The position numbers were made by a program, and so were the translations under genes. 64,000 nt of DNA from a virus, in IMG/VR virus record IMGVR_UViG_3300027833_000035, positions 1 to 64,000 of that record. The stretch is one strand, 5' to 3'. This document shows positions 1 through 64,000 of this stretch, piece after piece. The notes beneath the pieces are model-generated. The model searched no databases. It was given only the letters and a program-made list of their open reading frames with translations, and had not been told where the DNA came from. Position 1 is the first letter of the stretch. Every line of letters starts with the position of its first letter.

Positions 1-144
1 GGCTTGGAGTATCCTGAGATGGAAGACTTAGATGGTTGGCATGTGAATATCCGTTTAATAGGTGATGAAGTTAGAGAAGCTGTAGAAGCACTAAATGTAA
101 CACACGGCGTTACCCCAAGTACACCACATAGAATTTGGTTATAA
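1..144 (+). CDS. C-terminal end of an unknown protein (partial)
   Basis: An open frame runs from the first base to a TAA at 142-144 and encodes the last 47 residues of a protein whose start lies left of the window. The peptide is acidic and ends in PSTPHRIWL. I do not recognise the family from this fragment. The stop codon sits inside a perfect 18-bp palindrome, and the next gene has its own promoter, so this is probably the end of an upstream early transcription unit. Confidence 0.6.
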   Translation, partial: GLEYPEMEDLDGWHVNIRLIGDEVREAVEALNVTHGVTPSTPHRIWL

Positions 145-150
145 CCAAAT
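133..150. promoter_or_regulatory. Perfect 18-bp palindrome over a stop codon
   Basis: ATTTGGTTATAACCAAAT is its own reverse complement. It covers the stop codon of the partial gene and lies 12 bp before the -35 box of the next promoter. It could be a dimeric regulator site or a weak hairpin. It has almost no loop and no following T-run, so a standard terminator is unlikely. Confidence 0.35.
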
Positions 151-162
151 ATGTAAAACTAG

Positions 163-199
163 TTGACATTTAGTTAATTCTATGATAGTATAGAATCAA
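163..199 (+). promoter_or_regulatory. Early promoter P1
   Basis: TTGACA at 163-168 is followed, after 17 bp, by TAGTAT at 186-191. The -10 region runs into ATAGAATCAA (190-199), a 9/10 match to the TTAGAATCAA element found at the other early promoters. The promoter lies 21 bp before the nuclease start codon and after the stop of the upstream gene. Confidence 0.75.
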
Positions 200-219
200 A
201 TCAACTTGAGGTTTATATT

Positions 220-888
220 ATGTTTAAACATGTAGAGCACGATGTAGTGCTCCCAAAACTAACACGAAAAACTACCGAAGCAGGTAGAAGATATTTTACA
301 CCAGATGGAGCAGCATATCCATCAATAACTACTGTGCTTGGAATATTAAGTAAGCAAGGTATTATTGACTGGCGTAAACGTGTCGGTGAGGCAGAGGCGA
401 ATAGAATTTCTACTCAGGCTGCCACACGAGGGACTGCGGTCCATAAACTAGCAGAAGATTATATCGACAATGTTGAAGGATGGTCCAAAGGCGCTATGCC
501 TGCAAACATTGCTTCGTTTAACGATCTTAAAACAATTTTGGACAAACGTTTAGATAATGTTTGGTTCCAAGAAGAATTTCTATATAGTGATCGCCTTAAG
601 TGTGCGGGACAAGTAGATTGCATTGCAGAGTTTGACGGTCAACTGTCCATCGTTGATTTTAAAACATCTCGCAAACCAAAAAAGGAAGAATGGATTACGA
701 GTTATTTTATCCAAGCATCTTTCTATGCCGCAGCGTTTTATGAACGAACCGGCATACCAATTAAACAAGGCGTGATTCTGATTACCGTGGATGGTTCAGA
801 GCCTCAAGTTTTTAAAGTAAACACGTATGATTATTTAGAACACTTCTTAAAGGTACGTAAAGAATATAAAAAGCAAAAAGGAATATAA
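220..888 (+). CDS. PD-(D/E)XK family exonuclease
   Basis: This 222-residue protein looks like a phage RecB/Cas4-type PD-(D/E)XK nuclease of the sort common in marine T4-like phages. The core signature is GQVDCIAEF followed by a strand and IVDFKTSRK. The Asp of VDC/IVD and the DxK of DFKTS are the expected metal-binding and catalytic residues. An upstream acidic helix (around GTAVHKLAEDY) and a downstream Gln/Tyr helix (SYFIQASFYAAAFYE) match the usual order in this fold. It probably works in phage DNA processing, recombination or host DNA breakdown. It is the first gene behind promoter P1, and an AACTTGAGG sequence before the start may serve as ribosome site. The exact substrate cannot be told from sequence. 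Confidence 0.75.
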   Translation: MFKHVEHDVVLPKLTRKTTEAGRRYFTPDGAAYPSITTVLGILSKQGIIDWRKRVGEAEANRISTQAATRGTAVHKLAEDYIDNVEGWSKGAMPANIASFNDLKTILDKRLDNVWFQEEFLYSDRLKCAGQVDCIAEFDGQLSIVDFKTSRKPKKEEWITSYFIQASFYAAAFYERTGIPIKQGVILITVDGSEPQVFKVNTYDYLEHFLKVRKEYKKQKGI

Positions 889-889
889 T

Positions 890-1120
890 ATGATTGATAG
901 AAATAAAATGATAGAGGCAATGCGTTCACACGCTCAAGGCCACATTGATAAACATAAAATGAATGTTGAAGTATATCTTGCAAACCCTGCAGGTATTGGC
1001 GAACATCCTGACGTGTTTGAAGCAATGGAAGGTGAGATCCTTGAAATGGCAAAATACCACGATGTATTAGATATGATTTCAATTCACTTTAAAGAACCAC
1101 AGGAGCCACGCGTAGTTTAA
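890..1120 (+). CDS. Small conserved-type phage protein, unknown function
   Basis: This 76-residue acidic, helix-rich protein begins 1 bp after the nuclease stop, so the two are probably co-transcribed and translationally coupled. It has His-rich stretches (SHAQGHIDKHKM), a central NPAGIGEHPDVFEAMEGEI segment and no signal peptide or membrane segment. Its form is typical of small early helper proteins in marine T4-like phages. I do not recognise a named family and assign no function. The next promoter (P2) starts 3 bp after its stop. Confidence 0.7.
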   Translation: MIDRNKMIEAMRSHAQGHIDKHKMNVEVYLANPAGIGEHPDVFEAMEGEILEMAKYHDVLDMISIHFKEPQEPRVV

Positions 1121-1123
1121 CTA

Positions 1124-1160
1124 TTGACATTTACTACAAAGTGTGATATATTGATTCTAA
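1124..1160 (+). promoter_or_regulatory. Early promoter P2
   Basis: TTGACA at 1124-1129, a 17-bp spacer and TATATT at 1147-1152 form a near-ideal sigma-70-type promoter. TTGATTCTAA (1151-1160) overlaps the end of the -10 box. It is the exact reverse complement of the TTAGAATCAA element seen at P3 and P4. An AAAGGAG ribosome site lies at 1164-1170, before the ATG at 1178. Confidence 0.85.
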
Positions 1161-1177
1161 ATTAAAGGAGAATCATT

Positions 1178-1345
1178 ATGGTTGAAGTAGCACACGATAT
1201 ACAAGTTATTGAAAACGCGTTAATAGCATTTAACGAAGGGGCAGCTGATGAAAAATTTGCTGCCCTTTGGAGTTTGGAAAAACTCTTAATAGAGAAAAAG
1301 GATGCTCTATTAGAATTTGAAACACTTGAAGCTTGTTGGAAATAA
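1178..1345 (+). CDS. 55-residue early protein, unknown
   Basis: The ATG at 1178 is preceded by AAAGGAG with good spacing and has its own promoter (P2). The 55-residue product is acidic and predicted helical (NALIAFNEGAADEKFAALWSLEKLL), with one Cys near the C-terminus. It is not a recognised family. The case for a real gene rests on the dedicated promoter, the strong ribosome site, the tight fit between flanking elements, and the fact that its stop codon begins a repeated stop-hairpin-promoter module. Confidence 0.65.
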   Translation: MVEVAHDIQVIENALIAFNEGAADEKFAALWSLEKLLIEKKDALLEFETLEACWK

Positions 1346-1378
1346 TTTGAAATTAAATCAAATTAGCTATTGACATTT
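1343..1378 (+). repeat. 36-bp stop-hairpin-promoter module, copy 1
   Basis: This stretch begins with a TAA stop, contains the inverted repeat ATTTGA/TCAAAT around AATTAAA, and ends in CTATTGACATTT with the -35 box. The same 36 bp occurs at 2655-2690 with one difference (G1366 versus A2678). Both copies begin exactly at the stop codon of the upstream gene. Confidence 0.8.
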
Positions 1379-1406
1379 GATGTCGAATCGGTTATATTAG
1401 AATCAA
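1370..1406 (+). promoter_or_regulatory. Early promoter P3
   Basis: TTGACA at 1370-1375, a 17-bp spacer and TATATT at 1393-1398, followed directly by TTAGAATCAA at 1397-1406. It drives the gene starting at 1426, which has an AAGGAA ribosome site. Confidence 0.85.
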
Positions 1407-1425
1407 CAAATAAGGAAACTATATT

Positions 1426-1767
1426 ATGACAAACTTTGACAAAACAAAATTCAGCTACCACGGTGGATACTTAACATACCAAGGTGACTATGAAGGTCGA
1501 CCAGTATGGGAAGCAGAGCCGCGTATCCATCCTTCAAACGTTGGTAAAGGTAAAGACCTTTTTATCGCTCGGTTCAAACATAAAGGACCAATTACAAAAG
1601 CTAAGTTTCTTAAAGAACTTATTGCTAATCACACAGTTGAAGATTACGCAAACGCTTACTTGTTTGGTATGACTCCTCATGCAATCCTTGCTAACAAAAA
1701 TCCTGAATGGCATGACAAACTAATGGGTGAGTCAATTTCTAAAATGAAAAAACTAATGGGAAGGTGA
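1426..1767 (+). CDS. Unknown early protein, 113 residues
   Basis: This is the first gene behind promoter P3, with a TAAGGAAAC ribosome site. The 113-residue product is basic and has an aromatic N-terminal half (SYHGGYLTYQGDYEGRPVWEAEPR) and a helical, lysine-rich C-terminus (ISKMKKLMG). It lacks a signal peptide or membrane segment. I do not recognise the family. It ends 1 bp before the next gene, so the two are probably made from the same transcript. Confidence 0.7.
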   Translation: MTNFDKTKFSYHGGYLTYQGDYEGRPVWEAEPRIHPSNVGKGKDLFIARFKHKGPITKAKFLKELIANHTVEDYANAYLFGMTPHAILANKNPEWHDKLMGESISKMKKLMGR

Positions 1768-1768
1768 T

Positions 1769-2353
1769 ATGAATATATTTGTATTATCAGAAGAGCCGCG
1801 TGAAGCGGCTCAGATGATGTGTGACAAACATTGCTCAAAAATGATCGTTGAAGCAGGTCAAATGCTATCAACCGCACATCGTATGCTTGACGGTTATATG
1901 GAAAAACGCTTATCCAAATCAGGTAAACGTATGGTAAAATACTATGTCCATAACAGTGGTAATATGGAAGAAATTTTATACAAAGCTGTTCATCATGCTC
2001 ACCCTTGCACAGTATGGACGATGGCATCCAAAGCTAATTACATATGGCATTACGAACATCTTCTAGGCTTATCAGATGAATTTCAGTTACGATATAAGAA
2101 GAGCCATATGACTATAAATAAGCTAAAGGATATTCTTTCCACGCCACCTACAAACATTCCTGATATAGGTCTCACTGAGTTTCCTCAGGCTATGAACCAC
2201 TATCCAGAATGTAAAGTTGAAGGCAATCCGGTACAAGCATATCGTAATTATTACCATGCAGCCAAGAAATTTGCTGTATGGCAAAAAGGTAGAGTAAAAC
2301 CATATTGGTGGGAAGGGTTTAAAGGGTATCCACTTGAAGTACATAATCATTGA
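1769..2353 (+). CDS. Conserved phage-type protein, unknown function
   Basis: The 194-residue product has a distinctive layout: an N-terminal DKHCSKMIVEAGQML helix, a central HPCTVWTMASKANYIWHYEHLLGL segment rich in Trp/His, and a C-terminal YRNYYHAAKKFAVWQKGRVKPYWW end. Similar layouts occur in uncharacterised proteins of marine phages, but I cannot name a family with confidence. Conserved His and Cys residues (DKHCSK, HHAHPCT) could bind metal. It starts 1 bp after the preceding stop, and the next gene begins inside its 3' end at a TTG codon, which suggests an operon with coupled translation. Confidence 0.7.
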   Translation: MNIFVLSEEPREAAQMMCDKHCSKMIVEAGQMLSTAHRMLDGYMEKRLSKSGKRMVKYYVHNSGNMEEILYKAVHHAHPCTVWTMASKANYIWHYEHLLGLSDEFQLRYKKSHMTINKLKDILSTPPTNIPDIGLTEFPQAMNHYPECKVEGNPVQAYRNYYHAAKKFAVWQKGRVKPYWWEGFKGYPLEVHNH

Positions 2354-2657
2354 TCCAAACGAAGGCGTATTTTTAGGAACTCGTGAACATATGAAACACG
2401 AGGGAATTGGTATGCTTTTCTCTGCTCATAACTTTTTAGAATTAACTCAGGCGGTTTCGTGGAAGAAACGTAAAGATGCCTTTGAGTACATGCACAAATA
2501 TATTAGACCACATTTAAAACATTCTTTTGTGGCTGAAATTGAATCTTATTCTGATACAGATTATGTTTCAATATACGATATATGTAGATCCGGATACGGG
2601 GATCACGGCACGGAAATGATTGACTCATTACCAATGTCAAATAATACCGTACATTAA
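2334..2657 (+). CDS. Unknown early protein with TTG start
   Basis: The 107-residue frame starts at a TTG codon that overlaps the previous gene by 20 bp. An AAAGGG sequence at 2321-2326 gives a suitable ribosome site. The product begins KYIIIDPNEGVFLGT, which resembles the first strand and turn of an alpha/beta fold. It continues with a basic helix and an acidic C-terminal half. No family is recognised. The gene ends at the TAA that opens the second copy of the stop-hairpin-promoter module, so transcription is probably re-set here. Confidence 0.65.
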   Translation: MKYIIIDPNEGVFLGTREHMKHEGIGMLFSAHNFLELTQAVSWKKRKDAFEYMHKYIRPHLKHSFVAEIESYSDTDYVSIYDICRSGYGDHGTEMIDSLPMSNNTVH

Positions 2658-2690
2658 TTTGAAATTAAATCAAATTAACTATTGACATTT
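2655..2690 (+). repeat. 36-bp stop-hairpin-promoter module, copy 2
   Basis: Second copy of the element at 1343-1378, 35 of 36 bases identical. It comprises the TAA stop of the upstream gene, an ATTTGA/TCAAAT inverted repeat and the -35 region of promoter P4. Confidence 0.8.
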
Positions 2691-2718
2691 CCATTAAACT
2701 ATGTTATATTAGAATCAA
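2682..2718 (+). promoter_or_regulatory. Early promoter P4
   Basis: TTGACA at 2682-2687, 17-bp spacer, TATATT at 2705-2710 and TTAGAATCAA at 2709-2718. It lies 36 bp before the start of the DUF932 gene, which has an AAAGGAAAT ribosome site. Confidence 0.85.
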
Positions 2719-2754
2719 TATCAAATCAAATAAATAAACAAAGGAAATAATATT

Positions 2755-3708
2755 ATGGCACACGAATTGGAAATGGTAAACGGTCAAGCTCAAATGGCAT
2801 ACCGTGAAAGTAAAGGTCTACCTTGGCACGGTCTTGGTACACCGGTAACAGACGATATGTCACCAAAAGAAATGATGAAAGCTGCTGGTCTAGATTGGTC
2901 AGTTGAAGAAGTAGAATGTTTTGCACCATGGAAAGGTAAAAATATTGCTACAGGAACGAAAACACTTATTCGTTCAACTGATGGAAAAGTATTAACGAAT
3001 GTAGGTAAAAATTGGAACCCAGTTCAAAATGCTGACGCCTTTGACTTCTTTACTGAATTCGTATCAAATGGCGATATGCAAATGGATACCGCAGGTTCTC
3101 TTAAAGATGGACGTTTGGTATGGGCATTAGCCGATGTACAAGATGGATTTGAATTATTTGGCGGAGACGAAGTAAAAGGTTATTTACTATTCTCTAATCC
3201 ACATATGTATGGCAAATCAATCGACATTAAGTTTGTTATGGAACGTGTTGTATGTAACAATACATTAGCTGTAGCTTTGAATGAAAAAAATCAACCATCA
3301 GTACGTGTAAGTCACCGTTCAGTATTCAACCCAGATAGTGTAAAAGAAATCCTTGGTATTGGTCACAATAAAGTTGAGGAATTTAAAAATGCCGCAGAGT
3401 TTCTTGGTTCAAAACGTTACACTGATGAAAAACTTACAGAGTTCTTTGGCGTTGTATTTGGAAAATCAACAAAAGAAAAAGAAACATTAGCTCGTAATGC
3501 TAAAGAAGCAATGGCTTTAGTTGAAAACCAACCTGGATGTGAATATGCGCCTGGAACTTGGTGGAATGCTTATAATGCCGTTACATATATGACTGACCAT
3601 AATTTAGGTCGTTCAGCTGACTCTCGTATGGCGTCAGCATGGTTTGGCGGGAACGCAAAACGTAAAGTTGACGCACTAACTACTGCGTTAGATATGGCTG
3701 ATGCTTAA
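2755..3708 (+). CDS. DUF932 phage/plasmid-like protein
   Basis: The 317-residue product matches the DUF932 (PF06067, TIGR03299 phage/plasmid-like) family in length and in its start, MAHELEM...YRESKGLPWHGLGTPV. Family-typical stretches include WNPVQNADAFDFF, GRLVWALADV, YLLFSNPH, FVMERVVCNNTLAVAL and the C-terminal TWWNAYNAVTYMTDH. Members are widespread on phages and plasmids and have no agreed biochemical role. The gene has its own strong promoter (P4) and ribosome site, which suggests high early expression. It is followed by an overlapping mini-ORF and then by membrane and nucleotide-metabolism genes. Confidence 0.85.
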   Translation: MAHELEMVNGQAQMAYRESKGLPWHGLGTPVTDDMSPKEMMKAAGLDWSVEEVECFAPWKGKNIATGTKTLIRSTDGKVLTNVGKNWNPVQNADAFDFFTEFVSNGDMQMDTAGSLKDGRLVWALADVQDGFELFGGDEVKGYLLFSNPHMYGKSIDIKFVMERVVCNNTLAVALNEKNQPSVRVSHRSVFNPDSVKEILGIGHNKVEEFKNAAEFLGSKRYTDEKLTEFFGVVFGKSTKEKETLARNAKEAMALVENQPGCEYAPGTWWNAYNAVTYMTDHNLGRSADSRMASAWFGGNAKRKVDALTTALDMADA

Positions 3709-3793
3709 TCTAACACAAATTATCGCATGGGGATTAGTATTTGGACTAATCCTCATTGCATTAGATCCTTTAATGATTATTCGTGGAATATAA
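3701..3793 (+). CDS. Putative 30-residue membrane peptide
   Basis: An ATG inside the last codons of the DUF932 gene opens a 30-residue frame ending at 3793. The peptide is one hydrophobic segment (IIAWGLVFGLILIALDPLMII) with a short polar N-terminus, as in single-pass membrane peptides. It fills the gap before the next gene almost exactly and would be translated by coupling to the upstream stop. There is no independent proof of expression. Confidence 0.4.
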   Translation: MLNLTQIIAWGLVFGLILIALDPLMIIRGI

Positions 3794-3796
3794 TAA

Positions 3797-4153
3797 ATGA
3801 ACTACACTATACTTTATATCGCCTTTCACCTTGCCGGCATTGGTGGTTACCAATTCTATGGCGAAGACTACTATTTAATCCTTAGTGTATTACCTATTGC
3901 CTATGCACTATTTCAATATTTAAAGGTAAGCATTCTAGTACTCAGTCCTGCGTGGGATGTTGAACTTTCATATGCTGACCATATTCCAACTAATTGGAAA
4001 TATTTACATAACGCAGTAATGACATTGTCAACATATTTAATTTGGTCTGCAGGTTATCAGTTTTTTGCTGGTATTATTTCTTTATATATATTCGTGGTGG
4101 TTGGGTCGTTGTTAGTTACATCAACCAATATTAATCTTGGAGACGAAGACTAA
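3797..4153 (+). CDS. Small multi-pass membrane protein, unknown
   Basis: The 118-residue product is strongly hydrophobic, with about three or four predicted membrane segments: YTILYIAFHLAGIG, YLILSVLPIAYALF, an amphipathic YLHNAVMTLSTYLIWSAGY, and IISLYIFVVVGSLLV. It has no recognisable catalytic motif. Its stop codon shares bases with the start of the kinase gene (TAATG), so it belongs to the same operon. Phage inner-membrane proteins of this size may act in lysis timing, superinfection exclusion or transport. Nothing in the sequence chooses among these. Confidence 0.65.
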   Translation: MNYTILYIAFHLAGIGGYQFYGEDYYLILSVLPIAYALFQYLKVSILVLSPAWDVELSYADHIPTNWKYLHNAVMTLSTYLIWSAGYQFFAGIISLYIFVVVGSLLVTSTNINLGDED

Positions 4154-4578
4154 TGAAAATATTGATTTTTGGCTTGCCGGGTTCTGGTAAAACTTGGCTT
4201 GCCGAACGATTACAAAAAAGACTGGAATGCGCTTGGTTCAATGCAGACGAAATACGTCGTATGGCAAATGACTGGGAATTTTCTGAAGCAGCTAGATACC
4301 GTCAAGCACATCGAATGGCGTCTATTGCCAACAATGAAAAGTACCACGATCGTACAGTTATATGCGATTTTGTTTGTCCGACTGAAGTTACTAGGGCAAT
4401 CTATGATGCTGACTATACGGTTTGGATGGATACTATTTCCCGAGGTAGATTTGAAGATACAAACGATATGTTTGAAACACCTGAAAAAGTAGACTACCAT
4501 GTAGAGGAATGGTTTGATAATACGGACGAAGCCTTAGCAGATGCTATTGCAAGACATATAAGGATTAATAATGTTTGA
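4153..4578 (+). CDS. P-loop kinase, adenylylsulfate-kinase-like
   Basis: The 141-residue protein opens with a Walker A motif, GLPGSGKT, at residues 7-14. It continues with FNADEIRR, the acceptor-handling segment of APS-kinase-like P-loop kinases, and a hydrophobic VICDFVCP strand equivalent to Walker B. Its size fits small phage nucleotide or sulfate-nucleotide kinases. It overlaps the next gene, a nucleotidyltransferase, by 8 bp. That pairing suggests the two act in one nucleotide-activation or cofactor pathway. The substrate is uncertain: APS kinase activity is a family guess, and other small-molecule or polynucleotide kinases of this fold are possible. Confidence 0.7.
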   Translation: MKILIFGLPGSGKTWLAERLQKRLECAWFNADEIRRMANDWEFSEAARYRQAHRMASIANNEKYHDRTVICDFVCPTEVTRAIYDADYTVWMDTISRGRFEDTNDMFETPEKVDYHVEEWFDNTDEALADAIARHIRINNV

Positions 4579-4978
4579 TTATAAAAAGCCAACAGTACAG
4601 ATGTTGGGAAGATGGCAGCCATGGCACGATGGACATACAGAGCTATTTAAACGAGCTCACTCTGTTACAGGTCAAGTTGTCATTATGATACGTGATGTAT
4701 TTAACTTTGACGGCGATGCTGGAGGTGGTCGTACAGCTATGCAAGACGATAACCCCTTTGGTATTATTGATGTGATTGCTAATATTGAAAAAGGATTAGC
4801 CCCACATGGTTTTTACAATGGAAACCAATATCTTATACTAGAGGTTCCTAATATCGTGGATATTAGTTATGGTCGTGGTGTTGGATATACGTTTACTGAA
4901 CATGATTTAGGCAAAGATGTACATGATATATCTGCAACTAAAATACGTAAACAAATGCGAGAAGATGGAAAACTCTAG
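4571..4978 (+). CDS. Nucleotidyltransferase (cytidylyltransferase-like fold)
   Basis: The 135-residue protein carries GRWQPWHDGHTELF near residue 12, containing the H-x-G-H signature, and ISATKIRKQM near residue 122, matching the ISATxxR signature. Together these define the HIGH-type nucleotidyltransferase superfamily (NMN adenylyltransferase, cytidylyltransferases and relatives). The fold transfers an NMP onto a phosphorylated acceptor. Length and motif spacing are close to NadM/NadR-type adenylyltransferases, and the overlapping kinase gene would fit a NAD-salvage or cofactor pair, but the acceptor is not readable from sequence. Promoter P5 begins right after its TAG stop. Confidence 0.75.
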   Translation: MFDYKKPTVQMLGRWQPWHDGHTELFKRAHSVTGQVVIMIRDVFNFDGDAGGGRTAMQDDNPFGIIDVIANIEKGLAPHGFYNGNQYLILEVPNIVDISYGRGVGYTFTEHDLGKDVHDISATKIRKQMREDGKL

Positions 4979-5015
4979 TTGACATTTTTGATATAATGGT
5001 ATATATTGATTCTAA
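4979..5015 (+). promoter_or_regulatory. Early promoter P5
   Basis: TTGACA at 4979-4984 directly follows the upstream TAG stop. After 17 bp comes TATATT at 5002-5007, overlapping TTGATTCTAA at 5006-5015. An AAGGA ribosome site at 5021-5025 leads to the ligase ATG at 5033. Confidence 0.85.
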
Positions 5016-5032
5016 TAACGAAGGATTATATA

Positions 5033-6169
5033 ATGGAAATAGTTAATACAACAGAAGAACTTTATAAACGTGACTCTAAAGGAAAGATTAGATTTTATCG
5101 TGGTGAAGTTGGCCAAGAAAATGGTAAGTATTATAAACGTGCTGTGACAGGTCTAAATGATGGAAAGCTTGTAGAGTCAGGTTGGCGAGAAGTTGAACAA
5201 AAAAATATCGGTAAAGTAAACGAAACATCGTTACATGAACAAGCATTAGCTGAAATAACAGCAGATGCTAAAAAGAAATCAGATCGTGGTTATTTTAACG
5301 ATATTAATAAAGTTGATACTTACGATAAAATTAAACCGATGCTTGCTTCTAAACATGAAGATGCTAAATATGATTTTGAAAATAAAACATATTACACTCA
5401 ACCAAAACTTGATGGTATTCGTTGTATTGCAAAAGCTGATGGATTATGGACCAGAGCAGGTAAAGAGCTTATAAGTGTACCTCATATTAATAACGAATTA
5501 AAAACATTTTTTGAAAAGTATCCAGATGCTATTTTAGATGGTGAGCTATATAACCACGAATTGCGTGAAAACTTTAATAAGATTACTTCTTTAGTTCGTA
5601 AGACGAAACCAGAACCGTGGGATATTAAAGACTCTGCAAGACTGGTAGAGTATCATGTATATGATGTTATTAGCCATACTGGTGTATTTTCTGAACGTAT
5701 GGATTGGATTACTGAACAGGCTGAAGGAATTCCTAAGTTTACTAATTCAGTTATACTTGTTGAAACACAACAAATTTATAATCAAAATATGATGGACGAT
5801 ATTTATGGCGCATACCTTGAAGATGGATTTGAAGGCCAGATGATACGAATTAATGATGTGTACCAAATGAATAAACGTTCTAAATTCTTAATTAAGCGAA
5901 AAGAATTCCTTACAGATGAATACGATGTAATTAAAGTTGAAGAAGGGAAAGGCAATTGGGCTGGACATATCAAACGATTTGTTATGCAAACAGACAAAGG
6001 CCAAGAATTTGGTGCAGGGGTTCGTGGTACTCAAAAGGTATTAAAGGATTTATTTGAAAATGGACCAAACCCAGATTGGTGTACCTTGAGATATTTTTCA
6101 CCAACACCTGACGGCATTCCGCGTTTTCCAGTTGTTATTGACTGGGGCGTAGGCAAAAGAGAAGACTAA
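5033..6169 (+). CDS. ATP-dependent DNA ligase
   Basis: The product (about 378 residues from the ATG at 5033) seals nicks in DNA using ATP. The adenylation motif is KLDGIRCIAK, with the Lys as the AMP acceptor. Downstream are ILDGELY (motif III region), DGFEGQMIR (motif IV) and FLIKRKEF (motif V). The C-terminal part, with WAGHIKRFVMQT and RYFSPTPDGIPRFP, is the OB-fold. Before the catalytic core is a domain of about 70 residues with YKRAVTG, DGKLVESGW and KNIGKVNETSLHEQA, resembling the WGR-like N-terminal region of several large-phage ligases. I chose ATG 5033 rather than the upstream in-frame ATG at 5006 because 5033 lies after the P5 start region and has a ribosome site. Confidence 0.9.
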   Translation: MEIVNTTEELYKRDSKGKIRFYRGEVGQENGKYYKRAVTGLNDGKLVESGWREVEQKNIGKVNETSLHEQALAEITADAKKKSDRGYFNDINKVDTYDKIKPMLASKHEDAKYDFENKTYYTQPKLDGIRCIAKADGLWTRAGKELISVPHINNELKTFFEKYPDAILDGELYNHELRENFNKITSLVRKTKPEPWDIKDSARLVEYHVYDVISHTGVFSERMDWITEQAEGIPKFTNSVILVETQQIYNQNMMDDIYGAYLEDGFEGQMIRINDVYQMNKRSKFLIKRKEFLTDEYDVIKVEEGKGNWAGHIKRFVMQTDKGQEFGAGVRGTQKVLKDLFENGPNPDWCTLRYFSPTPDGIPRFPVVIDWGVGKRED

Positions 6170-6447
6170 TGGATTTAAAATTTACAACAGCAGGAGACTA
6201 TATGATGAGTGACACAGCAAGTGTAACAGCGGACGAATTACGTGCGTTTATTGAACGGGTTGAAACCTTAGAGGAAGAAAAGGCAGCCGTTTCTGACCAA
6301 ATTAAAGATGTAATGTCTGAAGCAAAAGGCCGTGGATATGAAGCAAAAATCCTACGCAAAATCGTTTCAATTCGTAAACGTAACCGTGACGATGTTGATA
6401 ATGAAAACGCTATGACTGAACTATATATGGATGCGTTAGGAATGTAA
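6169..6447 (+). CDS. GapR-like (DUF2312/UPF0335) DNA-binding protein
   Basis: The 92-residue protein contains the DUF2312 layout: VTADELRAFIERVETLEEEKAAV, then IKDVMSEAKGRGYEAKILRKIVSIRK, then an acidic linker and MTELYMDALGM. In the alphaproteobacterial nucleoid protein GapR this family forms a coiled-coil clamp around overtwisted DNA. In a phage it could help replication or transcription cope with supercoils. It overlaps the ligase stop codon (TAATG), consistent with a replication role. About 12 extra N-terminal residues precede an alternative start at an internal Met pair. The family is mainly known from alphaproteobacteria and their phages, a modest host hint. Confidence 0.8.
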   Translation: MDLKFTTAGDYMMSDTASVTADELRAFIERVETLEEEKAAVSDQIKDVMSEAKGRGYEAKILRKIVSIRKRNRDDVDNENAMTELYMDALGM

Positions 6448-7193
6448 TGCGACCACAATACGAAATTACTGTACCTTATTATCAGCAACAGGAATCAAAT
6501 GAGCCACAACTCAATTCAGCTGAAGATGGACATCGTTATGCGATGTTTGTTAAGGGTAACGACCATTTAATCGACGGACGAACTTATTGTTTCCAAGACG
6601 AAGATGGTAATTACGTCAGTACTTTCGTAAGCCAATATTCTGATATTATTGAACAAAACCTAGAACCGCGTGTGAAGGAGGGTGTACTTTCTTTACACGC
6701 AAAAGGTTATTTAACTTTTACTAGCTGCCAAGGTCATGCTGACTCAAAGCACAGATATATTGGAGTAGTGTTTAATAATAAAGAACAAAAGAAAGAATTT
6801 ATTGAATCAGTGGATAAACTTAATTGTGGTATCCATTGGTACGATAATTCAATAAACAGTGTTGAAAGACCGTGCCATGAAATACCTTGGTGGTCAGAAG
6901 GTGGTATAACGTTACACATTGTTTATGACGATCAAAAATATAACGAAGCACCACAACAAAGACGCAGACAAAAACCATATACTGATTCAGAACTCACTAA
7001 ATTTTGGAACATACAAACTAATCGTAACTATACTCATTATGAATGTATAGTGTTTTCGTTTGGTTATCCGATGGTAGAGAAAAGTATATGGCATAGAATA
7101 CATAGATGGTTATTCTATAAACAAGATAAGGTTGAAAACTCATATGAAGACTTCCTATCTAAAGCGTCATATCTCCCAGACTATCTTGCATAA
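6447..7193 (+). CDS. Unknown protein, 248 residues, last early gene
   Basis: The start overlaps the GapR-like stop (TAATG), so it belongs to the ligase operon. The 248-residue protein has a Gln-rich N-terminus (YYQQQESNEPQ), a central AKGYLTFTSCQGHADSKHRYIGVVF segment and an aromatic C-terminus. The SCQGH...H residues could be a metal or catalytic site, but I do not recognise the family. It is the final plus-strand gene before the convergent virion block and ends 5 bp before the gp23 terminator hairpin. Confidence 0.65.
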   Translation: MRPQYEITVPYYQQQESNEPQLNSAEDGHRYAMFVKGNDHLIDGRTYCFQDEDGNYVSTFVSQYSDIIEQNLEPRVKEGVLSLHAKGYLTFTSCQGHADSKHRYIGVVFNNKEQKKEFIESVDKLNCGIHWYDNSINSVERPCHEIPWWSEGGITLHIVYDDQKYNEAPQQRRRQKPYTDSELTKFWNIQTNRNYTHYECIVFSFGYPMVEKSIWHRIHRWLFYKQDKVENSYEDFLSKASYLPDYLA

Positions 7194-7218
7194 AAAAAGG
7201 GAAGCCCGAAAGCTTCCC
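7192..7218 (-). terminator. Intrinsic terminator after gp23
   Basis: On the minus strand GGGAAGC (7218-7212), a 6-base loop and GCTTCCC (7205-7199) form a 7-bp GC-rich stem followed by seven Ts (7198-7192). This is a textbook Rho-independent terminator for the leftward late transcript. In the plus direction the A-run comes before the stem, so it would not work well for the early genes. Confidence 0.9.
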
Positions 7219-7248
7219 TAGTTAGTATCGTTAACCGATATCTTATAT

Positions 7249-8556
7249 TTAGAACAAGTTGCTCACTGCTACACGTCTGTAATAAACGTTTGCATTGGCA
7301 GTAAGTGCACCGTTACCTTGAGCTGCGCCACCGGCGAATGGGTTTGATACCATGCCGTAACGAGTCTTAAAGCCGATTTTTGGTTGGAAAGAATTCTCAC
7401 CAACTGCACGAACCATTTGTAACGGCACATATGGGCAATAGAATAGACCAGCATCGAATGATGATGAACCTTTATATCCTACAACCATGTAGTTAGCGCC
7501 TGCATATGGGTCGATATACACTTTGTAACGACCGTTTAGAACACCAGCGAATGTATTGCCTGTGTCGTCAACGTTCAACGAGTTAGAGTTAAGAGCTGGA
7601 GTATAATCTAGTACACCCGCCATTTGAAGTGCTGAAGCAACATCAGATGAACAGATAACCATGTTACCTTTCCCACGTCTTGTTCCTTTAGCAATCGCGT
7701 TAGCTTCTTGCTCGATTTGGAACATAAGACCTTTGAACTTCTCTACTGACCAACGACCGTTAGCATCAACATCTAAGTCGAATGTGCCTGGTGTCGCTGT
7801 TGCAGCTGCACCAGCAACCGCATTTGTGTAGATTGTACGAACTAATTCACGGTTGATTTCCACTAGGATTTCAGACTGTAAGATGTTCGCTAGTTCTGTT
7901 TCAGCATCTAGACCGTGTACGGCTTTAAGATCCTGAGCAAGCTCTGTTGTATATTCAGCTTTCAATGCTCTTGACTTAGCAGCAACAGTAACTTTTTCGA
8001 TTGAGAAAGCCATTTCAGCGAATGCATCGCCAGTTGAACCAAGTGCTTCAGCGTCAGCTGTTGCCATGCCAGTACCAGTTGTTTCTGATCCTGCACCCAA
8101 TGCGTTAGCATGTGTACCTGCACCAGAAAAATCTGTATCAGCTTCGTTGTAGAATACTTCGTTAGCCGCAGCTTGTGTAGTATGTGTTGAACGCATTGCA
8201 AAGATCAAGCCTGTTGGGCCTGTCATTGGCTGAACGCCAGCAATATCGTATGCGATCAAGTTTGGCATTGCACGACGTACTAGTGAAATAAGTACTGGGT
8301 CGTAACCAGCTGTTGGACCGCCAGCGGCTGAAGTAGAAGCGAAACCGCCTGTGCCTACATCGTTTGCAGCTGTTTCAGAAAGTAAGCCTGTCATGTTGGC
8401 AGATAAGTCACCTGACTCCGCTAAAGCTTTTTCTGTGTTTTCAAGAATTGTCGCTGTGACAGATTTCTTGTGGTTGTCTGTAATAGCAGAAAAAGAGGAA
8501 TGCTCCAAGATTGGACCCCATTTTTCAACTAATGCTTGATAGTTTGACTGAGTCAT
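7249..8556 (-). CDS. 23: Major capsid protein gp23
   Basis: This is the shell subunit of the phage head. The 435-residue product has the T4 gp23 plan: an N-terminal prodomain, then SLVRRAMPNLIAYDIAGVQPMTGPTGLIFAMRS and later RGKGNMVICSSDVASAL and GRYKVYIDPYA, ending RRVAVSNLF. A gp21-type cleavage site (Leu-x-Glu) is visible as LLSE at residues 58-61, near where T4 gp23 is cut. The protein is shorter than T4 gp23 (521 residues), as in many marine relatives. It is the last gene of the head block, preceded by a TATAAATA late promoter and followed by a strong terminator, as expected for the most abundant virion protein. An AGGAG ribosome site precedes the start. Confidence 0.95.
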   Translation of the reverse strand: MTQSNYQALVEKWGPILEHSSFSAITDNHKKSVTATILENTEKALAESGDLSANMTGLLSETAANDVGTGGFASTSAAGGPTAGYDPVLISLVRRAMPNLIAYDIAGVQPMTGPTGLIFAMRSTHTTQAAANEVFYNEADTDFSGAGTHANALGAGSETTGTGMATADAEALGSTGDAFAEMAFSIEKVTVAAKSRALKAEYTTELAQDLKAVHGLDAETELANILQSEILVEINRELVRTIYTNAVAGAAATATPGTFDLDVDANGRWSVEKFKGLMFQIEQEANAIAKGTRRGKGNMVICSSDVASALQMAGVLDYTPALNSNSLNVDDTGNTFAGVLNGRYKVYIDPYAGANYMVVGYKGSSSFDAGLFYCPYVPLQMVRAVGENSFQPKIGFKTRYGMVSNPFAGGAAQGNGALTANANVYYRRVAVSNLF

Positions 8557-8590
8557 TAGATTCTATCTCCTTGTTGATTTATTCTGGATA

Positions 8591-8598
8591 TATTTATA
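8591..8598 (-). promoter_or_regulatory. T4-type late promoter for gp23
   Basis: TATAAATA on the minus strand, exactly the T4 late-promoter -10 consensus, 34 bp before the gp23 start codon. Confidence 0.85.
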
Positions 8599-8625
8599 AA
8601 AGTTAAGTTTTTCATTGGTTGGTAA

Positions 8626-9585
8626 TTAGTTACGGTTTAAATACGCTGAAAGAGCATTAATCGTTGAGTGCTCAGAAAGTGTTTGTGTTACTTCTGTGTC
8701 CTCTGTGATAATTGCTTCTTCTTCAGATACTTCCTCAACTACTGGTTTCGCTTTTTTGAAGAACGATTCCTTTAGTGTTGCAAGGTCTGATTTGTAGCTG
8801 TCAACATTATCGAAAGCAAGCTTTTCTGATAGTACTTTAAATCTTTCTTGTTCTACAAGTGTAAGACCTTCAGTCATTTCAGCAAAAATGCCTGATGCAG
8901 TTTGAGCATCAGCAGCTTTTTTAAGCTCAACATTCTCAACAATCGCTTTATTAGCGTCTGCTTTTAATGTTTCAATTTCTTCTTCCAAGCCAGCAACAAC
9001 GTCTAGAGTTTCCTCATCAACATCAATGTTGTGCTCTTCGAATAGGCCTTTAAGACCATCCATTAACGACTCCGCCATTTCTACCTTAATACCGGCTTCA
9101 ATAGCAATTTCGTTTTCTGACATCCACTCTTCTACAACGTAGTCAAGATATGAGTCAAGATTTTCTAACATCTGTTCAACTGATTCATCAAGTGCAGTTT
9201 GCATTGATGTTTCTAAAACTTCTGTTTTCTCAACGATAACTGCATCAGCTTTTACTGTTGCCGCTTCGTTAACCGCAGCTTCGAATACCATAGTTGCTTT
9301 AGCTGTAAATTCTTCTGACAAATCCATGCCTTCGAAAATAGTCGCGATTGACTCTGCTACTTCAATTACTTCTTCTACGATTTCATCAGTTTCTACTTCT
9401 GACTCTTCCGCTTGCATTGGTGCTGGTGCAACTTTATCGGCTGTTGGATCAACCTTTTTGTTTACATCAGCTTTCTTCTTTTTATGTACGCCGCCTGCTG
9501 GTGTAGCAGGATCCATAATTTCTGCAGCAGGTACACCTGCTCCGCCAGATTTTTCGACGAACTTTTCGTCTAAGTCATTTGACAT
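8626..9585 (-). CDS. 22: Prohead core scaffolding protein gp22
   Basis: Position between gp21 and gp23, an acidic helical composition and 319 residues identify this as the main internal scaffold of the prohead. In T4 it is degraded by gp21 during head maturation. The N-terminus is low-complexity (PATPAGGVHKKKKADVNKKVDPTADK), followed by long Glu-rich helices and a coiled-coil-like segment (VAGLEEEIETLKADANKAIVENVELKKA). Many Leu/Ile-x-Glu tripeptides offer protease sites. It has its own TATAAATA promoter 40 bp upstream and an AAAGGAG ribosome site. The call rests on synteny and composition, because gp22 proteins diverge quickly. Confidence 0.85.
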   Translation of the reverse strand: MSNDLDEKFVEKSGGAGVPAAEIMDPATPAGGVHKKKKADVNKKVDPTADKVAPAPMQAEESEVETDEIVEEVIEVAESIATIFEGMDLSEEFTAKATMVFEAAVNEAATVKADAVIVEKTEVLETSMQTALDESVEQMLENLDSYLDYVVEEWMSENEIAIEAGIKVEMAESLMDGLKGLFEEHNIDVDEETLDVVAGLEEEIETLKADANKAIVENVELKKAADAQTASGIFAEMTEGLTLVEQERFKVLSEKLAFDNVDSYKSDLATLKESFFKKAKPVVEEVSEEEAIITEDTEVTQTLSEHSTINALSAYLNRN

Positions 9586-9625
9586 ATGTTCTACTCCTTT
9601 TATTAGATACTTTTTATCTAAGTAT

Positions 9626-9633
9626 TATTTATA
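9626..9633 (-). promoter_or_regulatory. T4-type late promoter for gp22
   Basis: TATAAATA on the minus strand, 40 bp before the gp22 start. Confidence 0.8.
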
Positions 9634-9639
9634 ATAATA

Positions 9640-10338
9640 TTATTTTTCAGCTTTTCTAAGTGAGTTCACAAAACGCTCGAATAATTCAGACGCGGTGCCT
9701 TCATCAATTTTAGTGACAACTCGTCTGATTTGCTTTTCTACTACTTGTTGTATTTCTTCAATAACCTGTTCAATAGGTTCCTGAGCAATCCAGTTACCTG
9801 AGGCTATATCGTAATAGTATTCAGCATTCTCCATAATACCATTTACAAAACATTGTGGTCCGGATGGGTCAGTTACGATGTCGACTGTGGCTAAGTGAAA
9901 GTCATTTTGTACTTCCATAATTCCTTGCGCCGTTGCTTTAACTGAACCTAATCCGCGGGTAGATACACCGATCTTAACACCCTCGTCCATAAATGTTTTG
10001 ACTATCTCACCCATTGGTGTACCAAGAATTTTGGCTTTACCAGTAAAGTTTGATCCCTCTCGTTTCATCTCTGTAATAAGATGAGACACACGATCGCCAT
10101 TAATTGTAGGTCCGTCTGGGTGACCTAATTCTCCTAGCGCTCGCTTTGTTTCTACAAAATCAGAATTATATCTGATCATTTCTTTTTCTAAAATCTGCGA
10201 CGGATAAATTCTTCCGTTGCGGTTTTTAATATCACCTTGCATAAAGATACCTTCGATGAAATGAGTTTTCTTACCCGTTTCTTCGTTCATTTCTACAGCA
10301 ACGTTACATTCTTCTACAACTTCTGTTATTAATCTCAT
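9640..10338 (-). CDS. 21: Prohead core protease gp21
   Basis: This serine protease cleaves the scaffold and capsid proteins during head maturation. The 232-residue sequence shows the gp21/herpes-assemblin-like plan: GELGHPDG with the catalytic His at residue 73, GVSTRGLG with the nucleophile Ser at residue 126, and LATVDIVTDPSGP with the acidic partners. The C-terminal 60 residues are a Glu-rich tail (EQVIEEIQQVVEKQIRRVV) likely removed by self-cleavage. Its place between the scaffold and portal genes is the T4 arrangement. A TATAAATA promoter overlaps the stop of the upstream gene. Confidence 0.92.
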   Translation of the reverse strand: MRLITEVVEECNVAVEMNEETGKKTHFIEGIFMQGDIKNRNGRIYPSQILEKEMIRYNSDFVETKRALGELGHPDGPTINGDRVSHLITEMKREGSNFTGKAKILGTPMGEIVKTFMDEGVKIGVSTRGLGSVKATAQGIMEVQNDFHLATVDIVTDPSGPQCFVNGIMENAEYYYDIASGNWIAQEPIEQVIEEIQQVVEKQIRRVVTKIDEGTASELFERFVNSLRKAEK

Positions 10339-10361
10339 ATCCTAGATCCTTTAGTTTTTTT

Positions 10362-10369
10362 TATTTATA
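10362..10369 (-). promoter_or_regulatory. T4-type late promoter for gp21
   Basis: TATAAATA on the minus strand, 23 bp before the gp21 start and overlapping the stop codon of the upstream gene. Confidence 0.8.
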
Positions 10370-11243
10370 ACGCTTCACGGGCAAATCCAACGATTTCTTT
10401 AAACCCTGCTTCGTCTTTCATCATTACCTTTTCCATATCTCTACGGTTTTTAGCATTAAGGTTTTTATAAAAGTCGTTTAAAAGTTTAGCATCTTGTTTG
10501 GACACCTTTGCATTTTTACCATTCTTTAATTTCAAGTTACCCACTCTAATAGCTTCGTCTAATGTTCCAATAAAGCTTTCATTAGTTTTAATAACATCTT
10601 GGCCGCGATCGTCAGTTTTATTAGATCTAAGCTTTTTCATAACTGTACGTGTTTTACCATCTGGTCCTGTTTGAGTAACCATATGTTTCATCGCAGAGGA
10701 AGTCGTTTCAACTACGTCAACTTCCTCATTTGACTTTTTTCGCGTACGCATAATTGCGAAGTCGTGTCCGTCAATTTTCCCGTTTTTGTTATGGTCAAGT
10801 TTTTTCTGTTTACCTGATAAAGCTTCATTCCATTTAGCGAATGCTAAATCTGAAACCTTTTCGGAAACTTCTTCTTTTTTATCCCAAGGAGCTTTAGCTA
10901 GAGTAACTTTTTTCTTGCCTTCTTTTGATGCAGCAGTAGCTTTATCAAGTGCAGCCTGTGTAGCCATCTCTTTTGATTCGTTTGCTCTAAATTGGCTGAA
11001 CTTACGACCTTTACGTAATACCGGCTCTTGATCTGGTTTATCACCATAAGCTTGATCGTAATTAGCATCGTCTTCTTGGTCAGCAGGACGTGCAGCTTTT
11101 GTCTTTCCAATATCACCACTGAATTGACTATCAGGTGCTACAGGATGTTGCCCAGGTTTTTGGTTGTGTTGATCTTTGAAAGCTTTTTCTTCCGAAGATT
11201 TCGGTTGAGCAACTTCGCTAAGGATATTCTTAAAACTTTTCAT
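10365..11243 (-). CDS. Putative prohead core protein (gp67/gp68 position), EF-hand-like motif
   Basis: This 292-residue, charged, low-complexity protein sits between portal gp20 and protease gp21, where T4 has the small prohead core genes 67 and 68. That position supports a core or capsid-associated role. Residues near 155 contain DHNKNGKIDGHDF, which matches the calcium-binding loop of an EF-hand or dockerin repeat. The N-terminal third is disordered in composition (Gln, Pro, Asp, Lys). The C-terminal third is helical (NFYKNLNAKNRRDMEKVMM). I take ATG 11243 as the start rather than the preceding GTG because AGGAG lies 8 bp before it. Its exact role is not known. Confidence 0.6.
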   Translation of the reverse strand: MKSFKNILSEVAQPKSSEEKAFKDQHNQKPGQHPVAPDSQFSGDIGKTKAARPADQEDDANYDQAYGDKPDQEPVLRKGRKFSQFRANESKEMATQAALDKATAASKEGKKKVTLAKAPWDKKEEVSEKVSDLAFAKWNEALSGKQKKLDHNKNGKIDGHDFAIMRTRKKSNEEVDVVETTSSAMKHMVTQTGPDGKTRTVMKKLRSNKTDDRGQDVIKTNESFIGTLDEAIRVGNLKLKNGKNAKVSKQDAKLLNDFYKNLNAKNRRDMEKVMMKDEAGFKEIVGFAREAL

Positions 11244-11270
11244 CACTTAACTCCTAATTTTGTTTGTATA

Positions 11271-11278
11271 TATTTATA
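11271..11278 (-). promoter_or_regulatory. T4-type late promoter
   Basis: TATAAATA on the minus strand, about 27 bp before the ATG of the gp67/68-position gene. Confidence 0.8.
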
Positions 11279-11297
11279 TGAATTTGTTGTTCTCATT

Positions 11298-12818
11298 TTA
11301 TTCTTCTGCCTCTTCTGGAGGGTTTTCCTTGGCTTCAGCTTCAATTTGATCCTTCATGTCACCCATTTCTTCTTCTGACATGCGGAGAACATTGCGTAAT
11401 ACCCATTCTCTAGAATAGTATGTACCAACATGTTCTTCAACTTCACGTAGAGTACTGAGTCTTTCACGAGTAATTTCAGCTTCTTTAAGCTCTTGGAAAT
11501 AGTTGTCTTGTACAAAATCATAACGAATGGCGTTTTTGATTTCTTTAAATTCTTCTGGCGTTAATATACCTTTAAGCACTAATTGTTTTTCAAGTAATGA
11601 TGTAAAGATAGCTGTAAAACGCGATCTTATTCTTTTGATGAATTTACTAAATTTTAATTCATCACGAGTAATTTCTGAAACACGGCCAAACGAATACATT
11701 GTCTCTGGCTCTAAACGCGATAGCGGAACCTTTAAAGATTTGTATAGTTTACGTTGGAAGTATTGCATATTCGTATCATCTGTTAAACCACCAGCATTTC
11801 CACCTGGCATAGTGTCAACTTCTGTTGTACGCTCACCACCACGTCGTGGGAACCAAAAGTCTTCGGTCATAGTCATCATTTTACGAGCATCATTGATTTC
11901 TCCAGTAGATGAGTCATATTGTAGTTTGTTCTTATGACGAACCATCATATCTCTTATATACTGCTCAGCTTTTGATTTAGGTAAGTTGCCAACGTCAATG
12001 TAGAACACTCGTCTTTCAGGAGCTCGTGTAATAGTGTAAATAACTGTTGCATCTTCCAACATCCTTAACTGGTTGAGCGGTTTAATTGAAGGATGTAAAT
12101 AAGATAATACTAATGAATTGTTTTCATTCATTACGCCTGAAGTAATTCTAGCGATAGAGTCCTTAGCAATCTTATATCCTTGAGCAGTACCACCACTTGC
12201 TGAGCTCGATTTATTTGAGCCAAAACCTGTTTCAGAATACATATAATATTCTGCTTTTACTTTCTTAACTGGGATACCTGAATGTGGATCCTTTTCGCGT
12301 TTATCAACTTCACGGATGAGTTTTAGTTTGCGCGGATCTACATATCGTAATTCTTTAATCCCATCTGGGATATTATCCGGATCAATAATAACGTGATAGT
12401 TTAAACGACCATCAACGTAGAATTTTTGAAACGTTTCATATGCTGTTGTAGAAAAATCTAATAATGATAATATGTTATCAAACTCTTCTATAACTATTTT
12501 CTTAACTTTGTCTGGTAAATCTGTCTCGTCCAAAAGAACTTCAACAACTTTATCATCTGTATCTACACTAATCGCTTCGTTGATTACTTCGTCAACAGCT
12601 TGTGCAATTTCTGGCTGGTGTGCTAAACCTCGGTATTTTGATACCAATTCTGATTCAGTTTTAGCAGTTCCTTCCATATCCAAGAGTGTACTATAGAAGC
12701 CACCCATTGCATTACCAACGGTGATAGCTCCATCGTCATTTTGAGGCTCAACAAAAGAGGAAGGTGTAAAACCCTCCTCTTCAGCGTCTCGTTTAATATC
12801 AAAACCAAAAATCTTCAT
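11298..12818 (-). CDS. 20: Portal vertex protein gp20
   Basis: Twelve copies of this protein form the ring through which DNA enters and leaves the head. The 506-residue length is close to T4 gp20 (524). Family hallmarks are clear: LAHQPEIAQAVDEVINEAI, LDFSTTAYETFQKFYVDGRLNYHVI, IKELRYVDPRKLKLIREV, APERRVFYIDVGNLPKSKAEQYI, DARKMMTMTEDFWFPRR and RVSEITRDELKFSKFIKRIRSRF. The extreme C-terminus is acidic (EAEAKENPPEEAEE). It follows tail tube gp19 in T4 order. No exact late promoter lies directly upstream, so it is probably read through from gp18/gp19. Confidence 0.96.
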   Translation of the reverse strand: MKIFGFDIKRDAEEEGFTPSSFVEPQNDDGAITVGNAMGGFYSTLLDMEGTAKTESELVSKYRGLAHQPEIAQAVDEVINEAISVDTDDKVVEVLLDETDLPDKVKKIVIEEFDNILSLLDFSTTAYETFQKFYVDGRLNYHVIIDPDNIPDGIKELRYVDPRKLKLIREVDKREKDPHSGIPVKKVKAEYYMYSETGFGSNKSSSASGGTAQGYKIAKDSIARITSGVMNENNSLVLSYLHPSIKPLNQLRMLEDATVIYTITRAPERRVFYIDVGNLPKSKAEQYIRDMMVRHKNKLQYDSSTGEINDARKMMTMTEDFWFPRRGGERTTEVDTMPGGNAGGLTDDTNMQYFQRKLYKSLKVPLSRLEPETMYSFGRVSEITRDELKFSKFIKRIRSRFTAIFTSLLEKQLVLKGILTPEEFKEIKNAIRYDFVQDNYFQELKEAEITRERLSTLREVEEHVGTYYSREWVLRNVLRMSEEEMGDMKDQIEAEAKENPPEEAEE

Positions 12819-12837
12819 TTATTCACTTTCTCATTAT

Positions 12838-13371
12838 TTAAGTAGTTGGAATGCCGGTGTTACCCTCAACACGCCATAAGTCATATTGGAATGTTACGTT
12901 GAATTCCTCAATCGTATCAGCTTGTCCCCAATCCATTTGGATACCGTCGATACCGACTGGATGCATGCCTTCAAAGATGTATGTTCTAAGAATTGAACCA
13001 TCTTTACTAAACTGGGTAATTTGCCCAGTTGATTTATAGTCTTGTGGTAATGCTCTGGTGTTTGAGTCATGCGAGTTAATCGCGTTTGACCAAGCTTCCA
13101 TTGCATTTCGTACTGCGAAATCTTCATCGTTGATTACGGTCACGGACCAATCTGCGAATGTTCTATCACCGGCATACTTGACCTGACGGCCGAAGTAAGG
13201 TACCACAAATTGCCCCACAGTGGATTCTGGGATGCCTGCTGAGCGTATCATAAACGGAGTTTTGATGTCAGCCTCTGGAGCAATTGGGTTAGTGATTTGA
13301 CATTGGAACAGGGTAGGACGTGCACCGCCACCGACGAGCTCTGATTTGAACTGGTTGATATTGAATGCCAT
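12838..13371 (-). CDS. 19: Tail tube protein gp19
   Basis: This 177-residue protein (T4 gp19 has 163) forms the inner tube of the contractile tail. Typical segments are MAFNINQFKSEL, FMIRSAGIPESTVGQFVVPYFGRQVKYAGDR, TVTVINDEDFAVRNAMEAW and IDGIQMDWGQADTIEEFNVTFQYD, the usual end of gp19 homologues. It lies between the sheath and portal genes. A 7/8 match to the late promoter (AATAAATA) lies about 25 bp upstream, overlapping the end of gp18. Confidence 0.95.
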   Translation of the reverse strand: MAFNINQFKSELVGGGARPTLFQCQITNPIAPEADIKTPFMIRSAGIPESTVGQFVVPYFGRQVKYAGDRTFADWSVTVINDEDFAVRNAMEAWSNAINSHDSNTRALPQDYKSTGQITQFSKDGSILRTYIFEGMHPVGIDGIQMDWGQADTIEEFNVTFQYDLWRVEGNTGIPTT

Positions 13372-13395
13372 TTTGTTTCTCCTATTTTCTATTCT

Positions 13396-13403
13396 TATTT
13401 ATT
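13396..13403 (-). promoter_or_regulatory. Possible late promoter for gp19
   Basis: AATAAATA on the minus strand, one mismatch from the T4 late consensus, 24 bp before the gp19 start. The spacing agrees with the exact late promoters. Confidence 0.45.
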
Positions 13404-15355
13404 TAAGTTAACTGACCGACAATTTCATCAAATTCAATACCGGTTCTAGTTGCAACGAATGTTAATTCGATTACGTTAATAGAACGAGCTGGTTTAATGA
13501 AGATGCTTGCGCGGAATTTATTTTGGTCAATTACCTCAGGAGTATTAACGGTTGAGTCACTGATTACTCGGTAATCAATAATACCACGTCTTCCTTGGAT
13601 ATCACGTAAGAATGGATCTACAATGTTTCTAAACTGTGTTTGAGTGAATTCGTCATTCAATTCAAACAAGAAGCTTTGAGCTGCAGTCGCAATTGATTTT
13701 TCAACCGCAATAAACAACCTACGAACATTTAATCTATCAAACGCAGATGAAACACCTAATCCTGTTTTATCACCAAATAGTACAATACCTTGACCTACTT
13801 GTGATACAACTGGGTTGATGTCTGAGCCATACAATAAATCTCTCATTGCTTTGTTAGGGTTAAACGCTAACTTAACAACATTTTTGATTATACCTTTTCT
13901 AAAGCCAGCTGGTGATTCCCATGCTTCAACTCTAGCAGCCAAACCGGCCATATCACCGTTTAATGGTGTCCAACGATATACATCGTTATACTTATCATAG
14001 CGGTATTTGTATCCAGAGTCAATGAATGTGTATGACGAATTTTGTACCTTGTTACGATATGCAATTGCATTAGTAAGTTTTGCATTTGTTTTTAGTTCGG
14101 TAACCACTGCTTCTTTAGATGGTGAGATAAACGCAACGCAATCTTTTCTTGTGTCACAGATATTAGAAACAATGTAGTTTGCTCTTACTGCAGCATCATC
14201 ACCTTTACCTTGTAATACGAACGCAATGTCGATTTCATTAGCACTTCTTAAAGTATCATATGCTGCGCCTAATTGAGCTAAGGTAGCTGTTTCTTCAGAT
14301 AATGCAGTATTTCCATTAGGATTTCCACCTGAGAATGATTCATATTTAGCAATTGCCGTAGATGCAGTACCAATTGGAAGAGTGTTAGCGACTGATACCC
14401 AAGATGAGAAGTTTTCAATCACTGTACCATAATAATTAGCGGTACCTTGTGGTGAAACTGCACCAACTGTTGTTGAAATGTTTTCGAATTTTTCTAGTAT
14501 AAATCCTGCAGTACCAGAAATTTCTCCACCTGCGTCAATAACCGCTACGTGAATGTGGTTAGCGTCTGGCTTTTTGGAGAATGTTCCTCCATGTTGCCAT
14601 TTCTTTTTCATTGATAGTGCAGCTAAGTCTGTTTCAGCTAATGTGTATTTGTTAAAGAACTCAATGTCATATGTACGTAGAGCTAAGAATGAAGTATTTG
14701 CATCTCCTGGCGTTGCTTCAGCATTTACTTCTGTTTCTGTAAATGTCTTAATTCTCATTTCTTGGTAACCAACTGATTCATTACCAATTTCTAATACGTC
14801 GCCTGCAATTAAGTCTTGTAGGTTTTGAGTGTTAGCAGTTTCAAATTGAAGGATAGAAGAGTTAAATTCAATAACTTGATCTATTTGATTATTTGAAACT
14901 TTATTTGTTGGAATTCCTGCAACTGCAACGAATTCACTTTCAAAGCCTGTTGATGATACCCAAGCAACTTCTAATGAGTCACCAAGTCCACCTTTATATT
15001 TAGCCTTGAATGCACCGTAATAACTATCGTCTGAGACGACATCGTTATTTGCATCAAGTGTGATGTCTAGTATTGTACTGTCAGCTTCAGTTGAACCGTC
15101 GTCTGCACGAACAACATACAGTGCATTTGAGTACGATAAGTAATCTGCAGCTGTAAAAAATGTTTCGTAATTATCATCAGTAGGTGTTCCAAAACGATCT
15201 ACGAGTTGGTTTTCTGATGATAGCAATAATGGTTCGTTAGTCGGGCCCCACCTAAACACACCAGCTATAGCAGCAGGTGGATTTGAGATGGCTGGTACTG
15301 CCTGAGAAGCATCAACTTCCCGAACTATAACAGAGGGACTTACGGAAAAAGCCAT
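13403..15355 (-). CDS. 18: Tail sheath protein gp18
   Basis: This contractile sheath subunit is 650 residues long (T4 gp18 has 659). It opens with the classic AFSVSPSVIVREVDASQAVPAISNPPAAIAGVFRWGP. It closes with the conserved C-terminal domain: LNVRRLFIAVEKSIATAAQSFLFELND, then FLRDIQGRRGIIDYRVISD and the IFIKPARSINVIELTFVATRTG end. These C-terminal strands link neighbouring subunits in the sheath mesh. The middle is the variable, surface-exposed part. A TATAAATA promoter lies 62 bp upstream. Confidence 0.96.
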   Translation of the reverse strand: MAFSVSPSVIVREVDASQAVPAISNPPAAIAGVFRWGPTNEPLLLSSENQLVDRFGTPTDDNYETFFTAADYLSYSNALYVVRADDGSTEADSTILDITLDANNDVVSDDSYYGAFKAKYKGGLGDSLEVAWVSSTGFESEFVAVAGIPTNKVSNNQIDQVIEFNSSILQFETANTQNLQDLIAGDVLEIGNESVGYQEMRIKTFTETEVNAEATPGDANTSFLALRTYDIEFFNKYTLAETDLAALSMKKKWQHGGTFSKKPDANHIHVAVIDAGGEISGTAGFILEKFENISTTVGAVSPQGTANYYGTVIENFSSWVSVANTLPIGTASTAIAKYESFSGGNPNGNTALSEETATLAQLGAAYDTLRSANEIDIAFVLQGKGDDAAVRANYIVSNICDTRKDCVAFISPSKEAVVTELKTNAKLTNAIAYRNKVQNSSYTFIDSGYKYRYDKYNDVYRWTPLNGDMAGLAARVEAWESPAGFRKGIIKNVVKLAFNPNKAMRDLLYGSDINPVVSQVGQGIVLFGDKTGLGVSSAFDRLNVRRLFIAVEKSIATAAQSFLFELNDEFTQTQFRNIVDPFLRDIQGRRGIIDYRVISDSTVNTPEVIDQNKFRASIFIKPARSINVIELTFVATRTGIEFDEIVGQLT

Positions 15356-15417
15356 ATTTTTCTCCTTTATGTATTGAAAACGCGTTAATCTTGTTTTTTA
15401 TATTTTCTTACTGTTGT

Positions 15418-15425
15418 TATTTATA
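15418..15425 (-). promoter_or_regulatory. T4-type late promoter for gp18
   Basis: TATAAATA on the minus strand, 62 bp before the gp18 start codon. Confidence 0.75.
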
Positions 15426-15445
15426 AAAAATGGTATTCTATATAA

Positions 15446-17035
15446 TTACAGCACTAAGCCGTCATCTTCATAATAAAAATCTTCACCTGTATCGACAAAG
15501 CCAAAAGGTAATAATTCTTCTTCAATTTGTTCTTCTGTCTTCTCTCGTAACTTAATAAGTGTATTTATGTCAGTCATATCTTTGAAATATGCCTGCTCAG
15601 TCATCCATGCAAACAAAACAAGGTTCATAACTAAATCGTCGTGGAATCCTGACTCTGCTTCGTATGAGTTTGCTTTTTTAGAAAAACGGCTAATTTCTTG
15701 TATAGTATCATAATCTTGTATAATAAGTTGGTTTTGTTCAATTAGCATTTTCAGCATGCTACATCCAACCGCCTTAACATTTTTAGTTGTTCTTATTCCA
15801 TTATCTACCTTTTTACCAAAACCGCCAGTAAGTATTTTACCAGCTCGGCCGTTGTTTGTAGTATATAATATATTTTCATAACCATAATCCATTAAGAGAA
15901 CATCAGCAACCTGTTCTCCAATATCATTGACCTCAATCAAAATCCCAGCAGTATTATATATTTGTCCTATTCTGTGACAAACTGATGCAAAATCAATTGG
16001 TCCTACCATGTTATCTCTAAACATTGCCACTTGTTTATATGGCATCTCTGTAATATCAATTACTGAAAAACATGAATAGTCTAAACCTTTACCGCGAGCA
16101 ACATCGACCGTCATGCAATATTGTCTGTCTTTAATTGGCTTTTCGTATTGCATAAAGCCATCGTGTTGTGCTATTGGTGTTGCGTGTAATAATTCTTTTA
16201 ATTTCCAACCCGCGATAAGAGTACCAGAACTACCTAGGAACTGACAACAATATTCTTGGTTGAATTTTTCTTCGTCGTGGTCTAATGCTTCGATTGTTTC
16301 CTTACGCCATTTTTCATCGCGACCCGGAACATCGTGCCACATAACTTCTTCGTATTCATAACCATTTGTACCTTCTCTTGCACCAGTACATGTTTTCCAA
16401 AAATGATTTAATCCATTTGGAGTAGAAGTCATTAAAAGTTTTGTTGACTCGCCAGACGAGATAGTAGGATAAACAGATGCGAAAAATTCGTCATATCCTT
16501 CGATGAATGCAACCTCATCAAGGTATAGAAAATTAACAGACTTACCACGAATAGCACTTGACGACGTAGTACCAGCCAAAATTTGACAACCATTCTCAAG
16601 CGCAATGTTTCCTTTGTTCCATTCTTCAACTCCTTGCTGCAGCCATTTAGGTAACGATTCAAATGCAAGTTTGACTCGAGCCATTACTTCTCGGGCAGCA
16701 TCACCCTTGTTAGCTAAGATAGCGACAGTTTTAAATTCATTAAACAAAACATAATGTAAAATAATAGCCATTGCAGTGGTTGTTTTACCAGACTGCCGAG
16801 CCGTTAAAACAGCCATACGTCTATTCTCGGTAATTTTTCGAGTAATGTTTTCTTGGTAATCATACATTTCAAATGGAACTAATCCCTTATCAACATGTAC
16901 AATTTTAATATAATTCTTGGCAAAATATATCGGATCTTGCGCACATTTCATATACTCTTTTAATAGGTCAGGAGACCATTCTATTTCTTCACCAATCTTT
17001 TTAAGATGTTGGTTTCCTAAATAACCTTCACCCAT
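15446..17035 (-). CDS. 17: Terminase large subunit gp17
   Basis: This packaging motor ATPase and nuclease has 529 residues. The ATPase has Walker A TARQSGKTTT near residues 78-87, Walker B FLYLDE near 169-174 and a coupling motif MTSTPNG near 202. The RNase-H-like nuclease has acidic residues at D311 (TVDVARGKGLDYS), around D371 (EVNDIGEQ) and D466/D467 (FHDDLVMN). It is shorter than T4 gp17 (610) but complete. Its start overlaps the end of gp16 by 8 bp, so the two terminase subunits are co-translated. Confidence 0.97.
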   Translation of the reverse strand: MGEGYLGNQHLKKIGEEIEWSPDLLKEYMKCAQDPIYFAKNYIKIVHVDKGLVPFEMYDYQENITRKITENRRMAVLTARQSGKTTTAMAIILHYVLFNEFKTVAILANKGDAAREVMARVKLAFESLPKWLQQGVEEWNKGNIALENGCQILAGTTSSSAIRGKSVNFLYLDEVAFIEGYDEFFASVYPTISSGESTKLLMTSTPNGLNHFWKTCTGAREGTNGYEYEEVMWHDVPGRDEKWRKETIEALDHDEEKFNQEYCCQFLGSSGTLIAGWKLKELLHATPIAQHDGFMQYEKPIKDRQYCMTVDVARGKGLDYSCFSVIDITEMPYKQVAMFRDNMVGPIDFASVCHRIGQIYNTAGILIEVNDIGEQVADVLLMDYGYENILYTTNNGRAGKILTGGFGKKVDNGIRTTKNVKAVGCSMLKMLIEQNQLIIQDYDTIQEISRFSKKANSYEAESGFHDDLVMNLVLFAWMTEQAYFKDMTDINTLIKLREKTEEQIEEELLPFGFVDTGEDFYYEDDGLVL

Positions 17036-17474
17036 TTTCAGTATCTTTCAACATTTTTAATAAATCAGCGGTGGATACAATCAAGTTATTATTTACTGTG
17101 TTGGTTTGTGCAGCCTCTTTAGGTGCATTTATTTCTTCTTTAGCAAATTTCTTTTTAGTTGAAGCATCAGCAAAATCTTTATTTGCATCAAGTAAAGTTT
17201 TCATTAGAGTAGAAACAACCTCAAAGCTACGAGCTGATTCAGATTGTTTTGCAATCTCAAGCATTTCTCTTATTGCTTCATTTCCGATTTCAATAACACC
17301 TTCTATATTTTCACGGACCTTAGCAAGGTCCTTAATGTTTTCGTCATCTTCATCGTTAGTTACTACGGCTGGAAGTATTTCTTCAACAATCTCAACCGGC
17401 TTGGCAGCCAACTCTTCTTCTCTAATTTCTGAAAGCGGTCTCAGTCCAAGATTTTCAGCTATCTTATCATTCAT
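17028..17474 (-). CDS. 16: Terminase small subunit gp16
   Basis: The product (about 148 residues; T4 gp16 has 164) is the DNA-recognition and regulatory partner of gp17. It is acidic at the N-terminus (GLRPLSEIREEELAAKPVEIVEEI) and then forms a long helical region (NIKDLAKVRENIEGVIEIGNEAIREMLEIA...ARSFEVVSTLMKTLLDANKDFADA) of the kind that builds the gp16 ring. I prefer ATG 17474 over the in-frame GTG at 17483. Identification is by position next to gp17 and by architecture. Confidence 0.88.
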   Translation of the reverse strand: MNDKIAENLGLRPLSEIREEELAAKPVEIVEEILPAVVTNDEDDENIKDLAKVRENIEGVIEIGNEAIREMLEIAKQSESARSFEVVSTLMKTLLDANKDFADASTKKKFAKEEINAPKEAAQTNTVNNNLIVSTADLLKMLKDTENG

Positions 17475-17475
17475 A

Positions 17476-19587
17476 TTATTCACTCACTATAGTTTTAATA
17501 ATACCCCAGTTGTCATCAAACTCAATGTCTTGGTATGGAATTGATCCAAAGTCTGGAGACGATATAGTTATTGCAGGCGGATTTCTATATCCTAAACCTG
17601 CGTCGGTTATTGTTATTGATTGAATATCCCCGTTATTACCAACATTTGCTATGGCAGTTGCCTGAGTCGACGTTGGTGCGGAGATGTTGATTGCAGGAGC
17701 GTTCGCGTAAAACTTACCTGCATTATTTATTGTAATTGAGTCTATGACTCCATTTACTAACGTTGGCGTTAATGAAGCAGCAAATGTTGACGGAATATCG
17801 TCAGGTGGATCAATCGTAACAGTTGGTGCTGTGGTATACCCAGATCCACCAGAAGTAACATCAATAGAAATAACTTCGCCATCGGTCACGGTAATTGCAG
17901 CTACTGGAAGATCCTTATCAAAGTTCTTAGTAAATAAATCACCAGTTCTTGCAGTCGTTGGGATCGTATATGGATCGCCACTAGAAGCCGTAGGCATATC
18001 ACCGGTTGTTTCCCAAGTTACGTTATCTAAATATCCAAGGAAGCTTCTGTTAGCTCCATCAAATACTGATTCATTACCTTGAGCATCACCAGCTCGATAT
18101 GTATGTCCTGGGAATGCAACGTTGCCTGCTCCACGTGTTTCTTGCGTACCATATAAACCATTAACGTTAATACGAATAAGATTTGTGTAATGCTCTACCT
18201 CTACGTGGTTCCATTGGTTGAGGACCAAATCAGTATCAGAAGTAACAACAGGAGAACCACCATATTGGAACCTAACGTTACCTGTATCAGCGGTAAAGAA
18301 TATTTTTGTAAATGGCGCAAAGAGTACTGACATTGGATTATTACCACCCGGAAATGATGTTGGGTAAATCCAAAACGATACTTTGTATCCAGTATTAGAA
18401 TTGAAATACGCAGAGAATGAATGTAAAGTCGTAACATCATTTTCACTACTATGAGCTAATGCATCATCACCAAACTTAAACTCTGCAGCCACGTTTGGAG
18501 GTGGAGCTATTGAAAACGTTGGATTATTATAGAAATTCCCTGGGTTTGATATAGATACGTTAGCAACAGAGCCGCTGTTTAATGTGGCAGTCCCCGTAGC
18601 AGTTGTTACAGGGCTGTCTGGAAGCCCTGCAGTGACCGTTGGTAAATTACTGAAGTATCCTCCACCATCATTGATTGTTATATCAGATACTGCCCCGTTT
18701 GTTATCGTAGATGTTATGTCTGCGTTCGCTACGTCAGGTGCGCCAATAGTAACAACCGTATTTGCATTATAGTTTTCACCATCATTAGTTAACGTGATAC
18801 TCCCTACAGTTCCTGTCGTCAAGGCTGATACTGCGGTTGCTGTTACGCCGACTTCAGTTATTGGAGTATTTGCAGATGATAAACCGGGCTGAATATCAAT
18901 ACCTTCTATGAATGGAGAATTAGTATCGGTACCATTAAACATATCAACATCAATAAACTTAATAATTTGTTTCTTTTTCTCTGGTCCAAAATAATAACCT
19001 TTAAGCGTAAAGGTAAGGGTATGTAAAACCATTTGTCTTTCATCAAACGCACCTTCATAAAGATCCTCGATTGTTACGCTGTTTAAAATAACAGGTATAT
19101 CAATAGGATCTAAATCTGGTATCATCTTGGCGCCAACGGTCCAATCTGGTGTAAAGAATGGTATAATTTGTTCTAATATTTTAGTAGCATCTTCTGAATA
19201 CTTTGTCATAATGTATAGAGAAAAATCTAAATTATATGGAACAGGATTATATACGTAAGGTCGAGCATCATCTGTTTCTGATTTACCGCGTTTAATCATT
19301 TTACCTGTTGTTGCTAATTTTCTCTGAGGATCATACATAATGTTTTGTATTTCAAAAGACATTCTTGGTAACGTCATAGCAGGTCTACGACTATTAATCA
19401 AATCAGGATCTGCAGCTACTCTTGCTAATATTTTTTGATATGGCGCATAGGCTAATGGTACAATCATTTCCTTTTTAAGTACACCAGCATTATCTTGTCT
19501 TTGGATCTTTAACTGATTAAACAGTGTTCCAAATAACGCTACGTATTTTCTCGTAGTTGAATTATAAAAATAATTTGCGATTGCCAT
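17476..19587 (-). CDS. 15: Tail sheath stabiliser gp15 with large beta-repeat/LamG-like insertion
   Basis: Residues 1-235 match the gp15 tail terminator/sheath stabiliser: YFYNSTTRKYVALFGTLFNQL, PRMSFEIQNIMYDPQRKLATTGK, YVYNPVPYNLDFSLYIMTKYSEDATKILEQIIPFFTPDW and LTFTLKGYYFGP. The last 20 residues (IPYQDIEFDDNWGIIKTI) match the usual gp15 end. Between them lie about 450 extra residues. These comprise six copies of a GxGYxxxPxVxIxxP-type beta repeat (three before and three after) and a LamG/concanavalin-like domain near residues 366-530 (VSFWIYPTSF, FTADTGNVRFQYGG, NQWNHVEVEHY). T4 gp15 has 272 residues, so this version is about 2.5 times longer. The insertion probably projects from the neck and could bind glycans. 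Confidence 0.88.
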   Translation of the reverse strand: MAIANYFYNSTTRKYVALFGTLFNQLKIQRQDNAGVLKKEMIVPLAYAPYQKILARVAADPDLINSRRPAMTLPRMSFEIQNIMYDPQRKLATTGKMIKRGKSETDDARPYVYNPVPYNLDFSLYIMTKYSEDATKILEQIIPFFTPDWTVGAKMIPDLDPIDIPVILNSVTIEDLYEGAFDERQMVLHTLTFTLKGYYFGPEKKKQIIKFIDVDMFNGTDTNSPFIEGIDIQPGLSSANTPITEVGVTATAVSALTTGTVGSITLTNDGENYNANTVVTIGAPDVANADITSTITNGAVSDITINDGGGYFSNLPTVTAGLPDSPVTTATGTATLNSGSVANVSISNPGNFYNNPTFSIAPPPNVAAEFKFGDDALAHSSENDVTTLHSFSAYFNSNTGYKVSFWIYPTSFPGGNNPMSVLFAPFTKIFFTADTGNVRFQYGGSPVVTSDTDLVLNQWNHVEVEHYTNLIRINVNGLYGTQETRGAGNVAFPGHTYRAGDAQGNESVFDGANRSFLGYLDNVTWETTGDMPTASSGDPYTIPTTARTGDLFTKNFDKDLPVAAITVTDGEVISIDVTSGGSGYTTAPTVTIDPPDDIPSTFAASLTPTLVNGVIDSITINNAGKFYANAPAINISAPTSTQATAIANVGNNGDIQSITITDAGLGYRNPPAITISSPDFGSIPYQDIEFDDNWGIIKTIVSE

Positions 19588-19591
19588 ATTG

Positions 19592-20269
19592 TTAATCCTG
19601 TATAGAAATGTTTTCGCTGAATGGGTCCATTTCAGAGAAGTCTAATATATCATCTGCTTGTTCCTCAAAATCAAGGTTATTAGCAAGTGGGTCAACACCT
19701 TGTAATGATGTAAGAGATGTAACCGTGTTTGCTGATGTATCAATGTCTGCAAAATAATTATCAATTTCATAATAACCAGTATCAAACGTTTCACCAGAGT
19801 ATTCAGCCAATTCGCATCTCATATCATATACTTGTAATGCACCTGTTTGGTAGAACACACTTTCATGTTCAACGTGTTGGATCTTATACATTTTTTGATT
19901 GAGTGGCATCCAAATCATTTCGCCTTCAAGCGGACGTAATCTCGTATCTTGTTCACGTGTAACGTATTGTTCAAAGGTACGTATAGCAACTGTAAATGTA
20001 ATTGAGTCACGAATTTGTAAACCAAACTTAGATAAGAAGTCGCCTTCGCCTTCAAATCCGTCAACGTTCTTAATGTATACTTCAAAATCATAATACTTAT
20101 CAAACGTTGGTAAGTCGTCTTCATTTAAAATTTTATCAATGTTTTCATGTAATCTTGTAATGAATTTAACATCTATACCATAAATCTTAATTGACTCAAT
20201 AACTAAATCGTCAATTAAATTTTGTTCGTATACATTGTCGTGGTTTCTAAAATATGCGTTCGTTGCCAT
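19592..20269 (-). CDS. 14: Neck protein gp14
   Basis: This 225-residue neck protein joins head and tail with gp13 and gp15. Typical gp14 features are MATNAYFRNHDNVYEQNLIDDLVIESIKIYGIDVKFI, GFEGEGDFLSKFGLQIRDSITFTVAIRTFEQYV, and LRPLEGEMIWMPLNQKMYKIQHVEHESVFYQTGALQVYDMRCELAEYSGE. It lies between gp13 and gp15 with gaps of 3-4 bp, so the neck genes form one transcription unit. Confidence 0.92.
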   Translation of the reverse strand: MATNAYFRNHDNVYEQNLIDDLVIESIKIYGIDVKFITRLHENIDKILNEDDLPTFDKYYDFEVYIKNVDGFEGEGDFLSKFGLQIRDSITFTVAIRTFEQYVTREQDTRLRPLEGEMIWMPLNQKMYKIQHVEHESVFYQTGALQVYDMRCELAEYSGETFDTGYYEIDNYFADIDTSANTVTSLTSLQGVDPLANNLDFEEQADDILDFSEMDPFSENISIQD

Positions 20270-20272
20270 AAC

Positions 20273-21016
20273 TTATCCAATAAAATTGTAGGTAAGAGGT
20301 TGAAGTGATCGTATTGCGTCTTCTTCTATTCTTTCTCTGTCAGCTCTTGCCTCTGATAATATTTGCTCTCCGTTAAACTGTACTCCACCAACCAAAGTCA
20401 TCTGATTAAATTTAGTAAGGTTCATACCCCATTGTTCTCTGACTAAAACTGCTGCGTAATTCTGCAGCCATCTGTCTGTCCATAATTCAGCATATGCATC
20501 TTCGTCTAAAATGTCGTATGCTTCAATAATAATATAGTTTCCAACGACCCACTGTTTAGTGTCAGTGTCGATGTGTAATTTGTTTACATACTTATTATAA
20601 CGTATCATTGGTTTACCAACAAGTAATTCTTGCATAAACTCAATATGTTGCATTGTCATGTAATAAGTCTGCATAGAATAACTGGTCATATCTTGTATGT
20701 TATTTAAAACGAATTGATAATTAACATTAAACATACCAGTACCTGTAGAAATATTAGTATCAAAACCAAATATTTTTGAAATACCTAGCAGACCTTTTGG
20801 CAGAGGAACGTATCCGTTATCTTTATCGGCTTGAGTAATTTCATGCTTAAGATAAACTAATTGACTACCATTATAATGATAATCTCTCCAAAAAGAAATA
20901 GCTTCATCTACACGATCGTCAACTTGTTCATCAGCGACGTTAATCTGAATTACCGGCGCACCGATCTTTCTTAAAATAAAATCTTTAAAATCTTCTCTGG
21001 AATGAGGCAGTGCCAT
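20273..21016 (-). CDS. 13: Neck protein gp13
   Basis: This 247-residue neck protein caps the portal after packaging. It starts ALPHSREDFKDFILRKIGAPVIQINVADEQVDDRVDEAISFWRDYHYNGS and contains GLLGISKIFGFD, WVVGNYIIIEAYDI and YAELWTDRWLQNYAAVLVREQWGMNLTKFNQMTLVGGVQFNG, all seen in marine T4-like gp13. It is the upstream member of the tight gp13-gp14-gp15-gp16-gp17 order, and its start is 3 bp from the stop of the preceding small gene. Confidence 0.92.
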   Translation of the reverse strand: MALPHSREDFKDFILRKIGAPVIQINVADEQVDDRVDEAISFWRDYHYNGSQLVYLKHEITQADKDNGYVPLPKGLLGISKIFGFDTNISTGTGMFNVNYQFVLNNIQDMTSYSMQTYYMTMQHIEFMQELLVGKPMIRYNKYVNKLHIDTDTKQWVVGNYIIIEAYDILDEDAYAELWTDRWLQNYAAVLVREQWGMNLTKFNQMTLVGGVQFNGEQILSEARADRERIEEDAIRSLQPLTYNFIG

Positions 21017-21019
21017 ATC

Positions 21020-21352
21020 TTATCCTAACTCTTCTCTAATGATTATTTTGATATATCCTGAGTTAGGAAACGTTTCAATTTGACCATTAGTATATGTTAC
21101 TTGAAATTCAGCATTATGAATTCCTGTGTTTGATGTATCGCCTGTCTGCCAAGGATAAGATACAATACCCTTCGTAGCATTAATAATGGATGCAGTACCC
21201 AAATTAACTAAGCTTGAGCCTTCTTCTGTCGACATATTAAACTTAATTTGCGAGGCAAGTATCAATGATTTTGCTCGGCCAGTTGAGTCTGTTAAGACGG
21301 CTTCAATAGACGGGGCAGTGTCGTTTTGCTTTATGTAAAAATTTGCCGCCAT
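21020..21352 (-). CDS. Small BppU-N-like virion protein
   Basis: This 110-residue all-beta protein contains FYIKQNDTAPSIEAVLTDSTGRAKSL and GIVSYPWQTGDTSNTGIHNAEFQVTYTNGQIETFP. The pattern resembles the N-terminal immunoglobulin-like domain of phage baseplate upper proteins (BppU_N). In those proteins it attaches fibres or receptor-binding parts to the virion. The gene lies just upstream of gp13, where T4 encodes fibritin and other neck/baseplate attachments. A 7/8 late-promoter match lies about 24 bp upstream. The domain call is from pattern memory only. Confidence 0.6.
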   Translation of the reverse strand: MAANFYIKQNDTAPSIEAVLTDSTGRAKSLILASQIKFNMSTEEGSSLVNLGTASIINATKGIVSYPWQTGDTSNTGIHNAEFQVTYTNGQIETFPNSGYIKIIIREELG

Positions 21353-21376
21353 GTGTTTATCTCCAAGGTTTACTTT

Positions 21377-21384
21377 TATTTATT
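21377..21384 (-). promoter_or_regulatory. Possible late promoter
   Basis: AATAAATA on the minus strand, one mismatch from TATAAATA, 24 bp before the start at 21352 with typical spacing. Confidence 0.45.
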
Positions 21385-21392
21385 AAAATAAA

Positions 21393-21983
21393 TTAGTTTC
21401 TTACTTCAGCATAAGTTAAACCAATATTTTTTAGTTTTATATCGTTCGGTTCTGATGCTCTACGTATGAGAACATTATTTTCTTTAGTATTTGCTAGTTC
21501 TATTGAATTAAAACCAGATCGTGCTCTGTTTGAAAGCGTATAATTAATTACTTTTGAATTAAGTGCAAACCCAAAAGCTCCTGTAGTTTGACCCAACGAG
21601 AACTGAGCCATGGTACCAGATATTGTAATCGGAAATGTTATATCCGCAGTACCAGCAATTATTGAAAAACCACTCGAGGACGAGGTAAAGTTGATTTCAT
21701 TATTACCAGAATATAAGTAACTCTGAATACCAAACTCAATTCGAGCAGGCTCTGTTAATGTAAAGTCAATGTTACCGCTAAATTCGCCATATACCGTCGG
21801 CGTTACAATACCAGCCTGAACATCAAATGTTAGTGTTTGATCTAATTCAGCAAGTACTGGTACAAAAACATCAGAACTAAATATATAGTCAAATGTACTA
21901 GAAGCCCCTCCAGCAATAGTTGAATAACCACCGCCAAAGAAGCCGAAATCTAATGTTGATGTAAATACGCCATTTGCGGACAT
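21393..21983 (-). CDS. Unknown beta-rich structural protein
   Basis: The 196-residue product is rich in Gly, Ser, Thr and Phe and has alternating beta-strand patterns (TLDFGFFGGGYSTIAGG, ANTFD-like turns, ITFPITISGTMAQFSLGQTTGAFGF). It ends in a more polar stretch (NNVLIRRASEPNDIKLKNIGLTYAEVRN). It has no signal peptide or catalytic motif. Its place among late minus-strand genes, 11 bp from the next, indicates a minor virion or fibre protein. No family is recognised. Confidence 0.6.
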   Translation of the reverse strand: MSANGVFTSTLDFGFFGGGYSTIAGGASSTFDYIFSSDVFVPVLAELDQTLTFDVQAGIVTPTVYGEFSGNIDFTLTEPARIEFGIQSYLYSGNNEINFTSSSSGFSIIAGTADITFPITISGTMAQFSLGQTTGAFGFALNSKVINYTLSNRARSGFNSIELANTKENNVLIRRASEPNDIKLKNIGLTYAEVRN

Positions 21984-21994
21984 TTATTTAGTCC

Positions 21995-22402
21995 TTATGC
22001 GCCACCGGCTGTAATTGAAAATGTTGTTATAGTAATCTGCTGACCAATAGCAATGTTAGTGTTATCTAACTGCATATCGCCACCAGCGCCTGATGCTGAT
22101 ATTGTACCTTGCATATGGCATACTGTTCCATCACTTTGGTGAATTCTAAAATAACCCGCTGTACCTGATGCATCAGCAGATAAGTCTTGCCAATTACCAG
22201 ATAACTGAATTACACCACCTGATGGTACTGCTAACCATTCGGTAGGCAATATCATAGTTGCAACAATGTTACCAGTGTTTGCTGATGAACATTCTGTTGG
22301 TGACGCACCTGTTGCGATAGTTAAAATGGGGTTTGCACCGACTGTTGTCTCTAATGACTGAAGTGTACCATTACGAGCTCCCGGCGATAACTGAAAAGCC
22401 AT
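21995..22402 (-). CDS. Small beta-sandwich virion-type protein
   Basis: This 135-residue protein reads as a beta-sandwich: TLQSLETTVGANPILTIATGASPTECSSANTGNIVATMILP, VIQLSGNWQDLSADASGTAGYFRIH and QQITITTFSI. Similar small proteins are often annotated as hypothetical structural proteins near tail genes in marine phages. It has its own TATAAATA promoter 33 bp upstream, which supports late expression and virion association. The function is unknown. Confidence 0.65.
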   Translation of the reverse strand: MAFQLSPGARNGTLQSLETTVGANPILTIATGASPTECSSANTGNIVATMILPTEWLAVPSGGVIQLSGNWQDLSADASGTAGYFRIHQSDGTVCHMQGTISASGAGGDMQLDNTNIAIGQQITITTFSITAGGA

Positions 22403-22435
22403 CTTTTTCTCCTTTGTTTCAATATTATTTTTATA

Positions 22436-22443
22436 TATTTATA
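22436..22443 (-). promoter_or_regulatory. T4-type late promoter
   Basis: TATAAATA on the minus strand, 33 bp before the start at 22402. Confidence 0.8.
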
Positions 22444-22452
22444 AAAAAAGAG

Positions 22453-22480
22453 TTGACATATAATTCCAGTGTGATATAAT
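22453..22480 (+). promoter_or_regulatory. Orphan sigma-70-type promoter facing antisense
   Basis: TTGACA at 22453-22458 and TATAAT at 22475-22480 with a 16-bp spacer form a consensus promoter on the plus strand. Every gene downstream is on the minus strand for about 4.5 kb, so it would make RNA antisense to the sugar-modification genes. It lacks the TTAGAATCAA element of the early promoters. AGATTTATCT follows it, with a short TAGAT/ATCTA inverted repeat. Confidence 0.5.
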
Positions 22481-22507
22481 AGATTTATCTACTAAAAAAC
22501 AATAATA

Positions 22508-23281
22508 TTATCTTCTTTCAATATCTTCTTCTGATAAGGTATTTCCCATCCATACTTCAATTACTTTGACTGGACAGTCTCCAACATTCGTTGCATGGTG
22601 CCAACATTTGACTGGAATATCAATACTGTCACCAGTCTTATATACTTTAGATGTAGAGTAACCATTGTTAAACTGTAAATCCATTTTTAATTCACCATCA
22701 ACGATATGCCAGTGTTCAGAACGAACGAAATGTCGTTGGTCCGATAAAGATTTACCAACATCAACTGATAACTCTTTTACTTTCCAATGACCGTTTTGAT
22801 CCAATTCTCTGTATTTACCCCATAGTCTTTGTGTTGTTGGCTTATCCCATTCCTTTAAGATCCATGAAGAACTATTCTTTTTATCATTACCGCCTACACC
22901 AAACGCGAATGATATGTTACATTCATCACGTAATTCTTTAGCAAACTCAACCTCTGGTGTTGTTCCCTTTTTACGATCGCCACCATTAGCAAATAGAATT
23001 TCTGCGCCTCTAGGAGCTTGTTTTGCTACATATCGAATAGCATCACAGGCCGTATCATCTGAGTCATCAAAAGTAAATACGTGACCTACACAACCAATCT
23101 CTTTAATAATTGCCATACGTTCTTCAACAGACATAAATGGTTTACCCTTTTTACGAGTTAACCATTCATCACTATTAACGCCAACAAATAGAATTGAACC
23201 CATTTCCTTAGCCGCTTTAAAATATTCAATATGTCCGGAATGAATTGGATCAAATCCCCCGGTTACTAATACTGGTTTCAT
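22508..23281 (-). CDS. Sugar nucleotidyltransferase fused to a phosphomannose-isomerase-type cupin
   Basis: The protein has two parts. Residues 1-140 hold a HIGH-type nucleotidyltransferase (GGFDPIHSGHIEYF, GVNSDEWLTRKKG, SVEERMAII), most like the heptose-phosphate adenylyltransferase domain of RfaE/HldE. Residues 160-257 hold a cupin (RLWGKYREL, SEHWHIVDGELKM, KCWHHATNV) like the C-terminal domain of bifunctional mannose-1-P guanylyltransferase/isomerases. It may activate and isomerise a sugar for glycan synthesis. I take ATG 23281 as start: an AAGGAGA ribosome site lies before it and ATGA overlaps the upstream stop. The sugar is not known. Confidence 0.75.
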   Translation of the reverse strand: MKPVLVTGGFDPIHSGHIEYFKAAKEMGSILFVGVNSDEWLTRKKGKPFMSVEERMAIIKEIGCVGHVFTFDDSDDTACDAIRYVAKQAPRGAEILFANGGDRKKGTTPEVEFAKELRDECNISFAFGVGGNDKKNSSSWILKEWDKPTTQRLWGKYRELDQNGHWKVKELSVDVGKSLSDQRHFVRSEHWHIVDGELKMDLQFNNGYSTSKVYKTGDSIDIPVKCWHHATNVGDCPVKVIEVWMGNTLSEEDIERR

Positions 23282-24510
23282 CTTCTCTCCTTCATCATAT
23301 AATCCCAAGCAAAGTTGGTCTCTTTATTACTGCGCATGTCTGGTCTAACAAATCCAGGATGTACCCACCAATCTTCATACGCGTTAGTTTCATCAATAGC
23401 AATATTTGGTACTAATAATATATATCCAATTTCTTGCAGTATTTTTCTAGTTTTATCTTTTAAGTCTGATCCCCACCAACACTCGTTATGTTGGATTTGA
23501 ATTACCGAAAACTCATATTCATTAAACGGTATATTTTCTAATGCTACTAAAGAAGCGTTATCTGAGTTGATACGTAAAAAATCTATTTGATTTTCTATAC
23601 AGTTTTGTTTAAATAAATCTTTAAAACTAACTTGACCTGCGTCAGCGAGTACTGCGGTTGTATTACGTTTCCTACTAAAGATGGCACACATCCTTTCAGA
23701 AATATCAACCGATAAACCTTTCCAACCAAAGTCTTTCTCTAATAGATATGTATTATTAAATAGTGTTGGGTGACCTGATCCTATTTCAACAAAGGTGCCA
23801 TTTCTTTTACCATTTAAAGTAGATAAAACAAACATATCTTGGAGATGGCGAGAATAATTCTTTGTTACTTTATCTAAACCATCAAACTTATATCTGTATT
23901 TGTTTTCTTCAGCTTCAGTATATGGCAGTGTACTAGGATACCCTACTTGACTAATCCACCAATCAACGCTTTCACGCATTTCTTTATTCATATCTAATTT
24001 GCGTTTATGTTTTAAATTAAAGAACAGATTTTTAGAGTCATCGCGTCCATCTGATTTCCATTTAGATATAGCATAACAATAATCTAAACCAACGCGCCCT
24101 GGATAGTTTAATTCAGAATTTGGTTCAACGTCTTCACAATCTAAACCCATCTTGGCGTACATCGCTGAGTCTCTAAAATTACTTTGGTCTATTGAATATT
24201 TAGCTGCCCAATAATAAGCCTCTTGTCTTGTAGGTAAAACCGATATGGCAGCTTTGATTAAACCGTTAACCGTTTGATTTCTGGCTTCTGATCTGGCAAA
24301 TAACGCTGAACCTAGGACCATACATTTATATTGAAGTTCTTTTTCTTCATATGTTTCGCCTTCAGAAAAATCAGCAGCACGTAAATACCAGCCAAATGCT
24401 GCAGCGCCTTGTTTTAATTTATCATATTCTTTTGCCAACTCAAACATTTTAAAAGGATTATCGTAATCCATTATAACATCATGTAGTACTTGTTTATTTT
24501 TAAATATCAT
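23278..24510 (-). CDS. TPR-like plus FkbM-family methyltransferase
   Basis: The 410-residue product has a helical N-terminal half with TPR-like features (AKEYDKLKQGAAAFGWYLRAADFSEGETYEEKELQYKCMVL; AYYWAAKYSIDQ). The C-terminal SAM-dependent methyltransferase begins GTFVEIGSGHPTLFNNTYLLEKDFGWKGLSVDIS, the FkbM pattern of a glycine loop followed by an acidic strand end. A later WWGSDLKDKTRKILQEIGYILL fits the usual FkbM tail. FkbM enzymes O-methylate sugars or small molecules. It overlaps its neighbours by 4 bp (ATGA) on both sides, so the three sugar genes are one operon. Host-derived acquisition is likely but not shown. Confidence 0.72.
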   Translation of the reverse strand: MIFKNKQVLHDVIMDYDNPFKMFELAKEYDKLKQGAAAFGWYLRAADFSEGETYEEKELQYKCMVLGSALFARSEARNQTVNGLIKAAISVLPTRQEAYYWAAKYSIDQSNFRDSAMYAKMGLDCEDVEPNSELNYPGRVGLDYCYAISKWKSDGRDDSKNLFFNLKHKRKLDMNKEMRESVDWWISQVGYPSTLPYTEAEENKYRYKFDGLDKVTKNYSRHLQDMFVLSTLNGKRNGTFVEIGSGHPTLFNNTYLLEKDFGWKGLSVDISERMCAIFSRKRNTTAVLADAGQVSFKDLFKQNCIENQIDFLRINSDNASLVALENIPFNEYEFSVIQIQHNECWWGSDLKDKTRKILQEIGYILLVPNIAIDETNAYEDWWVHPGFVRPDMRSNKETNFAWDYMMKERR

Positions 24511-25550
24511 ATTTCACCTAATTGTAAAAAGTTAGCGAATACTGTTTTAGGCAGTTTTAATACATAAGAAGCATTATCCTGCCATCCAAAGGATATTAGA
24601 ATATCATCGCCTACCATCGTAACACCAGTAACAAATTCAATATTATAATCCTGACCTTTTACGTGGTCGTAATACGTTCCCATAAAATGGAATTCTCTAG
24701 ACTTGTGAACAATATTCCAATCATTATCCCATATGATTACGCGATGAGCGTAATTGCCGTCTTTTCTACCAAAAGAATCTCTTAATAAATTTGTTTCGTG
24801 GATAAAGGCCATACGCTGTTTATCATTAATACGAATGACTTGTGATCCACCTCTAAAGTCTTTGTTAGCTTCTATGTATTTTTCTTTGTCGTATATTGCA
24901 TCTTCAGTTGTACCTGTTTCAATATCGTATTTAACCACCTGTGTTGGATTAGTCCATTTAATAAAGTGGTATGGCATATCAAGTACAGGCATCCAATTCT
25001 TTTCGCAATATGATTTATCGCCATTTGGAGAAGGAATAGGATTACGAGAAACCTCTGTCCATTCACCATCAATAAATTCAATCTCTGCCATTTCCATACG
25101 TCCACGGCCTTTATCATCATAGCAATCTCTGCGTACACCGCAAAGAAACATCCTGTCTTCCCAACTAAATAGTCGGCAATCTTCGAGGCCAATAAAGTTC
25201 CATGTTGGTTTACCAGTATCTAAAGCCATATTAACACGCTGCGCGTTAACCATATTTAAATTACTATCAAGTTCACACATAACGTTATGGGTTGTAAGTG
25301 TTACATCATTTTCTGGATGTATGTATACTAAAGGACCCCACTGATGAGGAAACTTTTTACCTTCACTATGATACAGATAATAGTTAACGTGTCTTACGTT
25401 AATAAAGAGTTTATCTTTGTGTTGAAAAATTGAGGGGTTCATAATCCCAGTTTCATTACCCAACACCTCAGTTGGAATGATAATAGGATGGATTGAACCA
25501 CCTCGTTTTAAAGCATATGTGGCTAAACCACCCATGTGCAAATCGTGCAT
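24507..25550 (-). CDS. GH130-like five-bladed propeller glycosidase/phosphorylase
   Basis: The 347-residue protein has the feel of a beta-propeller of the GH43/GH130 type: NPSIFQHKDKLFINVRHVNY, WNFIGLEDCRLFSWEDRMFLCG, KNWMPVLD, RGGSQVIRI, and a late FVTGVTMVGDDILISFGW strand. GLEDCRLF resembles the GH130 ED-x-R signature and GGSQVI the later conserved blade. GH130 enzymes phosphorolyse or hydrolyse mannosides. The neighbouring mannose-type cupin and methyltransferase make a sugar role likely. It is the first gene of the ATGA-coupled sugar operon. Catalytic identity is uncertain, and it could be a glycan-binding or glycosyltransferase-associated protein. Confidence 0.62.
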   Translation of the reverse strand: MHDLHMGGLATYALKRGGSIHPIIIPTEVLGNETGIMNPSIFQHKDKLFINVRHVNYYLYHSEGKKFPHQWGPLVYIHPENDVTLTTHNVMCELDSNLNMVNAQRVNMALDTGKPTWNFIGLEDCRLFSWEDRMFLCGVRRDCYDDKGRGRMEMAEIEFIDGEWTEVSRNPIPSPNGDKSYCEKNWMPVLDMPYHFIKWTNPTQVVKYDIETGTTEDAIYDKEKYIEANKDFRGGSQVIRINDKQRMAFIHETNLLRDSFGRKDGNYAHRVIIWDNDWNIVHKSREFHFMGTYYDHVKGQDYNIEFVTGVTMVGDDILISFGWQDNASYVLKLPKTVFANFLQLGEI

Positions 25551-25579
25551 AATAACTCCATAATATAAAGTTTAATAAA

Positions 25580-25915
25580 TTACCAGTTAGGGGTAATCAT
25601 AGTCATTGTATTTTGTTCAACCTTTGAGTCTAGAATAGTATTTATAGTGACAACCTTATCGGCGCCTAATGCTTCTTCTACCCACTCGATAACGTTGGCT
25701 TTGGTAACATCGTCTAATGCAATGTAATCTGCAGCCGATGTAGTTGTTAAGTCAAGCTTCGTAGTCGAAACATAGCTTGCCTTTTTGTTTGCCTCGTTGG
25801 TTGCAATCTTTTTCCATTTAACAGAAATGATAGCATCTGATAAAACTTCGCCTGCACCATTAGTTTGGTCTAATGTACCAAGCTTTAGTATTTCCCAAGT
25901 GTAAGTCATGCTCAT
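25580..25915 (-). CDS. Small paralogous virion-type protein A
   Basis: The 111-residue product shares a plan with the adjacent upstream gene: MTYTWEILKLGTLDQTNGAGEVLSDAIISVKWKKIATNEANK, then a strand/turn region, then an acidic helical DVTKANVIEWVEEALG segment. The pattern (Y-T/W core, VV/IISVKW, T-NEAG) resembles small cyanophage and marine phage structural proteins (DUF7936-like, from memory). The function is unknown. It starts 4 bp after its paralogue and is probably co-expressed from the late promoter at 26357. Confidence 0.6.
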   Translation of the reverse strand: MSMTYTWEILKLGTLDQTNGAGEVLSDAIISVKWKKIATNEANKKASYVSTTKLDLTTTSAADYIALDDVTKANVIEWVEEALGADKVVTINTILDSKVEQNTMTMITPNW

Positions 25916-25919
25916 ACTC

Positions 25920-26297
25920 TTATTCTACTGGTGCTTCAGGTTCTACACCCCAAGGCAATTCAGGACCAGAAATTTCTGTACTAATCGCAGCATCAATTAC
26001 TTTTTGAATTTCTCCGTCAATATGCTCTTTATATTGTTGGTCAGCGTTAATTACTGCAGCAATCCATGCTGTTACGTGTGCTTCTTCTAATTCTTCAAAG
26101 GCTGTGAAAGAACCAGCTGGTACATTAGCAGCTGAGAAAGGTGTAGCGCCAGAGAAAGTACCAACTTGCCCTGCTTCATTTGTACCTTGAATTTCCCAGT
26201 AAGTTTGAACTACTGCATTTGTTAAAGTTTCGCCTGCCGCGTTTACCTGATCTTGTACCTTCAGGTTACGGACAGTATAAGTATATGTAAATGACAT
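25920..26297 (-). CDS. Small paralogous virion-type protein B
   Basis: Paralogue of the next gene: MSFTYTYTVRNLKVQDQVNAAGETLTNAVVQTYWEIQGTNEAGQ aligns with its N-terminus, and FEELEEAHVTAWIAAVI aligns with its acidic helix. The C-terminus is a Pro/Glu tail (ELPWGVEPEAPVE). I chose ATG 26297 over the upstream ATG at 26309 because GGAG lies at the right distance before 26297. The TATAAATA promoter at 26357 supports late expression. A structural role is inferred and no activity is known. Confidence 0.6.
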   Translation of the reverse strand: MSFTYTYTVRNLKVQDQVNAAGETLTNAVVQTYWEIQGTNEAGQVGTFSGATPFSAANVPAGSFTAFEELEEAHVTAWIAAVINADQQYKEHIDGEIQKVIDAAISTEISGPELPWGVEPEAPVE

Positions 26298-26356
26298 TAT
26301 TGTCTCCATTTATTATTAGTGTTTGATTAATCTTACACTTGTTTAAAATCTATTTC

Positions 26357-26364
26357 TATTTATA
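26357..26364 (-). promoter_or_regulatory. T4-type late promoter
   Basis: TATAAATA on the minus strand, just past the stop of the oxygenase gene and 59 bp before the paralogue B start. Confidence 0.75.
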
Positions 26365-26365
26365 A

Positions 26366-26929
26366 TTAACCACCACGGTACAGATATAAATCAACTGGTA
26401 CACATATTCTAAGACTAGAATAGTAGGGGTTAACATGGTGATATGTAAAGCTTGGGAATATCATATAATCCCCAGTTCTTGGTGTTATTGCTTTTTTATC
26501 AAATACATTATTCCACCAATCATCATAACCGCGATTAGCGTTTGTTCTTGGATCTGAGAAAACAATATCACCGCCAGAGTTTTGGTCCTCGGCTAATATA
26601 TAAAACACACCAGACAAATGAGCGCCCGAGTGATTATGTATAGTCATGTTATAATCTTTACCATGACCAGTAATCCACGCTTTCATTTCATGCGCTTTAT
26701 AATCTTGGATATGTTTTCCGATACTTGCATAGAGATAGCGGTCAAAAGAGCTATACACCATGTCTTTAAATTTATTCATTTCAGGTGAATTATCTTTGAA
26801 TATATTTCCACCGTTTACTTCACCTTCCATGTTATTTAAATCATAGTTAGCAAAGATGTATTCTATCAATCCATCAGTATCAAATTTACCTGAGCCAATC
26901 TTTGTTGGCCACATTTCATTAAATTCCAT
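26366..26929 (-). CDS. Putative 2OG-Fe(II) oxygenase
   Basis: The 187-residue protein fits the TIGR02466-type family of putative 2-oxoglutarate/iron dioxygenases common in marine phages. Visible features are the N-terminal FNEMWPTKIG (similar to LFPTP in the family), WITGHGKDYNMTIHNHSGAHLSGVFYIL, IVFSDPR, GDYMIFPSFTYHHVNPY and LRICVPVDL. Likely iron ligands are one of H98/H100/H104, D126 and H164/H165, with R174 for 2-oxoglutarate. Such enzymes hydroxylate proteins, nucleic acids or small molecules. It has its own late promoter, which suggests a virion-stage substrate. The substrate is unknown. Confidence 0.75.
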   Translation of the reverse strand: MEFNEMWPTKIGSGKFDTDGLIEYIFANYDLNNMEGEVNGGNIFKDNSPEMNKFKDMVYSSFDRYLYASIGKHIQDYKAHEMKAWITGHGKDYNMTIHNHSGAHLSGVFYILAEDQNSGGDIVFSDPRTNANRGYDDWWNNVFDKKAITPRTGDYMIFPSFTYHHVNPYYSSLRICVPVDLYLYRGG

Positions 26930-26954
26930 AGCACCTCTCCATAATATATAAATC

Positions 26955-26962
26955 TATTTATA
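26955..26962 (-). promoter_or_regulatory. T4-type late promoter for the oxygenase gene
   Basis: TATAAATA on the minus strand, 25 bp before the start at 26929. It lies back to back with the plus-strand promoters of the radical SAM operon. Confidence 0.8.
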
Positions 26963-26974
26963 ACATATAAATGG

Positions 26975-27008
26975 TTGACAAATTTACTTCTATATGTTAT
27001 TATAAATA
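26975..27008 (+). promoter_or_regulatory. Overlapping sigma-70-type and late promoters of the plus-strand radical SAM operon
   Basis: TTGACA at 26975-26980 with TATTAT at 26998-27003 (17-bp spacer) forms a host-type promoter. TATAAATA at 27001-27008 on the plus strand adds a T4-type late promoter 26 bp before the cupin start at 27035. The TTAGAATCAA element of the early promoters is missing. Confidence 0.7.
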
Positions 27009-27034
27009 TATTAGTATATTATGATTGGAACACA

Positions 27035-27499
27035 ATGCTGTTTGAAAACTTTGAAAACTTCCTATTAACAGAAGAATGTTTTAATAACCACGACGTATCG
27101 CATATAGATAACGACGGCAACCAGCATTACCTAGAACATTCAGAATATATTTCTTACCTCGGTCAGGTTACAATTTTACTAGCTAACAGAGCTACTATTA
27201 AAGTTGAACAAGCCGAGAAACTATTTGACTATAACGATAGGACAATACATTTATTTTATAATGATGTAGACGGTCCATCGTTTAAAGAACATACAGATCC
27301 TGTCGATGTTTTAATAGAATGTTTGGATGGTATAAAGGTTTTGGAAGTAGAAGGTGCTACAGTTATTCTGCAGCCAAACCAAAGCGTTTTTATACCTGCA
27401 GGAACAAAGCATAGAGCACTTAATAACAAAAAGGCATTAATGATTTCACATGGCATTCGCGACACCGAAACACTTACTCGTATACGTAAAAACGACTGA
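27035..27499 (+). CDS. Cupin protein, possible Fe(II) dioxygenase
   Basis: The 154-residue product has a double-stranded beta-helix with a likely metal site, KEHTDPVD (H86, D88) and PAGTKHRALN (H126), giving an H-x-D...H triad. LLANRATIKVEQAEKLF and VLQPNQSVFIPAGTKHR are typical cupin strand and turn patterns. I chose ATG 27035 because the upstream in-frame ATG (26975) lies inside the promoter. It is the first gene of the plus-strand radical SAM operon and overlaps the first radical SAM gene by 50 bp, so it may hydroxylate the same target or a partner. Its substrate is unknown. Confidence 0.7.
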   Translation: MLFENFENFLLTEECFNNHDVSHIDNDGNQHYLEHSEYISYLGQVTILLANRATIKVEQAEKLFDYNDRTIHLFYNDVDGPSFKEHTDPVDVLIECLDGIKVLEVEGATVILQPNQSVFIPAGTKHRALNNKKALMISHGIRDTETLTRIRKND

Positions 27500-28478
27500 A
27501 ACCTGCAATCTAAATTGCGCACACTGCTTTACGTCTGGTATCAATGGTAGAAAAATCTACTTTGATGCTGAGAAGACTGCTAACTGGTGCAATGAATTAT
27601 GCGATGGTAATAACGAAATACATTTTGAATACCACGGTGGCGAACCTATATTAGCTCCTATGGCAGACTTGATGAAGTTCTATAATATTACTAAAGAACA
27701 TTGGGGTGACCGATGTACGCATGGTATTACAACTAACTTAGTTTATAAACTTACTGACGAAAGACTTGAGTTTTTAAAAATGTTAGACGGTGGTTCTGTT
27801 GGTACATCTTGGGATCCAAACATTCGTTTCTCTAATGAAAAGCAACGTAAACTATGGGAAGATAACGTCAAACGTTTGGTTGACGAAGGCTGCTTTGTTA
27901 AATGCTTTATATCAGTTTCAAAAGATGTGGTTAAAATGGATCCCATTGAAATTGCTGATTATATGCATTCGCTTGGTGTCGGCGCTATTAATTATGAACG
28001 ATTAACACATGACGGTAATGCAACAATCAACACTGATATTTTTCCACACAACTCTGAGCTTGATGCTTTTTGGATGGATATGCATGAAAAGACTGCTGAC
28101 CATCCCGTTTATAATAGTTTCCTTAACACTGTATACGATAAGTTTAGTAAAGGTCAATTCTTTAATGGTACTTTCTGCAGAGACTGCGAGCAAAAGTTAC
28201 ATACCATCAACGCTGATGGAACTGTAGCCGGCTGCCCTAACACTGCGCCAACACAATGGTATGGTACGATTGATACTCCTGCAAAAGAGGTGCGCCAATC
28301 ACCAAAACGTATGGAAGTTATATCATGTGAAATGCATGAAAGAGATCCACGCTGTTATGATTGCCCTGTGTTTATATATTGCCATTCTGATTGTCATCAA
28401 CTTCAATGGATGGGAGACGTCTGTCCAGCTCCTAAAACATTAATGATGAAACTTGCGAAGGATAAAGGATGGATTTAA
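27450..28478 (+). CDS. Radical SAM/SPASM enzyme A
   Basis: The 342-residue product carries the radical SAM cluster motif TETCNLNCAHCF (C19, C23, C26) and the SAM-contact motif HGGEP at 62-66. It ends in a SPASM-like region: FCRDC, GTVAGCPN (C262), CYDCPVFIYCHSDC (C302, C305, C311, C315) and C325. SPASM enzymes carry extra Fe-S clusters and typically modify peptides or proteins, as in anaerobic sulfatase maturation or RiPP crosslinking. It overlaps the cupin gene by 50 bp and the next radical SAM gene by 10 bp. The substrate is not identifiable. Minus-strand CHxS proteins or the linked genes are candidates. Confidence 0.88.
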   Translation: MAFATPKHLLVYVKTTETCNLNCAHCFTSGINGRKIYFDAEKTANWCNELCDGNNEIHFEYHGGEPILAPMADLMKFYNITKEHWGDRCTHGITTNLVYKLTDERLEFLKMLDGGSVGTSWDPNIRFSNEKQRKLWEDNVKRLVDEGCFVKCFISVSKDVVKMDPIEIADYMHSLGVGAINYERLTHDGNATINTDIFPHNSELDAFWMDMHEKTADHPVYNSFLNTVYDKFSKGQFFNGTFCRDCEQKLHTINADGTVAGCPNTAPTQWYGTIDTPAKEVRQSPKRMEVISCEMHERDPRCYDCPVFIYCHSDCHQLQWMGDVCPAPKTLMMKLAKDKGWI

Positions 28479-29509
28479 TTATTAAGCCAACCGAGGCCTG
28501 TAACTTTAAATGTACCTTTTGTTCATCAACTGATATTGATGCTGACAAAGCTGGCTTACTTGATTTAGAATATGTTTATAAATTTCTAAAACGTTATCCT
28601 GACACCAATACTATTATTGTAAATGGTGGTGATCCATTAATGGTTGATCCAAAATGGTATTGGGATTTGATTGCTCACCTTGACGAACATGATTACCCTG
28701 CATCAATTAGTTTTACATCAAACCTCTGGCCATTCCTTATTAGACCAGAGAAATGGTTACCTTTATTTCAACACGAAAGATTTGGATGTACTACCTCATT
28801 TCAATATGGTGGTGGAAGATTAAAGGGTGATTACTCTGAGTTTACTGAAAAGGATTTTTGGCGAGTATCAGATGCTATGTTAAAACATACTGGCTCTCGA
28901 CCAGATTTTATTTCTGTAATCGTTGATGAAAACTTTGATGATGCTATTAAAAATGTAGAATTAGCGAAAGAGATGGGAGTCGAGTGCAAACTTAATTATG
29001 CAATGGCTTCTGGTGTTCAAGGCTCTACATTTAGGCTAAGTAAGATATATGAAACCTATATAAAGATATATGATATGGGTTTAGCTGAATACGAATATAA
29101 TACTAAACAAATGATGATAAGGTTAAATAAAAATAGTTGGACTACTTGTCCACAGAATAGACAATGCGATAGTGGTATACGCGCATTTAACCCAGGTGGT
29201 GATTACTATTCATGTGGTTCGTTTGCTGACGATTATGATTACCCTATTGATTTTGAGGAAGAAATGAATGGTGAAATGCAGACACCATTGCAGAATGATC
29301 CAAATATACAGACAATGAAATCAGCTTGCTATACTTGTCCGATGTTTGATATATGTAATGGTTGTAAAAAGACTGTGCGTGATATGAAACGCGAAGGTCA
29401 AGCTGAGGATCATTGTTATCATATGAAAAAACTAGCACCAAGAATACTTGAAATAAACGGCATGGACCCAGGATTGGCAACACCTTATGTTAATGAATCT
29501 ATCAATTAA
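28469..29509 (+). CDS. Radical SAM/SPASM enzyme B
   Basis: The 346-residue product starts MDLIIKPTEACNFKCTFC, giving cluster cysteines C11, C15 and C18. NGGDP (52-56) replaces the usual GGEP. The C-terminal third has many cysteines in a SPASM-like arrangement: CPQNRQC, GGDYYSCGSF, CYTCPMFDICNGC and a final DHC. It is thus a likely peptide/protein-modifying enzyme, although sequence differs clearly from enzyme A. GAAGGATAAAGG precedes the start codon, which overlaps enzyme A by 10 bp. It overlaps enzyme C by 23 bp at its 3' end. Function beyond the family level is not readable. Confidence 0.87.
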   Translation: MDLIIKPTEACNFKCTFCSSTDIDADKAGLLDLEYVYKFLKRYPDTNTIIVNGGDPLMVDPKWYWDLIAHLDEHDYPASISFTSNLWPFLIRPEKWLPLFQHERFGCTTSFQYGGGRLKGDYSEFTEKDFWRVSDAMLKHTGSRPDFISVIVDENFDDAIKNVELAKEMGVECKLNYAMASGVQGSTFRLSKIYETYIKIYDMGLAEYEYNTKQMMIRLNKNSWTTCPQNRQCDSGIRAFNPGGDYYSCGSFADDYDYPIDFEEEMNGEMQTPLQNDPNIQTMKSACYTCPMFDICNGCKKTVRDMKREGQAEDHCYHMKKLAPRILEINGMDPGLATPYVNESIN

Positions 29510-30401
29510 TCCAACATACTATTGTAACTTCGCTTGCGATTTCTGTTACTTAACAACAGAGCAGCTAAACGATAGACATAAAATTACTCCTTTATGGTTA
29601 GAGAATAGCCTACAACAAATTACTGACGAGGTTGGTCATGTTGATTTATATGGTGGAGAAATTGGTTTACTATCACCGGAGTATTATTATTCATTAAAGA
29701 AAGTAATACGTAATCATTACAAAGGCCCAATTAATATTAATACTAACTTGTCGGCATTCCCTGACTTTTTTAGAGATGAGGATGTAACGTTATCAGTATC
29801 ATATGATTTCCATGCCAGAGAAAAAGAGCAGCATGTTTTAAATAATATGATGAATGCCAACAAGGATTTATCTGTATTGATATTAGCCTCGCCAAAAGTG
29901 TTAGAGATGGATGTAGAGTTTATGATTTTTACACTTAATATGATTTCTAATGTTAAATCAGTTGAGATTAAACCATATTCAGTTAATCAGGCAAACCAAC
30001 ATAATGTAACTCATAAAGACTTTGAGGATTTCGTTATTAGGTTTGATGAAGCAAACACTGTAAAGAATTTTAATTTTCAAAACATTGATAACATATACGA
30101 TAGCATAGAAGGCAAGTATGACGCATTTAGTAATGACCATGTTTATATAACACCGCGTGGGAAATTTGGCGTCTTGGAATTCGATAAATACGACAGAGAG
30201 TACTTTAAAGAATACGACACTTACCATGAATATCAAACATGGGCACGTGAAGAACCTGAAAACAATTTGAGCGATATATGTAACGTATGTTCTTATTATG
30301 GGAAATGCTTAACAGAACATTATCGGTATGTACACGACTTAACCAATAGTTGTAATGGATATAAAGGGTTATTAGAATATTATGAAAGAATGGAAAGCTA
30401 G
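29487..30401 (+). CDS. Radical SAM enzyme C
   Basis: The product has about 302-304 residues (a second in-frame ATG at 29493 is equally possible). It shows NPTYYCNFACDFCYLTT, the CxxxCxxC radical SAM motif within the first 20 residues, and YGGEIGLLSP in place of GGEP. Its C-terminal region is shorter than in A and B, with CNVCSYYGKC and a final NSCNGYKG, a reduced twitch/SPASM-like cluster site. It may bind one auxiliary cluster. The gene overlaps enzyme B (23 bp) and the following unknown gene (20 bp). Divergence from A, B and D suggests a distinct step rather than a recent copy. Confidence 0.85.
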   Translation: MLMNLSINPTYYCNFACDFCYLTTEQLNDRHKITPLWLENSLQQITDEVGHVDLYGGEIGLLSPEYYYSLKKVIRNHYKGPININTNLSAFPDFFRDEDVTLSVSYDFHAREKEQHVLNNMMNANKDLSVLILASPKVLEMDVEFMIFTLNMISNVKSVEIKPYSVNQANQHNVTHKDFEDFVIRFDEANTVKNFNFQNIDNIYDSIEGKYDAFSNDHVYITPRGKFGVLEFDKYDREYFKEYDTYHEYQTWAREEPENNLSDICNVCSYYGKCLTEHYRYVHDLTNSCNGYKGLLEYYERMES

Positions 30402-30780
30402 ACAAAGCGCGTATCATTTAACAGCATCTTTATTTAAAGACGATTTAACTGATGTAGAAATTAATTGGCAGCCAGATAATATCGTTGAGGATGCACTAAC
30501 GCATTTCAGACAATATGTTGACGAATGGGTCTACCCTGCAAAATCGTATGTAGTTGCTATATGTTATGCCCATTGGTTAAATAGAGATTTTAAAGAACCA
30601 TTCTTTGATGCTCTTAATGACGAAGCCTTATTGTTTAATAATGATCCACACTTTGTTCCATATTGGGCAGACAAAGAAACATATGACGATATACTATTTA
30701 AATTAGACTTTAACGAAAAACTTGGTATGGTACCTGACATATACGAATATTATAAAGAGGAAATGTTATTTGGACTTTGA
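30382..30780 (+). CDS. Unknown 132-residue protein within the radical SAM operon
   Basis: The gene lies between radical SAM genes C and D, overlapping C by 20 bp. The product is acidic and aromatic-rich (MKEWKARQSAYHLTASLF, FRQYVDEWVYPAKSYVVAICYAHWLNRDF, EYYKEEMLF) and predicted helical. It lacks cysteine motifs for a cluster and has no signal peptide. RiPP systems often include a small partner that binds the precursor and guides it to the radical SAM enzyme (RRE-type). The position is suggestive, but I see no RRE fold signature. A precursor or partner role is inference only. Confidence 0.6.
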   Translation: MKEWKARQSAYHLTASLFKDDLTDVEINWQPDNIVEDALTHFRQYVDEWVYPAKSYVVAICYAHWLNRDFKEPFFDALNDEALLFNNDPHFVPYWADKETYDDILFKLDFNEKLGMVPDIYEYYKEEMLFGL

Positions 30781-31846
30781 AATAACAAAAACACTATTAG
30801 AATCTAAACGTCCGGATATAGCCGAGATTGAGTTGACTTTATTTGAAAACTGTCATCTTAATTGTTCGTTCTGTCATCACGATAAAAAATCTACCGTAGG
30901 TTTGAGTAGGGAAGAGATATTCTCTAAATTGGATTTAGTTGAACAACATGTCATTAAGATGAAAGGCAGAGTTGATATAATCCAAATCAATATGGTTGGC
31001 GGTGAGTTATTCCAAGATAGAATATCAGAATGGGCTTACCCTGTTTACTTTGATTTCCTTGTAGCAATCAAAAAGGTATTTGACGAACATAAGCAAAAGA
31101 TTAAAGTTGTGTGGGTAACATCGTTTCAATTTAGCAAACGTGAAAGAGTACAGAAACTACTCGACGACCTAAACGCTGAAGCAATCCCTTCATATATTAT
31201 ATGTTCATATGACTTTGACGGGCGACCAACAAAAGGTCCATACGCTAAAAATATAGAATACTTTGCTGACTATATCGTATCAATTAATATGGTTGCTACT
31301 ACTTTGTCAATCAAAAAGTTTATGGCAGACGATGATGAGTATTTCCATTACTTATATGAAAAGTTTGACGAATTCTATTTTGATGATTATATTCCAGATC
31401 GTGGATATGATTATATGATACCATCAGATAGTGAGTACCTCGAGTTTTTAAAATTCGTATACCATAACTATCCAGACATTAATCCTATTAAGGATCTCAT
31501 ATATAACGAGAGTAATCACATGCATTGCTTGGCTCTTAATAAGGTTACGATATTCCCAGATAACTCTACATCAAATTGCCGCTGGGATAGATACGATCAA
31601 CGAGATTTTAATACAGAATACAAACCTAAAGATAACGCCGGAATGATGCAAGCATATATGGATGAAAACGGTTGTCTATCTTGTCAGTGGTATAATAAGT
31701 GTGGATTTAGATGCTATACCCAATGGGATTGGAAAAACAGAGAACGCGATTTACCTGACTGCATAATGAGAATGTGGTTTAATTATATGGACAAAACAGG
31801 TCAAAATTTGATAACAGGATTTAATTATGATAAAGAAAAAACTTAA
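30770..31846 (+). CDS. Radical SAM/SPASM enzyme D (TTG start)
   Basis: I place the start at TTG 30770, where AGAGGAAA gives a good ribosome site, rather than the upstream in-frame ATG deep inside the previous gene. The 358-residue product then has LFENCHLNCSFCHH (C28, C32, C35), followed by NMVGGELFQD at the GGEP position. C-terminal SPASM-like cysteines are CLALNKVTIFPDNSTSNC, GCLSCQWYNKCGFRC and a final LPDC. It is the fourth distinct radical SAM enzyme in this operon and overlaps its neighbours on both sides. The substrate is unknown. The architecture suggests a peptide or protein. Confidence 0.85.
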   Translation: MDFEITKTLLESKRPDIAEIELTLFENCHLNCSFCHHDKKSTVGLSREEIFSKLDLVEQHVIKMKGRVDIIQINMVGGELFQDRISEWAYPVYFDFLVAIKKVFDEHKQKIKVVWVTSFQFSKRERVQKLLDDLNAEAIPSYIICSYDFDGRPTKGPYAKNIEYFADYIVSINMVATTLSIKKFMADDDEYFHYLYEKFDEFYFDDYIPDRGYDYMIPSDSEYLEFLKFVYHNYPDINPIKDLIYNESNHMHCLALNKVTIFPDNSTSNCRWDRYDQRDFNTEYKPKDNAGMMQAYMDENGCLSCQWYNKCGFRCYTQWDWKNRERDLPDCIMRMWFNYMDKTGQNLITGFNYDKEKT

Positions 31847-32546
31847 ACTTGATTTTTATACATCACACAAAACGCTTATAGAATTACAACCAATTCAATC
31901 TAGAACTAAACCACCATCATGGTGGAAGTCTATTAAGAATTCGTATAGCCAATTTAGGTCTAGGGCTGGTACTAAAGTTCCAACTCCAACGGTTAAAACT
32001 TGTCCTGGGATTGTTGATTATATTCGCAAACCTATTGTTCTTAAACTATGGTCGGATGGTATTTTTAAAGTAAAACCAAACGGTGATGTTGAATGTATTG
32101 AACCCTTACAAGGATCTGGCATACTTGATGGATCTCAACATGAACGTAGACAATTTGGTGATACATTATATCCAAACTGTACTGTATTTAAACTACATGG
32201 TCCATGGTCAGTTAAATCAAGTGAACGTAAAGAGTTTATGATTACTGAATGTCATTACACTGAAGATTTGCGTAAGCATGGTATTTTAATCTCACCTGGG
32301 ATTACAAACTTTTATGACCAACATACTTTAAACTGTTTTTTAGTATTTCCAATTAAAGACGAAGAATATACTGTAACGCTTAAATATGGTACACCTATTA
32401 TGTCAATATATCCAATGCACGAAATGGAACTTGATATTAAAATGCATGAGGTAGCTACACGTCAGGAATGGCAAGAAATACAAAACGTATTCCCATCAAC
32501 CTTTATCGGTCGTTATCACTCCCGGAAACACACACGCGGTAAGTGA
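31827..32546 (+). CDS. Unknown 239-residue protein closing the plus-strand operon
   Basis: The product starts with KLDFYTSHKTLIELQPIQSRTKPPSWWKSIKNSYSQFRS, a Trp/Pro-rich N-terminus. It is beta-rich afterwards, with KLWSDGIFKVKPNGDVECIE, KLHGPWSVKSSE, YDQHTLNCFLVFP and YTVTLKYGTPIMSIYPMHEMELDI. It has only a few cysteines and no radical SAM motif. It resembles uncharacterised marine phage proteins, but I cannot name a family. It overlaps radical SAM D by 20 bp, so it belongs to the operon and could be a substrate, a scaffold or an unrelated virion protein. Its last 51 bp overlap the last 51 bp of a minus-strand radical SAM gene. Confidence 0.65.
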   Translation: MIKKKLKLDFYTSHKTLIELQPIQSRTKPPSWWKSIKNSYSQFRSRAGTKVPTPTVKTCPGIVDYIRKPIVLKLWSDGIFKVKPNGDVECIEPLQGSGILDGSQHERRQFGDTLYPNCTVFKLHGPWSVKSSERKEFMITECHYTEDLRKHGILISPGITNFYDQHTLNCFLVFPIKDEEYTVTLKYGTPIMSIYPMHEMELDIKMHEVATRQEWQEIQNVFPSTFIGRYHSRKHTRGK

Positions 32547-33524
32547 ATGGTGTTCCATATAACTTAGTACACCTTTATCAATACATGTCATTAAATTTTT
32601 ACAATTGGCACAGTTATCAGATTTACTTGAATAAGCCAACTGTGACATGAACTTATTGTCTTTTACCTGAGTCCACGACTCAATATCATTTTCATCCTTG
32701 ACTACAAAATTATCTGTACCAATTAAAGCTATATCATATACGAATGGTGTCCAAAAGAAACGTTCGTTACAATAAGTATAATTTAATTCTAAAGAACCAC
32801 CTTGCGCTTGGTCAATAAATGTTTTAGGCATAAGATCGTCAGCAAAGTCATAGTTCTTCCATTTTTCAATAAGATGTTTTTGAACTTTAGATTTTGGCGC
32901 TCGGAAAAACGATGGATTTAAAGTAAGAATAGAATCAAACTGTTCTTCAACGAGTTTTGACATTTCGAGTACCTTATGGTTCTCAACATCATCATTACCC
33001 ATATTATATACCATATAATAATTTAAATCATCTGTCAACCCGTTTAATATATCTAATTTATATTTAAGTACATTCCAATTAACAGGTGGCTGCAACGCTA
33101 TATTACAATCATACATAAATCCATCAGCTTTTGGAATACTATTTAATAACTCAATAACATTATAATCAATCTTTTCCAATGTTGTAACGAATTGAATAGT
33201 AGTTACTTTACTTAAACACTCTCGGAATGTTTCATCTTTTAATAACTCTGTAATATTATTATTACCAAATAAATCAGTTGGACCAATATTAATGGTTGAC
33301 ACGCGGTACCCATTGGTATTAAATAAATCAATGGCATTATTTAATCTATCAAACGATCCCATATTTGAACCGAGTTTATTAACAAAACAACCTTTGCATT
33401 TAAACTCGCAGCCAGATAATACCTCACAATTAAACTGTACTTTGATTTCATGTCCTTCATTAAAGGATAAATCAAAATCCTTATCGGCTTGAGCAGCACG
33501 TTTATTATTAGTAACTATTCCCAT
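32496..33524 (-). CDS. Radical SAM enzyme E (GPTD subfamily)
   Basis: This is the last of five related minus-strand radical SAM genes. From the ATG at 33524 (GAGG ribosome site, 17-bp overlap with the upstream gene) the 342-residue product has LSGCEFKCKGCFVNK with cluster cysteines at 39, 43 and 46. TINIGPTDLFGNNN stands where GGEP normally lies. The C-terminal end has an auxiliary cluster set, CANCKNLMTC plus a later TACVFPG. FFWTPFVYD matches the LSPFxYE motif of its paralogues. It overlaps the opposite-strand unknown gene by 51 bp. Confidence 0.85.
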   Translation of the reverse strand: MGIVTNNKRAAQADKDFDLSFNEGHEIKVQFNCEVLSGCEFKCKGCFVNKLGSNMGSFDRLNNAIDLFNTNGYRVSTINIGPTDLFGNNNITELLKDETFRECLSKVTTIQFVTTLEKIDYNVIELLNSIPKADGFMYDCNIALQPPVNWNVLKYKLDILNGLTDDLNYYMVYNMGNDDVENHKVLEMSKLVEEQFDSILTLNPSFFRAPKSKVQKHLIEKWKNYDFADDLMPKTFIDQAQGGSLELNYTYCNERFFWTPFVYDIALIGTDNFVVKDENDIESWTQVKDNKFMSQLAYSSKSDNCANCKNLMTCIDKGVLSYMEHHSLTACVFPGVITTDKG

Positions 33525-34662
33525 GGTAAACCTCATCATCATATAAACCAATTACATCTTTATTTAAAATACATTCTTTTCTTCCATCAAATACGGTATC
33601 CATAATCATTGGAACCATTCTATTCACGCATATATTTAAATACTTACAATCGCCGCATTCTTTGCTTCCACTATTTTCAATCTGTTTAACAACGATTTCG
33701 TCTTTCTTTTTTAGAATATAATCAGTTATATCCGCGTCAGGCAGCATCAACCAACCATTATCAACTTTAAAATCATCTGTATGGATCTGAGCATTCTCAT
33801 ATATGAATGGAGACAAATACATATCACCGTGGTATATACTGACTACCGAATAATGAAATGCTTTATGTGATACATCACCTTGTAAGAAATGGAATTTGTT
33901 TTTAAACTTATGTGGATCTGCAGCCAACCGAGTTAGCATATCGTTCCATTCAAATAGTTTATTTCCATGTTTTGCACTATGATTAAAAGAACGTACTACT
34001 GATGGCAATACTTCAATAACAGTTTCATACCTACTCCTAACAAACTCAATGGCAGGGAATAGTATATCCTCTACACCTTGTACGATATTAGTAGCCATAC
34101 TTATTTCAAAGTTTAAAGAACTATTCTTAAACGTTTCAACTCTTTCGTCGAGTGCATCTAAGTATACTTGATCGTTCATTAATCTATTTAAATCCAAAGC
34201 GATTTGTACATCCCATGCTTCAACGACCTTACCCAGCGGTGAGTTTTCAATAGATTTTATCTTACCCTCAATATCCTTTTCAGATAATGATCCAAGTATA
34301 GAACAGTTATGTTGGATATTTCTATTATCCTCAGGCATCATTAATATAGCATCAGCAAGCCTTTGATTATTAATAATCTCTTCTAAATTTTGAGCACCAT
34401 AAAAGTCAGTAGGTCCGATTACAATATCGTCCAATACAACATCAGTTCTATCTTTTAATTCATACGCCAAGGAATGAAACGTTGCGATTGAGTTTGGGTT
34501 CCAATTACCTTTACGTTTAACAAAACAACCCGGACACATATATGAACAGCCTTCAAGTATTTCAAGGTTGACTTGTATTTTATATTCTTTCATATTGTCG
34601 ATTGAAGTAAATTCCTCACCACGTCCACCGTCTACAATATTTTTCCAATCATTATTTAACAT
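33508..34662 (-). CDS. Radical SAM enzyme F (GPTD subfamily)
   Basis: The 384-residue product has LEGCSYMCPGCFVKRKGN (C39, C43, C46) and IVIGPTDFYGAQN. The C-terminus has MYLSPFIYENAQI and auxiliary-cluster cysteines C336, C339 and C345 (CGDCKYLNIC) plus C364 (ECILNKD). Four of the five paralogues share the first-Cys position 39 when the best start codons are used, which supports the start choice. AAAGGA precedes the ATG. It overlaps its neighbours by 11-17 bp. The shared layout suggests recent duplication followed by specialisation, perhaps for different residues of one target. Confidence 0.87.
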   Translation of the reverse strand: MLNNDWKNIVDGGRGEEFTSIDNMKEYKIQVNLEILEGCSYMCPGCFVKRKGNWNPNSIATFHSLAYELKDRTDVVLDDIVIGPTDFYGAQNLEEIINNQRLADAILMMPEDNRNIQHNCSILGSLSEKDIEGKIKSIENSPLGKVVEAWDVQIALDLNRLMNDQVYLDALDERVETFKNSSLNFEISMATNIVQGVEDILFPAIEFVRSRYETVIEVLPSVVRSFNHSAKHGNKLFEWNDMLTRLAADPHKFKNKFHFLQGDVSHKAFHYSVVSIYHGDMYLSPFIYENAQIHTDDFKVDNGWLMLPDADITDYILKKKDEIVVKQIENSGSKECGDCKYLNICVNRMVPMIMDTVFDGRKECILNKDVIGLYDDEVYHGNSY

Positions 34663-35809
34663 ATGATATATCCTTTAAACGTTTTAGTTCTGGGTCGTCG
34701 TCATCAGTAACCAAAAACTTTTTACGATAACCATTCTTATCGTTTTCAACTGAATAGCCATCCCATTCATACATTGTTTGAGCAGGACCATTATAGTTGT
34801 TTATATTATTTAGCATATTCTCTTTAGGAGCAATGCAGCGATCTACTCCGAGGTAATCCCTTAACATTATTATTTTTCTATTATAACAACTAAAGAACAA
34901 CGGACAATCCTCACACTCAGTTCCTTTTGCTCTTTCAATTTGATGTTCAACCATTGGAACAACGTCATTAAAAGATTTTACTTTAAACATATCATCGTAT
35001 ATAGCCATGTTCTCATACATGAATGGACTTAAATACCATTCACCACGTTTATAGTTTAACACAGTGTAATTAATACCTGCATGAGAATGGTCTACCATAA
35101 TATTGTTTAGCTTTGACTCTTGGTGCCATGTGCTAAAGTATTCATTAAACTCATCGAGTGTCTTTAAGATTATGTTTGCTTTATGAGAACGAGATACTGA
35201 CGGAATAAAATCCAATATAGTATCAAAACGTTTTACTGCTTGATCGTGTAATGCTTCATAATCTAATCCATAATCTTTAATATTAACAACAAACGTATAA
35301 GTAACCTCATGCATAATATGTTTATCTATATAAGCTAACATATCTGATATATGTTTCGTGTATTCATCAGTAAAGAATTTATGTGGATTTGTAGCGATAC
35401 CAATTTCTATTTCAGTATCGAGGTTAATGTTATCCATAAGAAAATTACAGAACTTTTTAATATCACCATCAATAAGAGTTGACACAAAAGCTAGGATAGG
35501 AGAGTTTTCATTAATAATATCTACGAGTTCTGGCATTACTTCATAGAAATTTTCTGATGCCAAAAAGTCTGTTGGACCGATTAATATTTCATCAACAAGT
35601 ATTCCTTGGTCAGTAATCGAACGTATAAACTCTTTTGCCATAAATATTTGGCTTTTATCGCTAGCGTTCCCCCGTCTATGTACAAAGCACCCAGGGCACT
35701 TGTGGTGACAACCGTCTAGTATATCCATTTGAATTTTGACGGCACTGACGGGCTTAGTTTGGGTCTCTGTGGTCATCTCATAATAGAGATTATTTTTAAT
35801 CAGAGGCAT
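34652..35809 (-). CDS. Radical SAM enzyme G (GPTD subfamily)
   Basis: The 385-residue product has LDGCHHKCPGCFVHRRGN (C34, C38, C41) and ILIGPTDFLASEN, then EWYLSPFMYENMAIY. The auxiliary cluster is CEDCPLFFSC followed by DRCIAPKE. An extra C-terminal tail of about 60 residues (TMYEWDGYSVENDKNGYRKKFLVTDDDDPELKRLK) sets it apart from the paralogues. AAGGAATATAT precedes the start codon. It overlaps the upstream gene H by 14 bp and gene F by 11 bp. Confidence 0.87.
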   Translation of the reverse strand: MPLIKNNLYYEMTTETQTKPVSAVKIQMDILDGCHHKCPGCFVHRRGNASDKSQIFMAKEFIRSITDQGILVDEILIGPTDFLASENFYEVMPELVDIINENSPILAFVSTLIDGDIKKFCNFLMDNINLDTEIEIGIATNPHKFFTDEYTKHISDMLAYIDKHIMHEVTYTFVVNIKDYGLDYEALHDQAVKRFDTILDFIPSVSRSHKANIILKTLDEFNEYFSTWHQESKLNNIMVDHSHAGINYTVLNYKRGEWYLSPFMYENMAIYDDMFKVKSFNDVVPMVEHQIERAKGTECEDCPLFFSCYNRKIIMLRDYLGVDRCIAPKENMLNNINNYNGPAQTMYEWDGYSVENDKNGYRKKFLVTDDDDPELKRLKDISYVK

Positions 35810-36818
35810 ACATATATTCCTTCAATGCGACGCAGTTATCTAATCCTCGCGACTCCATATATAAATGTATATTACGTTCAGCACAGCTCATCATATATTT
35901 GCAGCCATTACAATCATCAACCTGTTGAGCATATTCAATATTATCATATAAAGTATTTGCATCCATCGTTGTTTCAAAATTTGGAGTTCTTTGAATAATA
36001 ACATCATATAAGAATGGATTTAAATATAGTTTATTATTATAAAAGCTATAGTTTTGGCAGCCATATCCATTAAACTTTGCATCAAAGAATGTATAAAGAT
36101 TAAGCCATTTTTTATCAATGTTTTGCTCAACCATTTCGCGTCTAAAGTTTGCTAGGTGCTGTTCCACCTTACCGCGTGCATTCCTATCTGTTAGAAACGA
36201 CGGCGTAATTATAACTGGTGCATTATAATCATCAAATATTCGTTGACATAAATCATTATAGCCGATACGTTTAAATACATCTTTATGGTAATTAACTCTA
36301 AATTGAACTGAACCTAATTCAAACATTTTGAGTTTACGGTTCCAATCGTCTAGTTCTCCATCAAGGTACTTATCTATATCTAAAACGATTTTAAAATCAA
36401 TATCAGGTACTCTGTGAATGCCTTCGTATAAACTCCAAATCTTATCGAGCTTATCCTTTATTTCAGCATATGGTTGAAGTAACGTTGATGTAAATCCAAC
36501 TGCCGATATTTCATAAAGCTTTTTCATATATGGATGGTTCATAATCTCGTAGAAGTTCTCTGCGTCAAAAATGTCAGTAGGACCAACCGTTATTTCGTCA
36601 GGATAATAAGAACCATTAATTAAAAGATTATAAAGCGTTTCTAAATTATCAGCCTTAGTAAGGTTCTTACGTGGAATAAAACAACCTGGGCACGACTGAG
36701 CGCAGCCATGTAATATGTCTAAGTTTATTTCAGTACGTAAAAAGTCTGTATTAATAGGGCTTTTATTTTCATCATACGTATAGTAACCTGCGTATGTTTT
36801 ATTCAGTTTCACTGTCAT
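35796..36818 (-). CDS. Radical SAM enzyme H (GPTD subfamily)
   Basis: From the ATG at 36818 (GAGG in the preceding gene as ribosome site) the 340-residue product has LHGCAQSCPGCFIPRKN with cysteines 39, 43 and 46. ITVGPTDIFDAEN follows, then LYLNPFLYDVII, CNGCKYMMSC and DNCVALKEYM. A longer in-frame start exists at 36905 but would put the cluster cysteines 29 residues further in than in the paralogues and lies inside the upstream gene. The gene overlaps the unknown 278-residue gene by 20 bp and gene G by 14 bp. Confidence 0.85.
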   Translation of the reverse strand: MTVKLNKTYAGYYTYDENKSPINTDFLRTEINLDILHGCAQSCPGCFIPRKNLTKADNLETLYNLLINGSYYPDEITVGPTDIFDAENFYEIMNHPYMKKLYEISAVGFTSTLLQPYAEIKDKLDKIWSLYEGIHRVPDIDFKIVLDIDKYLDGELDDWNRKLKMFELGSVQFRVNYHKDVFKRIGYNDLCQRIFDDYNAPVIITPSFLTDRNARGKVEQHLANFRREMVEQNIDKKWLNLYTFFDAKFNGYGCQNYSFYNNKLYLNPFLYDVIIQRTPNFETTMDANTLYDNIEYAQQVDDCNGCKYMMSCAERNIHLYMESRGLDNCVALKEYMYASD

Positions 36819-37635
36819 TAGTATTGGCCTCGGCTTCCGATTGAATATCAGCTTTAATGTCAGCCTCGATTTCCTCTTCAGTTTTTGGTTTTGGAATATC
36901 AACACTAATAATAAATCCAGGAGGCATCATTGATAAAATGTTATTTGTAATATTAGCTTGTGTCAATACATAAAACAAATCTTTACCAAAGTATGCTGGC
37001 TTATCGTTATACATTTGTTTATTATATTGCATTTTAAATCCAAGCATAGAACAAACTAATAGGAAACCATCCCAACCGTCAGTAAGGAGACGCGCAACGT
37101 TTGGACCACACACTGTTGGTTTATCAACTACTGTAATTTGGTCAACTGCGTCTTTTACTTCAATTTCAATTGCTTTGTTTTCATCTGATAAATTTTCGTG
37201 GAATTTACAGATTACGAATGGAATAAGTTCAGCCATGTTATTACAAACTTCATCAATCAAATCAATATGTTTATCAACAAAATCGTGTAACTGATCTTTA
37301 CTAAATATGTCAAGTAATTGCTGTTCTAAACCATTAAACTCATATCTATATCTAGCTTTAATAGCCATCACAACAAACCGTGATAGGAAAGGGCTATCAA
37401 TAATAAAGTCTGATTTAATATATTCCAACAACAAGTCTTCATCGACTTGAGCAAAAGTTGTTTTAAAGTTAGTGTTTGCTAAATAAATTAGAATATGTTT
37501 AGCTGACAGCTTTTCTTTAGATGCCAAATAATCTACCCATAAAACAAAATCTTCATCTTCTTCTTTTACCTTATAGATCTCAACTAAATTCTGAGGTGCT
37601 AATGGTAAAGTATATATATTTTTTTCTTCACTCAT
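36799..37635 (-). CDS. Unknown 278-residue acidic protein in the minus-strand radical SAM operon
   Basis: The product is helical and acidic, with no cluster cysteines or transmembrane segments. Notable stretches are IYTLPLAPQNLVEIYKVKEEDEDFVLWVDYLASKEKLS, SPFLSRFVVMAIKARYRYEF and a strongly acidic C-terminus (TEEEIEADIKADIQSEAEANTNDSETE). It lies between radical SAM genes H and I. A CATAAATA sequence (7/8 late consensus) 28 bp upstream could give extra transcription. Candidate roles are a precursor-binding partner, a scaffold for the enzymes or a virion component. None is shown by the sequence. Confidence 0.65.
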   Translation of the reverse strand: MSEEKNIYTLPLAPQNLVEIYKVKEEDEDFVLWVDYLASKEKLSAKHILIYLANTNFKTTFAQVDEDLLLEYIKSDFIIDSPFLSRFVVMAIKARYRYEFNGLEQQLLDIFSKDQLHDFVDKHIDLIDEVCNNMAELIPFVICKFHENLSDENKAIEIEVKDAVDQITVVDKPTVCGPNVARLLTDGWDGFLLVCSMLGFKMQYNKQMYNDKPAYFGKDLFYVLTQANITNNILSMMPPGFIISVDIPKPKTEEEIEADIKADIQSEAEANTNDSETE

Positions 37636-37650
37636 AATAAAATCACTTTC

Positions 37651-38754
37651 TTATATCAATGGGTATTTATGAATTAAATATGGTATTCTGTTTTGGCGTT
37701 TTGAAAAGAACTGAACATCTGTATTGATTAACGCTAAGTCTTCTCTAATATTATCTGTGTTAAAGTTTCTTTCTAAAACCTTTTTAACGATAGGGAACAC
37801 ATTATTGATTTCAGTATATAGATCCATGTATTCCCAACCATCCGCTGTAGTATCAGCTTTGTTTTGGTGAACCGCAATAAAATCAGCATCGTCTTTAACT
37901 TTATTCCATAACTCTTCTAATAAGTAAAACGCAAGTGTGTAGTTAGATTTATTAGCAGCATTTACATATACATCTTTAAAGAATTGTTTTTTGTCTGTAG
38001 CCCAATCATTCGCGTCAGTTGCATTGGCATTCATATAATCAATGACTGACATAATGTATGCTGAATAGTGACGACGTGAAGTAAAGTGTTCCATAACATC
38101 TCTTGCCATAACTGGTGAATGGATAGTAAACTTCTCAACGATTAATTCTGAAATCGGTGTACATGGATAAAAATCATTTAAGAAGAACAATAAGTCATAA
38201 CTAAAGTTTTTACCATTTTGATATGTAATTACCCAAGGTGTTTCGCCTTCAGCATTTAATAAAGTATTCGTGTGGTTTCTAACATCGTTATAAACTGTTG
38301 AGTCACTCATTAATGATAATACTAAATCTTGGTTAATCACTGCTTCCATATAATGGGCAGTCATAGAATTAATTGTTGTTGCATCGGCATCAGGGTAGAA
38401 ACCAGAGGCTGTTAATAATCCAGCGGTATATTTAGCAAATACTTTAATCATATCCTCTTCGTCTGTAAACATAAGGATACGTTTATCACTGTTTTGAATA
38501 TAGTCAGCATTAGCAACGTCTTCCCATTGCTCAAAATCCAATAGTGAAGCAGCATTAGAACGTGCGTTATTTGCCAACAATTCGTATTCAGCAGGCTGAA
38601 GGAATGCATCTTCAATATCAGGATGAACGATTGTAATTCTTCTTGGCTCAGCAGTATGATAAAAAGAATTTAATTCACCAATTACTGTTTCAACGTTTTG
38701 CGTATTTGTAATATACTTTTTATTATTTAAGTAATATAAACTCTGTCCAATCAT
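37651..38754 (-). CDS. Unknown 367-residue protein in the minus-strand radical SAM operon
   Basis: I use ATG 38754, whose ATGA overlaps the stop of radical SAM gene I and which has an AGGAG ribosome site. The product begins MIGQSLYYLNNKKYITNTQNV and is mostly helical, with PRRITIVHPDIEDAFLQPAEYELL, FTSRRHYSAYIMSVIDYMN and AFYLLEELWNKVKDDADF. It has no recognisable catalytic motif and almost no cysteine, so it is not a radical SAM enzyme. Its strict coupling to gene I suggests that the two proteins work together. A partner that presents the CHxS tail is a reasonable but unproven guess. Confidence 0.65.
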   Translation of the reverse strand: MIGQSLYYLNNKKYITNTQNVETVIGELNSFYHTAEPRRITIVHPDIEDAFLQPAEYELLANNARSNAASLLDFEQWEDVANADYIQNSDKRILMFTDEEDMIKVFAKYTAGLLTASGFYPDADATTINSMTAHYMEAVINQDLVLSLMSDSTVYNDVRNHTNTLLNAEGETPWVITYQNGKNFSYDLLFFLNDFYPCTPISELIVEKFTIHSPVMARDVMEHFTSRRHYSAYIMSVIDYMNANATDANDWATDKKQFFKDVYVNAANKSNYTLAFYLLEELWNKVKDDADFIAVHQNKADTTADGWEYMDLYTEINNVFPIVKKVLERNFNTDNIREDLALINTDVQFFSKRQNRIPYLIHKYPLI

Positions 38755-39926
38755 AATTTTGCTCCTAATTTTTCTATTGCGTCGTCGTTCCAAGTGAAAT
38801 CGTATGGATTATATTCAGCAAGAACATCTTTGTTCAATACACAGCCATTAACATTTAATGATTCTTGGGCTTCAAAGATCAGTCTACTTGCGCAGGCAAC
38901 TGCGAATTTACAGTCAGCACAGTCTTTTACTTTACTCGACTTATTTATACCTTTTGTTACTAATTCATTTTTACGATCTAATATTTCTTCGAATGTTAAA
39001 CCAGTAACATCTAAATTTTTATTACCTAAGAAAAACGCTTGTTCATGTAGCATTACATTTAGGTGTGTGGTTGGACCATTTTCTCCTGGAACAATTGTAA
39101 GTCCAACAAAGTTAATTGAGTTACAATAAAGATTAGCCATTGACATAACAGTTTCTTGTGCGTTATCTTTATCAATAACTCTACCAAGGAAATCGTTCCA
39201 TCCAAACAAATTCTTTCTTTGAACCAATTGTGAGTTTGCCCTAGAAAAAGCAGGGTTCATTTCTACGATTGTTTCATATTCATTTACAGATTTTTGGATA
39301 ATCTTATTGTATGTTTCTTTATCAATCTTTTTGCCAACAACGTTAGAAGCCTGAAGTGTCCACGACCAATCCATTTGTTTTGGCGTATTGTTTTTAAAGA
39401 ACTCTACCTTTTCCATAACGTTATCAAAGTATTCATCATCATTTAACATCTGCTCTACTCTGCCGATTGGCATAATAAATTCGATAATCATTTCGCGGCG
39501 ATACTTATCTTCATCGTCAAGTACAGCAAAGATTTCTTTTACTTTATCCATAGTTGCTAAATCAAATTTAGCAGGTGCCGCGATACGAGCTCCGGTATGT
39601 TCTCTCATAATCTCTTGGACTACTGAGTTATTTAATACTGACTCTGTATTCTTGGCAGTGAAAAAGTCTGTTGGTCCAATAACGAATTCTCTTAGGTTAA
39701 GGCCAGTTCTTTTTACACCATCGGCAAGTTCTTTTGCTCTATCAATAATTTGTTGGTTCATAGCAGGGTCAATGTTTTTATCAACGAAACAACCTAGGCA
39801 GCCGTGATTACATCCAGCCAAAACTTCCATTTGAATTAAAACATCAAACTTAGTAGCATCCGAAGGTGTTAGACTTTCTGGTCCTGAGTACCTCATTTGC
39901 TTACAATATGATTTTTGCATTGACAT
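38751..39926 (-). CDS. Radical SAM enzyme I (GPTD subfamily), first after the CHxS proteins
   Basis: The ATG at 39926 is 1 bp after the stop of the second CHxS gene, and its ribosome site (AGAGGAAGAAG) is the coding sequence for the RGRR tail of that gene. The 391-residue product has LAGCNHGCLGCFVDK (C39, C43, C46), FVIGPTDFFTAKN at 82-92, and auxiliary-cluster cysteines C336, C339, C345 (CADCKFAVAC) and C362. Its LSPFxYE-like region reads HLNVMLHEQAFF, more diverged than in the other four. Its position makes it the first candidate to act on the CHxS tails. Confidence 0.88.
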   Translation of the reverse strand: MSMQKSYCKQMRYSGPESLTPSDATKFDVLIQMEVLAGCNHGCLGCFVDKNIDPAMNQQIIDRAKELADGVKRTGLNLREFVIGPTDFFTAKNTESVLNNSVVQEIMREHTGARIAAPAKFDLATMDKVKEIFAVLDDEDKYRREMIIEFIMPIGRVEQMLNDDEYFDNVMEKVEFFKNNTPKQMDWSWTLQASNVVGKKIDKETYNKIIQKSVNEYETIVEMNPAFSRANSQLVQRKNLFGWNDFLGRVIDKDNAQETVMSMANLYCNSINFVGLTIVPGENGPTTHLNVMLHEQAFFLGNKNLDVTGLTFEEILDRKNELVTKGINKSSKVKDCADCKFAVACASRLIFEAQESLNVNGCVLNKDVLAEYNPYDFTWNDDAIEKLGAKL

Positions 39927-39927
39927 G

Positions 39928-40308
39928 TTATCTTCTTCCTCTCGAACTGTGACAACTACTATGGCAGCTGGCATGACAGTAATAAGCATTGATTGTTCGG
40001 TTACTCATTCTGCCTTCTATTAAGTCGACTGTTCTTCTAGTTAAATCTTCTAATGTATCAACAATATCTTGTGCGTAAATTATCTGACCTGAATTAATGC
40101 CACCATCTACATAGTTATTATATACATAATAGTTTGCATTCACAAATTCAAATCTATGATAATGCCATTGGCCTGTGGTATAACTTGTAACACCTGTACC
40201 ATTAACATATGCGTTAACATAAATTCCAACATTTCTATCAAACGTTCTTAATTGTTGTCCACCATACGTCATTACATACGAATTAACGTCACCTCTATCC
40301 ATAGTCAT
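39928..40308 (-). CDS. CHxS-tail protein 2 (candidate radical SAM substrate)
   Basis: The 126-residue protein is a tandem paralogue of the upstream gene. Residues 1-108 look like a small beta-rich domain (QLRTFDRNVGIYVNAYV, TSYTTGQWHYHRFEFVNANYYVYNNYVDGG). The C-terminus reads YCHASCHSSCHSSRGRR: three C-H-x-S repeats and a basic tail. It has no signal peptide. The start codon overlaps the upstream stop (TAATG), and the radical SAM gene I starts 1 bp after its stop. The tail could be the modified segment of a RiPP-like substrate. Alternatives are a metal-binding tail or a fibre-tip protein that is not modified. Confidence 0.8.
   Translation of the reverse strand: MTMDRGDVNSYVMTYGGQQLRTFDRNVGIYVNAYVNGTGVTSYTTGQWHYHRFEFVNANYYVYNNYVDGGINSGQIIYAQDIVDTLEDLTRRTVDLIEGRMSNRTINAYYCHASCHSSCHSSRGRR
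39931..39981 (-). other. CHxS repeat tail, copy 2
   Basis: Coding segment for YCHASCHSSCHSSRGRR, the last 17 residues of CHxS protein 2. It has three Cys-His-x-Ser units, and each contains a His-x-Ser triplet. Confidence 0.85.
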
Positions 40309-40688
40309 TAGCGGCGACCTCGCGAGCTATGACACGATGAGTGACAACTTGAATGGCAGTAATATGCGTTAATAGTTCTATTTGATAATCTTCCTTCAAC
40401 CAAATCAACAGTCCTCCGTACGACGTTACGAATTGAATCAATAACATTACCTGAACGAATAATTCCGCCGGTGTATATACCACTAGACATATACCCATTA
40501 TAATAAGAATATGAAGCGTTTACAAACTCGAACCGTGTATAATGCCATTGGCCTGTGGTATAACTGTATCGTCCACCGTTTGCATATACATAAGCATTAA
40601 TATAAAACCCAACGGTCTTATCAAAGGTTCGTAATTGTCGACCACATTGAGTCTGTAAACTACTATTTAACTGTGCATAACTTGGCAT
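40308..40688 (-). CDS. CHxS-tail protein 1 (candidate radical SAM substrate)
   Basis: The 126-residue protein begins PSYAQLNSSLQTQCGRQLRTFDKTVGFYINAYVY and shares the TTGQWHY-RFEFVNA core and LSNRTINAYY hinge with its paralogue. It ends CHSSCHSSCHSSRGRR. The gene starts 1 bp after the stop of the giant tail-fibre gene, a position where T-even phages encode fibre-tip adhesins or chaperones. The C-terminal tail is encoded with very different codons from its paralogue despite near-identical residues. It has no cluster motif of its own. Function as a virion tip protein with a modified tail is inference. Confidence 0.8.
   Translation of the reverse strand: MPSYAQLNSSLQTQCGRQLRTFDKTVGFYINAYVYANGGRYSYTTGQWHYTRFEFVNASYSYYNGYMSSGIYTGGIIRSGNVIDSIRNVVRRTVDLVEGRLSNRTINAYYCHSSCHSSCHSSRGRR
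40311..40361 (-). other. CHxS repeat tail, copy 1
   Basis: Coding segment for YCHSSCHSSCHSSRGRR in CHxS protein 1. It differs from copy 2 by one residue, while most synonymous positions have changed. Confidence 0.85.
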
Positions 40689-40689
40689 A

Positions 40690-43600
40690 CTATACTTTAA
40701 CCTCTACTTCACCATTTTCACTATCACTTATCGCGATACCAATTATTTCATAGCTATTTATACCCGGAGTACCATAGTCAACTCCCTTAGCTTTACCATC
40801 ACCAGCAGGGATTACCCATTGGCCTTTCTTAACATCTTCACTTACTAAACATGGGATCCGACCTTTAAGAGCAATGAACGGATTCATTAATGCTTTTGTA
40901 GAAGTAGATCCAGGCTCAATTCCCATGTCGTTCATTTGAACAGCAGGGTTTGTTGATATGACACCAGCAAGAGGCATGCCCGGTTCCCATTTAGTAACTT
41001 CTGAGTCACCTTCAATGTTAATACCCATAACAGTAGCATTTTCATATACAGCATCTGCAGAATATCTCTCTGCAAGGTCAGCCCATCTTGCTGACGTAGC
41101 TGTACCAACATATAAACCACCATTATCAATATACGATCTATCAGAACCATTTTGTCTAAACTGACAAATACGGTTTGAGTTACCACCAGAAGTAATATAG
41201 AAACGGTTTGAGTGGTATTCAATTTTACCAACATCGTTTCCTGGGTTACCTGTCCAAGATTCGTTACCAGATTCTTCAAATCTAATACATGGTGAATAAC
41301 CATCTTGGTGTCGTGTTCTTAACTGCCATTGACCCGCAGCATTCAAATCGCCTGACCATGTTCTGTCACCATACATCCAACGACACATTGTACCGTTATA
41401 TGTTGCTCTAAGTTGTAGAGACATAGACGAAGAGTTATTGTTACCAGTGATAGCATAATACTGACCTTGGTAAGAATAAGCGTGTACACCGGTTTGCTGG
41501 TTGTAAATACCCTCACGTTGACCGTCGTTACGGAACCAATTACGAGCATATATTTCATTGGCACGAACATAATCATTGAAGTTAGAACCTGATGATGGAT
41601 TACAATAATAACCAGTATTATCTCTGTCGTAGAAGATTGGCGCACGGAATGAGGATGATGCATAAGAGTTGCCATCACACATTGCTTGGAAGTACCAACC
41701 TGAAATACTATCAGTAGCATTACCGTGCATCCCAACATAGAAACCTGTTGACCCTGTAGTGTTATTATTATTTGAGTCAAGGTTAAAGAATATGTCGTGG
41801 TATGAGTTAAATCGTAAATCGTCTGATACACCTCCACCACTGTCTCTGGAAGATATAGAGTGATAAGTACTGTCGTTACCATAGAATGTAATAAAGTCAC
41901 CACGATCTCTTGCGTTTAACTGATCCCATTCAATCGTACTCATTTGCGAAGTAGATGCTGGGTTTGTATAACGATTTGTATCGTTTGAGTCGTAGAAGAT
42001 TGGAGCTCTTAATGAACTACCAGCTTGTAATGAGTTATTTACATAAACGTCGTTAGCACCAAGTGGATCAGAACCGTTATTGATTGACATGACCTGAGTA
42101 TTCATTGTATAGTCATCGTAGAAACGCATACCATTATAACTAGCATTTGCACCCATCTTAATACCAGTGTGGAAAGCAATTCTTAGATCCGGGTATGGGT
42201 AAGTCCAACCACCACCTTCACGATAGATAGCGTAAGCAGTTGATTCATTACTTCCAAAGTACAAACCAAATTGGTCATTTTGTGAAACATCATCTTTGTG
42301 TACAAATCTATTTGCTCTAATGTCGCCAGCAAAATTGTTATCACCGGCTGGATTTAAAAAGTATGCAGAGTTGTTACGATCGTAATAAGTATTGGCATAT
42401 ATATCACCATATACTTCAGTTGTACCACTTCGAGTTCTTAGTGCCCAGCTACCAGATTGATTAAGGAAACCAATATCATTTGAGTTGTTTGCATATACAT
42501 AGCCTCGAATAGTACTTCCATTATCATCTCTAAATCGTATACCATTAGCAGAGCCACCGCCTGCAACGTTCCAATAGTCATCGTTGTCTGAATAGAAATG
42601 CTGACCTGTTGCAGTGTTATATAAACCACGACCATTTGTATCGTTACGGAACCAACCATCGTTATAAACTTCTGAACGAATATCAAGTGTATGCATTACT
42701 GATGTTGAAGCAAAGTCACCGTAATAACCTGTACTGTCACGGTCATAATATCGTCCAGAGTAAGTTCCACCTGTTACGAATATGTTACCATCACCACGAA
42801 CAAGAAGATTTGTTGTACCTGATAAGCCGCCATCTCTAAACGCAATGTCTTCACCGCCTGATGTAGCAATAATTAAGTGAGCATCATTAGTATCAGTAGC
42901 TTGGATATAACCACGAACATTGCCAGCATTTGTAATAAACTGAGCTTCACCACCGTCAGCAAACTGAATAACATCTACTTTTGATGTACTTGATGGATCG
43001 ACGTAGAAAGATGTATCGTCTGAGTCAACTAATCTACTTGCATAGAAGTATGAACTTGTACCGCCGCCTGGGTTTGCGTTATAGATAGCAATATCAGAAT
43101 AAGAAGAATAGGCTGTACCTGAGTTCCATGACTGTTGCCATAGACGCATACCACGACCAGACTTTTTAAACATCAATAAGTTATCTGAACCGCCAGAAGA
43201 GTCTGTGTAAGATCTTAAGTGTAAGTAATCGGCATATGGTGCAGTGTTATTATTGTTCCAAGATGTGAAACCAAACGTTAATCGACCTGCAGTATCTTCG
43301 TTAGGTTCAATAATACGGTTATCTTTGCGTAATAATGATCCTGCATAACCATTAACATTACCTTGGATTACGTTATCAACTTGTAATGTTAATAGTCTCG
43401 AAGTACCATTACCGTCAATTTTGTATGCAGTATTGTCACTGTCATACCAAATTGGTGAACGTAACTGATTAACACCTAGGAAGAAACCATCTTTAGTAGA
43501 CGCTTGTTCTTCACCATTATAATAAAGTTCAACATCGCCATTTTGACGGAAGATTTGTGCCCATTCGTCGTTAGTATCATTAAAGATACCAGCAACGCCA

Positions 43601-46600
43601 GCTCCACTTGACATGAATACCCAGTCATCGTTAATAGCATAACCTGCATAACCACCTTTATTACCAGTTACACTGATTGAGCCATATGTACCAGTAGTTG
43701 CATCTAATTGATATGTTGCTCCACCAAACTGAACAGCGTTTGCACGAAGAATATTTGTAAGAGATGTTGAGGCTGGATCTAAGTAATAAGCGTTATCGTC
43801 TGAGTCATAGAACCTGCTTGCATAAGAACCGTTAAGCGCTGTATGCGTACCCGATACAACAACATTACGAGACATTGCCCAGTCACCGTTAGCATCAGTC
43901 CAGTTACTATCTGTAACAAATCTTAGTCTGTCTGGGTTAGTACCCTCTGCCATTCTAAGCATTTGAGTTCCACCAGCAACCAACTGCATATCGTCAGCAC
44001 CAATAAATCTGATATATGTATCAGTATCGCCATTATGTCTAATATATTCGTTAGCACGTATTTCGTTAAATACAGATGTTGAAGCCGGATCAGCATAGTA
44101 AGCTGAGTTGTTAGAGTCATAGAACCGTTGAGCATATGAATAACGTCCAGCCCAAACATCACCGTCAGACTCGACACGTAAACGATATACACCATTACCA
44201 GCACCAGTTGTGAATTGTAAATTACCGCCTACGTTAGTTGCGAAGTCATTTGGTGACTCATAAATTTGCCATAGGTTTCCGCCGTTCCATGCTAGACCTT
44301 CAGATGGTCCTGGATCGTTGAATGTTAATTTGTTTACGTTATTAATATTACCGTTTGTCCAATCCCAGTTACCTCCGACTTTAGATGGACCTTTTGGTTC
44401 AATGTAATAGTTAGTGTCGTTAAGGTCTCTAAACCTACCAGCATCAATAATATTTGCTGAGATGTTATCTGCAGAAATATCACCAGTAACAGTAAGATCG
44501 TTACCGATTGTGGCATCGTTAACAATAGTTAATCCTGCAGCTTTTAAGCTTGATTGAGCATCAGTTCTTTTTAGAATTGGTGGACCAAACTCACGTGTTG
44601 CACCATTTGGAGCATAATTCATTAATGAGATTAATCTAACAAAACGAACGCCTTCACCATCTGAACCATTATATGGTGTGTGAGTTGTTGGTACAACGTG
44701 TTCACCTGAATATTGAGTCCAGCCTGTGGCGGTATGATTGATAGCAGATGCCGCAAAGTATGAAATACCATCATTAGTAGCAATTGGATTTTTGTTTTTA
44801 TCGTATCGTCTAACACCTAAGTAGAATAAACCGCCAGTACCACTAATGCGTCGAACAGCTTGTTCTGCGTAAATTGTTTCGCCAGGTTCTACAGGAATAA
44901 AATCAGAGTCAAAGCTTCTATAACCATTTGATCTTAATGCGTAACTTGATGCGAATGGACCGTCACCGTTTAAAACATATTCACCGGTACTAGTTGTTGC
45001 ATTATTTTCAACACCCTGCATTGGTTGAATAACACGTTTATCCCAGTAGTCTGAAGCATCAAACATTTTGAGATCAGCAAGGCCGGCGCCATATGATTTA
45101 AGTAATCCAAGGTTCTCATTACCACCGTTAAGAGCAAGAGATCCAAATATACCAGCGCCATAAGCTTGTATATCACCATTTTCTGAGAACCAAAAACGTT
45201 CACCAATATTATTAAACGAAATACCCATCGCAGAACGAGAGTTTCTTGTTTTATGGAATATAGATGGGAAGTTAGCATCAGCAGCTGTATTTTGTAAAAC
45301 AATTAAACGTTGTTGAGTAGACTTAACCTCTAATGGATAAGTTGTATTATTAAAGATTGCGCTATCACCAGCTTTAACTGATTTAAGTCTGGATTGACCA
45401 GCAAGATCGGCATAGAATGCAGAGTTATCTAAATCATAGAATATTGGAGAACGCATACTGTTTGGAGCAGAACCATAACCATTTTCAGCACCAATTTGAT
45501 GAATGTTATTAGAATATAATCTTGTGAAGTTATTTCTGTTAGCAACCAATGACCATTCGTTATCTGTTTCGTTATACAGACCCATCTCTGTAGCACCACT
45601 GGATATAAAGCCCCAGTCATTACTAATCATATAACCTGCATAGCCATCTCTTTCGCCTTCAACCATGATAGTCCCTTTAGGACCTGATGGTGAGTCGATA
45701 GTTAGGGAACTGCCGTCCATTTGGATTTGATTTGTTCGAACAACATTTAAAATAGATGTTGAAGCAGGATCTAAATAATAAGCATTATTGCCTGAGTCAT
45801 AATAACGTGGAGCATAAACATCAAGGTTAAAATCAGCAGAGTTATCATCAATGTTTAATCTCTCTGTATTATTGATAAACAATTTATAAATGCCAGCTGC
45901 AGAGAAACCAAAGTATGTATCTGCATCACCGTTATGTCTAATGTAATCGTCAATGTCAATTCTATTCATTACTGATGTACCAGCAAAGTCACCATAGTAT
46001 GCGTTATTATTATAATCGTAATAAGTAGGGAAGTATGCCATGTCATTGGCATCAGCAGCTGATATGCCGCCATTGAAATTCACTCTCTTATTGAATAAGA
46101 ATAAAGCTCTATCAGTATCAAATTGTGCTGAACCAGCAACCTTAGATCCAATATCTAAATAACCAGTTGGTGTTGTGAACCTATGAGCATTACTTGTATT
46201 TGGTTCAAACTTAAAAGTTCCACCAGCATCAGAGAATATTGGGGATCGCATATCTGTAGCAGCTTCTGCATATGTTGTATATACATCAAGCTGCGCGGTT
46301 CCGCCGGCAGTAAATATAATTTGGTCAGCGCCAAATCCAATTTTAGTATTAGTATCACCGTCGTGTATAATTTCACCGACGAGACTTATGTTATTCATTC
46401 GCGATGTACTAGCAAAGTCACCGTAATATAAAACATCATTTGCATCTAGGTACTGAGCGAATGAAGCATTACCTGTTGACGTAAGTGTTTTATTATTTCT
46501 AACTCTAAGATTGTTGGCATCGTTCATGTAGAAACCGCCGCCTTGACCAAAGCCAAGTTCATCCATTCTTAGGAATGTAGCAGTTCCATTACCAACAACA

Positions 46601-49068
46601 TATGCATCATCAGTACCATTAAGTTGTAATGATCCATCTATGTGAAGTTTACTATCTGTTTTTGTACCACTATTTAATAACGGAGTATTATCGTGTTGAG
46701 TATATGCAACTGAGTCATTACCAATTGTAATATCCCCAGTACTTAACATTGCTAATCTTGTTGATGCACCACTATCGTAGAAGTAAACTCCTTGGTCTGC
46801 ATCAGATACAAAGTACGCATTCTTTGAACTATCACCTCTAATAGAGAACGCCGCTGCGCCATCTGCTAAGAATTCTGACCAATATCCATTTTTACCTGAG
46901 AATGGATTACCACCCATATCAATTCTGTTAAGTGATAATAGTGATAGTCCACCAGTATTACCAGCAATTGAAATTGTAGGGTTAGTAGTCGCACCTAATC
47001 CAGCATATGGCGCGATCATAATTCCGCCAGTACCTGAGTTATTATCTACAAGGTTAAAGTCTGTACCTGCGCCAACATTAATACGTCCACCAACTCTAAG
47101 CGAGTCAGCAGCACCAGTTTGACCAAGATCCAAGAAGTTTGTTGTTCCTGATGTATCATAATATACTGGTGCTTTCATATTGTCAACGGCTGTTACGCCA
47201 GTATCTCTTACGAATAATCTATCACTACCACCAGTTCTAACTTTAAACTCGTTTGCGGAAGAGAATGTAATTAATGTATCAGCATCACCTTGGTGAATAA
47301 TGTCACCTTGTAAACTGATGTTGTTCATTACTGATGTACCAGCAAAGTCGCCGTAATATGAGTTATTATCAGAGTCAACAAACTGTGGTGCAAGAACATT
47401 ATATGTAAATGTCGCGTTTGTAGCATTAAGAGTTAATCGTGCAACCCCATTTGTTGTAAATGTCTGTACATCTGTACCAAAAGAAATTTTATTATTAGTA
47501 TCACCATTATGGAATAAGTCGTCATTAATACCAAGGCTATTAAATACTGATGAACCAGCTGGATCGGCATAAAAGTTATTATCGCTTGAGTCAAGGAACC
47601 TTGGTGCGATTAAATCAACTGATGATGTAACTGCTGTATCAGTGATTGATAATCTAACTGAGCCACCCGTTGCTAAATCAATTTGATTAGTACCAAATGA
47701 TAACTTAGTATCGGTATCACCGTTATGGAAAAGATCGCTATCAATTCCAATTGTATTCATTACTGATGTACCAGCAAAGTCACCAAGATACGCATTATTG
47801 CCACTATCTAAATAACGAGGAGCTTTTACATCAACTAACGCTTCAACTGCAGTGTTATTAATTAATAGCCTTTGCCCTGCACCAGTATATACTTCGAATT
47901 GATTAGCAGCTGGGAAATTAATATACGTATCAGCATCGCCATCGTGTGATATAGTTCCAACAAGTTCAATATTATTTAACCTTGATGTATCGGACGGCCA
48001 AGACAAATATGTATTATCATCAGAGTCTAAAAATTTATCAGCAATAAGATTACGGCCAACAGTCCAATCACCATTTAAATCTGAATATGTTTGATAAGCA
48101 AAGACTCCATCAAGGAAACCAATTTTACCGTTATCAGAAGAAAGAACTCTATTGTTACCCGCACCGCGCATAGTAAGTAGGGCCGAACCAGTTCCGTTAC
48201 CGATAGCAACCGTTCCTTCAAACTCTAAATTACCCGTAGCAATGTCATTAACATCTGAGCGAATAAACTGTGAAGCTTCTAATCCGTCAACGGTATCAGC
48301 ATCAAAGTTATTACCAGAACCTTCGTCGTCTGTTGTAATAATACGACCAATGTCTGTACCATTTGATATTAGTTTAAACCAATCGTCTGTCTCGTCCCAT
48401 TGTAAAGATGATGTTGCTAAACCTCCACGAAGAACTTCCCAACCAGCGTTTTCTGTTGGTGTACCAGTAGTAAAGTTTGAATTGAGTGTAATAATATTAT
48501 CAGCAATTAAAACCGTTTCTGATTGAACCTCGACGCGTGTACCTTGTACTGTAAGGTTACCAGTGATAATATAATCACCGTCCATCGTATCATTTTGATC
48601 CGACCTTACAAAACTTCCACTATCAATTCCATCAAGTAAATCGGCATCTAAACCAGATCCTGTGCCGTCGTTTCCAGCGTACCAAATATCTTCGCCATTA
48701 ACTGTTGGAGCACGTTTAAAATCAATACCAGTTGACGTAAATGCTAAATCAATAGAACCACTATATGTAACAGCAATTCCATCAGTACCATTATTAAATG
48801 TAATACCGTTATTGCCATTGTCTATTGAATAATCATTTGGTGTTGGATTTGAAACATTTAAACTGTTTGCGTTACCAATAAAGCTGGTAATTACTGAACC
48901 ATTGCCGCCATCGTTTGTTATTGTAACTGGTATACCTGAAGAATTACTAAAATCAGCTGTTCCTGATACTTGTAATTTATTTGTGCCGTCGTCGGATGTT
49001 GTGCCGATTAGAACGTTATTCTCAGATTGAAGTCCGTTCTTTACTATGAATTTCTTATCATTTGCCAT
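40690..49068 (-). CDS. Giant tail-fibre protein (about 2792 residues)
   Basis: This is the largest protein in the window. Its N-terminus (MANDKKFIVKNGLQSENNVLIGTTSDDGTNKLQVSG) matches many phage fibre starts. The shaft carries about 19 copies, by eye, of a motif like APRFYDSDNNAYYLDPASTSxxN spaced along the chain. The C-terminus (SARWADLAERYSADAVYENATVMGINIEGDSEVTKWE, then GKAKGVDYGTPGINSYEIIGIAIS) resembles the intramolecular chaperone/autocleavage end (peptidase G2/IMC type) that trims trimeric fibres. I prefer ATG 49068 over GTG 49077 because of the GGGGAG spacing. It has a TATAAATA promoter and is directly followed by the CHxS genes. Confidence 0.9.
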   Translation of the reverse strand: MANDKKFIVKNGLQSENNVLIGTTSDDGTNKLQVSGTADFSNSSGIPVTITNDGGNGSVITSFIGNANSLNVSNPTPNDYSIDNGNNGITFNNGTDGIAVTYSGSIDLAFTSTGIDFKRAPTVNGEDIWYAGNDGTGSGLDADLLDGIDSGSFVRSDQNDTMDGDYIITGNLTVQGTRVEVQSETVLIADNIITLNSNFTTGTPTENAGWEVLRGGLATSSLQWDETDDWFKLISNGTDIGRIITTDDEGSGNNFDADTVDGLEASQFIRSDVNDIATGNLEFEGTVAIGNGTGSALLTMRGAGNNRVLSSDNGKIGFLDGVFAYQTYSDLNGDWTVGRNLIADKFLDSDDNTYLSWPSDTSRLNNIELVGTISHDGDADTYINFPAANQFEVYTGAGQRLLINNTAVEALVDVKAPRYLDSGNNAYLGDFAGTSVMNTIGIDSDLFHNGDTDTKLSFGTNQIDLATGGSVRLSITDTAVTSSVDLIAPRFLDSSDNNFYADPAGSSVFNSLGINDDLFHNGDTNNKISFGTDVQTFTTNGVARLTLNATNATFTYNVLAPQFVDSDNNSYYGDFAGTSVMNNISLQGDIIHQGDADTLITFSSANEFKVRTGGSDRLFVRDTGVTAVDNMKAPVYYDTSGTTNFLDLGQTGAADSLRVGGRINVGAGTDFNLVDNNSGTGGIMIAPYAGLGATTNPTISIAGNTGGLSLLSLNRIDMGGNPFSGKNGYWSEFLADGAAAFSIRGDSSKNAYFVSDADQGVYFYDSGASTRLAMLSTGDITIGNDSVAYTQHDNTPLLNSGTKTDSKLHIDGSLQLNGTDDAYVVGNGTATFLRMDELGFGQGGGFYMNDANNLRVRNNKTLTSTGNASFAQYLDANDVLYYGDFASTSRMNNISLVGEIIHDGDTNTKIGFGADQIIFTAGGTAQLDVYTTYAEAATDMRSPIFSDAGGTFKFEPNTSNAHRFTTPTGYLDIGSKVAGSAQFDTDRALFLFNKRVNFNGGISAADANDMAYFPTYYDYNNNAYYGDFAGTSVMNRIDIDDYIRHNGDADTYFGFSAAGIYKLFINNTERLNIDDNSADFNLDVYAPRYYDSGNNAYYLDPASTSILNVVRTNQIQMDGSSLTIDSPSGPKGTIMVEGERDGYAGYMISNDWGFISSGATEMGLYNETDNEWSLVANRNNFTRLYSNNIHQIGAENGYGSAPNSMRSPIFYDLDNSAFYADLAGQSRLKSVKAGDSAIFNNTTYPLEVKSTQQRLIVLQNTAADANFPSIFHKTRNSRSAMGISFNNIGERFWFSENGDIQAYGAGIFGSLALNGGNENLGLLKSYGAGLADLKMFDASDYWDKRVIQPMQGVENNATTSTGEYVLNGDGPFASSYALRSNGYRSFDSDFIPVEPGETIYAEQAVRRISGTGGLFYLGVRRYDKNKNPIATNDGISYFAASAINHTATGWTQYSGEHVVPTTHTPYNGSDGEGVRFVRLISLMNYAPNGATREFGPPILKRTDAQSSLKAAGLTIVNDATIGNDLTVTGDISADNISANIIDAGRFRDLNDTNYYIEPKGPSKVGGNWDWTNGNINNVNKLTFNDPGPSEGLAWNGGNLWQIYESPNDFATNVGGNLQFTTGAGNGVYRLRVESDGDVWAGRYSYAQRFYDSNNSAYYADPASTSVFNEIRANEYIRHNGDTDTYIRFIGADDMQLVAGGTQMLRMAEGTNPDRLRFVTDSNWTDANGDWAMSRNVVVSGTHTALNGSYASRFYDSDDNAYYLDPASTSLTNILRANAVQFGGATYQLDATTGTYGSISVTGNKGGYAGYAINDDWVFMSSGAGVAGIFNDTNDEWAQIFRQNGDVELYYNGEEQASTKDGFFLGVNQLRSPIWYDSDNTAYKIDGNGTSRLLTLQVDNVIQGNVNGYAGSLLRKDNRIIEPNEDTAGRLTFGFTSWNNNNTAPYADYLHLRSYTDSSGGSDNLLMFKKSGRGMRLWQQSWNSGTAYSSYSDIAIYNANPGGGTSSYFYASRLVDSDDTSFYVDPSSTSKVDVIQFADGGEAQFITNAGNVRGYIQATDTNDAHLIIATSGGEDIAFRDGGLSGTTNLLVRGDGNIFVTGGTYSGRYYDRDSTGYYGDFASTSVMHTLDIRSEVYNDGWFRNDTNGRGLYNTATGQHFYSDNDDYWNVAGGGSANGIRFRDDNGSTIRGYVYANNSNDIGFLNQSGSWALRTRSGTTEVYGDIYANTYYDRNNSAYFLNPAGDNNFAGDIRANRFVHKDDVSQNDQFGLYFGSNESTAYAIYREGGGWTYPYPDLRIAFHTGIKMGANASYNGMRFYDDYTMNTQVMSINNGSDPLGANDVYVNNSLQAGSSLRAPIFYDSNDTNRYTNPASTSQMSTIEWDQLNARDRGDFITFYGNDSTYHSISSRDSGGGVSDDLRFNSYHDIFFNLDSNNNNTTGSTGFYVGMHGNATDSISGWYFQAMCDGNSYASSSFRAPIFYDRDNTGYYCNPSSGSNFNDYVRANEIYARNWFRNDGQREGIYNQQTGVHAYSYQGQYYAITGNNNSSSMSLQLRATYNGTMCRWMYGDRTWSGDLNAAGQWQLRTRHQDGYSPCIRFEESGNESWTGNPGNDVGKIEYHSNRFYITSGGNSNRICQFRQNGSDRSYIDNGGLYVGTATSARWADLAERYSADAVYENATVMGINIEGDSEVTKWEPGMPLAGVISTNPAVQMNDMGIEPGSTSTKALMNPFIALKGRIPCLVSEDVKKGQWVIPAGDGKAKGVDYGTPGINSYEIIGIAISDSENGEVEVKV

Positions 49069-49106
49069 TCGGTTCACTCTCCCCAGTTAGGCTTTATTCT
49101 TAAATC

Positions 49107-49114
49107 TATTTATA
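49107..49114 (-). promoter_or_regulatory. T4-type late promoter for the giant fibre and the downstream CHxS/radical SAM operon
   Basis: TATAAATA on the minus strand, about 38 bp before ATG 49068. No exact late promoter is seen between here and 32496, so the CHxS and five radical SAM genes may be read from this promoter. Confidence 0.8.
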
Positions 49115-49118
49115 ACGA

Positions 49119-51224
49119 TTATTTAATCAGTGTGCCAGCAATTTTATATACGTGTGATGATGCAGAACTTGATGTTACGTTTAACTTAACAACTGGTCCG
49201 TCAATTTCAACTTCAAACGTCGCTAACTCTGTATTCGTAAATACCACACCATATTCAGTAGCAATCGCGGTTGAACCGTCATGTGTAACCAACAATTTAG
49301 TTATTTGACGATCAGATCCTTCGGTTACTGTGACTGTATATTCTGCACCAGTAAAACTACTATGTGGGAATGCGTGTACATTAGTAGAGCTTGTAGACGT
49401 CGTTGTAGTCGTAGCTGATATAAACGTAGAATAATTTAAACTTAAATTACCCTCAACCGTTAAGTTACCTGTAATTGTATCACCAGTAACATTAACAAAT
49501 CTGTTATCAGCTTCGGTTTCAGTATAATATCGACTATCTAACTGACCACCATCTAATTCTGTTTCAGTATAATATCTGCTATCTAATTGGCCGTTATCTA
49601 ATTCAGTCTCTGTGTAATAAAGGCTATTAAGTTGACCGCCGTCTAGCTCAGCCTCTGTATAATAAAGGCTATTAAGTTGACCTGCATCTAATTCTGTTTC
49701 AGTATAATAACGACTATCAAGTTCACCAGCATCTAACTCTGATTCAGTGTAGTATCTGTTATCGAGTTGACCTGCGTCTAATTCTGTTTCAGTGTAATAA
49801 AAATCATCAAAGTGTGTAGTTGCTGTACCCGTAACGTGACCATATGTATCAAACGTTAAACCGGTAATTGCTCTGCCTGTAGCCAAAGAAATATCAACAA
49901 CTGAAGATGTATCATCGTGGTTTATTGTAATTGTTGTTGGAGTAGAATCATTTAAGTTAAAACTACCAGAACCATCTAACCCAGTTCCACCTTGAACTGT
50001 AACTGAAGCATTACCAATTTGATTTGCCGCGGTATTTGCTGCTTGAGATAAAATATCTGATGCATGTAAACCATCCAATAAGTCAGCATCAAGTGAAGAA
50101 CCCGTACCATCATTTGAAGTATCAAAGAAACCAAGTGTTCTAATATCGGCAGCATCCTGATCCGCGGTAGCACCGGCCTCGATTAAATCAAGCTTTGCAC
50201 CATCAACAGAAAGATCCCTGCCATCAACAGTTCCAGCGGTCGTAATATCACCTGTCGTAATATCAGTAAATGTATTTAATAAAGTATTATAATCTGTTGT
50301 ACTTGTGCTAAGAACTAACGTGTTGTTTGCTGAATACCATTGAAAATCAGAAACACCTGACACAGCAGCTTCACCTGCTACGGTTAATCGTCCATCCTCA
50401 TCAACAGTAAATGTTGGGATTGCGGTAGATGAACCATACGATCCTGCAGTTACACCAGTATTTGCAAGCTCAGTTGTTACTGTCATTACGCCAGTATTTG
50501 AACTTGCTGTACCTGTAACTTTACCAGTTAATGTAAGATCCAATCCATCTTCTAATAAATCTAACTTTGCACCATCAGTAGCAATATCTCGTCCATCTAC
50601 CAAACCTGTTACTGTAATATTTCCAATAACACCAAGGCCTGTAAATGTATTAATAAGAGTATCATAATAATTCCCATCAGCAGTACCAATGGTAAAAGTA
50701 TTATTTGCGATAGTCCATGTGGTGTTTGCTACACCTGCAACTGAAACCGTACTAGCAGTCGTAATTCGTCCATCTTCATCAACCGAGAAAACGGGAACAA
50801 GAGAAGCCGAACCATATGACCCTGCGGTTACGCCAGTGTTTGCCAACTCTGTTGTGAGCGTCATAACACCAGTATTTGAGAATGCGTTACCTGTTACTTT
50901 ACCATTTAATGTTAGGTCTAAAGTTGCAGGTGGTACATTCGTAAAATTATTATAATCTAAATAGTATGCACCTGACTCACCATCAAAAAGGTCAGCATCA
51001 AGGCCTGAACCTGCGCCGTCAACTGTTTTGATAAGGGTGAGAATTGCATTGGCATCTAAGTCTGCCGATACATCAATAATTGATTCGGTGTTTGCAACGG
51101 CGTCGTATTTTTTAAAATATAGTTTACCATCAGCTGTGTTGATAGCGATTTCGCCAAGTTCCAACTGTGCAATTGTAGGTACGCGTCCCGCAACCGAACT
51201 GCGTCGTAATTTTATTGTTGACAT
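49119..51224 (-). CDS. Tail-fibre protein with 15-residue tandem repeats
   Basis: The 701-residue product starts with a typical fibre N-terminus, STIKLRRSSVAGRVPTIAQLELGEIAINTADGKLYFKK. It contains repeated modules such as GKVTG...SNTGVMTLTTELANTGVTAGSYGS...VDEDGR, which occur at least twice. Further on are about seven tandem copies of a 15-residue unit (YYTETELDAGQLDSR), then NRFVNVTGDTITGNLTVEGNLSL and a Ser/Thr-rich C-terminal domain. The repeats suggest a trimeric fibrous shaft. No exact late promoter is visible directly upstream. It is probably a second fibre or a joining segment for the giant fibre. Confidence 0.82.
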   Translation of the reverse strand: MSTIKLRRSSVAGRVPTIAQLELGEIAINTADGKLYFKKYDAVANTESIIDVSADLDANAILTLIKTVDGAGSGLDADLFDGESGAYYLDYNNFTNVPPATLDLTLNGKVTGNAFSNTGVMTLTTELANTGVTAGSYGSASLVPVFSVDEDGRITTASTVSVAGVANTTWTIANNTFTIGTADGNYYDTLINTFTGLGVIGNITVTGLVDGRDIATDGAKLDLLEDGLDLTLTGKVTGTASSNTGVMTVTTELANTGVTAGSYGSSTAIPTFTVDEDGRLTVAGEAAVSGVSDFQWYSANNTLVLSTSTTDYNTLLNTFTDITTGDITTAGTVDGRDLSVDGAKLDLIEAGATADQDAADIRTLGFFDTSNDGTGSSLDADLLDGLHASDILSQAANTAANQIGNASVTVQGGTGLDGSGSFNLNDSTPTTITINHDDTSSVVDISLATGRAITGLTFDTYGHVTGTATTHFDDFYYTETELDAGQLDNRYYTESELDAGELDSRYYTETELDAGQLNSLYYTEAELDGGQLNSLYYTETELDNGQLDSRYYTETELDGGQLDSRYYTETEADNRFVNVTGDTITGNLTVEGNLSLNYSTFISATTTTTSTSSTNVHAFPHSSFTGAEYTVTVTEGSDRQITKLLVTHDGSTAIATEYGVVFTNTELATFEVEIDGPVVKLNVTSSSASSHVYKIAGTLIK
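49497..49799 (-). repeat. Tandem 45-bp repeats coding 15-residue units
   Basis: About 6.7 copies of a unit coding YYTE(T/S/A)ELD(A/G/N)G(Q/E)L(D/N)(S/N)(R/L). Copies differ mainly at silent positions and at alternate residues, as expected for an old in-frame duplication. Confidence 0.85.
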
Positions 51225-51277
51225 ATGTATGTCCTTCTGTTATAATAGATATATATCTTAATAATTAATAATATAGT

Positions 51278-54200
51278 TTAAAACGTTCCACCGTCAATTT
51301 CATTAATCGCAATCGCGACATTACCCGCGGTTACTGTAGTATCAACCCCATCAGTACCTGTAAAGGTTAGATTAGTACCTAGAGATATATCAGATGTTGC
51401 ACCACTTTCATCAATAACTGTGAATGTTGGATTTTCTAATTTAGCATTAGTGATGTCACCATCTGTTATAGAAAATTCAGTACCAGTTAATGTTAACGCA
51501 CTTCCAGCAGAGTATGTACCCGCGCCAGAGAATTGATACCAAATAACATCATCAGTACCAAGAGCAAAAGTTTCAGCATCTGTTACCGTAGCAACGTAAC
51601 CAGTACTGTTATTTACAGCACCATCAGTTACGAATTGGAAAGCACCTGGAATTTCTGAGGTTTCATTAAAGTATTCGCCTCGTGTGATTACCCAGTCAGT
51701 GGATGCACCACCGATTGTAGTAAGTTCATAAGAACCATTTTCAAGTGAGTTTGTTTGATCCTTAACAAGTATTCTATCTCCAAGAGACCACGCAGCTACA
51801 CCATCAATGTCAAGTATAATATTAGCAGGAATAGTAAGAGTACCATTTCCATTATTATACGTAGCACCCAAATCGGCTGTTGTCGCCGCAAGCGCTGAAG
51901 GAATAACTCTTAATCCTTGAGCTGTACTATCAACATAACCTTTAGTTGCGGCATCTTGTATACTAACAGGGTCAACAAGGTCTTTAATTCGATTATTACT
52001 TACACTTATTTCATTTGTATCAGAATTAAGAGTTAAGTCGTGTCCAGTTGAGACGGCCGTAGAAATTGTTCTATTAGTTATTAATACTGAACCTGATTTT
52101 AAATCGCCATCAACTTCAAGTGCTTTAAATACAGAGTCTGTACCACCTGGATGTAAGAAGTAAGATGTAGCATCAGTATCAACAAATTTCTTAGCTCTTA
52201 CTTCATTGCCTACAATCCAGTTACTAGTGGATCTTTCTGCATAAGCAGAGAAGTTAAACGTATTATTAAGGAAACCAATTTTACCTTGACCGGCATAAAG
52301 CGTTGACTGAGAACCTGGACCGTCAGCCATTCCAATTTGTGAGAATGTTAAACCATAACCAACTCTTAGACCATTAAGTCTTGTTTCACCAGCAAAATCA
52401 CCATAGTAGTTATTATTATCTGAGTCAAAATATCTTGGAGCAAATACGTTACCAGAAAATGTAGCACCATTTGTTGTGGCGTATAGAGTATCTAAGAAAG
52501 AGTAATCAATTCCAATTAAAACATCAGCTGCCGCGCCTGCGCTTTGCGTGATTGTTAAACCAGAGTTTGCAGAAGCACCTATAACGTTTTCAACATAATC
52601 AGCTGTAATTGTCGCATTAATCGTCGTATCAGTTAGCCTTGTAACTTCTGCAGTACCAGATAAATCACCACCTAATGTAATGTTGAAGTTATCTGCAAAG
52701 AGGCTCATTACATCGTTAGGATCATCGTTTACTGCAAATACACCCCCACCATTTGCATTACCGTCTGTAAACATTAAGGCAATAATATCACGTGATGTTT
52801 CAGTAAAGTTTGGAATCGCGTTAGCTTGTAATTCTAATGGAATGTCTGTAGCAAAATCAATACGACCATCTTCAGTAATTCTGATACGAGGAGTAAATCC
52901 ATCAGTACCATACATTTCAGCAGAAACGCCAGTAACATCAAGTCCAATTTTTAATTCGTTGTTTGCGCTATCAATTTCCTGAAGTTCTAAACCACGACCA
53001 AGATTTAATGTTGGATTTTGTAGTAAATCAATATCTGTTAAATGTGTATTGGCACCGTCTTCAATCTGTAACTTAGATGAGAACTGTCCGCCAAGATAGT
53101 TAAGAGTAACTACATCACTAAGATTAACTGGGTCAGCAACATTAGTAATTGTATTATTTGCAGCATCAATATTTCCAGTAGGATCAAGTACTAAGTTAGC
53201 GTTTGAAACAATTTTGGTATTGACTTCTAAATTACCTGTGTTATAATTAAGTATAACTTCGTTAAGATTTTGGCCAAAGTTTAAATTACCAAGCTCATCA
53301 ATTTGCATTCTTTGAGTATTGGCAGTATAGAAATCTAAATCATTATTGTCAACGCCAGCAGCGGTTTCAGCAATGATATATGTATTTCTGTCGAGATCCA
53401 TAACTGAACCAGCAAGACCAGCCCAAGCAGTACCATCGTAACCTTCAAACCGAGCATCTTCAGTATTATAACGTAATCCACCAACGATACCAACTGGTCT
53501 TTCTGCAGTCGTACCTTTTGGCATAACCAATGCGCCATTAGTATCAATTCTAATTAACTCATCGTCTGAACCAAGTTTACCTGTAAAGATTTTATCAAAG
53601 TTATAATTTGCCGCACCAAGTGTTAAAGTGCCAGTTGCATTTGGTCTTAGAGAAGTTGATATGACAGGAACATTAACATCACCATAAAAAGTGGTAACGT
53701 TATTTGCATTCATCATAGCAACTCTAGAACCGCCAGTAAAGAATTGTAATTGATCGTCGTCAGACCCTGGACTATTCTCTGCTATAACCTTCGTGTCTTG
53801 GTCAACATCAACAGTACCACCCAGTCCTGCCCACGCAACACCATCATAACCTTCGAATTGGCTATCCTGAGTATTAAAGCGAATTTGACCAGTTGCTTCG
53901 GTTGGTCTTTCTAATGTTGTACCTTGTGGTAACCTAACTGCGGTTGTACCTGAGATTATTAAATCATCACCGATTGGATTGATTTGATCCAATGGCAGAG
54001 TTTGTGAAACACTAAATTGAGTTCCATTAAGATTTAAACCAGCGCCAGCTGTAAATGTACCTTCACCTTGGAACTGAGCCCAATCAACAGGATCAGTATT
54101 AAGATTAAAGTTAGCGGCATCAAGAACTGTAGAAACCCAACCTGTACCACCATTGATTGTACCATCGGTAACAAACTCATATGATCCTGGAAGATTTTCG

Positions 54201-55153
54201 CTTGTATTGAAATCAGCTCTTTGGAATATCCATTCAGTATTGGCAGAACCAACTTGGATTACATCATAAGAACCGTTTTGTGTTTTGTCTGTTTGGTCTT
54301 TAACAAGAAGGTTTTCACCAAGTGTCCATGTAGTAACATCATCAATATATAAAAAGTTAACTGGTGGAATAATAAGAGTATCACGTACAGTTGAGTTTCC
54401 TGTTTCAAACGTGGCACCTAAATCTTCTGTCGTCGCAGCAAGAGCTTGTGGTCTAACCACGAAACCTTGTACTAAATTATCAACATATCTTTTGTTGGTA
54501 GCATCTGTAGGAAGAATAGGATCTTCAAAAACTTTAATAGATGTTTCAACTCTATCTAATTCAAACTCGAGGTATGTTTTGTTAATTCCGTCAAATCCAT
54601 CAATAGGATCAAGTACACCAGTAATTCTATGGAAAGACATATCAATAACATTATTAGAACCTGGGTTAAATGTAATGTCACCGTTTGCAGTGTATGTTTT
54701 ATTAAATAGTTCAACACCGCCTGCTTCAAGAGTCGTAAGTCCAATTATATTATTTGAGGTCTCACCAAGAGTTAAGGCTGTTGTACCGAGTGTAATATCG
54801 TCTGTTGTAATTACATTATTAGCATAAGAAAAATTATCTTCACTAAATGAACGAGTATTGAATTGAGTAATGTGACCATATTGGTCTATATCAATATTAC
54901 CAGCAAATACTAAACCGGCGTTATTAGAACTTATTTCTGTTGATGTAGCTGCGTGTGATATGACAAGATTTGCATTTTCTACATTAAGTTCCGGCGTAAC
55001 AATAATACCTGAACCTGCATCAATCTTTGCAACGTATTGACCAACTGTATCAATACCGAGCGTAATGGAATCTGGCGTAATGAGTGGTTTTTTCTCAGCA
55101 GCAGCGACAATCCTAATCTTACCCGGGGCGCCTACTTTTACTTTAATGCTCAC
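51278..55153 (-). CDS. Large tail-fibre protein with internal duplication
   Basis: The 1291-residue product is a beta-rich fibre protein. A module of about 170 residues occurs twice: near residues 205-375 (KRYVDNLVQGFVVRPQALAATTEDLGATF ... NLLVKDQTDKTQNGSYDV ... GSYEFVTDGTINGGTGWVSTV) and near 1075-1245 (KGYVDSTAQGLRVIPSALAATTADLGATY ... RILVKDQTNSLENGSYEL ... GAFQFVTDGAVNNSTGYVATV). Between them are APRYFDSDNNNYYGDFAGETRLN and KKFVDTDATSYFLHPGG, the same YDS motif as in the giant fibre. The C-terminus ends GTDGVDTTVTAGNVAIAINEIDGG. It is 3 bp from the upstream small gene, hence co-transcribed. Confidence 0.85.
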   Translation of the reverse strand: MSIKVKVGAPGKIRIVAAAEKKPLITPDSITLGIDTVGQYVAKIDAGSGIIVTPELNVENANLVISHAATSTEISSNNAGLVFAGNIDIDQYGHITQFNTRSFSEDNFSYANNVITTDDITLGTTALTLGETSNNIIGLTTLEAGGVELFNKTYTANGDITFNPGSNNVIDMSFHRITGVLDPIDGFDGINKTYLEFELDRVETSIKVFEDPILPTDATNKRYVDNLVQGFVVRPQALAATTEDLGATFETGNSTVRDTLIIPPVNFLYIDDVTTWTLGENLLVKDQTDKTQNGSYDVIQVGSANTEWIFQRADFNTSENLPGSYEFVTDGTINGGTGWVSTVLDAANFNLNTDPVDWAQFQGEGTFTAGAGLNLNGTQFSVSQTLPLDQINPIGDDLIISGTTAVRLPQGTTLERPTEATGQIRFNTQDSQFEGYDGVAWAGLGGTVDVDQDTKVIAENSPGSDDDQLQFFTGGSRVAMMNANNVTTFYGDVNVPVISTSLRPNATGTLTLGAANYNFDKIFTGKLGSDDELIRIDTNGALVMPKGTTAERPVGIVGGLRYNTEDARFEGYDGTAWAGLAGSVMDLDRNTYIIAETAAGVDNNDLDFYTANTQRMQIDELGNLNFGQNLNEVILNYNTGNLEVNTKIVSNANLVLDPTGNIDAANNTITNVADPVNLSDVVTLNYLGGQFSSKLQIEDGANTHLTDIDLLQNPTLNLGRGLELQEIDSANNELKIGLDVTGVSAEMYGTDGFTPRIRITEDGRIDFATDIPLELQANAIPNFTETSRDIIALMFTDGNANGGGVFAVNDDPNDVMSLFADNFNITLGGDLSGTAEVTRLTDTTINATITADYVENVIGASANSGLTITQSAGAAADVLIGIDYSFLDTLYATTNGATFSGNVFAPRYFDSDNNNYYGDFAGETRLNGLRVGYGLTFSQIGMADGPGSQSTLYAGQGKIGFLNNTFNFSAYAERSTSNWIVGNEVRAKKFVDTDATSYFLHPGGTDSVFKALEVDGDLKSGSVLITNRTISTAVSTGHDLTLNSDTNEISVSNNRIKDLVDPVSIQDAATKGYVDSTAQGLRVIPSALAATTADLGATYNNGNGTLTIPANIILDIDGVAAWSLGDRILVKDQTNSLENGSYELTTIGGASTDWVITRGEYFNETSEIPGAFQFVTDGAVNNSTGYVATVTDAETFALGTDDVIWYQFSGAGTYSAGSALTLTGTEFSITDGDITNAKLENPTFTVIDESGATSDISLGTNLTFTGTDGVDTTVTAGNVAIAINEIDGGTF

Positions 55154-55156
55154 TGG

Positions 55157-55483
55157 TTAAACCTCCGTGATCGTTGGAATAACTATCGCTAGTCCTTCAA
55201 CAATTTTAGACATCTCACCACTGGATTTTCTCATTAAAACATCATATTCATATTTCCCTGGCCTTAGATTAGCAGTAACATCCGCCTCTAAAACGAGTGT
55301 AATGTCGTTTTCGTTTTTCTCTACAACAAATTCTGCTGCGCGCTTTGATGAATACATTTTTCTTAAGTCTGCGAAAAAACTAAATGTGCTTATCACCAAA
55401 TCATCATCGTCTCCGTCGAACATTTCCAACGTGATACGAAAATCAGTACCTTGATCTATATAGATATTTGCTTTGGATCCCAT
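55157..55483 (-). CDS. Small beta-sandwich baseplate-type protein
   Basis: The 108-residue product reads SKANIYIDQGTDFRITLEMFDGDDDDLVISTFSFFADLRK...TANLRPGKYEYDVLMRKSSGEMSKIVEGLAIVIP. This is an immunoglobulin-like pattern similar to small cyanophage and marine T4-like baseplate or fibre-linker proteins and to the BppU N-terminal domain. It has its own TATAAATA promoter 26 bp upstream and precedes the large fibre genes. A linker between baseplate and fibre is likely, but the exact homologue is not known. Confidence 0.65.
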   Translation of the reverse strand: MGSKANIYIDQGTDFRITLEMFDGDDDDLVISTFSFFADLRKMYSSKRAAEFVVEKNENDITLVLEADVTANLRPGKYEYDVLMRKSSGEMSKIVEGLAIVIPTITEV

Positions 55484-55509
55484 CTTCTCATCTCTTTATT
55501 AATTTAATC

Positions 55510-55517
55510 TATTTATA
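55510..55517 (-). promoter_or_regulatory. T4-type late promoter
   Basis: TATAAATA on the minus strand, 26 bp before the start at 55483. Confidence 0.8.
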
Positions 55518-55520
55518 AAA

Positions 55521-55555
55521 AATAAGGGGATACAATTGCTTGACCCCCTCACTTA
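55521..55555 (-). terminator. Possible hairpin after the collagen-like fibre
   Basis: AGGGG near 55525-55529 and CCCCT near 55544-55549 can pair around a 14-base loop in the gap between the collagen-like fibre stop and the next late promoter. A clean T-run is missing, so a terminator role is doubtful. Confidence 0.3.
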
Positions 55556-55576
55556 TCATGGTTGAGATATGCAAAA

Positions 55577-58500
55577 TTATTGACCTTTAATTTCGTCAAC
55601 CTCATCTTTTAAATCTTTAATAGCTTCAACTAAAAGTCCAATTAACGAGGCGTATGCAACTGATTTAATCTTATCTTCAGTTTTATCTTCAATTACAACC
55701 TCAGGAATAATTCTTTCAACTTCCTGAGCAATTAGACCAATTTTTCTAGTATCAGGATTTGTTTTCTTATTAAAATATACACCACGTAATTCTGTAACTT
55801 TTGAAAGCGCGTTATCAACAGTAATAACATTTTCTTTAAGTCTTTCATCAGAGTTAGTAGTAATATCACCGGTTGCAGTAAATTCACCAGTTGTTGTATC
55901 AAAAGTAAATACCGCAGTACCGCCAGCTCTTTCTTCAATTCTAATTGATGTCGCTGTGGTCGTATCAGCATCCATTAAGAATGCGCCAGTACCTGTTTCA
56001 AATCCAAGTTTCATTGCATTACCAGTACCGAAGCCCATATAGACGTCGTCAGGTAAATTCATATCAGATGTAATACCAGTAAGGTTGCCAGCGGTTAATG
56101 TACCACCAACAGTCATGTTGCCATTAACATCCATGTTTTCTAAACTAAGTTCATCATCACCAGATGTATAGAAGAAGTTTTGCTCACCACCTGGGTTAGG
56201 ACCTAGTGTAGCCATCAATGGTCGTTGGTCTGCACCAGCTTCAAAGAATGGAATGAATAATGCAGTATCTTGTAATGGAGATGTGTGGATGTTTTGTAAG
56301 TTACCAACACCACCTTCGTTACCTGGGCCCTGTACACCTTGTAAACCTTGGAAACCGTAATCCCCTTGGATACCAGTAGTACCTTGTGAACCTTGAACAC
56401 CTGCACCGATGGCACCTTGAAAACCTAAATTACCTTGTATACCTTGAGTACCTTGTGAACCCTGCGCACCAAATCCTATCGCGCCTTGTACACCTTGCCA
56501 ACCGTTAAAGCCTTGAGCACCTTGGAAACCTTGAGTACCAGCTCCACCAACTGAGCCTGCTTCACCTTGAACACCTTGTTGTCCTTGGAAACCTTCATAA
56601 CCTTGAATACCACCTTCGCCTGACTCACCAGAAATACCCTGTGGACCTGATGGACCGTTATTACCTTGGAGACCAGTATCACCGATACCAGCCGCACCTT
56701 GGAAGCCCTGTACACCTTGTTGACCCGAACCATTTGGTCCTTGGAAACCTAATCCACCTTGGAAGCCTTGGAAACCATTACCACCTTGGGCACCTTGATT
56801 ACCTTCACCAGCTGTACCTTGGTTACCACCAAATCCTTGGAAACCCTCAGATCCTTGGAAGCCTTGCATACCCTGTACGCCTTGAGTACCAAATCCAATT
56901 GGACCAGTACCACCTTGGATACCTTGAGCAGCTTGAGGACCTTGTGTACCTTGGAAACCATCGTTACCTTGGAAACCGGCAGCGCCTGGGGCTCCAACAC
57001 CTTGAGTACCTTGGAAACCCTGCATACCTTGGAAGCCATCGCCACCTTGTAGTCCAAAGTCACCTTGTACACCTTGTGGACCTTCGCCACCAACTTCACC
57101 TTCGTCACCTTGTTCTCCGTCAGTACCTTGTGGACCGGTTGCTCCTTGGAAACCAGTAGCACCTTGAGCACCAATACCGTCTAAGCCTTGCAGGCCTTGT
57201 AAACCTTGTGTACCTTGAGCACCAACCGTACCAATTCCACCGTCTAAACCTTGAATACCAGTATCACCTTGGATACCAGTAGTACCTTGTAAACCAGTAG
57301 CACCGAGGTCACCAGTTCTTGCAAAGGTAATTACGACATCTTCTGCATCAGCAAAGGTTGTGACTGAACCGTTTACATATGAACAAATTATATTAAAATA
57401 ACCTGCAACTTCCTGAACACTAGTAATAGTGAATACCGCGAAATTCTCTGGCGAACCATTTTGAGATATTTTAAAGTGACCTTTGATAGGGCTTGTTGAA
57501 TCATCAATAGTTCTAAGGAACGGTTGAATGTCCGTAAAATTATCATCTCTATCATCCATATACAGGTTACCGGCAGAGCTGAACGAAGCATTATTAAACT
57601 TAAGTGTACCAACCCCTGGATCCGATGTAGCAGTATTTGTGCTAAACGTATAATCAAAAGTAACCCCACCGAACGAACCAGTTTGACCTTGAACACCTGA
57701 TCCACCTTGTAGACCATCAGTTCCTTGAGTACCTTGTGGACCAAGCAGCCCTGGGAAACCTTGAACACCTTGGAAGCCAAGATCGCCTTGGAAACCGTCA
57801 GTACCTTGAATTGATTGTGGTCCTTGCGTACCTTGATTACCTAGTAATCCTTGAATACCCTGTACTCCTTGGACACCTTGAACTCCTTGAGTACCTTGAG
57901 GACCAAGATCAGAAGTAACAATAACTCCACCCATTGCAGCGTGGATAGTACATTGATAATAAAGAGATGCAGGAGCATCAAACGGTACTCGGAATACAAT
58001 TAAACCAGTCGCTGATGCGTTACCTGTTACACCAGTATTATAAGCAGCTCCACCTTGAGCAACTCTAATTTCAAACGGGTGACCTGCAGCGCTTACATCA
58101 AAGATATAAGTAAATCCACGGATAAGGTGAATTGTTGGATCAGCAACACCATCAATTAGGTAATCACTTGTTCCATTGTTTGTTACGATAAACGTACGAG
58201 CGCCTTCTTGTCCTTGTAGACCTTGAGCACCTTGGATACCAGTAGTACCTTGAATTGATTGTGGTCCTTGAGTACCTTGCAGACCTTGTAAGCCTTGAGT
58301 ACCCTGTAAACCTTGAACGCCTTGTACACCTTGAGTACCAGCTTCGCCGCGTGGTACAAAGTTAATTAATGTCTTAGCAGGGTGTAATGTATCAATAACA
58401 TCTGTTTGCCATGAATTATTTGGTAATCCATATGAGCCAACATAAGTAACGTCGAACCAACCAAATGTTTTTCCTACGCCATCCCATGTAAAGTTTGTAA

Positions 58501-60277
58501 ATTCATATACAACTTGGTGGTGACCAGACGGACCATTACCATCGTCGAATGATTCAACAACGATTAAGCCTTTTGAACCTGAACCTTGTGGTATTGTTTG
58601 TAACCAATCAAATACTTCATCAACGTCGTTAGTATAATTATTTAAAGGAATATCATCAAGTGTTAAAACAGTAGCCAATGTAACATCAGCGTTGTTTATT
58701 TTCCATTTGCTAGTTCCTGGGAATGTTGAAGCAGTTGAGTTATTAAGGAAATCCCACTCATAAGTTAAACCACCGTAATGGCCAACCGCACCCTGCACTC
58801 CTTGAGTACCTTGGTCGCCTTGTGTACCTTGATAACCCTGTAGACCTTCGCCGCCTTGTAAACCTTGAATACCTTGAACAGACTGAGTACCTTGAATACC
58901 CTGTACACCAACTCCGCCTTGTAGACCCTGTAAGCCTTGAATACCTTGAACAGATTGTGTACCCTGTATGCCTTGTAAACCTTGTGTTCCTTGGCTGCCT
59001 TGAATACCTTTTTGTCCTTGGATACCTTGAAAACCTTCAGTACCTTGAATTGATTGCGGACCTTGTACACCTTGGCTACCTAGTACGCCTTGAATACCTT
59101 GTGTTCCTTGAAGTCCTTGTAATCCTTGAGTACCTTGAATACCTTGATCGCCAGCTAAGCTAAACGCTACGAGAGTAGGAAGCATAGTTGTAGTGCCTAC
59201 AGTCGGAGTATCAAGTTGAACAAAGTCACCTTTAACACCATCACCAGAAAGATAAGTAACATCTAATTCCCAATAACCCGTTCTATCTGTTGCGCCTGTA
59301 ATTTGGAATATTACATAGTCGCTAGGGGTATTACGAAGAGTTACTTTCATAATTCCTTTATTATTAGTAGATACAGCCGCGATTGCAGTAAATAAACCTT
59401 CTAAGTTTACACCGTAGAAAGCTTCATCGTCAATCCATATTTTTGTAACTGCGCTGAAATTATCTGTAGGTAAAGCTGCACCATTAAATATCATATCGCC
59501 TGTGCCCGGATCGGCTTCTACGATAGGATCTGTAAGTCTGTATTCTACTACATGGCCAGCATCATCACCGCTAAAGCCTTGGAAACCTAAGTCACCTTGG
59601 ATACCAGTAGTACCTTGAATTGATTGTGGTCCTTGCGTACCTTGATTACCTAATAACCCTTGGACGCCTTGTGTACCTTGAGTACCCTGCGTGCCTTGTG
59701 GACCTTGGACGCCTTGGTTACCTTGAATACCCTGCATACCTTGAATACCGGTATCACCTTGTACACCCTGAGTACCTTGGTAACCGCGGAAACCACGTGA
59801 ACCTTGGATACCTTCATCACCGATTGTACCTTGAGTTCCCTGTAAACCTTGGTTACCATCAAAACCTTGTACACCACGGAATGAACCAACGTTAACCCAT
59901 ACCGCACCGTCATAAACCCATAACTCATCATCGGCGTTATCAATAACACCTTGACCAACTACGGCTGAAGGGAATGCTGTATTAAGAGTAGCTTGTTGAT
60001 CGCCACCTGTGTCAACATCAGTGACAGAACCAATAACGTTAAACCCTGGGCCGTATGTACCTTGAGTACCCTGCGCGCCCTCATCACCTTGAAGTCCTGT
60101 TGTACCTTGAATTCCTGCACCAACTGCGTTCCATGCTGTACCATTAGAAACATAAATTAACCCGTCGGAACCATAAGCAATGGCACCTTTGTACGGGGCT
60201 GGATCTAATTGAATAGGGACTGCTTGAGGCGTACCCTTTCCAATTATTCGTGAACCGCTAATTGATTTGAAAGCCAT
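55577..60277 (-). CDS. Collagen-like tail fibre with cupredoxin-like domain and S74 chaperone
   Basis: The 1566-residue protein has long G-x-Q triplet blocks (GLQGTQGIQGLQG and variants), which form a collagen-like triple helix. Three globular inserts break the blocks. A further domain near residues 692-793 (GHPFEIRV ... YYQCTIHAAMGG) has the His, Cys-x2-His and Met pattern of a cupredoxin copper site. The last 95 residues (SDERLKENV...LIAQEVERIIPEVV...VAYASLIGLLVEAIKDL) are the peptidase S74 intramolecular chaperone, which folds trimeric fibres and then cuts itself off. The start overlaps the upstream stop (TAATG). Confidence 0.9.
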   Translation of the reverse strand: MAFKSISGSRIIGKGTPQAVPIQLDPAPYKGAIAYGSDGLIYVSNGTAWNAVGAGIQGTTGLQGDEGAQGTQGTYGPGFNVIGSVTDVDTGGDQQATLNTAFPSAVVGQGVIDNADDELWVYDGAVWVNVGSFRGVQGFDGNQGLQGTQGTIGDEGIQGSRGFRGYQGTQGVQGDTGIQGMQGIQGNQGVQGPQGTQGTQGTQGVQGLLGNQGTQGPQSIQGTTGIQGDLGFQGFSGDDAGHVVEYRLTDPIVEADPGTGDMIFNGAALPTDNFSAVTKIWIDDEAFYGVNLEGLFTAIAAVSTNNKGIMKVTLRNTPSDYVIFQITGATDRTGYWELDVTYLSGDGVKGDFVQLDTPTVGTTTMLPTLVAFSLAGDQGIQGTQGLQGLQGTQGIQGVLGSQGVQGPQSIQGTEGFQGIQGQKGIQGSQGTQGLQGIQGTQSVQGIQGLQGLQGGVGVQGIQGTQSVQGIQGLQGGEGLQGYQGTQGDQGTQGVQGAVGHYGGLTYEWDFLNNSTASTFPGTSKWKINNADVTLATVLTLDDIPLNNYTNDVDEVFDWLQTIPQGSGSKGLIVVESFDDGNGPSGHHQVVYEFTNFTWDGVGKTFGWFDVTYVGSYGLPNNSWQTDVIDTLHPAKTLINFVPRGEAGTQGVQGVQGLQGTQGLQGLQGTQGPQSIQGTTGIQGAQGLQGQEGARTFIVTNNGTSDYLIDGVADPTIHLIRGFTYIFDVSAAGHPFEIRVAQGGAAYNTGVTGNASATGLIVFRVPFDAPASLYYQCTIHAAMGGVIVTSDLGPQGTQGVQGVQGVQGIQGLLGNQGTQGPQSIQGTDGFQGDLGFQGVQGFPGLLGPQGTQGTDGLQGGSGVQGQTGSFGGVTFDYTFSTNTATSDPGVGTLKFNNASFSSAGNLYMDDRDDNFTDIQPFLRTIDDSTSPIKGHFKISQNGSPENFAVFTITSVQEVAGYFNIICSYVNGSVTTFADAEDVVITFARTGDLGATGLQGTTGIQGDTGIQGLDGGIGTVGAQGTQGLQGLQGLDGIGAQGATGFQGATGPQGTDGEQGDEGEVGGEGPQGVQGDFGLQGGDGFQGMQGFQGTQGVGAPGAAGFQGNDGFQGTQGPQAAQGIQGGTGPIGFGTQGVQGMQGFQGSEGFQGFGGNQGTAGEGNQGAQGGNGFQGFQGGLGFQGPNGSGQQGVQGFQGAAGIGDTGLQGNNGPSGPQGISGESGEGGIQGYEGFQGQQGVQGEAGSVGGAGTQGFQGAQGFNGWQGVQGAIGFGAQGSQGTQGIQGNLGFQGAIGAGVQGSQGTTGIQGDYGFQGLQGVQGPGNEGGVGNLQNIHTSPLQDTALFIPFFEAGADQRPLMATLGPNPGGEQNFFYTSGDDELSLENMDVNGNMTVGGTLTAGNLTGITSDMNLPDDVYMGFGTGNAMKLGFETGTGAFLMDADTTTATSIRIEERAGGTAVFTFDTTTGEFTATGDITTNSDERLKENVITVDNALSKVTELRGVYFNKKTNPDTRKIGLIAQEVERIIPEVVIEDKTEDKIKSVAYASLIGLLVEAIKDLKDEVDEIKGQ

Positions 60278-60699
60278 TATACATCATCCTCCTCGGATTG
60301 ACCAAGTGTGAAGGATAACGTAGCGTGTACTGCTAAGTTTGTATCGCATTTTAGTTCTAATAAATCACCTGACTTAAAGAACTGGCCATTAAGTGGTAAT
60401 GGAATAGTATCATATCCCGGGATTTGCAAATTCCTAATTAAATAAAATTCTGCGTTAACATCTTCTCTATGTACCCTTACATCAGCGTTAACTGTGTTTG
60501 CTGTAATGTTACATAAAATGAGTGGTGAAATAACTTCGCCGACGCCCGGTTCTACTGTTGTTGAACCACCGAAGACTAGCTCCGGTACTTCATAGTTTGG
60601 TACCTCAATCATTGTCTGCCAGTTGGTTGTCAATGTAAAGGATTTGGCGACCGGCTTCGCGTCGGGTGCCTGTGTTGTTGCTATTGTGTAAATTGTCAT
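60277..60699 (-). CDS. Small structural protein, unknown
   Basis: The 140-residue all-beta protein contains SFTLTTNWQTMIEVPNYEVPELVFGGSTTVEPGVGEVISPLILCNITANTVNADVRVHRE, NLQIPGYDTIPLPLNGQFFKSGDLLELKCDTNLAVHATLSFTLG and an acidic end (QSEEDDV). Proteins with this pattern occur next to fibre and baseplate genes in marine T4-like phages. It overlaps both neighbours by one base or so at stop/start junctions, so it belongs to the fibre operon. It is probably a minor virion or fibre-attachment protein. Confidence 0.7.
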   Translation of the reverse strand: MTIYTIATTQAPDAKPVAKSFTLTTNWQTMIEVPNYEVPELVFGGSTTVEPGVGEVISPLILCNITANTVNADVRVHREDVNAEFYLIRNLQIPGYDTIPLPLNGQFFKSGDLLELKCDTNLAVHATLSFTLGQSEEDDV

Positions 60700-63600
60700 T
60701 ATAGAGCTGCCCTACTGTTCGATGCACGTCTTGCAAGTTTTCTAACTGATGAAGTGAATGGTCGACCTTCAATTCGACCTGTTCTACCGTTAATCTTTAG
60801 ACCTCTTGCGAAGTACTGGTTATTTAATTCGTCTGATCCTGACCATCTAATTCTACCACCACCTTCTGATAATACAGAGGCATTAGCACCAATTGCCGCG
60901 CCAACGTTTCTGAAGTTCAGAGGTAAGGCGTTTCTGTTAACACCTGCCGAAGCACCGTTAAACTGGTGAGCAATGGACTCAACGAGCGATCCGAAGACTA
61001 AGAAGTCTGGTCGAATAACACTTTCTGTAATAAGATTGTCTATCAATTCAGTTACCATTGTTGAGTGATCCACATCAGGAGCGATATTGTTATTTATATA
61101 AGTTTTCATACGTGACCAAGCACCTGTGAATGAGTCAAGTAAATCAGTATTGTTAGCACCGACGTTGTTCCAAACTGCTGCGCCGTCATATACGTAAATG
61201 TTACCTGTGTAACGATTTGCATTTGGATCTGTTGAAACAATACGAGTATCCCATTTCTTAGAAGTCGCGTTAAGCGCCGCTAATGCAGGTACGTTATTAA
61301 CTGTACCTTTAAATCGTAATCTTCTCCAATCAACATATGATTCTGGTGGATTGAATACTGGGAATACGTGTTGTGCGTCAATATTAAACAATGCGCCAAC
61401 GAAGGATCGTGATGCTTTATCGGAACCAACAGTTCCAACAACCGGATCAATAACTCTACCTTTGAAATCGTTCATAAGAACTTTAATGAGGTTACCACCG
61501 TCACGATATGTTTTCGGTAAGTCAATAAACTTATATTCAGAAGTAATAAATCGTTGTACTTCTCTTTGTAATTTGTTTCTGTTATTGTTAAGGATATCCT
61601 TAGCAAAGTTGAATGTTTTATCAGTTTCCCATTCGAAGTTAGGCTCTTCTTTTGGTCCAAGTGATTTTGGTGTGTTATAGAACATTACGTTATGTAATAT
61701 GTCACCAAGTCTTATTGCTTGAGCCTCTTGAGTAGTTGTACCTAATTCAGAACGTATAGCTTGATTTGGTAACTTACCAATAACAACTTGGCTTACAATT
61801 TTACCAAGTTGACGATATGCTTTTGCTGTTGCGACTCTTGTATCCTCAGGAATACGTAATTCGTTATTCCAATAATAGAAGTCTGCGTTCCAATGAGTAG
61901 CTAAGTTACCACCATAGTTAAGATCCCAAGACATCGCATCAATAATATACCCTGCGTCTCTGCGACACTTAGCTTTAGAGTAATCAATAATTGTAAATGT
62001 ATCTTTAAGGAATTTAGTAACATCATCTGCAAGTTCGTCAAGGTTATCATCAATAATTTTTGAAGCTTCGATTTTACCAGCATCAACCCAGCTTGTGTTA
62101 GGTTCAATAATATCTGGTAGACCGTCAATGTTATCTCTTCTGATTGCGTCTTCAACGATACGAACTAGATCAGCAACCTCTTCACCTTCAACTGATGTTG
62201 CGGCAGTGATTGATGTATCTTGTGTTGTCCAAGTTCTAACTGCTTTCTTCAATCCGCCTTCAATTGCACTTACGAATGTATGAGCACCTGAGTATGTAGC
62301 CGCTGCGCCAACCCACATTGTAATTACGTTACCTTCAACGTAAAGGACTGGACAAGGAACATCGTAATATGGATGATGTGCCTCAGGTACCGCGTGGTCA
62401 GTTGGACCTGCGCCAGTATCACATGAGAATGTAAAGCTTTCAGGTTCAAACGATACATAATCACCAATTTCTAAACCGTGATCAGCATCAATAGTTGCAG
62501 TAAAGTAACCTGTGTCAGCATCATATGTTGCATCAGTTGAAGTAAATCCTCTCTGATATGCAGTCTCATTTTGAACTACTGATTTAACAACGCCGGCCAT
62601 CTCTGTAAAGAAGTGAGCAGTCTGTTGTCTTTGGTCAGCTGGTAATATTGAATGAGCGCCTTCGAAGTATAGACCTGCAGTCATTATCATCGCGTAGTTA
62701 GTTGTATAGTTAACATCGTGTGATATAGCATCAATCATTACACCAACATCTCTACGACATTTCTCTTTTGAGTATGATATGCCATTATATTCATTAGCAA
62801 TATGGATCTGTAAATCCTTAGCCATTTGAATTGAGTTATCATCAACTGCGCCTTTAGCAACCATTAAATCATCTTGTACCCAAGTAATATCTGGATCAAT
62901 CCTTGATGGAATATTTGCTGGGCTATTATCATCTGCGACTTTTGCCAACATCGTTGCTAATGATTTTGCTTCATCTGCAATTGTACGTCTAGCAGCTCTA
63001 AATTTCATCTCTTGTCTAACAGTGTTACCAGTGATATGAGTGATTGAATTTAATGTTGAACTTACGAATGTATGAGCACCGCCACCTTTACCGTATGGAA
63101 CCTTACCAACATTCATAGTGATTGTTGTACCAGTCCTAGACAGAATTTTCATTGGTGCGTTATAATATGGATCACCTGATTGTGGGCTTGGGTGTAATGC
63201 AATATCACCATCCATAGAACATGTAAAGTTAATACTCTCTGGTGCAATCATTACATAATCGCCAACTTTAAGATTGTGGTTCGCCATAGTTGCAGTGAAT
63301 ACGCCTGTATCAGGATCGTATGTTGCAGTCGATGGTGTAAACTTACGACCTTCTTTACGTGGTACCATTTCGTTACGAGTTACCCAACGAACTACTTTAC
63401 CAAGATATTCAAACGCTTCTCTAGTTGATTGACGTTGGTCAATTGGTAGAATATTTACCGCATTTTTGAAGTAAAGTTCAGCAGTACCATGCATTGCAGA
63501 GTTACCACCATATTGAATATCGTGTGAAATTGCATCAACAATATAACCTGTATCTCTTCTGCATCGTGCTTCATCGTACTCAAGGTAATCAAAGTTATCT

Positions 63601-64000
63601 CTTAGGTATTGAGTAATCGTACCTTGTAGATTATCTTTACGTCCTGCAATCAATGTAGCTTCTGGATCGTATAAGTAGTTTTCAGCGCCAACAGTATTTG
63701 TAGCAATTTCAGAAACATCAGGCATATTGATTAATGAGTCGTCAGCAATTAAGTCTCCAACTATTTTCCATAGTGATGTGATATGCTGCGCGATTGGAAC
63801 AGTAACTACGCCGAATGAGGTATTTTGAGTAACGGTATTACCAGCTGATCGACCTACTGTTTGTTTCAGAACAATTTGACTTGCTACGGCACTTAAGTGG
63901 GTATATAATGCAGCGGTTGGTGCCCTTTGAGCTGAACTCAATGTGGACAGACCATTCTCAAAATATAGTTTAGCGACATCAAGCATTGCAGTATTTGACT
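60699..64000 (-). CDS. Large repeat-containing virion protein (partial, N-terminus outside window)
   Basis: The frame is open through the right edge. The ATG at 63986 lies inside a repeat unit (TAMLDVAKLYFENGLSTLSSAQR) that matches internal units, so it is not the true start. At least three repeats have the form KCRRDxGYIIDAISHDxxYGGN...AELYFKNA...LPxDQRQxT (near 61960, 62755 and 63560). These are followed by WxxRN and GHTF-type beta modules (GAHTFVSA; GGGAHTFVSS). The C-terminus (GRIRWSGSDELNNQYFARGLKINGRTGRIEGRPFTSSVRKLARRASNSRAAL) is basic. It looks like a large baseplate or tail-attached structural protein. No exact family is named. Confidence 0.8.
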   Translation of the reverse strand, partial: SNTAMLDVAKLYFENGLSTLSSAQRAPTAALYTHLSAVASQIVLKQTVGRSAGNTVTQNTSFGVVTVPIAQHITSLWKIVGDLIADDSLINMPDVSEIATNTVGAENYLYDPEATLIAGRKDNLQGTITQYLRDNFDYLEYDEARCRRDTGYIVDAISHDIQYGGNSAMHGTAELYFKNAVNILPIDQRQSTREAFEYLGKVVRWVTRNEMVPRKEGRKFTPSTATYDPDTGVFTATMANHNLKVGDYVMIAPESINFTCSMDGDIALHPSPQSGDPYYNAPMKILSRTGTTITMNVGKVPYGKGGGAHTFVSSTLNSITHITGNTVRQEMKFRAARRTIADEAKSLATMLAKVADDNSPANIPSRIDPDITWVQDDLMVAKGAVDDNSIQMAKDLQIHIANEYNGISYSKEKCRRDVGVMIDAISHDVNYTTNYAMIMTAGLYFEGAHSILPADQRQQTAHFFTEMAGVVKSVVQNETAYQRGFTSTDATYDADTGYFTATIDADHGLEIGDYVSFEPESFTFSCDTGAGPTDHAVPEAHHPYYDVPCPVLYVEGNVITMWVGAAATYSGAHTFVSAIEGGLKKAVRTWTTQDTSITAATSVEGEEVADLVRIVEDAIRRDNIDGLPDIIEPNTSWVDAGKIEASKIIDDNLDELADDVTKFLKDTFTIIDYSKAKCRRDAGYIIDAMSWDLNYGGNLATHWNADFYYWNNELRIPEDTRVATAKAYRQLGKIVSQVVIGKLPNQAIRSELGTTTQEAQAIRLGDILHNVMFYNTPKSLGPKEEPNFEWETDKTFNFAKDILNNNRNKLQREVQRFITSEYKFIDLPKTYRDGGNLIKVLMNDFKGRVIDPVVGTVGSDKASRSFVGALFNIDAQHVFPVFNPPESYVDWRRLRFKGTVNNVPALAALNATSKKWDTRIVSTDPNANRYTGNIYVYDGAAVWNNVGANNTDLLDSFTGAWSRMKTYINNNIAPDVDHSTMVTELIDNLITESVIRPDFLVFGSLVESIAHQFNGASAGVNRNALPLNFRNVGAAIGANASVLSEGGGRIRWSGSDELNNQYFARGLKINGRTGRIEGRPFTSSVRKLARRASNSRAAL

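What the first reader, a model, noticed from the sequence alone, without database searches (positions are those of the whole stretch)
27035..40688. Nine radical SAM genes in two convergent operons next to CHxS-tail proteins
Seen: nine genes with CxxxCxxC radical SAM motifs (four plus, five minus strand) within about 12.5 kb of a T4-like genome. A cupin dioxygenase-like gene, four unknown operon members and two tandem small proteins ending in three C-H-x-S repeats accompany them. Known: phages rarely carry more than one or two radical SAM genes, and bacterial RiPP loci such as the His-Xaa-Ser (Hxs) system pair radical SAM enzymes with repeat substrates. Inference: a phage-encoded RiPP-like system that modifies a small virion or fibre-tip protein late in infection.
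Basis: partly seen in the sequence, partly recalled or inferred. Interest (0 to 1): 0.95.

Follow-up and report, generated by a model that had tools for sequence, protein, structure and literature searches.

The report
Phage enzymes modifying a fibre-linked tail
A marine T4-like virus, many other phages and some predatory bacteria share an apparently undescribed set of four or more radical-chemistry enzymes that always sits beside proteins ending in the same short tag (CHxS-CHxS-CHxS-RGRR), next to tail-fibre genes; the enzymes most likely modify that tag to make a specialised attachment part, though no modified tag has yet been measured.

Summary
Nine radical SAM (rSAM) genes (four plus, five minus), a cupin, four unknown genes and two proteins ending CHxSCHxSCHxSRGRR lie at 27035-40688, directly downstream of the tail-fibre genes of a T4-like phage. 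The linkage is general. All 47 IMG/VR loci found through one minus-strand rSAM carry the tail. All 115 viral records found through the tail carry rSAMs, against 3 of 77 loci with spurious pattern matches. The tail occurs in cultured jumbo phages on otherwise dissimilar proteins. The conserved core is cupin, P1, tail protein, Z gene, P4, P2, P3. P1 is a full rSAM/SPASM enzyme. A predicted minus-strand structure resembles peptide-modifying rSAMs (CteB, anSME, ChlB) most. A related fibre C-terminus precedes the tail gene in 62 of 62 detectable cases. The same set is chromosomal in predatory Bdellovibrionota, in two cases near S74 fibre proteins. In phage Atu_ph07 the tail protein is the edge gene of a virion-protein cluster found by mass spectrometry. 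Best explanation: a RiPP-like system that crosslinks or oxidises the tail of a fibre-associated protein. It is not the Hxs system. No modification has been observed; the chemistry is unknown. I found no description of it in the open literature.

The parts
27035..27499 (+). cupin-fold protein (Fe-dioxygenase-like); precedes P1 in the window and in jumbo phages
   Evidence: PF07883 E 8.6e-8; relatives in L006, L007, L008, L271; start chosen at 27035
27450..28478 (+). P1: rSAM/SPASM enzyme (CNLNCAHC, GGE, full SPASM cysteine pattern), usually next to the tail gene in other phages
   Evidence: PHROG_1802 E 3e-55; invariant columns incl. C246, G257, C262, C302, C305, C311, C315, C325 in 42 sequences
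28469..29509 (+). P2: rSAM enzyme (CNFKCTFC) with SPASM-like cysteines
   Evidence: PHROG_1802 E 1.9e-54, Pfam Radical_SAM above cut-off; 51-61% identical relatives in jumbo phages and Bdellovibrionota
29487..30401 (+). P3: rSAM enzyme (CNFACDFC), single auxiliary-cluster type (CX2CX5C...C)
   Evidence: PHROG_1802 E 3.6e-32; motifs
30382..30780 (+). X132: small conserved protein of unknown function, also linked in Bdellovibrionota
   Evidence: phrog_20737 E 3e-33; relatives in L006, L007, L008, L369-L373
30722..31846 (+). P4: rSAM enzyme (CHLNCSFC) with CX2CX5CX3C; true start uncertain (TTG at 30722 overlaps X132)
   Evidence: PHROG_1802 E 8e-21; 54% identical to the gene in Bacteriovorax L370
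31827..32546 (+). Y239: unknown protein
   Evidence: phrog_7084 E 3e-18
32496..33524 (-). G5: divergent rSAM (CEFKCKGC, GPTD)
   Evidence: paralogue of G1-G4; alignments A3/A4
33508..34662 (-). G4: divergent rSAM (CSYMCPGC, GPTD)
   Evidence: paralogue of G3, E 2.5e-31
34652..35809 (-). G3: divergent rSAM (CHHKCPGC, GPTD); kept across the clades of this architecture
35796..36818 (-). G2: divergent rSAM (CAQSCPGC, GPTD); ORF extends to 36905 if GTG is used
36799..37635 (-). Z278: homologue of the conserved gene directly downstream of the tail gene in other phages
   Evidence: hmmsearch E 2e-15; hhalign 98.9%, E 1.8e-17
37651..38754 (-). W380/367: unknown; homology to the ~360-aa gene at the same place elsewhere not shown
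   Evidence: hhalign 11.8%
38751..39926 (-). G1: divergent rSAM (CNHGCLGC, GPTD) directly after the tail genes; the start abuts the T2 stop
   Evidence: 47 IMG/VR loci; predicted fold closest to CteB/anSME/ChlB
39928..40308 (-). T2: tail protein ending YCHASCHSSCHSSRGRR
40308..40688 (-). T1: tail protein ending YCHSSCHSSCHSSRGRR; predicted small helix-hairpin-helix domain with a low-confidence tail
40690..49077 (-). giant tail fibre (2795 aa) ending just before T1; its C-terminal domain recurs upstream of tail genes elsewhere
   Evidence: phrog_18345 tail fiber protein; 62/62 loci

Best explanation
This is a maturation system for an attachment-related protein. During late expression the phage makes a fibre-associated protein (T1/T2) with a fixed 16-residue C-terminal tail, CHxSCHxSCHxSRGRR. 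P1 to P4, in this clade assisted by the G1-G5 paralogues, bind the tail and install radical-dependent modifications on the Cys/His/Ser repeats, most likely crosslinks (thioether at Cys, or His-to-Cbeta rings within H-x-S) or oxidations; Z, the cupin and X132 assist. The RGRR end most likely acts as the recognition handle. The modified tail then forms a rigid or reactive tip on, or beside, the tail fibre that helps the particle engage the host envelope. Shown: the genes, the linkage in both directions, the invariance of the tail, the enzyme class of P1, and the fibre-operon position. Inferred: that the tail is the substrate, that it is in the virion, the timing, the chemistry and the role.
For: Linkage: 47/47 loci found through G1 carry the tail. 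All 115 viral tail records carry rSAMs: 102 in the fetched stretch, the other 13 in the rest of the record, each with at least four PHROG_1802 genes. Spurious pattern loci: 3/77. Converse: of 37 P1 contigs over 20 kb, 26 carry the tail; the other 11 end 1.2-10.9 kb after P1, short of the 11.5 kb at which the tail lies in the window. Adjacency: in 63 of 75 loci with both, P1 lies within 45 bp of the tail gene, same strand in all 75. Tail: invariant C, H and R in 58 aligned T1/T2 proteins of 43% mean identity, with synonymous codons varying freely; on 12 sequence clusters of body domains, including those of jumbo phages FLC6, SURPRISE13, DT01, Phosso and Atu_ph07. Cysteines are concentrated in the tail: 115/171 proteins have none elsewhere. 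The residue two after His is never Gly (0/228), while the x position is Gly in 34/228. Enzymes: P1 meets the SPASM cysteine pattern and is nearest to DarE/DynA/sulfatase maturase and other peptide maturase models; G1 fold nearest CteB, anSME, ChlB. Virion context: fibre C-terminus upstream, same strand, in 62/62 loci; S74 fibre-chaperone genes near the chromosomal loci L369 and L372; Atu_ph07 gp170 is the tail protein and the edge of the virion-protein cluster CDS 170-215 (PMC6102473).
Against: No modified peptide has been seen. The Atu_ph07 supplementary protein list could not be opened, so gp170 in the virion rests on a cluster boundary in the text. A tail so short and fixed could bind metal without modification. 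The T1 fold matches nothing, so a fibre tip is inferred from gene position only. The TM-scores of the G1 fold matches are modest (about 0.4-0.49). Four to nine enzymes for 16 residues is many.
Confidence: 0.7

Rival explanations
1. The tail is an unmodified metal-binding tip: Cys and His of three tails in a trimeric fibre bind Zn or Fe, as His-rich or Cys/His tips do in known phage needles, and the rSAM genes serve another purpose.
For: Cys and His are the invariant side chains; tail proteins lie beside fibre genes.
Against: Does not explain why four conserved peptide-maturase-like rSAM genes are inseparable from the tail in phages and bacteria, nor the invariant RxRR end.
Confidence: 0.1
2. 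A secreted or intracellular RiPP-like toxin or signal: the modified CHxS protein is not a virion part but acts on the host or on competing phages or bacteria.
For: Nearest NCBIfam models of P1 are antibiotic maturases (DarE, DynA); the system also sits in predatory bacteria.
Against: No leader or export gene was recognised, no hydrophobic N-terminal signal in 171 tail proteins by a crude test, bodies are about 100-370 aa, genes sit in fibre operons, and Atu_ph07 gp170 borders the virion-protein cluster.
Confidence: 0.1
3. The CHxS tail is only a recognition tag or scaffold: the enzymes bind it but modify a neighbour, such as the fibre whose C-terminal domain is upstream.
For: The fibre C-terminal domain is upstream wherever detectable; RGRR looks like a handle; x residues vary freely.
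Against: Invariance of Cys and His within the repeats, and exclusion of Gly two residues after His, fit a site of chemistry better than a tag.
Confidence: 0.06
4. Auxiliary metabolism: the rSAM genes make a cofactor, sugar or nucleotide for the host cell and are linked to the tail gene by cassette inheritance.
For: Published readings of phage rSAM genes as metabolic genes (PMC7150976, PMC2853527).
Against: Co-inheritance across T4-like phages, jumbo phages and Bdellovibrionota chromosomes with the same tail; P1 SPASM pattern and G1 fold point to peptide substrates.
Confidence: 0.04

Closest known systems
rSAM/SPASM peptide maturases of RiPPs (DarE, DynA, CteB, ChlB, PapB) and anaerobic sulfatase maturase
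   Same: P1 has the rSAM motif, GGE and the complete SPASM cysteine pattern; its models include DarE 53 bits, DynA 36 bits, sulfatase maturase 34 bits; G1 fold nearest CteB, anSME, ChlB
   Different: far below every curated cut-off; four to nine enzymes per cluster; substrates are about 100-370 aa proteins with a fixed C-terminal tail, without a recognised leader cleavage or export gene
His-Xaa-Ser (Hxs) system
   Same: rSAM enzymes beside a protein with a C-terminal His-x-Ser-type repeat
   Different: HxsB 33.8 bits against cut-off 370, HxsC 23.3 against 267.9; tail proteins give no match to an Hxs model; repeats are C-H-x-S, three copies, then RxRR
rSAM clusters of Campylobacter phages CP220 and CPt10
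   Same: many rSAM genes in a T4-like phage (11-12; PMC2853527)
   Different: no CHxS tail in either genome
S74 mosaic adhesive trimer (MAT) fibres of Bdellovibrio
   Same: phage-like attachment fibres of the same kind of predator; S74 proteins lie near two chromosomal CHxS clusters
   Different: the main text of the MAT paper does not mention radical SAM enzymes
phrog_35144 and PHROG_1802
   Same: tail proteins (49 of 56 scanned) and P1-P4 fall in these phage families
   Different: the first has no function assigned and the second is only called radical SAM; no link between the two is annotated in the entries shown

Membership tests
radical SAM superfamily (P1-P4) | CX3CX2C near the N-terminus and the GGE-type SAM motif | tested here: met
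   (P2 has GGD)
SPASM subfamily (P1) | C-X9-15-G-X4-C ... C-X2-C-X5-C-X3-C ... C | tested here: met
   invariant C246, G257, C262, C302, C305, C311, C315, C325 in 42 sequences
radical SAM superfamily (G1-G5) | sequence match to an rSAM family above its cut-off | tested here: not met
radical SAM superfamily (G1-G5) | CX3CX2C and rSAM barrel fold | tested here: met
   all 41-44 sequences keep CX3CxGC; G1 model pTM 0.82, top PDB matches CteB, anSME, ChlB, E 6e-6 to 1e-4, probability 1.00; only G1 was modelled
RiPP (ribosomally made, post-translationally modified peptide) | maturation genes strictly linked to a precursor with a conserved core | tested here: met
RiPP (ribosomally made, post-translationally modified peptide) | covalent modification of the core | not testable with these tools
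   needs mass spectrometry
RiPP (ribosomally made, post-translationally modified peptide) | leader cleavage and export | tested here: inconclusive
   no protease, transporter or hydrophobic N-terminal signal recognised in the core cluster, but four members have no known function
His-Xaa-Ser (Hxs) system | HxsB and HxsC above curated cut-off | tested here: not met
   33.8 of 370 and 23.3 of 267.9 bits
His-Xaa-Ser (Hxs) system | a partner matching an Hxs repeat-protein or HxsD model | tested here: not met
   no such match for T1, T2, Z, W, X, Y, cupin or three other tail proteins
virion (fibre) protein | present in purified particles | tested here: inconclusive

The most novel reading that the evidence does not exclude
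Phages and predatory bacteria share a previously undescribed way to finish an attachment device: at least four dedicated radical SAM enzymes convert a universal CHxS3-RGRR tail into a crosslinked, non-standard peptide tip that helps a particle or predator engage another bacterium. It would be the first virion part matured by radical SAM chemistry known to me.
Probability: 0.5. Interest if true: 0.96.

Novelty: new variant of a known kind. Interest (0 to 1): 0.9.

Why it matters
It would put a chemical modification into virion structure, link phages to bacterial predators through a shared attachment device, and give new peptide-modifying enzymes with a short, portable recognition tail. It can be tested at once, because cultured phages with the system exist (Atu_ph07, Phosso, FLC6, SURPRISE13, DT01).

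Tried and rejected
Hxs membership: rejected on model scores. Campylobacter rSAM clusters as the same system: rejected, no tail. tblastn of the tail protein or of a tail consensus against the phage collection found nothing, probably because of low-complexity filtering and short length; DNA-pattern scans worked instead. PDB sequence searches for G, P1 and tail proteins gave no informative match. Fold searches of T1 gave nothing. Homology of W380 to the ~360-aa gene elsewhere was not shown. Pfam on the window fibre C-terminus: no domain. Formylglycine formation (last repeat C-x-x-S-R resembles the sulfatase motif CxPxR) was considered but is only a resemblance. Pilin-like N-termini next to two bacterial loci were seen by eye only. 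Literature: ten full-text searches found no description of the tail or the system; most subscription papers are not covered.
Full report
WHAT IS THERE. The window is a T4-like phage (tail sheath, large terminase, portal, scaffold, baseplate and fibre families) on a 72.9 kb virus record. A run of fibre genes on the minus strand ends with a 2795-aa fibre at 40690. Directly after it follow T1 and T2, then G1, W, Z, G2, G3, G4 and G5, all on the same strand. A convergent plus-strand set runs cupin, P1, P2, P3, X132, P4, Y239. The genes overlap or nearly touch, as in operons.

TWO ENZYME FAMILIES. P1-P4 match PHROG_1802 (E 3e-55 to 8e-21). P1 has CX3CxHC, GGE and the complete SPASM pattern as invariant columns across 42 sequences. 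Its best curated models are peptide maturases (DarE, CbpB, DarW, DynA; also HxsB and sulfatase maturase), all far below cut-off. G1-G5 are paralogues of one another and almost invisible to rSAM profiles. They keep CX3CxGC, GPTD and CX2CX5C...C. The G1 model (pLDDT 81, pTM 0.82) is closest to CteB (sactipeptide-type thioether enzyme), anSME and ChlB (E 6e-6 to 1e-4, TM-scores about 0.4-0.5). All of these act on peptides or proteins.

LINKAGE TO THE TAIL. Searching IMG/VR with G1, without using the tail, gave 47 loci; every one carries proteins ending CHxSCHxSCHxSRGRR or a near variant. Of these, 102 show an rSAM-like ORF in the fetched stretch, and the other 13 have at least four PHROG_1802 genes in the whole record. 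The loci where the pattern matched by accident (internal or low-complexity) serve as a control: 3 of 77 have an rSAM-like ORF. Conversely, of 37 P1-bearing contigs over 20 kb, 26 contain the tail. The other 11 end 1.2-10.9 kb downstream of P1, while in the window the tail lies 11.5 kb downstream (distances worked out from the contig ranges). Where both were seen (75 loci), P1 was on the tail gene's strand in all, and within 45 bp in 63. Many of these records are related, so the counts are not independent events; the jumbo-phage and bacterial cases below are the strongest independent ones.

THE CORE SYSTEM. In most other phages the order is fibre, cupin, P1, tail gene, Z, a ~360-aa gene, P4, P2, P3. 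The window's Z278 is a homologue of Z (hhalign 98.9%, E 1.8e-17); W380 could not be tied to the ~360-aa gene. Jumbo phages SURPRISE13, DT01, Phosso and Atu_ph07 have cupin, P1 and the tail gene in a row, followed by P4, P2 and P3; in FLC6 the first three were read. The G genes are an expansion in the window's clade; one or two relatives occur elsewhere.

THE TAIL. Tail proteins fall into 12 clusters by BLAST of their bodies, some perhaps distantly related, since 49 of 56 of the largest cluster and T1/T2 hit phrog_35144. In the 58 aligned T1/T2 relatives (mean identity 43%) the tail's Cys, His and Arg are invariant while their codons vary. In the pattern-scan set C, H and R were required by the search, so their invariance there is not evidence; the other positions were free. 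In 76 distinct tails the residue two after each His is mostly Ser, otherwise Asn, Ala, rarely Gln, Lys or Arg, and never Gly (0/228), while the position before it is Gly in 34/228. A side chain with a beta carbon seems to be needed there, which would suit radical attack at that carbon. Cys is rare outside the tail. T1 is predicted as a confident small domain with a low-confidence tail and has no structural match.

PLACE IN THE PARTICLE. In 62 of 62 loci where it is detectable, a domain homologous to the C-terminus of the window's fibre lies upstream on the same strand. It ends 3-16 bp before the tail gene, about 0.4 kb before it where another tail gene intervenes, or 1.1-2.7 kb before it, usually with the cupin and P1 between. 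In Atu_ph07 the tail protein is gp170, P1 gp171, the cupin gp172. Virion MS in that phage placed most virion proteins in three clusters, one being CDS 170-215 (PMC6102473).

OUTSIDE PHAGES. The tail pattern also occurs in genomes of Bdellovibrionota, most of them assembled from metagenomes, in which no Terminase_6N gene was found. The neighbours are chromosomal: acyl-CoA and 3-hydroxyacyl-CoA dehydrogenases (L369), pyruvate kinase (L370), an ABC-F-like ATPase and a FixG/CcoG-like protein (L372). P1, P4 and X132 are present in all five fetched regions, P2 and P3 in four of five (P2 51-57% identical to the phage gene). Two regions hold an S74 fibre-chaperone protein nearby. Bdellovibrio attaches to prey with S74 fibres (PMC10769870). 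In the P1 tree the bacterial genes lie among phage genes, so exchange between the two is likely, direction unknown. Phages and these predators share one task, docking on another bacterium, which is the basis for the attachment reading.

MECHANISM. Most likely P1-P4 act on the tail, guided by RxRR and perhaps by Z, forming crosslinks within or between repeats; Fe-dependent oxygenases (cupin, 2OG) may finish them. Candidates, from general knowledge of rSAM RiPP enzymes, are Cys thioethers (as CteB and other SPASM enzymes make) and His-x-Ser rings. Neither is shown. The product would be a stiff or reactive tip.

STATUS. Shown by computation: genes, linkage, conservation, enzyme class of P1, operon position, bacterial occurrence. 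Inferred: substrate, chemistry, virion location, attachment role. The system is not Hxs and not the Campylobacter phage clusters. No description was found in ten full-text searches of open papers; earlier papers list single genes as accessory or metabolic.

Noticed in passing
L369, L370, L371, L372, L373 (Bdellovibrionota contigs): The CHxS tail plus P1-P4 cluster is chromosomal in predatory bacteria, flanked by housekeeping genes; L369 and L372 have an S74 fibre-chaperone protein nearby.
   Followed up: partly
L091 8105-8878: One tail protein has four CHxN-type repeats (CHSNCHSNCHSNCHTNRSRR) and its locus shows seven rSAM-like ORFs.
   Followed up: no
L271 (Atu_ph07 gp170): The tail protein of a cultured phage is the edge gene of a published virion-protein cluster; existing raw MS data may already hold the answer.
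   Followed up: partly
window 28380 (P1): P1's own SPASM region contains CHSDCH, resembling the CHxS repeat; other P1 proteins mostly have CGGDCH, so probably chance.
   Followed up: no
window 26366-26929: A 2OG-Fe(II) oxygenase (PF13759, E 2.7e-13) lies divergent from the cupin; similar oxygenases sit inside the jumbo-phage clusters.
   Followed up: partly
window 23278-25550: Two unknown genes (410 and 347 aa) recur beside the cluster in L064 and L067 in the same order, with the two DUF7936-like small proteins (window 25580-26309).
   Followed up: no
L095 6720-11050: Five tandem, similar ORFs of 285-293 aa precede the cluster.
   Followed up: no
Campylobacter phages CP220 and CPt10: Eleven to twelve rSAM genes but no CHxS tail: a separate, unexplained multi-rSAM system.
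   Followed up: partly

What the first reader, a model, noticed from the sequence alone, without database searches (positions are those of the whole stretch)
38751..40688. CHxS genes, giant fibre and radical SAM I are physically coupled
The fibre stop, CHxS1 start, CHxS1 stop/CHxS2 start (TAATG) and CHxS2 stop/radical SAM I start are separated by 0-1 bp. The ribosome site of the radical SAM gene is the coding sequence of the CHxS2 RGRR tail. In T-even phages the slot after the fibre gene often holds a tip adhesin. The CHxS proteins may thus be adhesins whose tails are chemically altered to change receptor binding.
Basis: inference. Interest (0 to 1): 0.7.

Follow-up and report, generated by a model that had tools for sequence, protein, structure and literature searches.

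The report
Phage fibre module with enzyme-modified tail
Next to a giant tail-fibre gene this virus carries two small proteins that end in the same 16-residue tail (three Cys-His-x-Ser repeats plus Arg-Gly-Arg-Arg) and a battery of radical-SAM enzymes, and the same package occurs in well over a hundred other phages and a few predatory-type bacteria, which suggests a widespread, undescribed way of chemically altering the part of a fibre that touches the target cell.

Summary
In detail: fibre stop/CHxS1 start (1 bp gap), CHxS1/CHxS2 (TAATG) and CHxS2/radical SAM (1 bp) abut, and the CHxS2 RGRR codons (AGA GGA AGA AGA) form the ribosome site of the next gene. Such spacing is ordinary in this operon. 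What matters is the module. The tail CHxSCHxSCHxSRGRR recurs in >100 viral contigs. In a tail-independent sample, every radical-SAM-A locus with enough downstream sequence (75/75) carries a CHxS gene; all six Cys/His and three Arg are invariant, while the protein body is only ~37% identical. 64/69 of those loci have a fibre C-terminus just upstream, against 0/56 control windows. Six cultured jumbo phages carry it. Bacteriovorax-type chromosomes carry it beside pilin-S74 fibre genes. So CHxS proteins are very probably substrates of a dedicated multi-radical-SAM system tied to recognition fibres. Virion location and chemistry are not shown: the one proteome hint (Atu_ph07, CDS 170) is indirect, and the predicted fold matches nothing known. 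Interpretation: partly supported. It is an undescribed system built from known enzyme types.

The parts
40690..49077 (-). giant fibre gene (2795 aa); C-terminus carries the ADLAERY...GVIST.PA..MN...ALKGR domain found upstream of CHxS in most relatives
   Evidence: (tail fiber PHROG)
40308..40688 (-). CHxS1 (126 aa), ends YCHSSCHSSCHSSRGRR*
40311..40358 (-). CHxS1 tail, 3 x CHxS + RGRR (codons CGA GGT CGC CGC)
39928..40308 (-). CHxS2 (126 aa), ends YCHASCHSSCHSSRGRR*
39931..39978 (-). CHxS2 tail; RGRR codons 39931-39942 double as the Shine-Dalgarno-like site of the next gene
37651..38754 (-). F9 (367 aa), unknown, conserved second gene after CHxS
36799..37635 (-). F3 (278 aa), unknown, conserved partner; a member of the family matches phrog_20767
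35796..36824 (-). radical SAM F (GCAQSCPGC); start approximate
34652..35809 (-). radical SAM G (GCHHKCPGC)
33508..34662 (-). radical SAM H (GCSYMCPGC)
32496..33542 (-). radical SAM I (GCEFKCKGC); start approximate
26975..27499 (+). cupin-like protein of the module (phrog_8014)
27450..28478 (+). radical SAM/SPASM A (KTTETCNLNCAHCFTSG), the most constant enzyme of the module
28469..29509 (+). radical SAM C (KPTEACNFKCTFCSST)
29487..30401 (+). radical SAM D (NPTYYCNFACDFCYLT)
30382..30780 (+). F14, unknown module gene (phrog_20737)
30722..31846 (+). radical SAM B (LFENCHLNCSFCHHDK); start approximate
31827..32546 (+). F29, unknown module gene (phrog_7084)

Best explanation
CHxS1 and CHxS2 are small fibre-associated proteins, probably part of the tip or receptor-contacting end. 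Their C-terminal tail (three CHxS repeats plus RGRR) is the substrate of a dedicated post-translational modification system encoded around them: radical-SAM enzymes A-D plus E-I in this phage, with cupin/2OG-oxygenase partners and the conserved helpers F3 and F6/F9. RGRR and the invariant Cys/His are probably both recognition element and reaction site. Most likely the enzymes cross-link or otherwise modify the Cys/His residues before assembly, making a rigid, reactive or metal-binding tip for attachment to the target cell. Shown: the tail, its invariance, gene linkage, fibre association, and bacterial copies beside S74 fibre proteins. Inferred: the tail is the substrate, it is in the virion, it sits at the tip. 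Speculative: the exact chemistry and the receptor role.
For: Tail-independent sample: 75/75 radical-SAM-A loci with room downstream carry CHxS, with C,H,C,H,C,H and three Arg invariant. Tail identity is 85% against ~37% for the rest of the protein. Cultured phages: all six with a radical-SAM-A homologue also have CHxS, immediately downstream of it in the four examined base by base. 106/117 tail loci hold at least one radical SAM in the DNA on hand, in a repeated gene order. Radical SAM A has the SPASM cysteine set and is nearest to peptide maturases (DarE, DynA, PapB, CteB, anSME), always far below their cut-offs. Fibre C-terminus upstream in 64/69 loci against 0/56 control windows. Two Bdellovibrionota-type chromosomal contigs carry CHxS, F3 and radical SAM A-D within about 3-9 kb of one of only 2-3 S74 fibre-chaperone domains in each genome; in B. 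bacteriovorus S74 fibres are prey-recognition adhesins (PMC10769870). Atu_ph07 CDS 170 (CHxS) bounds a virion-protein cluster (PMC6102473). The AF2 model has a folded body and a disordered exposed tail.
Against: No direct evidence of modification or of virion location. All three Atu_ph07 virion clusters are exactly 46 CDS long, so the edge at 170 may be a fixed window; its Table S5 could not be read. The fold of CHxS matches no adhesin or any other known structure. In the common gene order CHxS does not directly follow the fibre. The enzymes could act on another protein, including the fibre. Homology of the bacterial neighbour domain to the phage fibre C-terminus was inconclusive.
Confidence: 0.6

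Rival explanations
1. CHxS is a precursor of a RiPP-like peptide: the tail is modified, cut off and released, as an antibacterial, a signal or a cofactor, and the fibre is a mere neighbour.
For: Enzymes nearest to RiPP maturases; Cys-rich repeats as in SCIFF, ranthipeptide or HXS precursors.
Against: Tail is C-terminal on a folded 120-300 aa body that is itself conserved; no obvious peptidase or exporter family recurs among the 45 largest neighbour families, judged by eye; fibre association in phages and bacteria; lytic jumbo phages carry it.
Confidence: 0.13
2. CHxS is a fibre-assembly chaperone (T4 gp38-like), not a virion part; the modified tail helps folding or trimerisation of the fibre.
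For: Position near the fibre; T4 gene 38 product is a chaperone although T2 gp38 is an adhesin (own knowledge).
Against: CHxS bodies are highly divergent while the tail is constant; nine radical SAMs for a chaperone would be odd; the Atu_ph07 hint points to the virion.
Confidence: 0.12
3. The tail binds a metal (Fe, Cu, Zn) or heme in the mature fibre, and the radical-SAM enzymes modify something else, such as the fibre shaft.
For: Six invariant Cys/His at fixed spacing; T4 long-fibre tips bind iron through HxH motifs (own knowledge).
Against: Linkage to radical SAM A is to CHxS in every tested locus, whereas fibres differ or are distant in some loci.
Confidence: 0.1
4. Nothing special: genes are merely packed as in any phage operon and the radical SAMs are unrelated auxiliary metabolic genes.
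For: Other junctions in the same run are equally tight.
Against: The same gene set and tail recur in >100 diverse phages and in bacteria.
Confidence: 0.03

Closest known systems
HXS system (HxsA His-Xaa-Ser repeat protein with radical SAM pair HxsB/HxsC and HxsD; TIGR03976-TIGR03979)
   Same: Short His/Ser repeats in a protein encoded beside several radical SAM enzymes; chemistry unknown.
   Different: CHxS proteins do not match HxsA or HxsD; radical SAM A and C reach HxsB/HxsC only at 33.8 and 23.3 bits against cut-offs of 370 and 268. Here repeats are CHxS, three in every tail seen, followed by RGRR, on phage or fibre-linked proteins.
SPASM-type RiPP maturases and Cys-repeat precursors (SCIFF/CteB, PapB ranthipeptides, DarE/DynA, CefB Cys-every-fifth)
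   Same: Radical SAM A has the CxxxCxxC motif and SPASM cysteines and is nearest to these by profile.
   Different: All below family cut-offs; substrate would be the C-terminal tail of a large folded protein; several to nine enzymes are encoded together.
T-even phage gp38 tip adhesin / T4 gp38 chaperone
   Same: Small gene just downstream of the distal fibre gene in the window's gene order.
   Different: No family or fold match; in most phages the gene after the fibre is a cupin; gp38 has no enzyme set.
MAT fibres of Bdellovibrio bacteriovorus (S74 trimeric adhesins, PMC10769870)
   Same: Two predator-type genomes carry the CHxS module beside an S74-domain fibre protein.
   Different: Their neighbour starts with a pilin-like N-methylation motif in one genome; CHxS itself is not part of the described MAT family.
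Pelagimyophage host-recognition cluster radical SAM cassettes (PMC7029224)
   Same: The paper notes radical SAM cassettes within the tail-fibre island.
   Different: The passages found do not describe the CHxS protein, its tail, or the gene set as a system.

Membership tests
HXS system | HxsA/HxsD homologue (TIGR03979/TIGR03976) present | tested here: not met
   No match for CHxS proteins in NCBIfam at E 0.1 (window pair) or 0.01 (three cultured-phage members)
HXS system | HxsB/HxsC radical SAMs above cut-off | tested here: not met
   33.8 of 370 bits for HxsB and 23.3 of 267.9 for HxsC
Radical SAM superfamily | CxxxCxxC cluster motif in a radical-SAM core | tested here: met
   Nine window proteins carry the motif; profile matches are weak for E-I but consistent for A-D
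SPASM subfamily (radical SAM A) | Auxiliary-cluster cysteines in the C-terminal part | tested here: met
   Cys243, 246, 262, 302, 305, 311, 315 and 325 of the window protein invariant in 16 sequences; TIGR04085 28.8 bits against cut-off 27 in FLC6, 25.7 in the window
RiPP | Ribosomal precursor is modified and then cut | not testable with these tools
   Needs mass spectrometry
Phage tip adhesin (gp38-like) | Located at the fibre tip in virions | not testable with these tools
   Only indirect hint from Atu_ph07
Phage tip adhesin (gp38-like) | Sequence or fold similarity to a known adhesin | tested here: inconclusive
   No Pfam or informative PHROG match; no Foldseek match with E <= 0.001, best VIA Z 3.1
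phrog_35144 (unknown function) | Profile match including the tail | tested here: met
   E 2.8e-5 and 4.7e-5 for the window pair, 2.4e-124 for FLC6 gp72, 1.3e-6 for Atu_ph07 gp170

The most novel reading that the evidence does not exclude
A previously undescribed, widespread class of recognition fibres, used by tailed phages and taken up (or donated) by predatory bacteria, whose tip carries a universal chemically built contact group: a three-repeat Cys-His tail matured by a set of cooperating radical-SAM and oxygenase enzymes, working as a covalent, redox or metal-bearing contact to the target cell surface.
Probability: 0.35. Interest if true: 0.93.

Novelty: new variant of a known kind. Interest (0 to 1): 0.8.

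Why it matters
Radical-SAM enzymes are counted as puzzling 'auxiliary' genes in marine and jumbo phages. If they form a dedicated system for maturing a fibre protein, it explains a large set of such genes, adds a protein-chemistry layer to phage-host recognition, links phage fibres to the fibres of predatory bacteria, and gives a family of new peptide-modifying enzymes. The module is present in cultured phages (S13, FLC6/8, DT01, Atu_ph07, Phosso), so it is directly testable. S13 is flagellum-dependent with cross-species activity (PMC11898562).

Tried and rejected
Rfam found no RNA element. Full-length CHxS1 and the tail alone gave no useful tblastn hit in cultured phages, perhaps because of low-complexity masking; the F3 and radical SAM A proteins found them instead. 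F3 profile too variable for a collection scan. Fold searches for CHxS1 and F3 gave nothing convincing; weak SuiB/CteB rows for the first part of F3 were not pursued. Fibre C-terminus against the bacterial neighbour protein: hhalign probability 4%, E 0.01, inconclusive. Three Streptococcus mitis pattern hits and one proteobacterial hit (L129, L136, L138, L133) have no in-frame tail and were dropped as chance. TIGR04065 bacteriocin-precursor match (E 0.027, below cut-off) judged compositional. Literature searches for a described system found none in the library held; preprints and most subscription journals are not covered.

Full report
1. Observation. The window is part of a 72,895-base IMG/VR virus record with T4-like head and tail genes. 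The radical SAM starts at 39926. Equally tight or overlapping junctions continue through the following genes down to 32496, so the spacing itself is ordinary.

2. The tail is a widespread, constant element. Of these loci 117 hold an in-frame protein with the tail at its very end, 151 proteins in all, and the tails printed show three repeats although only two were asked for. The proteins form one single-linkage family, about 120-310 aa long.

3. Unbiased test. I searched viral contigs with a profile of radical SAM A, which contains no tail. All 75 loci with enough downstream sequence (80 less five that end within 250 bases) have a CHxS gene downstream. The six Cys/His and the Arg at -4, -2 and -1 are invariant; the fourth position is S, N or A in the second and third repeats and the Gly position G, S or A. 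In 59 distinct sequences the tail is 85% identical on average and the rest about 37%. Caveat: the detection expression required the three CH pairs and R.RR, but no locus with room failed it.

4. Gene set. Two layouts recur. Common: fibre - cupin - radical SAM A - CHxS - F3 - F6 - radical SAM B - 2OG oxygenases - radical SAM C - radical SAM D. Window type: fibre - CHxS - CHxS - radical SAM E - F9 - F3 - further radical SAMs on one strand, with cupin, A, C, D, F14, B and F29 on the other. The window carries nine radical SAM genes. The enzymes resemble SPASM peptide maturases (DarE, DynA, PapB, CteB, anSME) but stay far below the named families' cut-offs.

5. Cultured phages. Only six phages in the 50,697-record collection have a radical SAM A homologue at E<=1e-10. 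All six have a CHxS gene: Burkholderia FLC6, FLC8 and S13, Pseudomonas pPa_SNUABM_DT01, Agrobacterium Atu_ph07, Sinorhizobium Phosso. In the four regions read base by base it follows radical SAM A directly. Tails there are CHSSCHTSCHGSRGRR, CHTSCHTSCHSARGRR, CHSSCHASCHNSRSRR and CHTSCHASCHSSRSRR. They are annotated as hypothetical; the PHROGs (35144, 20767, 31457, 20737) have unknown function and phrog_1802 is only 'radical SAM'.

6. Link to fibres. Of 69 radical SAM A loci with at least 4.5 kb upstream, 64 have a fibre C-terminal domain (DLAE motif) upstream on the same strand, median 504 bases from the fibre stop to the radical SAM motif, against 0 of 56 downstream control windows. In Bdellovibrionota-type MAGs the module lies among ordinary chromosomal genes. 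On the two long contigs (382 and 228 kb), an S74 fibre-chaperone domain lies about 3 and 9 kb from CHxS, in genomes with only three and two S74 domains; one of these proteins also has a prepilin N-methylation motif. In B. bacteriovorus, S74 fibres recognise prey (PMC10769870). This independent context supports a role in contact with other cells.

7. Virion evidence. Attai et al. (PMC6102473) report that most Atu_ph07 virion proteins lie in CDS 31-76, 170-215 and 284-329. Numbering was checked against NC_042013: gp215 is the major head protein and gp170 is the CHxS protein. This fits CHxS being in the virion, but all three clusters are exactly 46 CDS long, so the edge may be a window choice. 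The supplementary table could not be read.

8. Structure. AF2 of CHxS1 (mean pLDDT 83.8, pTM 0.67) gives helix 4-19, strands 22-34 and 43-55, helix 79-100 and a low-confidence, unstructured tail. No convincing match in PDB or BFVD. F3 is predicted confidently (92.5) but also has no clear match.

9. Mechanism (inference). The simplest reading is that the tail is the common substrate of the enzyme set and that the variable body docks on, or is, the end of the fibre. A constant chemical end on variable bodies would suit a universal contact (metal, redox or covalent), with specificity left to fibre and body. The chemistry is unknown: candidates are thioether or other Cys/His cross-links, hydroxylation by the 2OG enzymes, or a metal site. 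RGRR is conserved as protein, since it is kept where CGN codons leave no ribosome site.

10. Verdict. Observation confirmed; interpretation partly supported; the finding is larger than stated. My estimates (inference): that CHxS tails are the substrate of this system about 0.85; that CHxS is fibre-associated about 0.7; that it acts in adsorption about 0.55.

Noticed in passing
L135 (PAMZ01000003.1, Halobacteriovoraceae MAG), L139 (JAUHVL010000003.1), L137, L132; L311-L313: Bacteriovorax/Bdellovibrio-type genomes carry the CHxS/radical SAM module on contigs with ordinary chromosomal genes, next to S74 fibre proteins (one pilin-like) in the two long ones.
   Followed up: partly
window 31827-32546 (+) and 30382-30780 (+): Two unknown proteins (phrog_7084 and phrog_20737) travel with the radical SAM block in many phages.
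   Followed up: no
L312:8569-10281, L070, L011 and others (FAM15): A ~570-aa protein with a CxxxCxxC motif, probably a B12-binding radical SAM, often joins the module.
   Followed up: no
L023 (FAM18): Seven related genes resembling pantothenate synthetase in one phage contig, upstream of radical SAM A and CHxS.
   Followed up: no
Atu_ph07 paper PMC6102473: The three reported virion-protein clusters are each exactly 46 CDS long, so their edges may not mark detected proteins.
   Followed up: no
L032, L047: Common-layout loci with two tandem, strongly diverged CHxS proteins of about 250-310 aa, showing that duplication is not limited to the window type.
   Followed up: no
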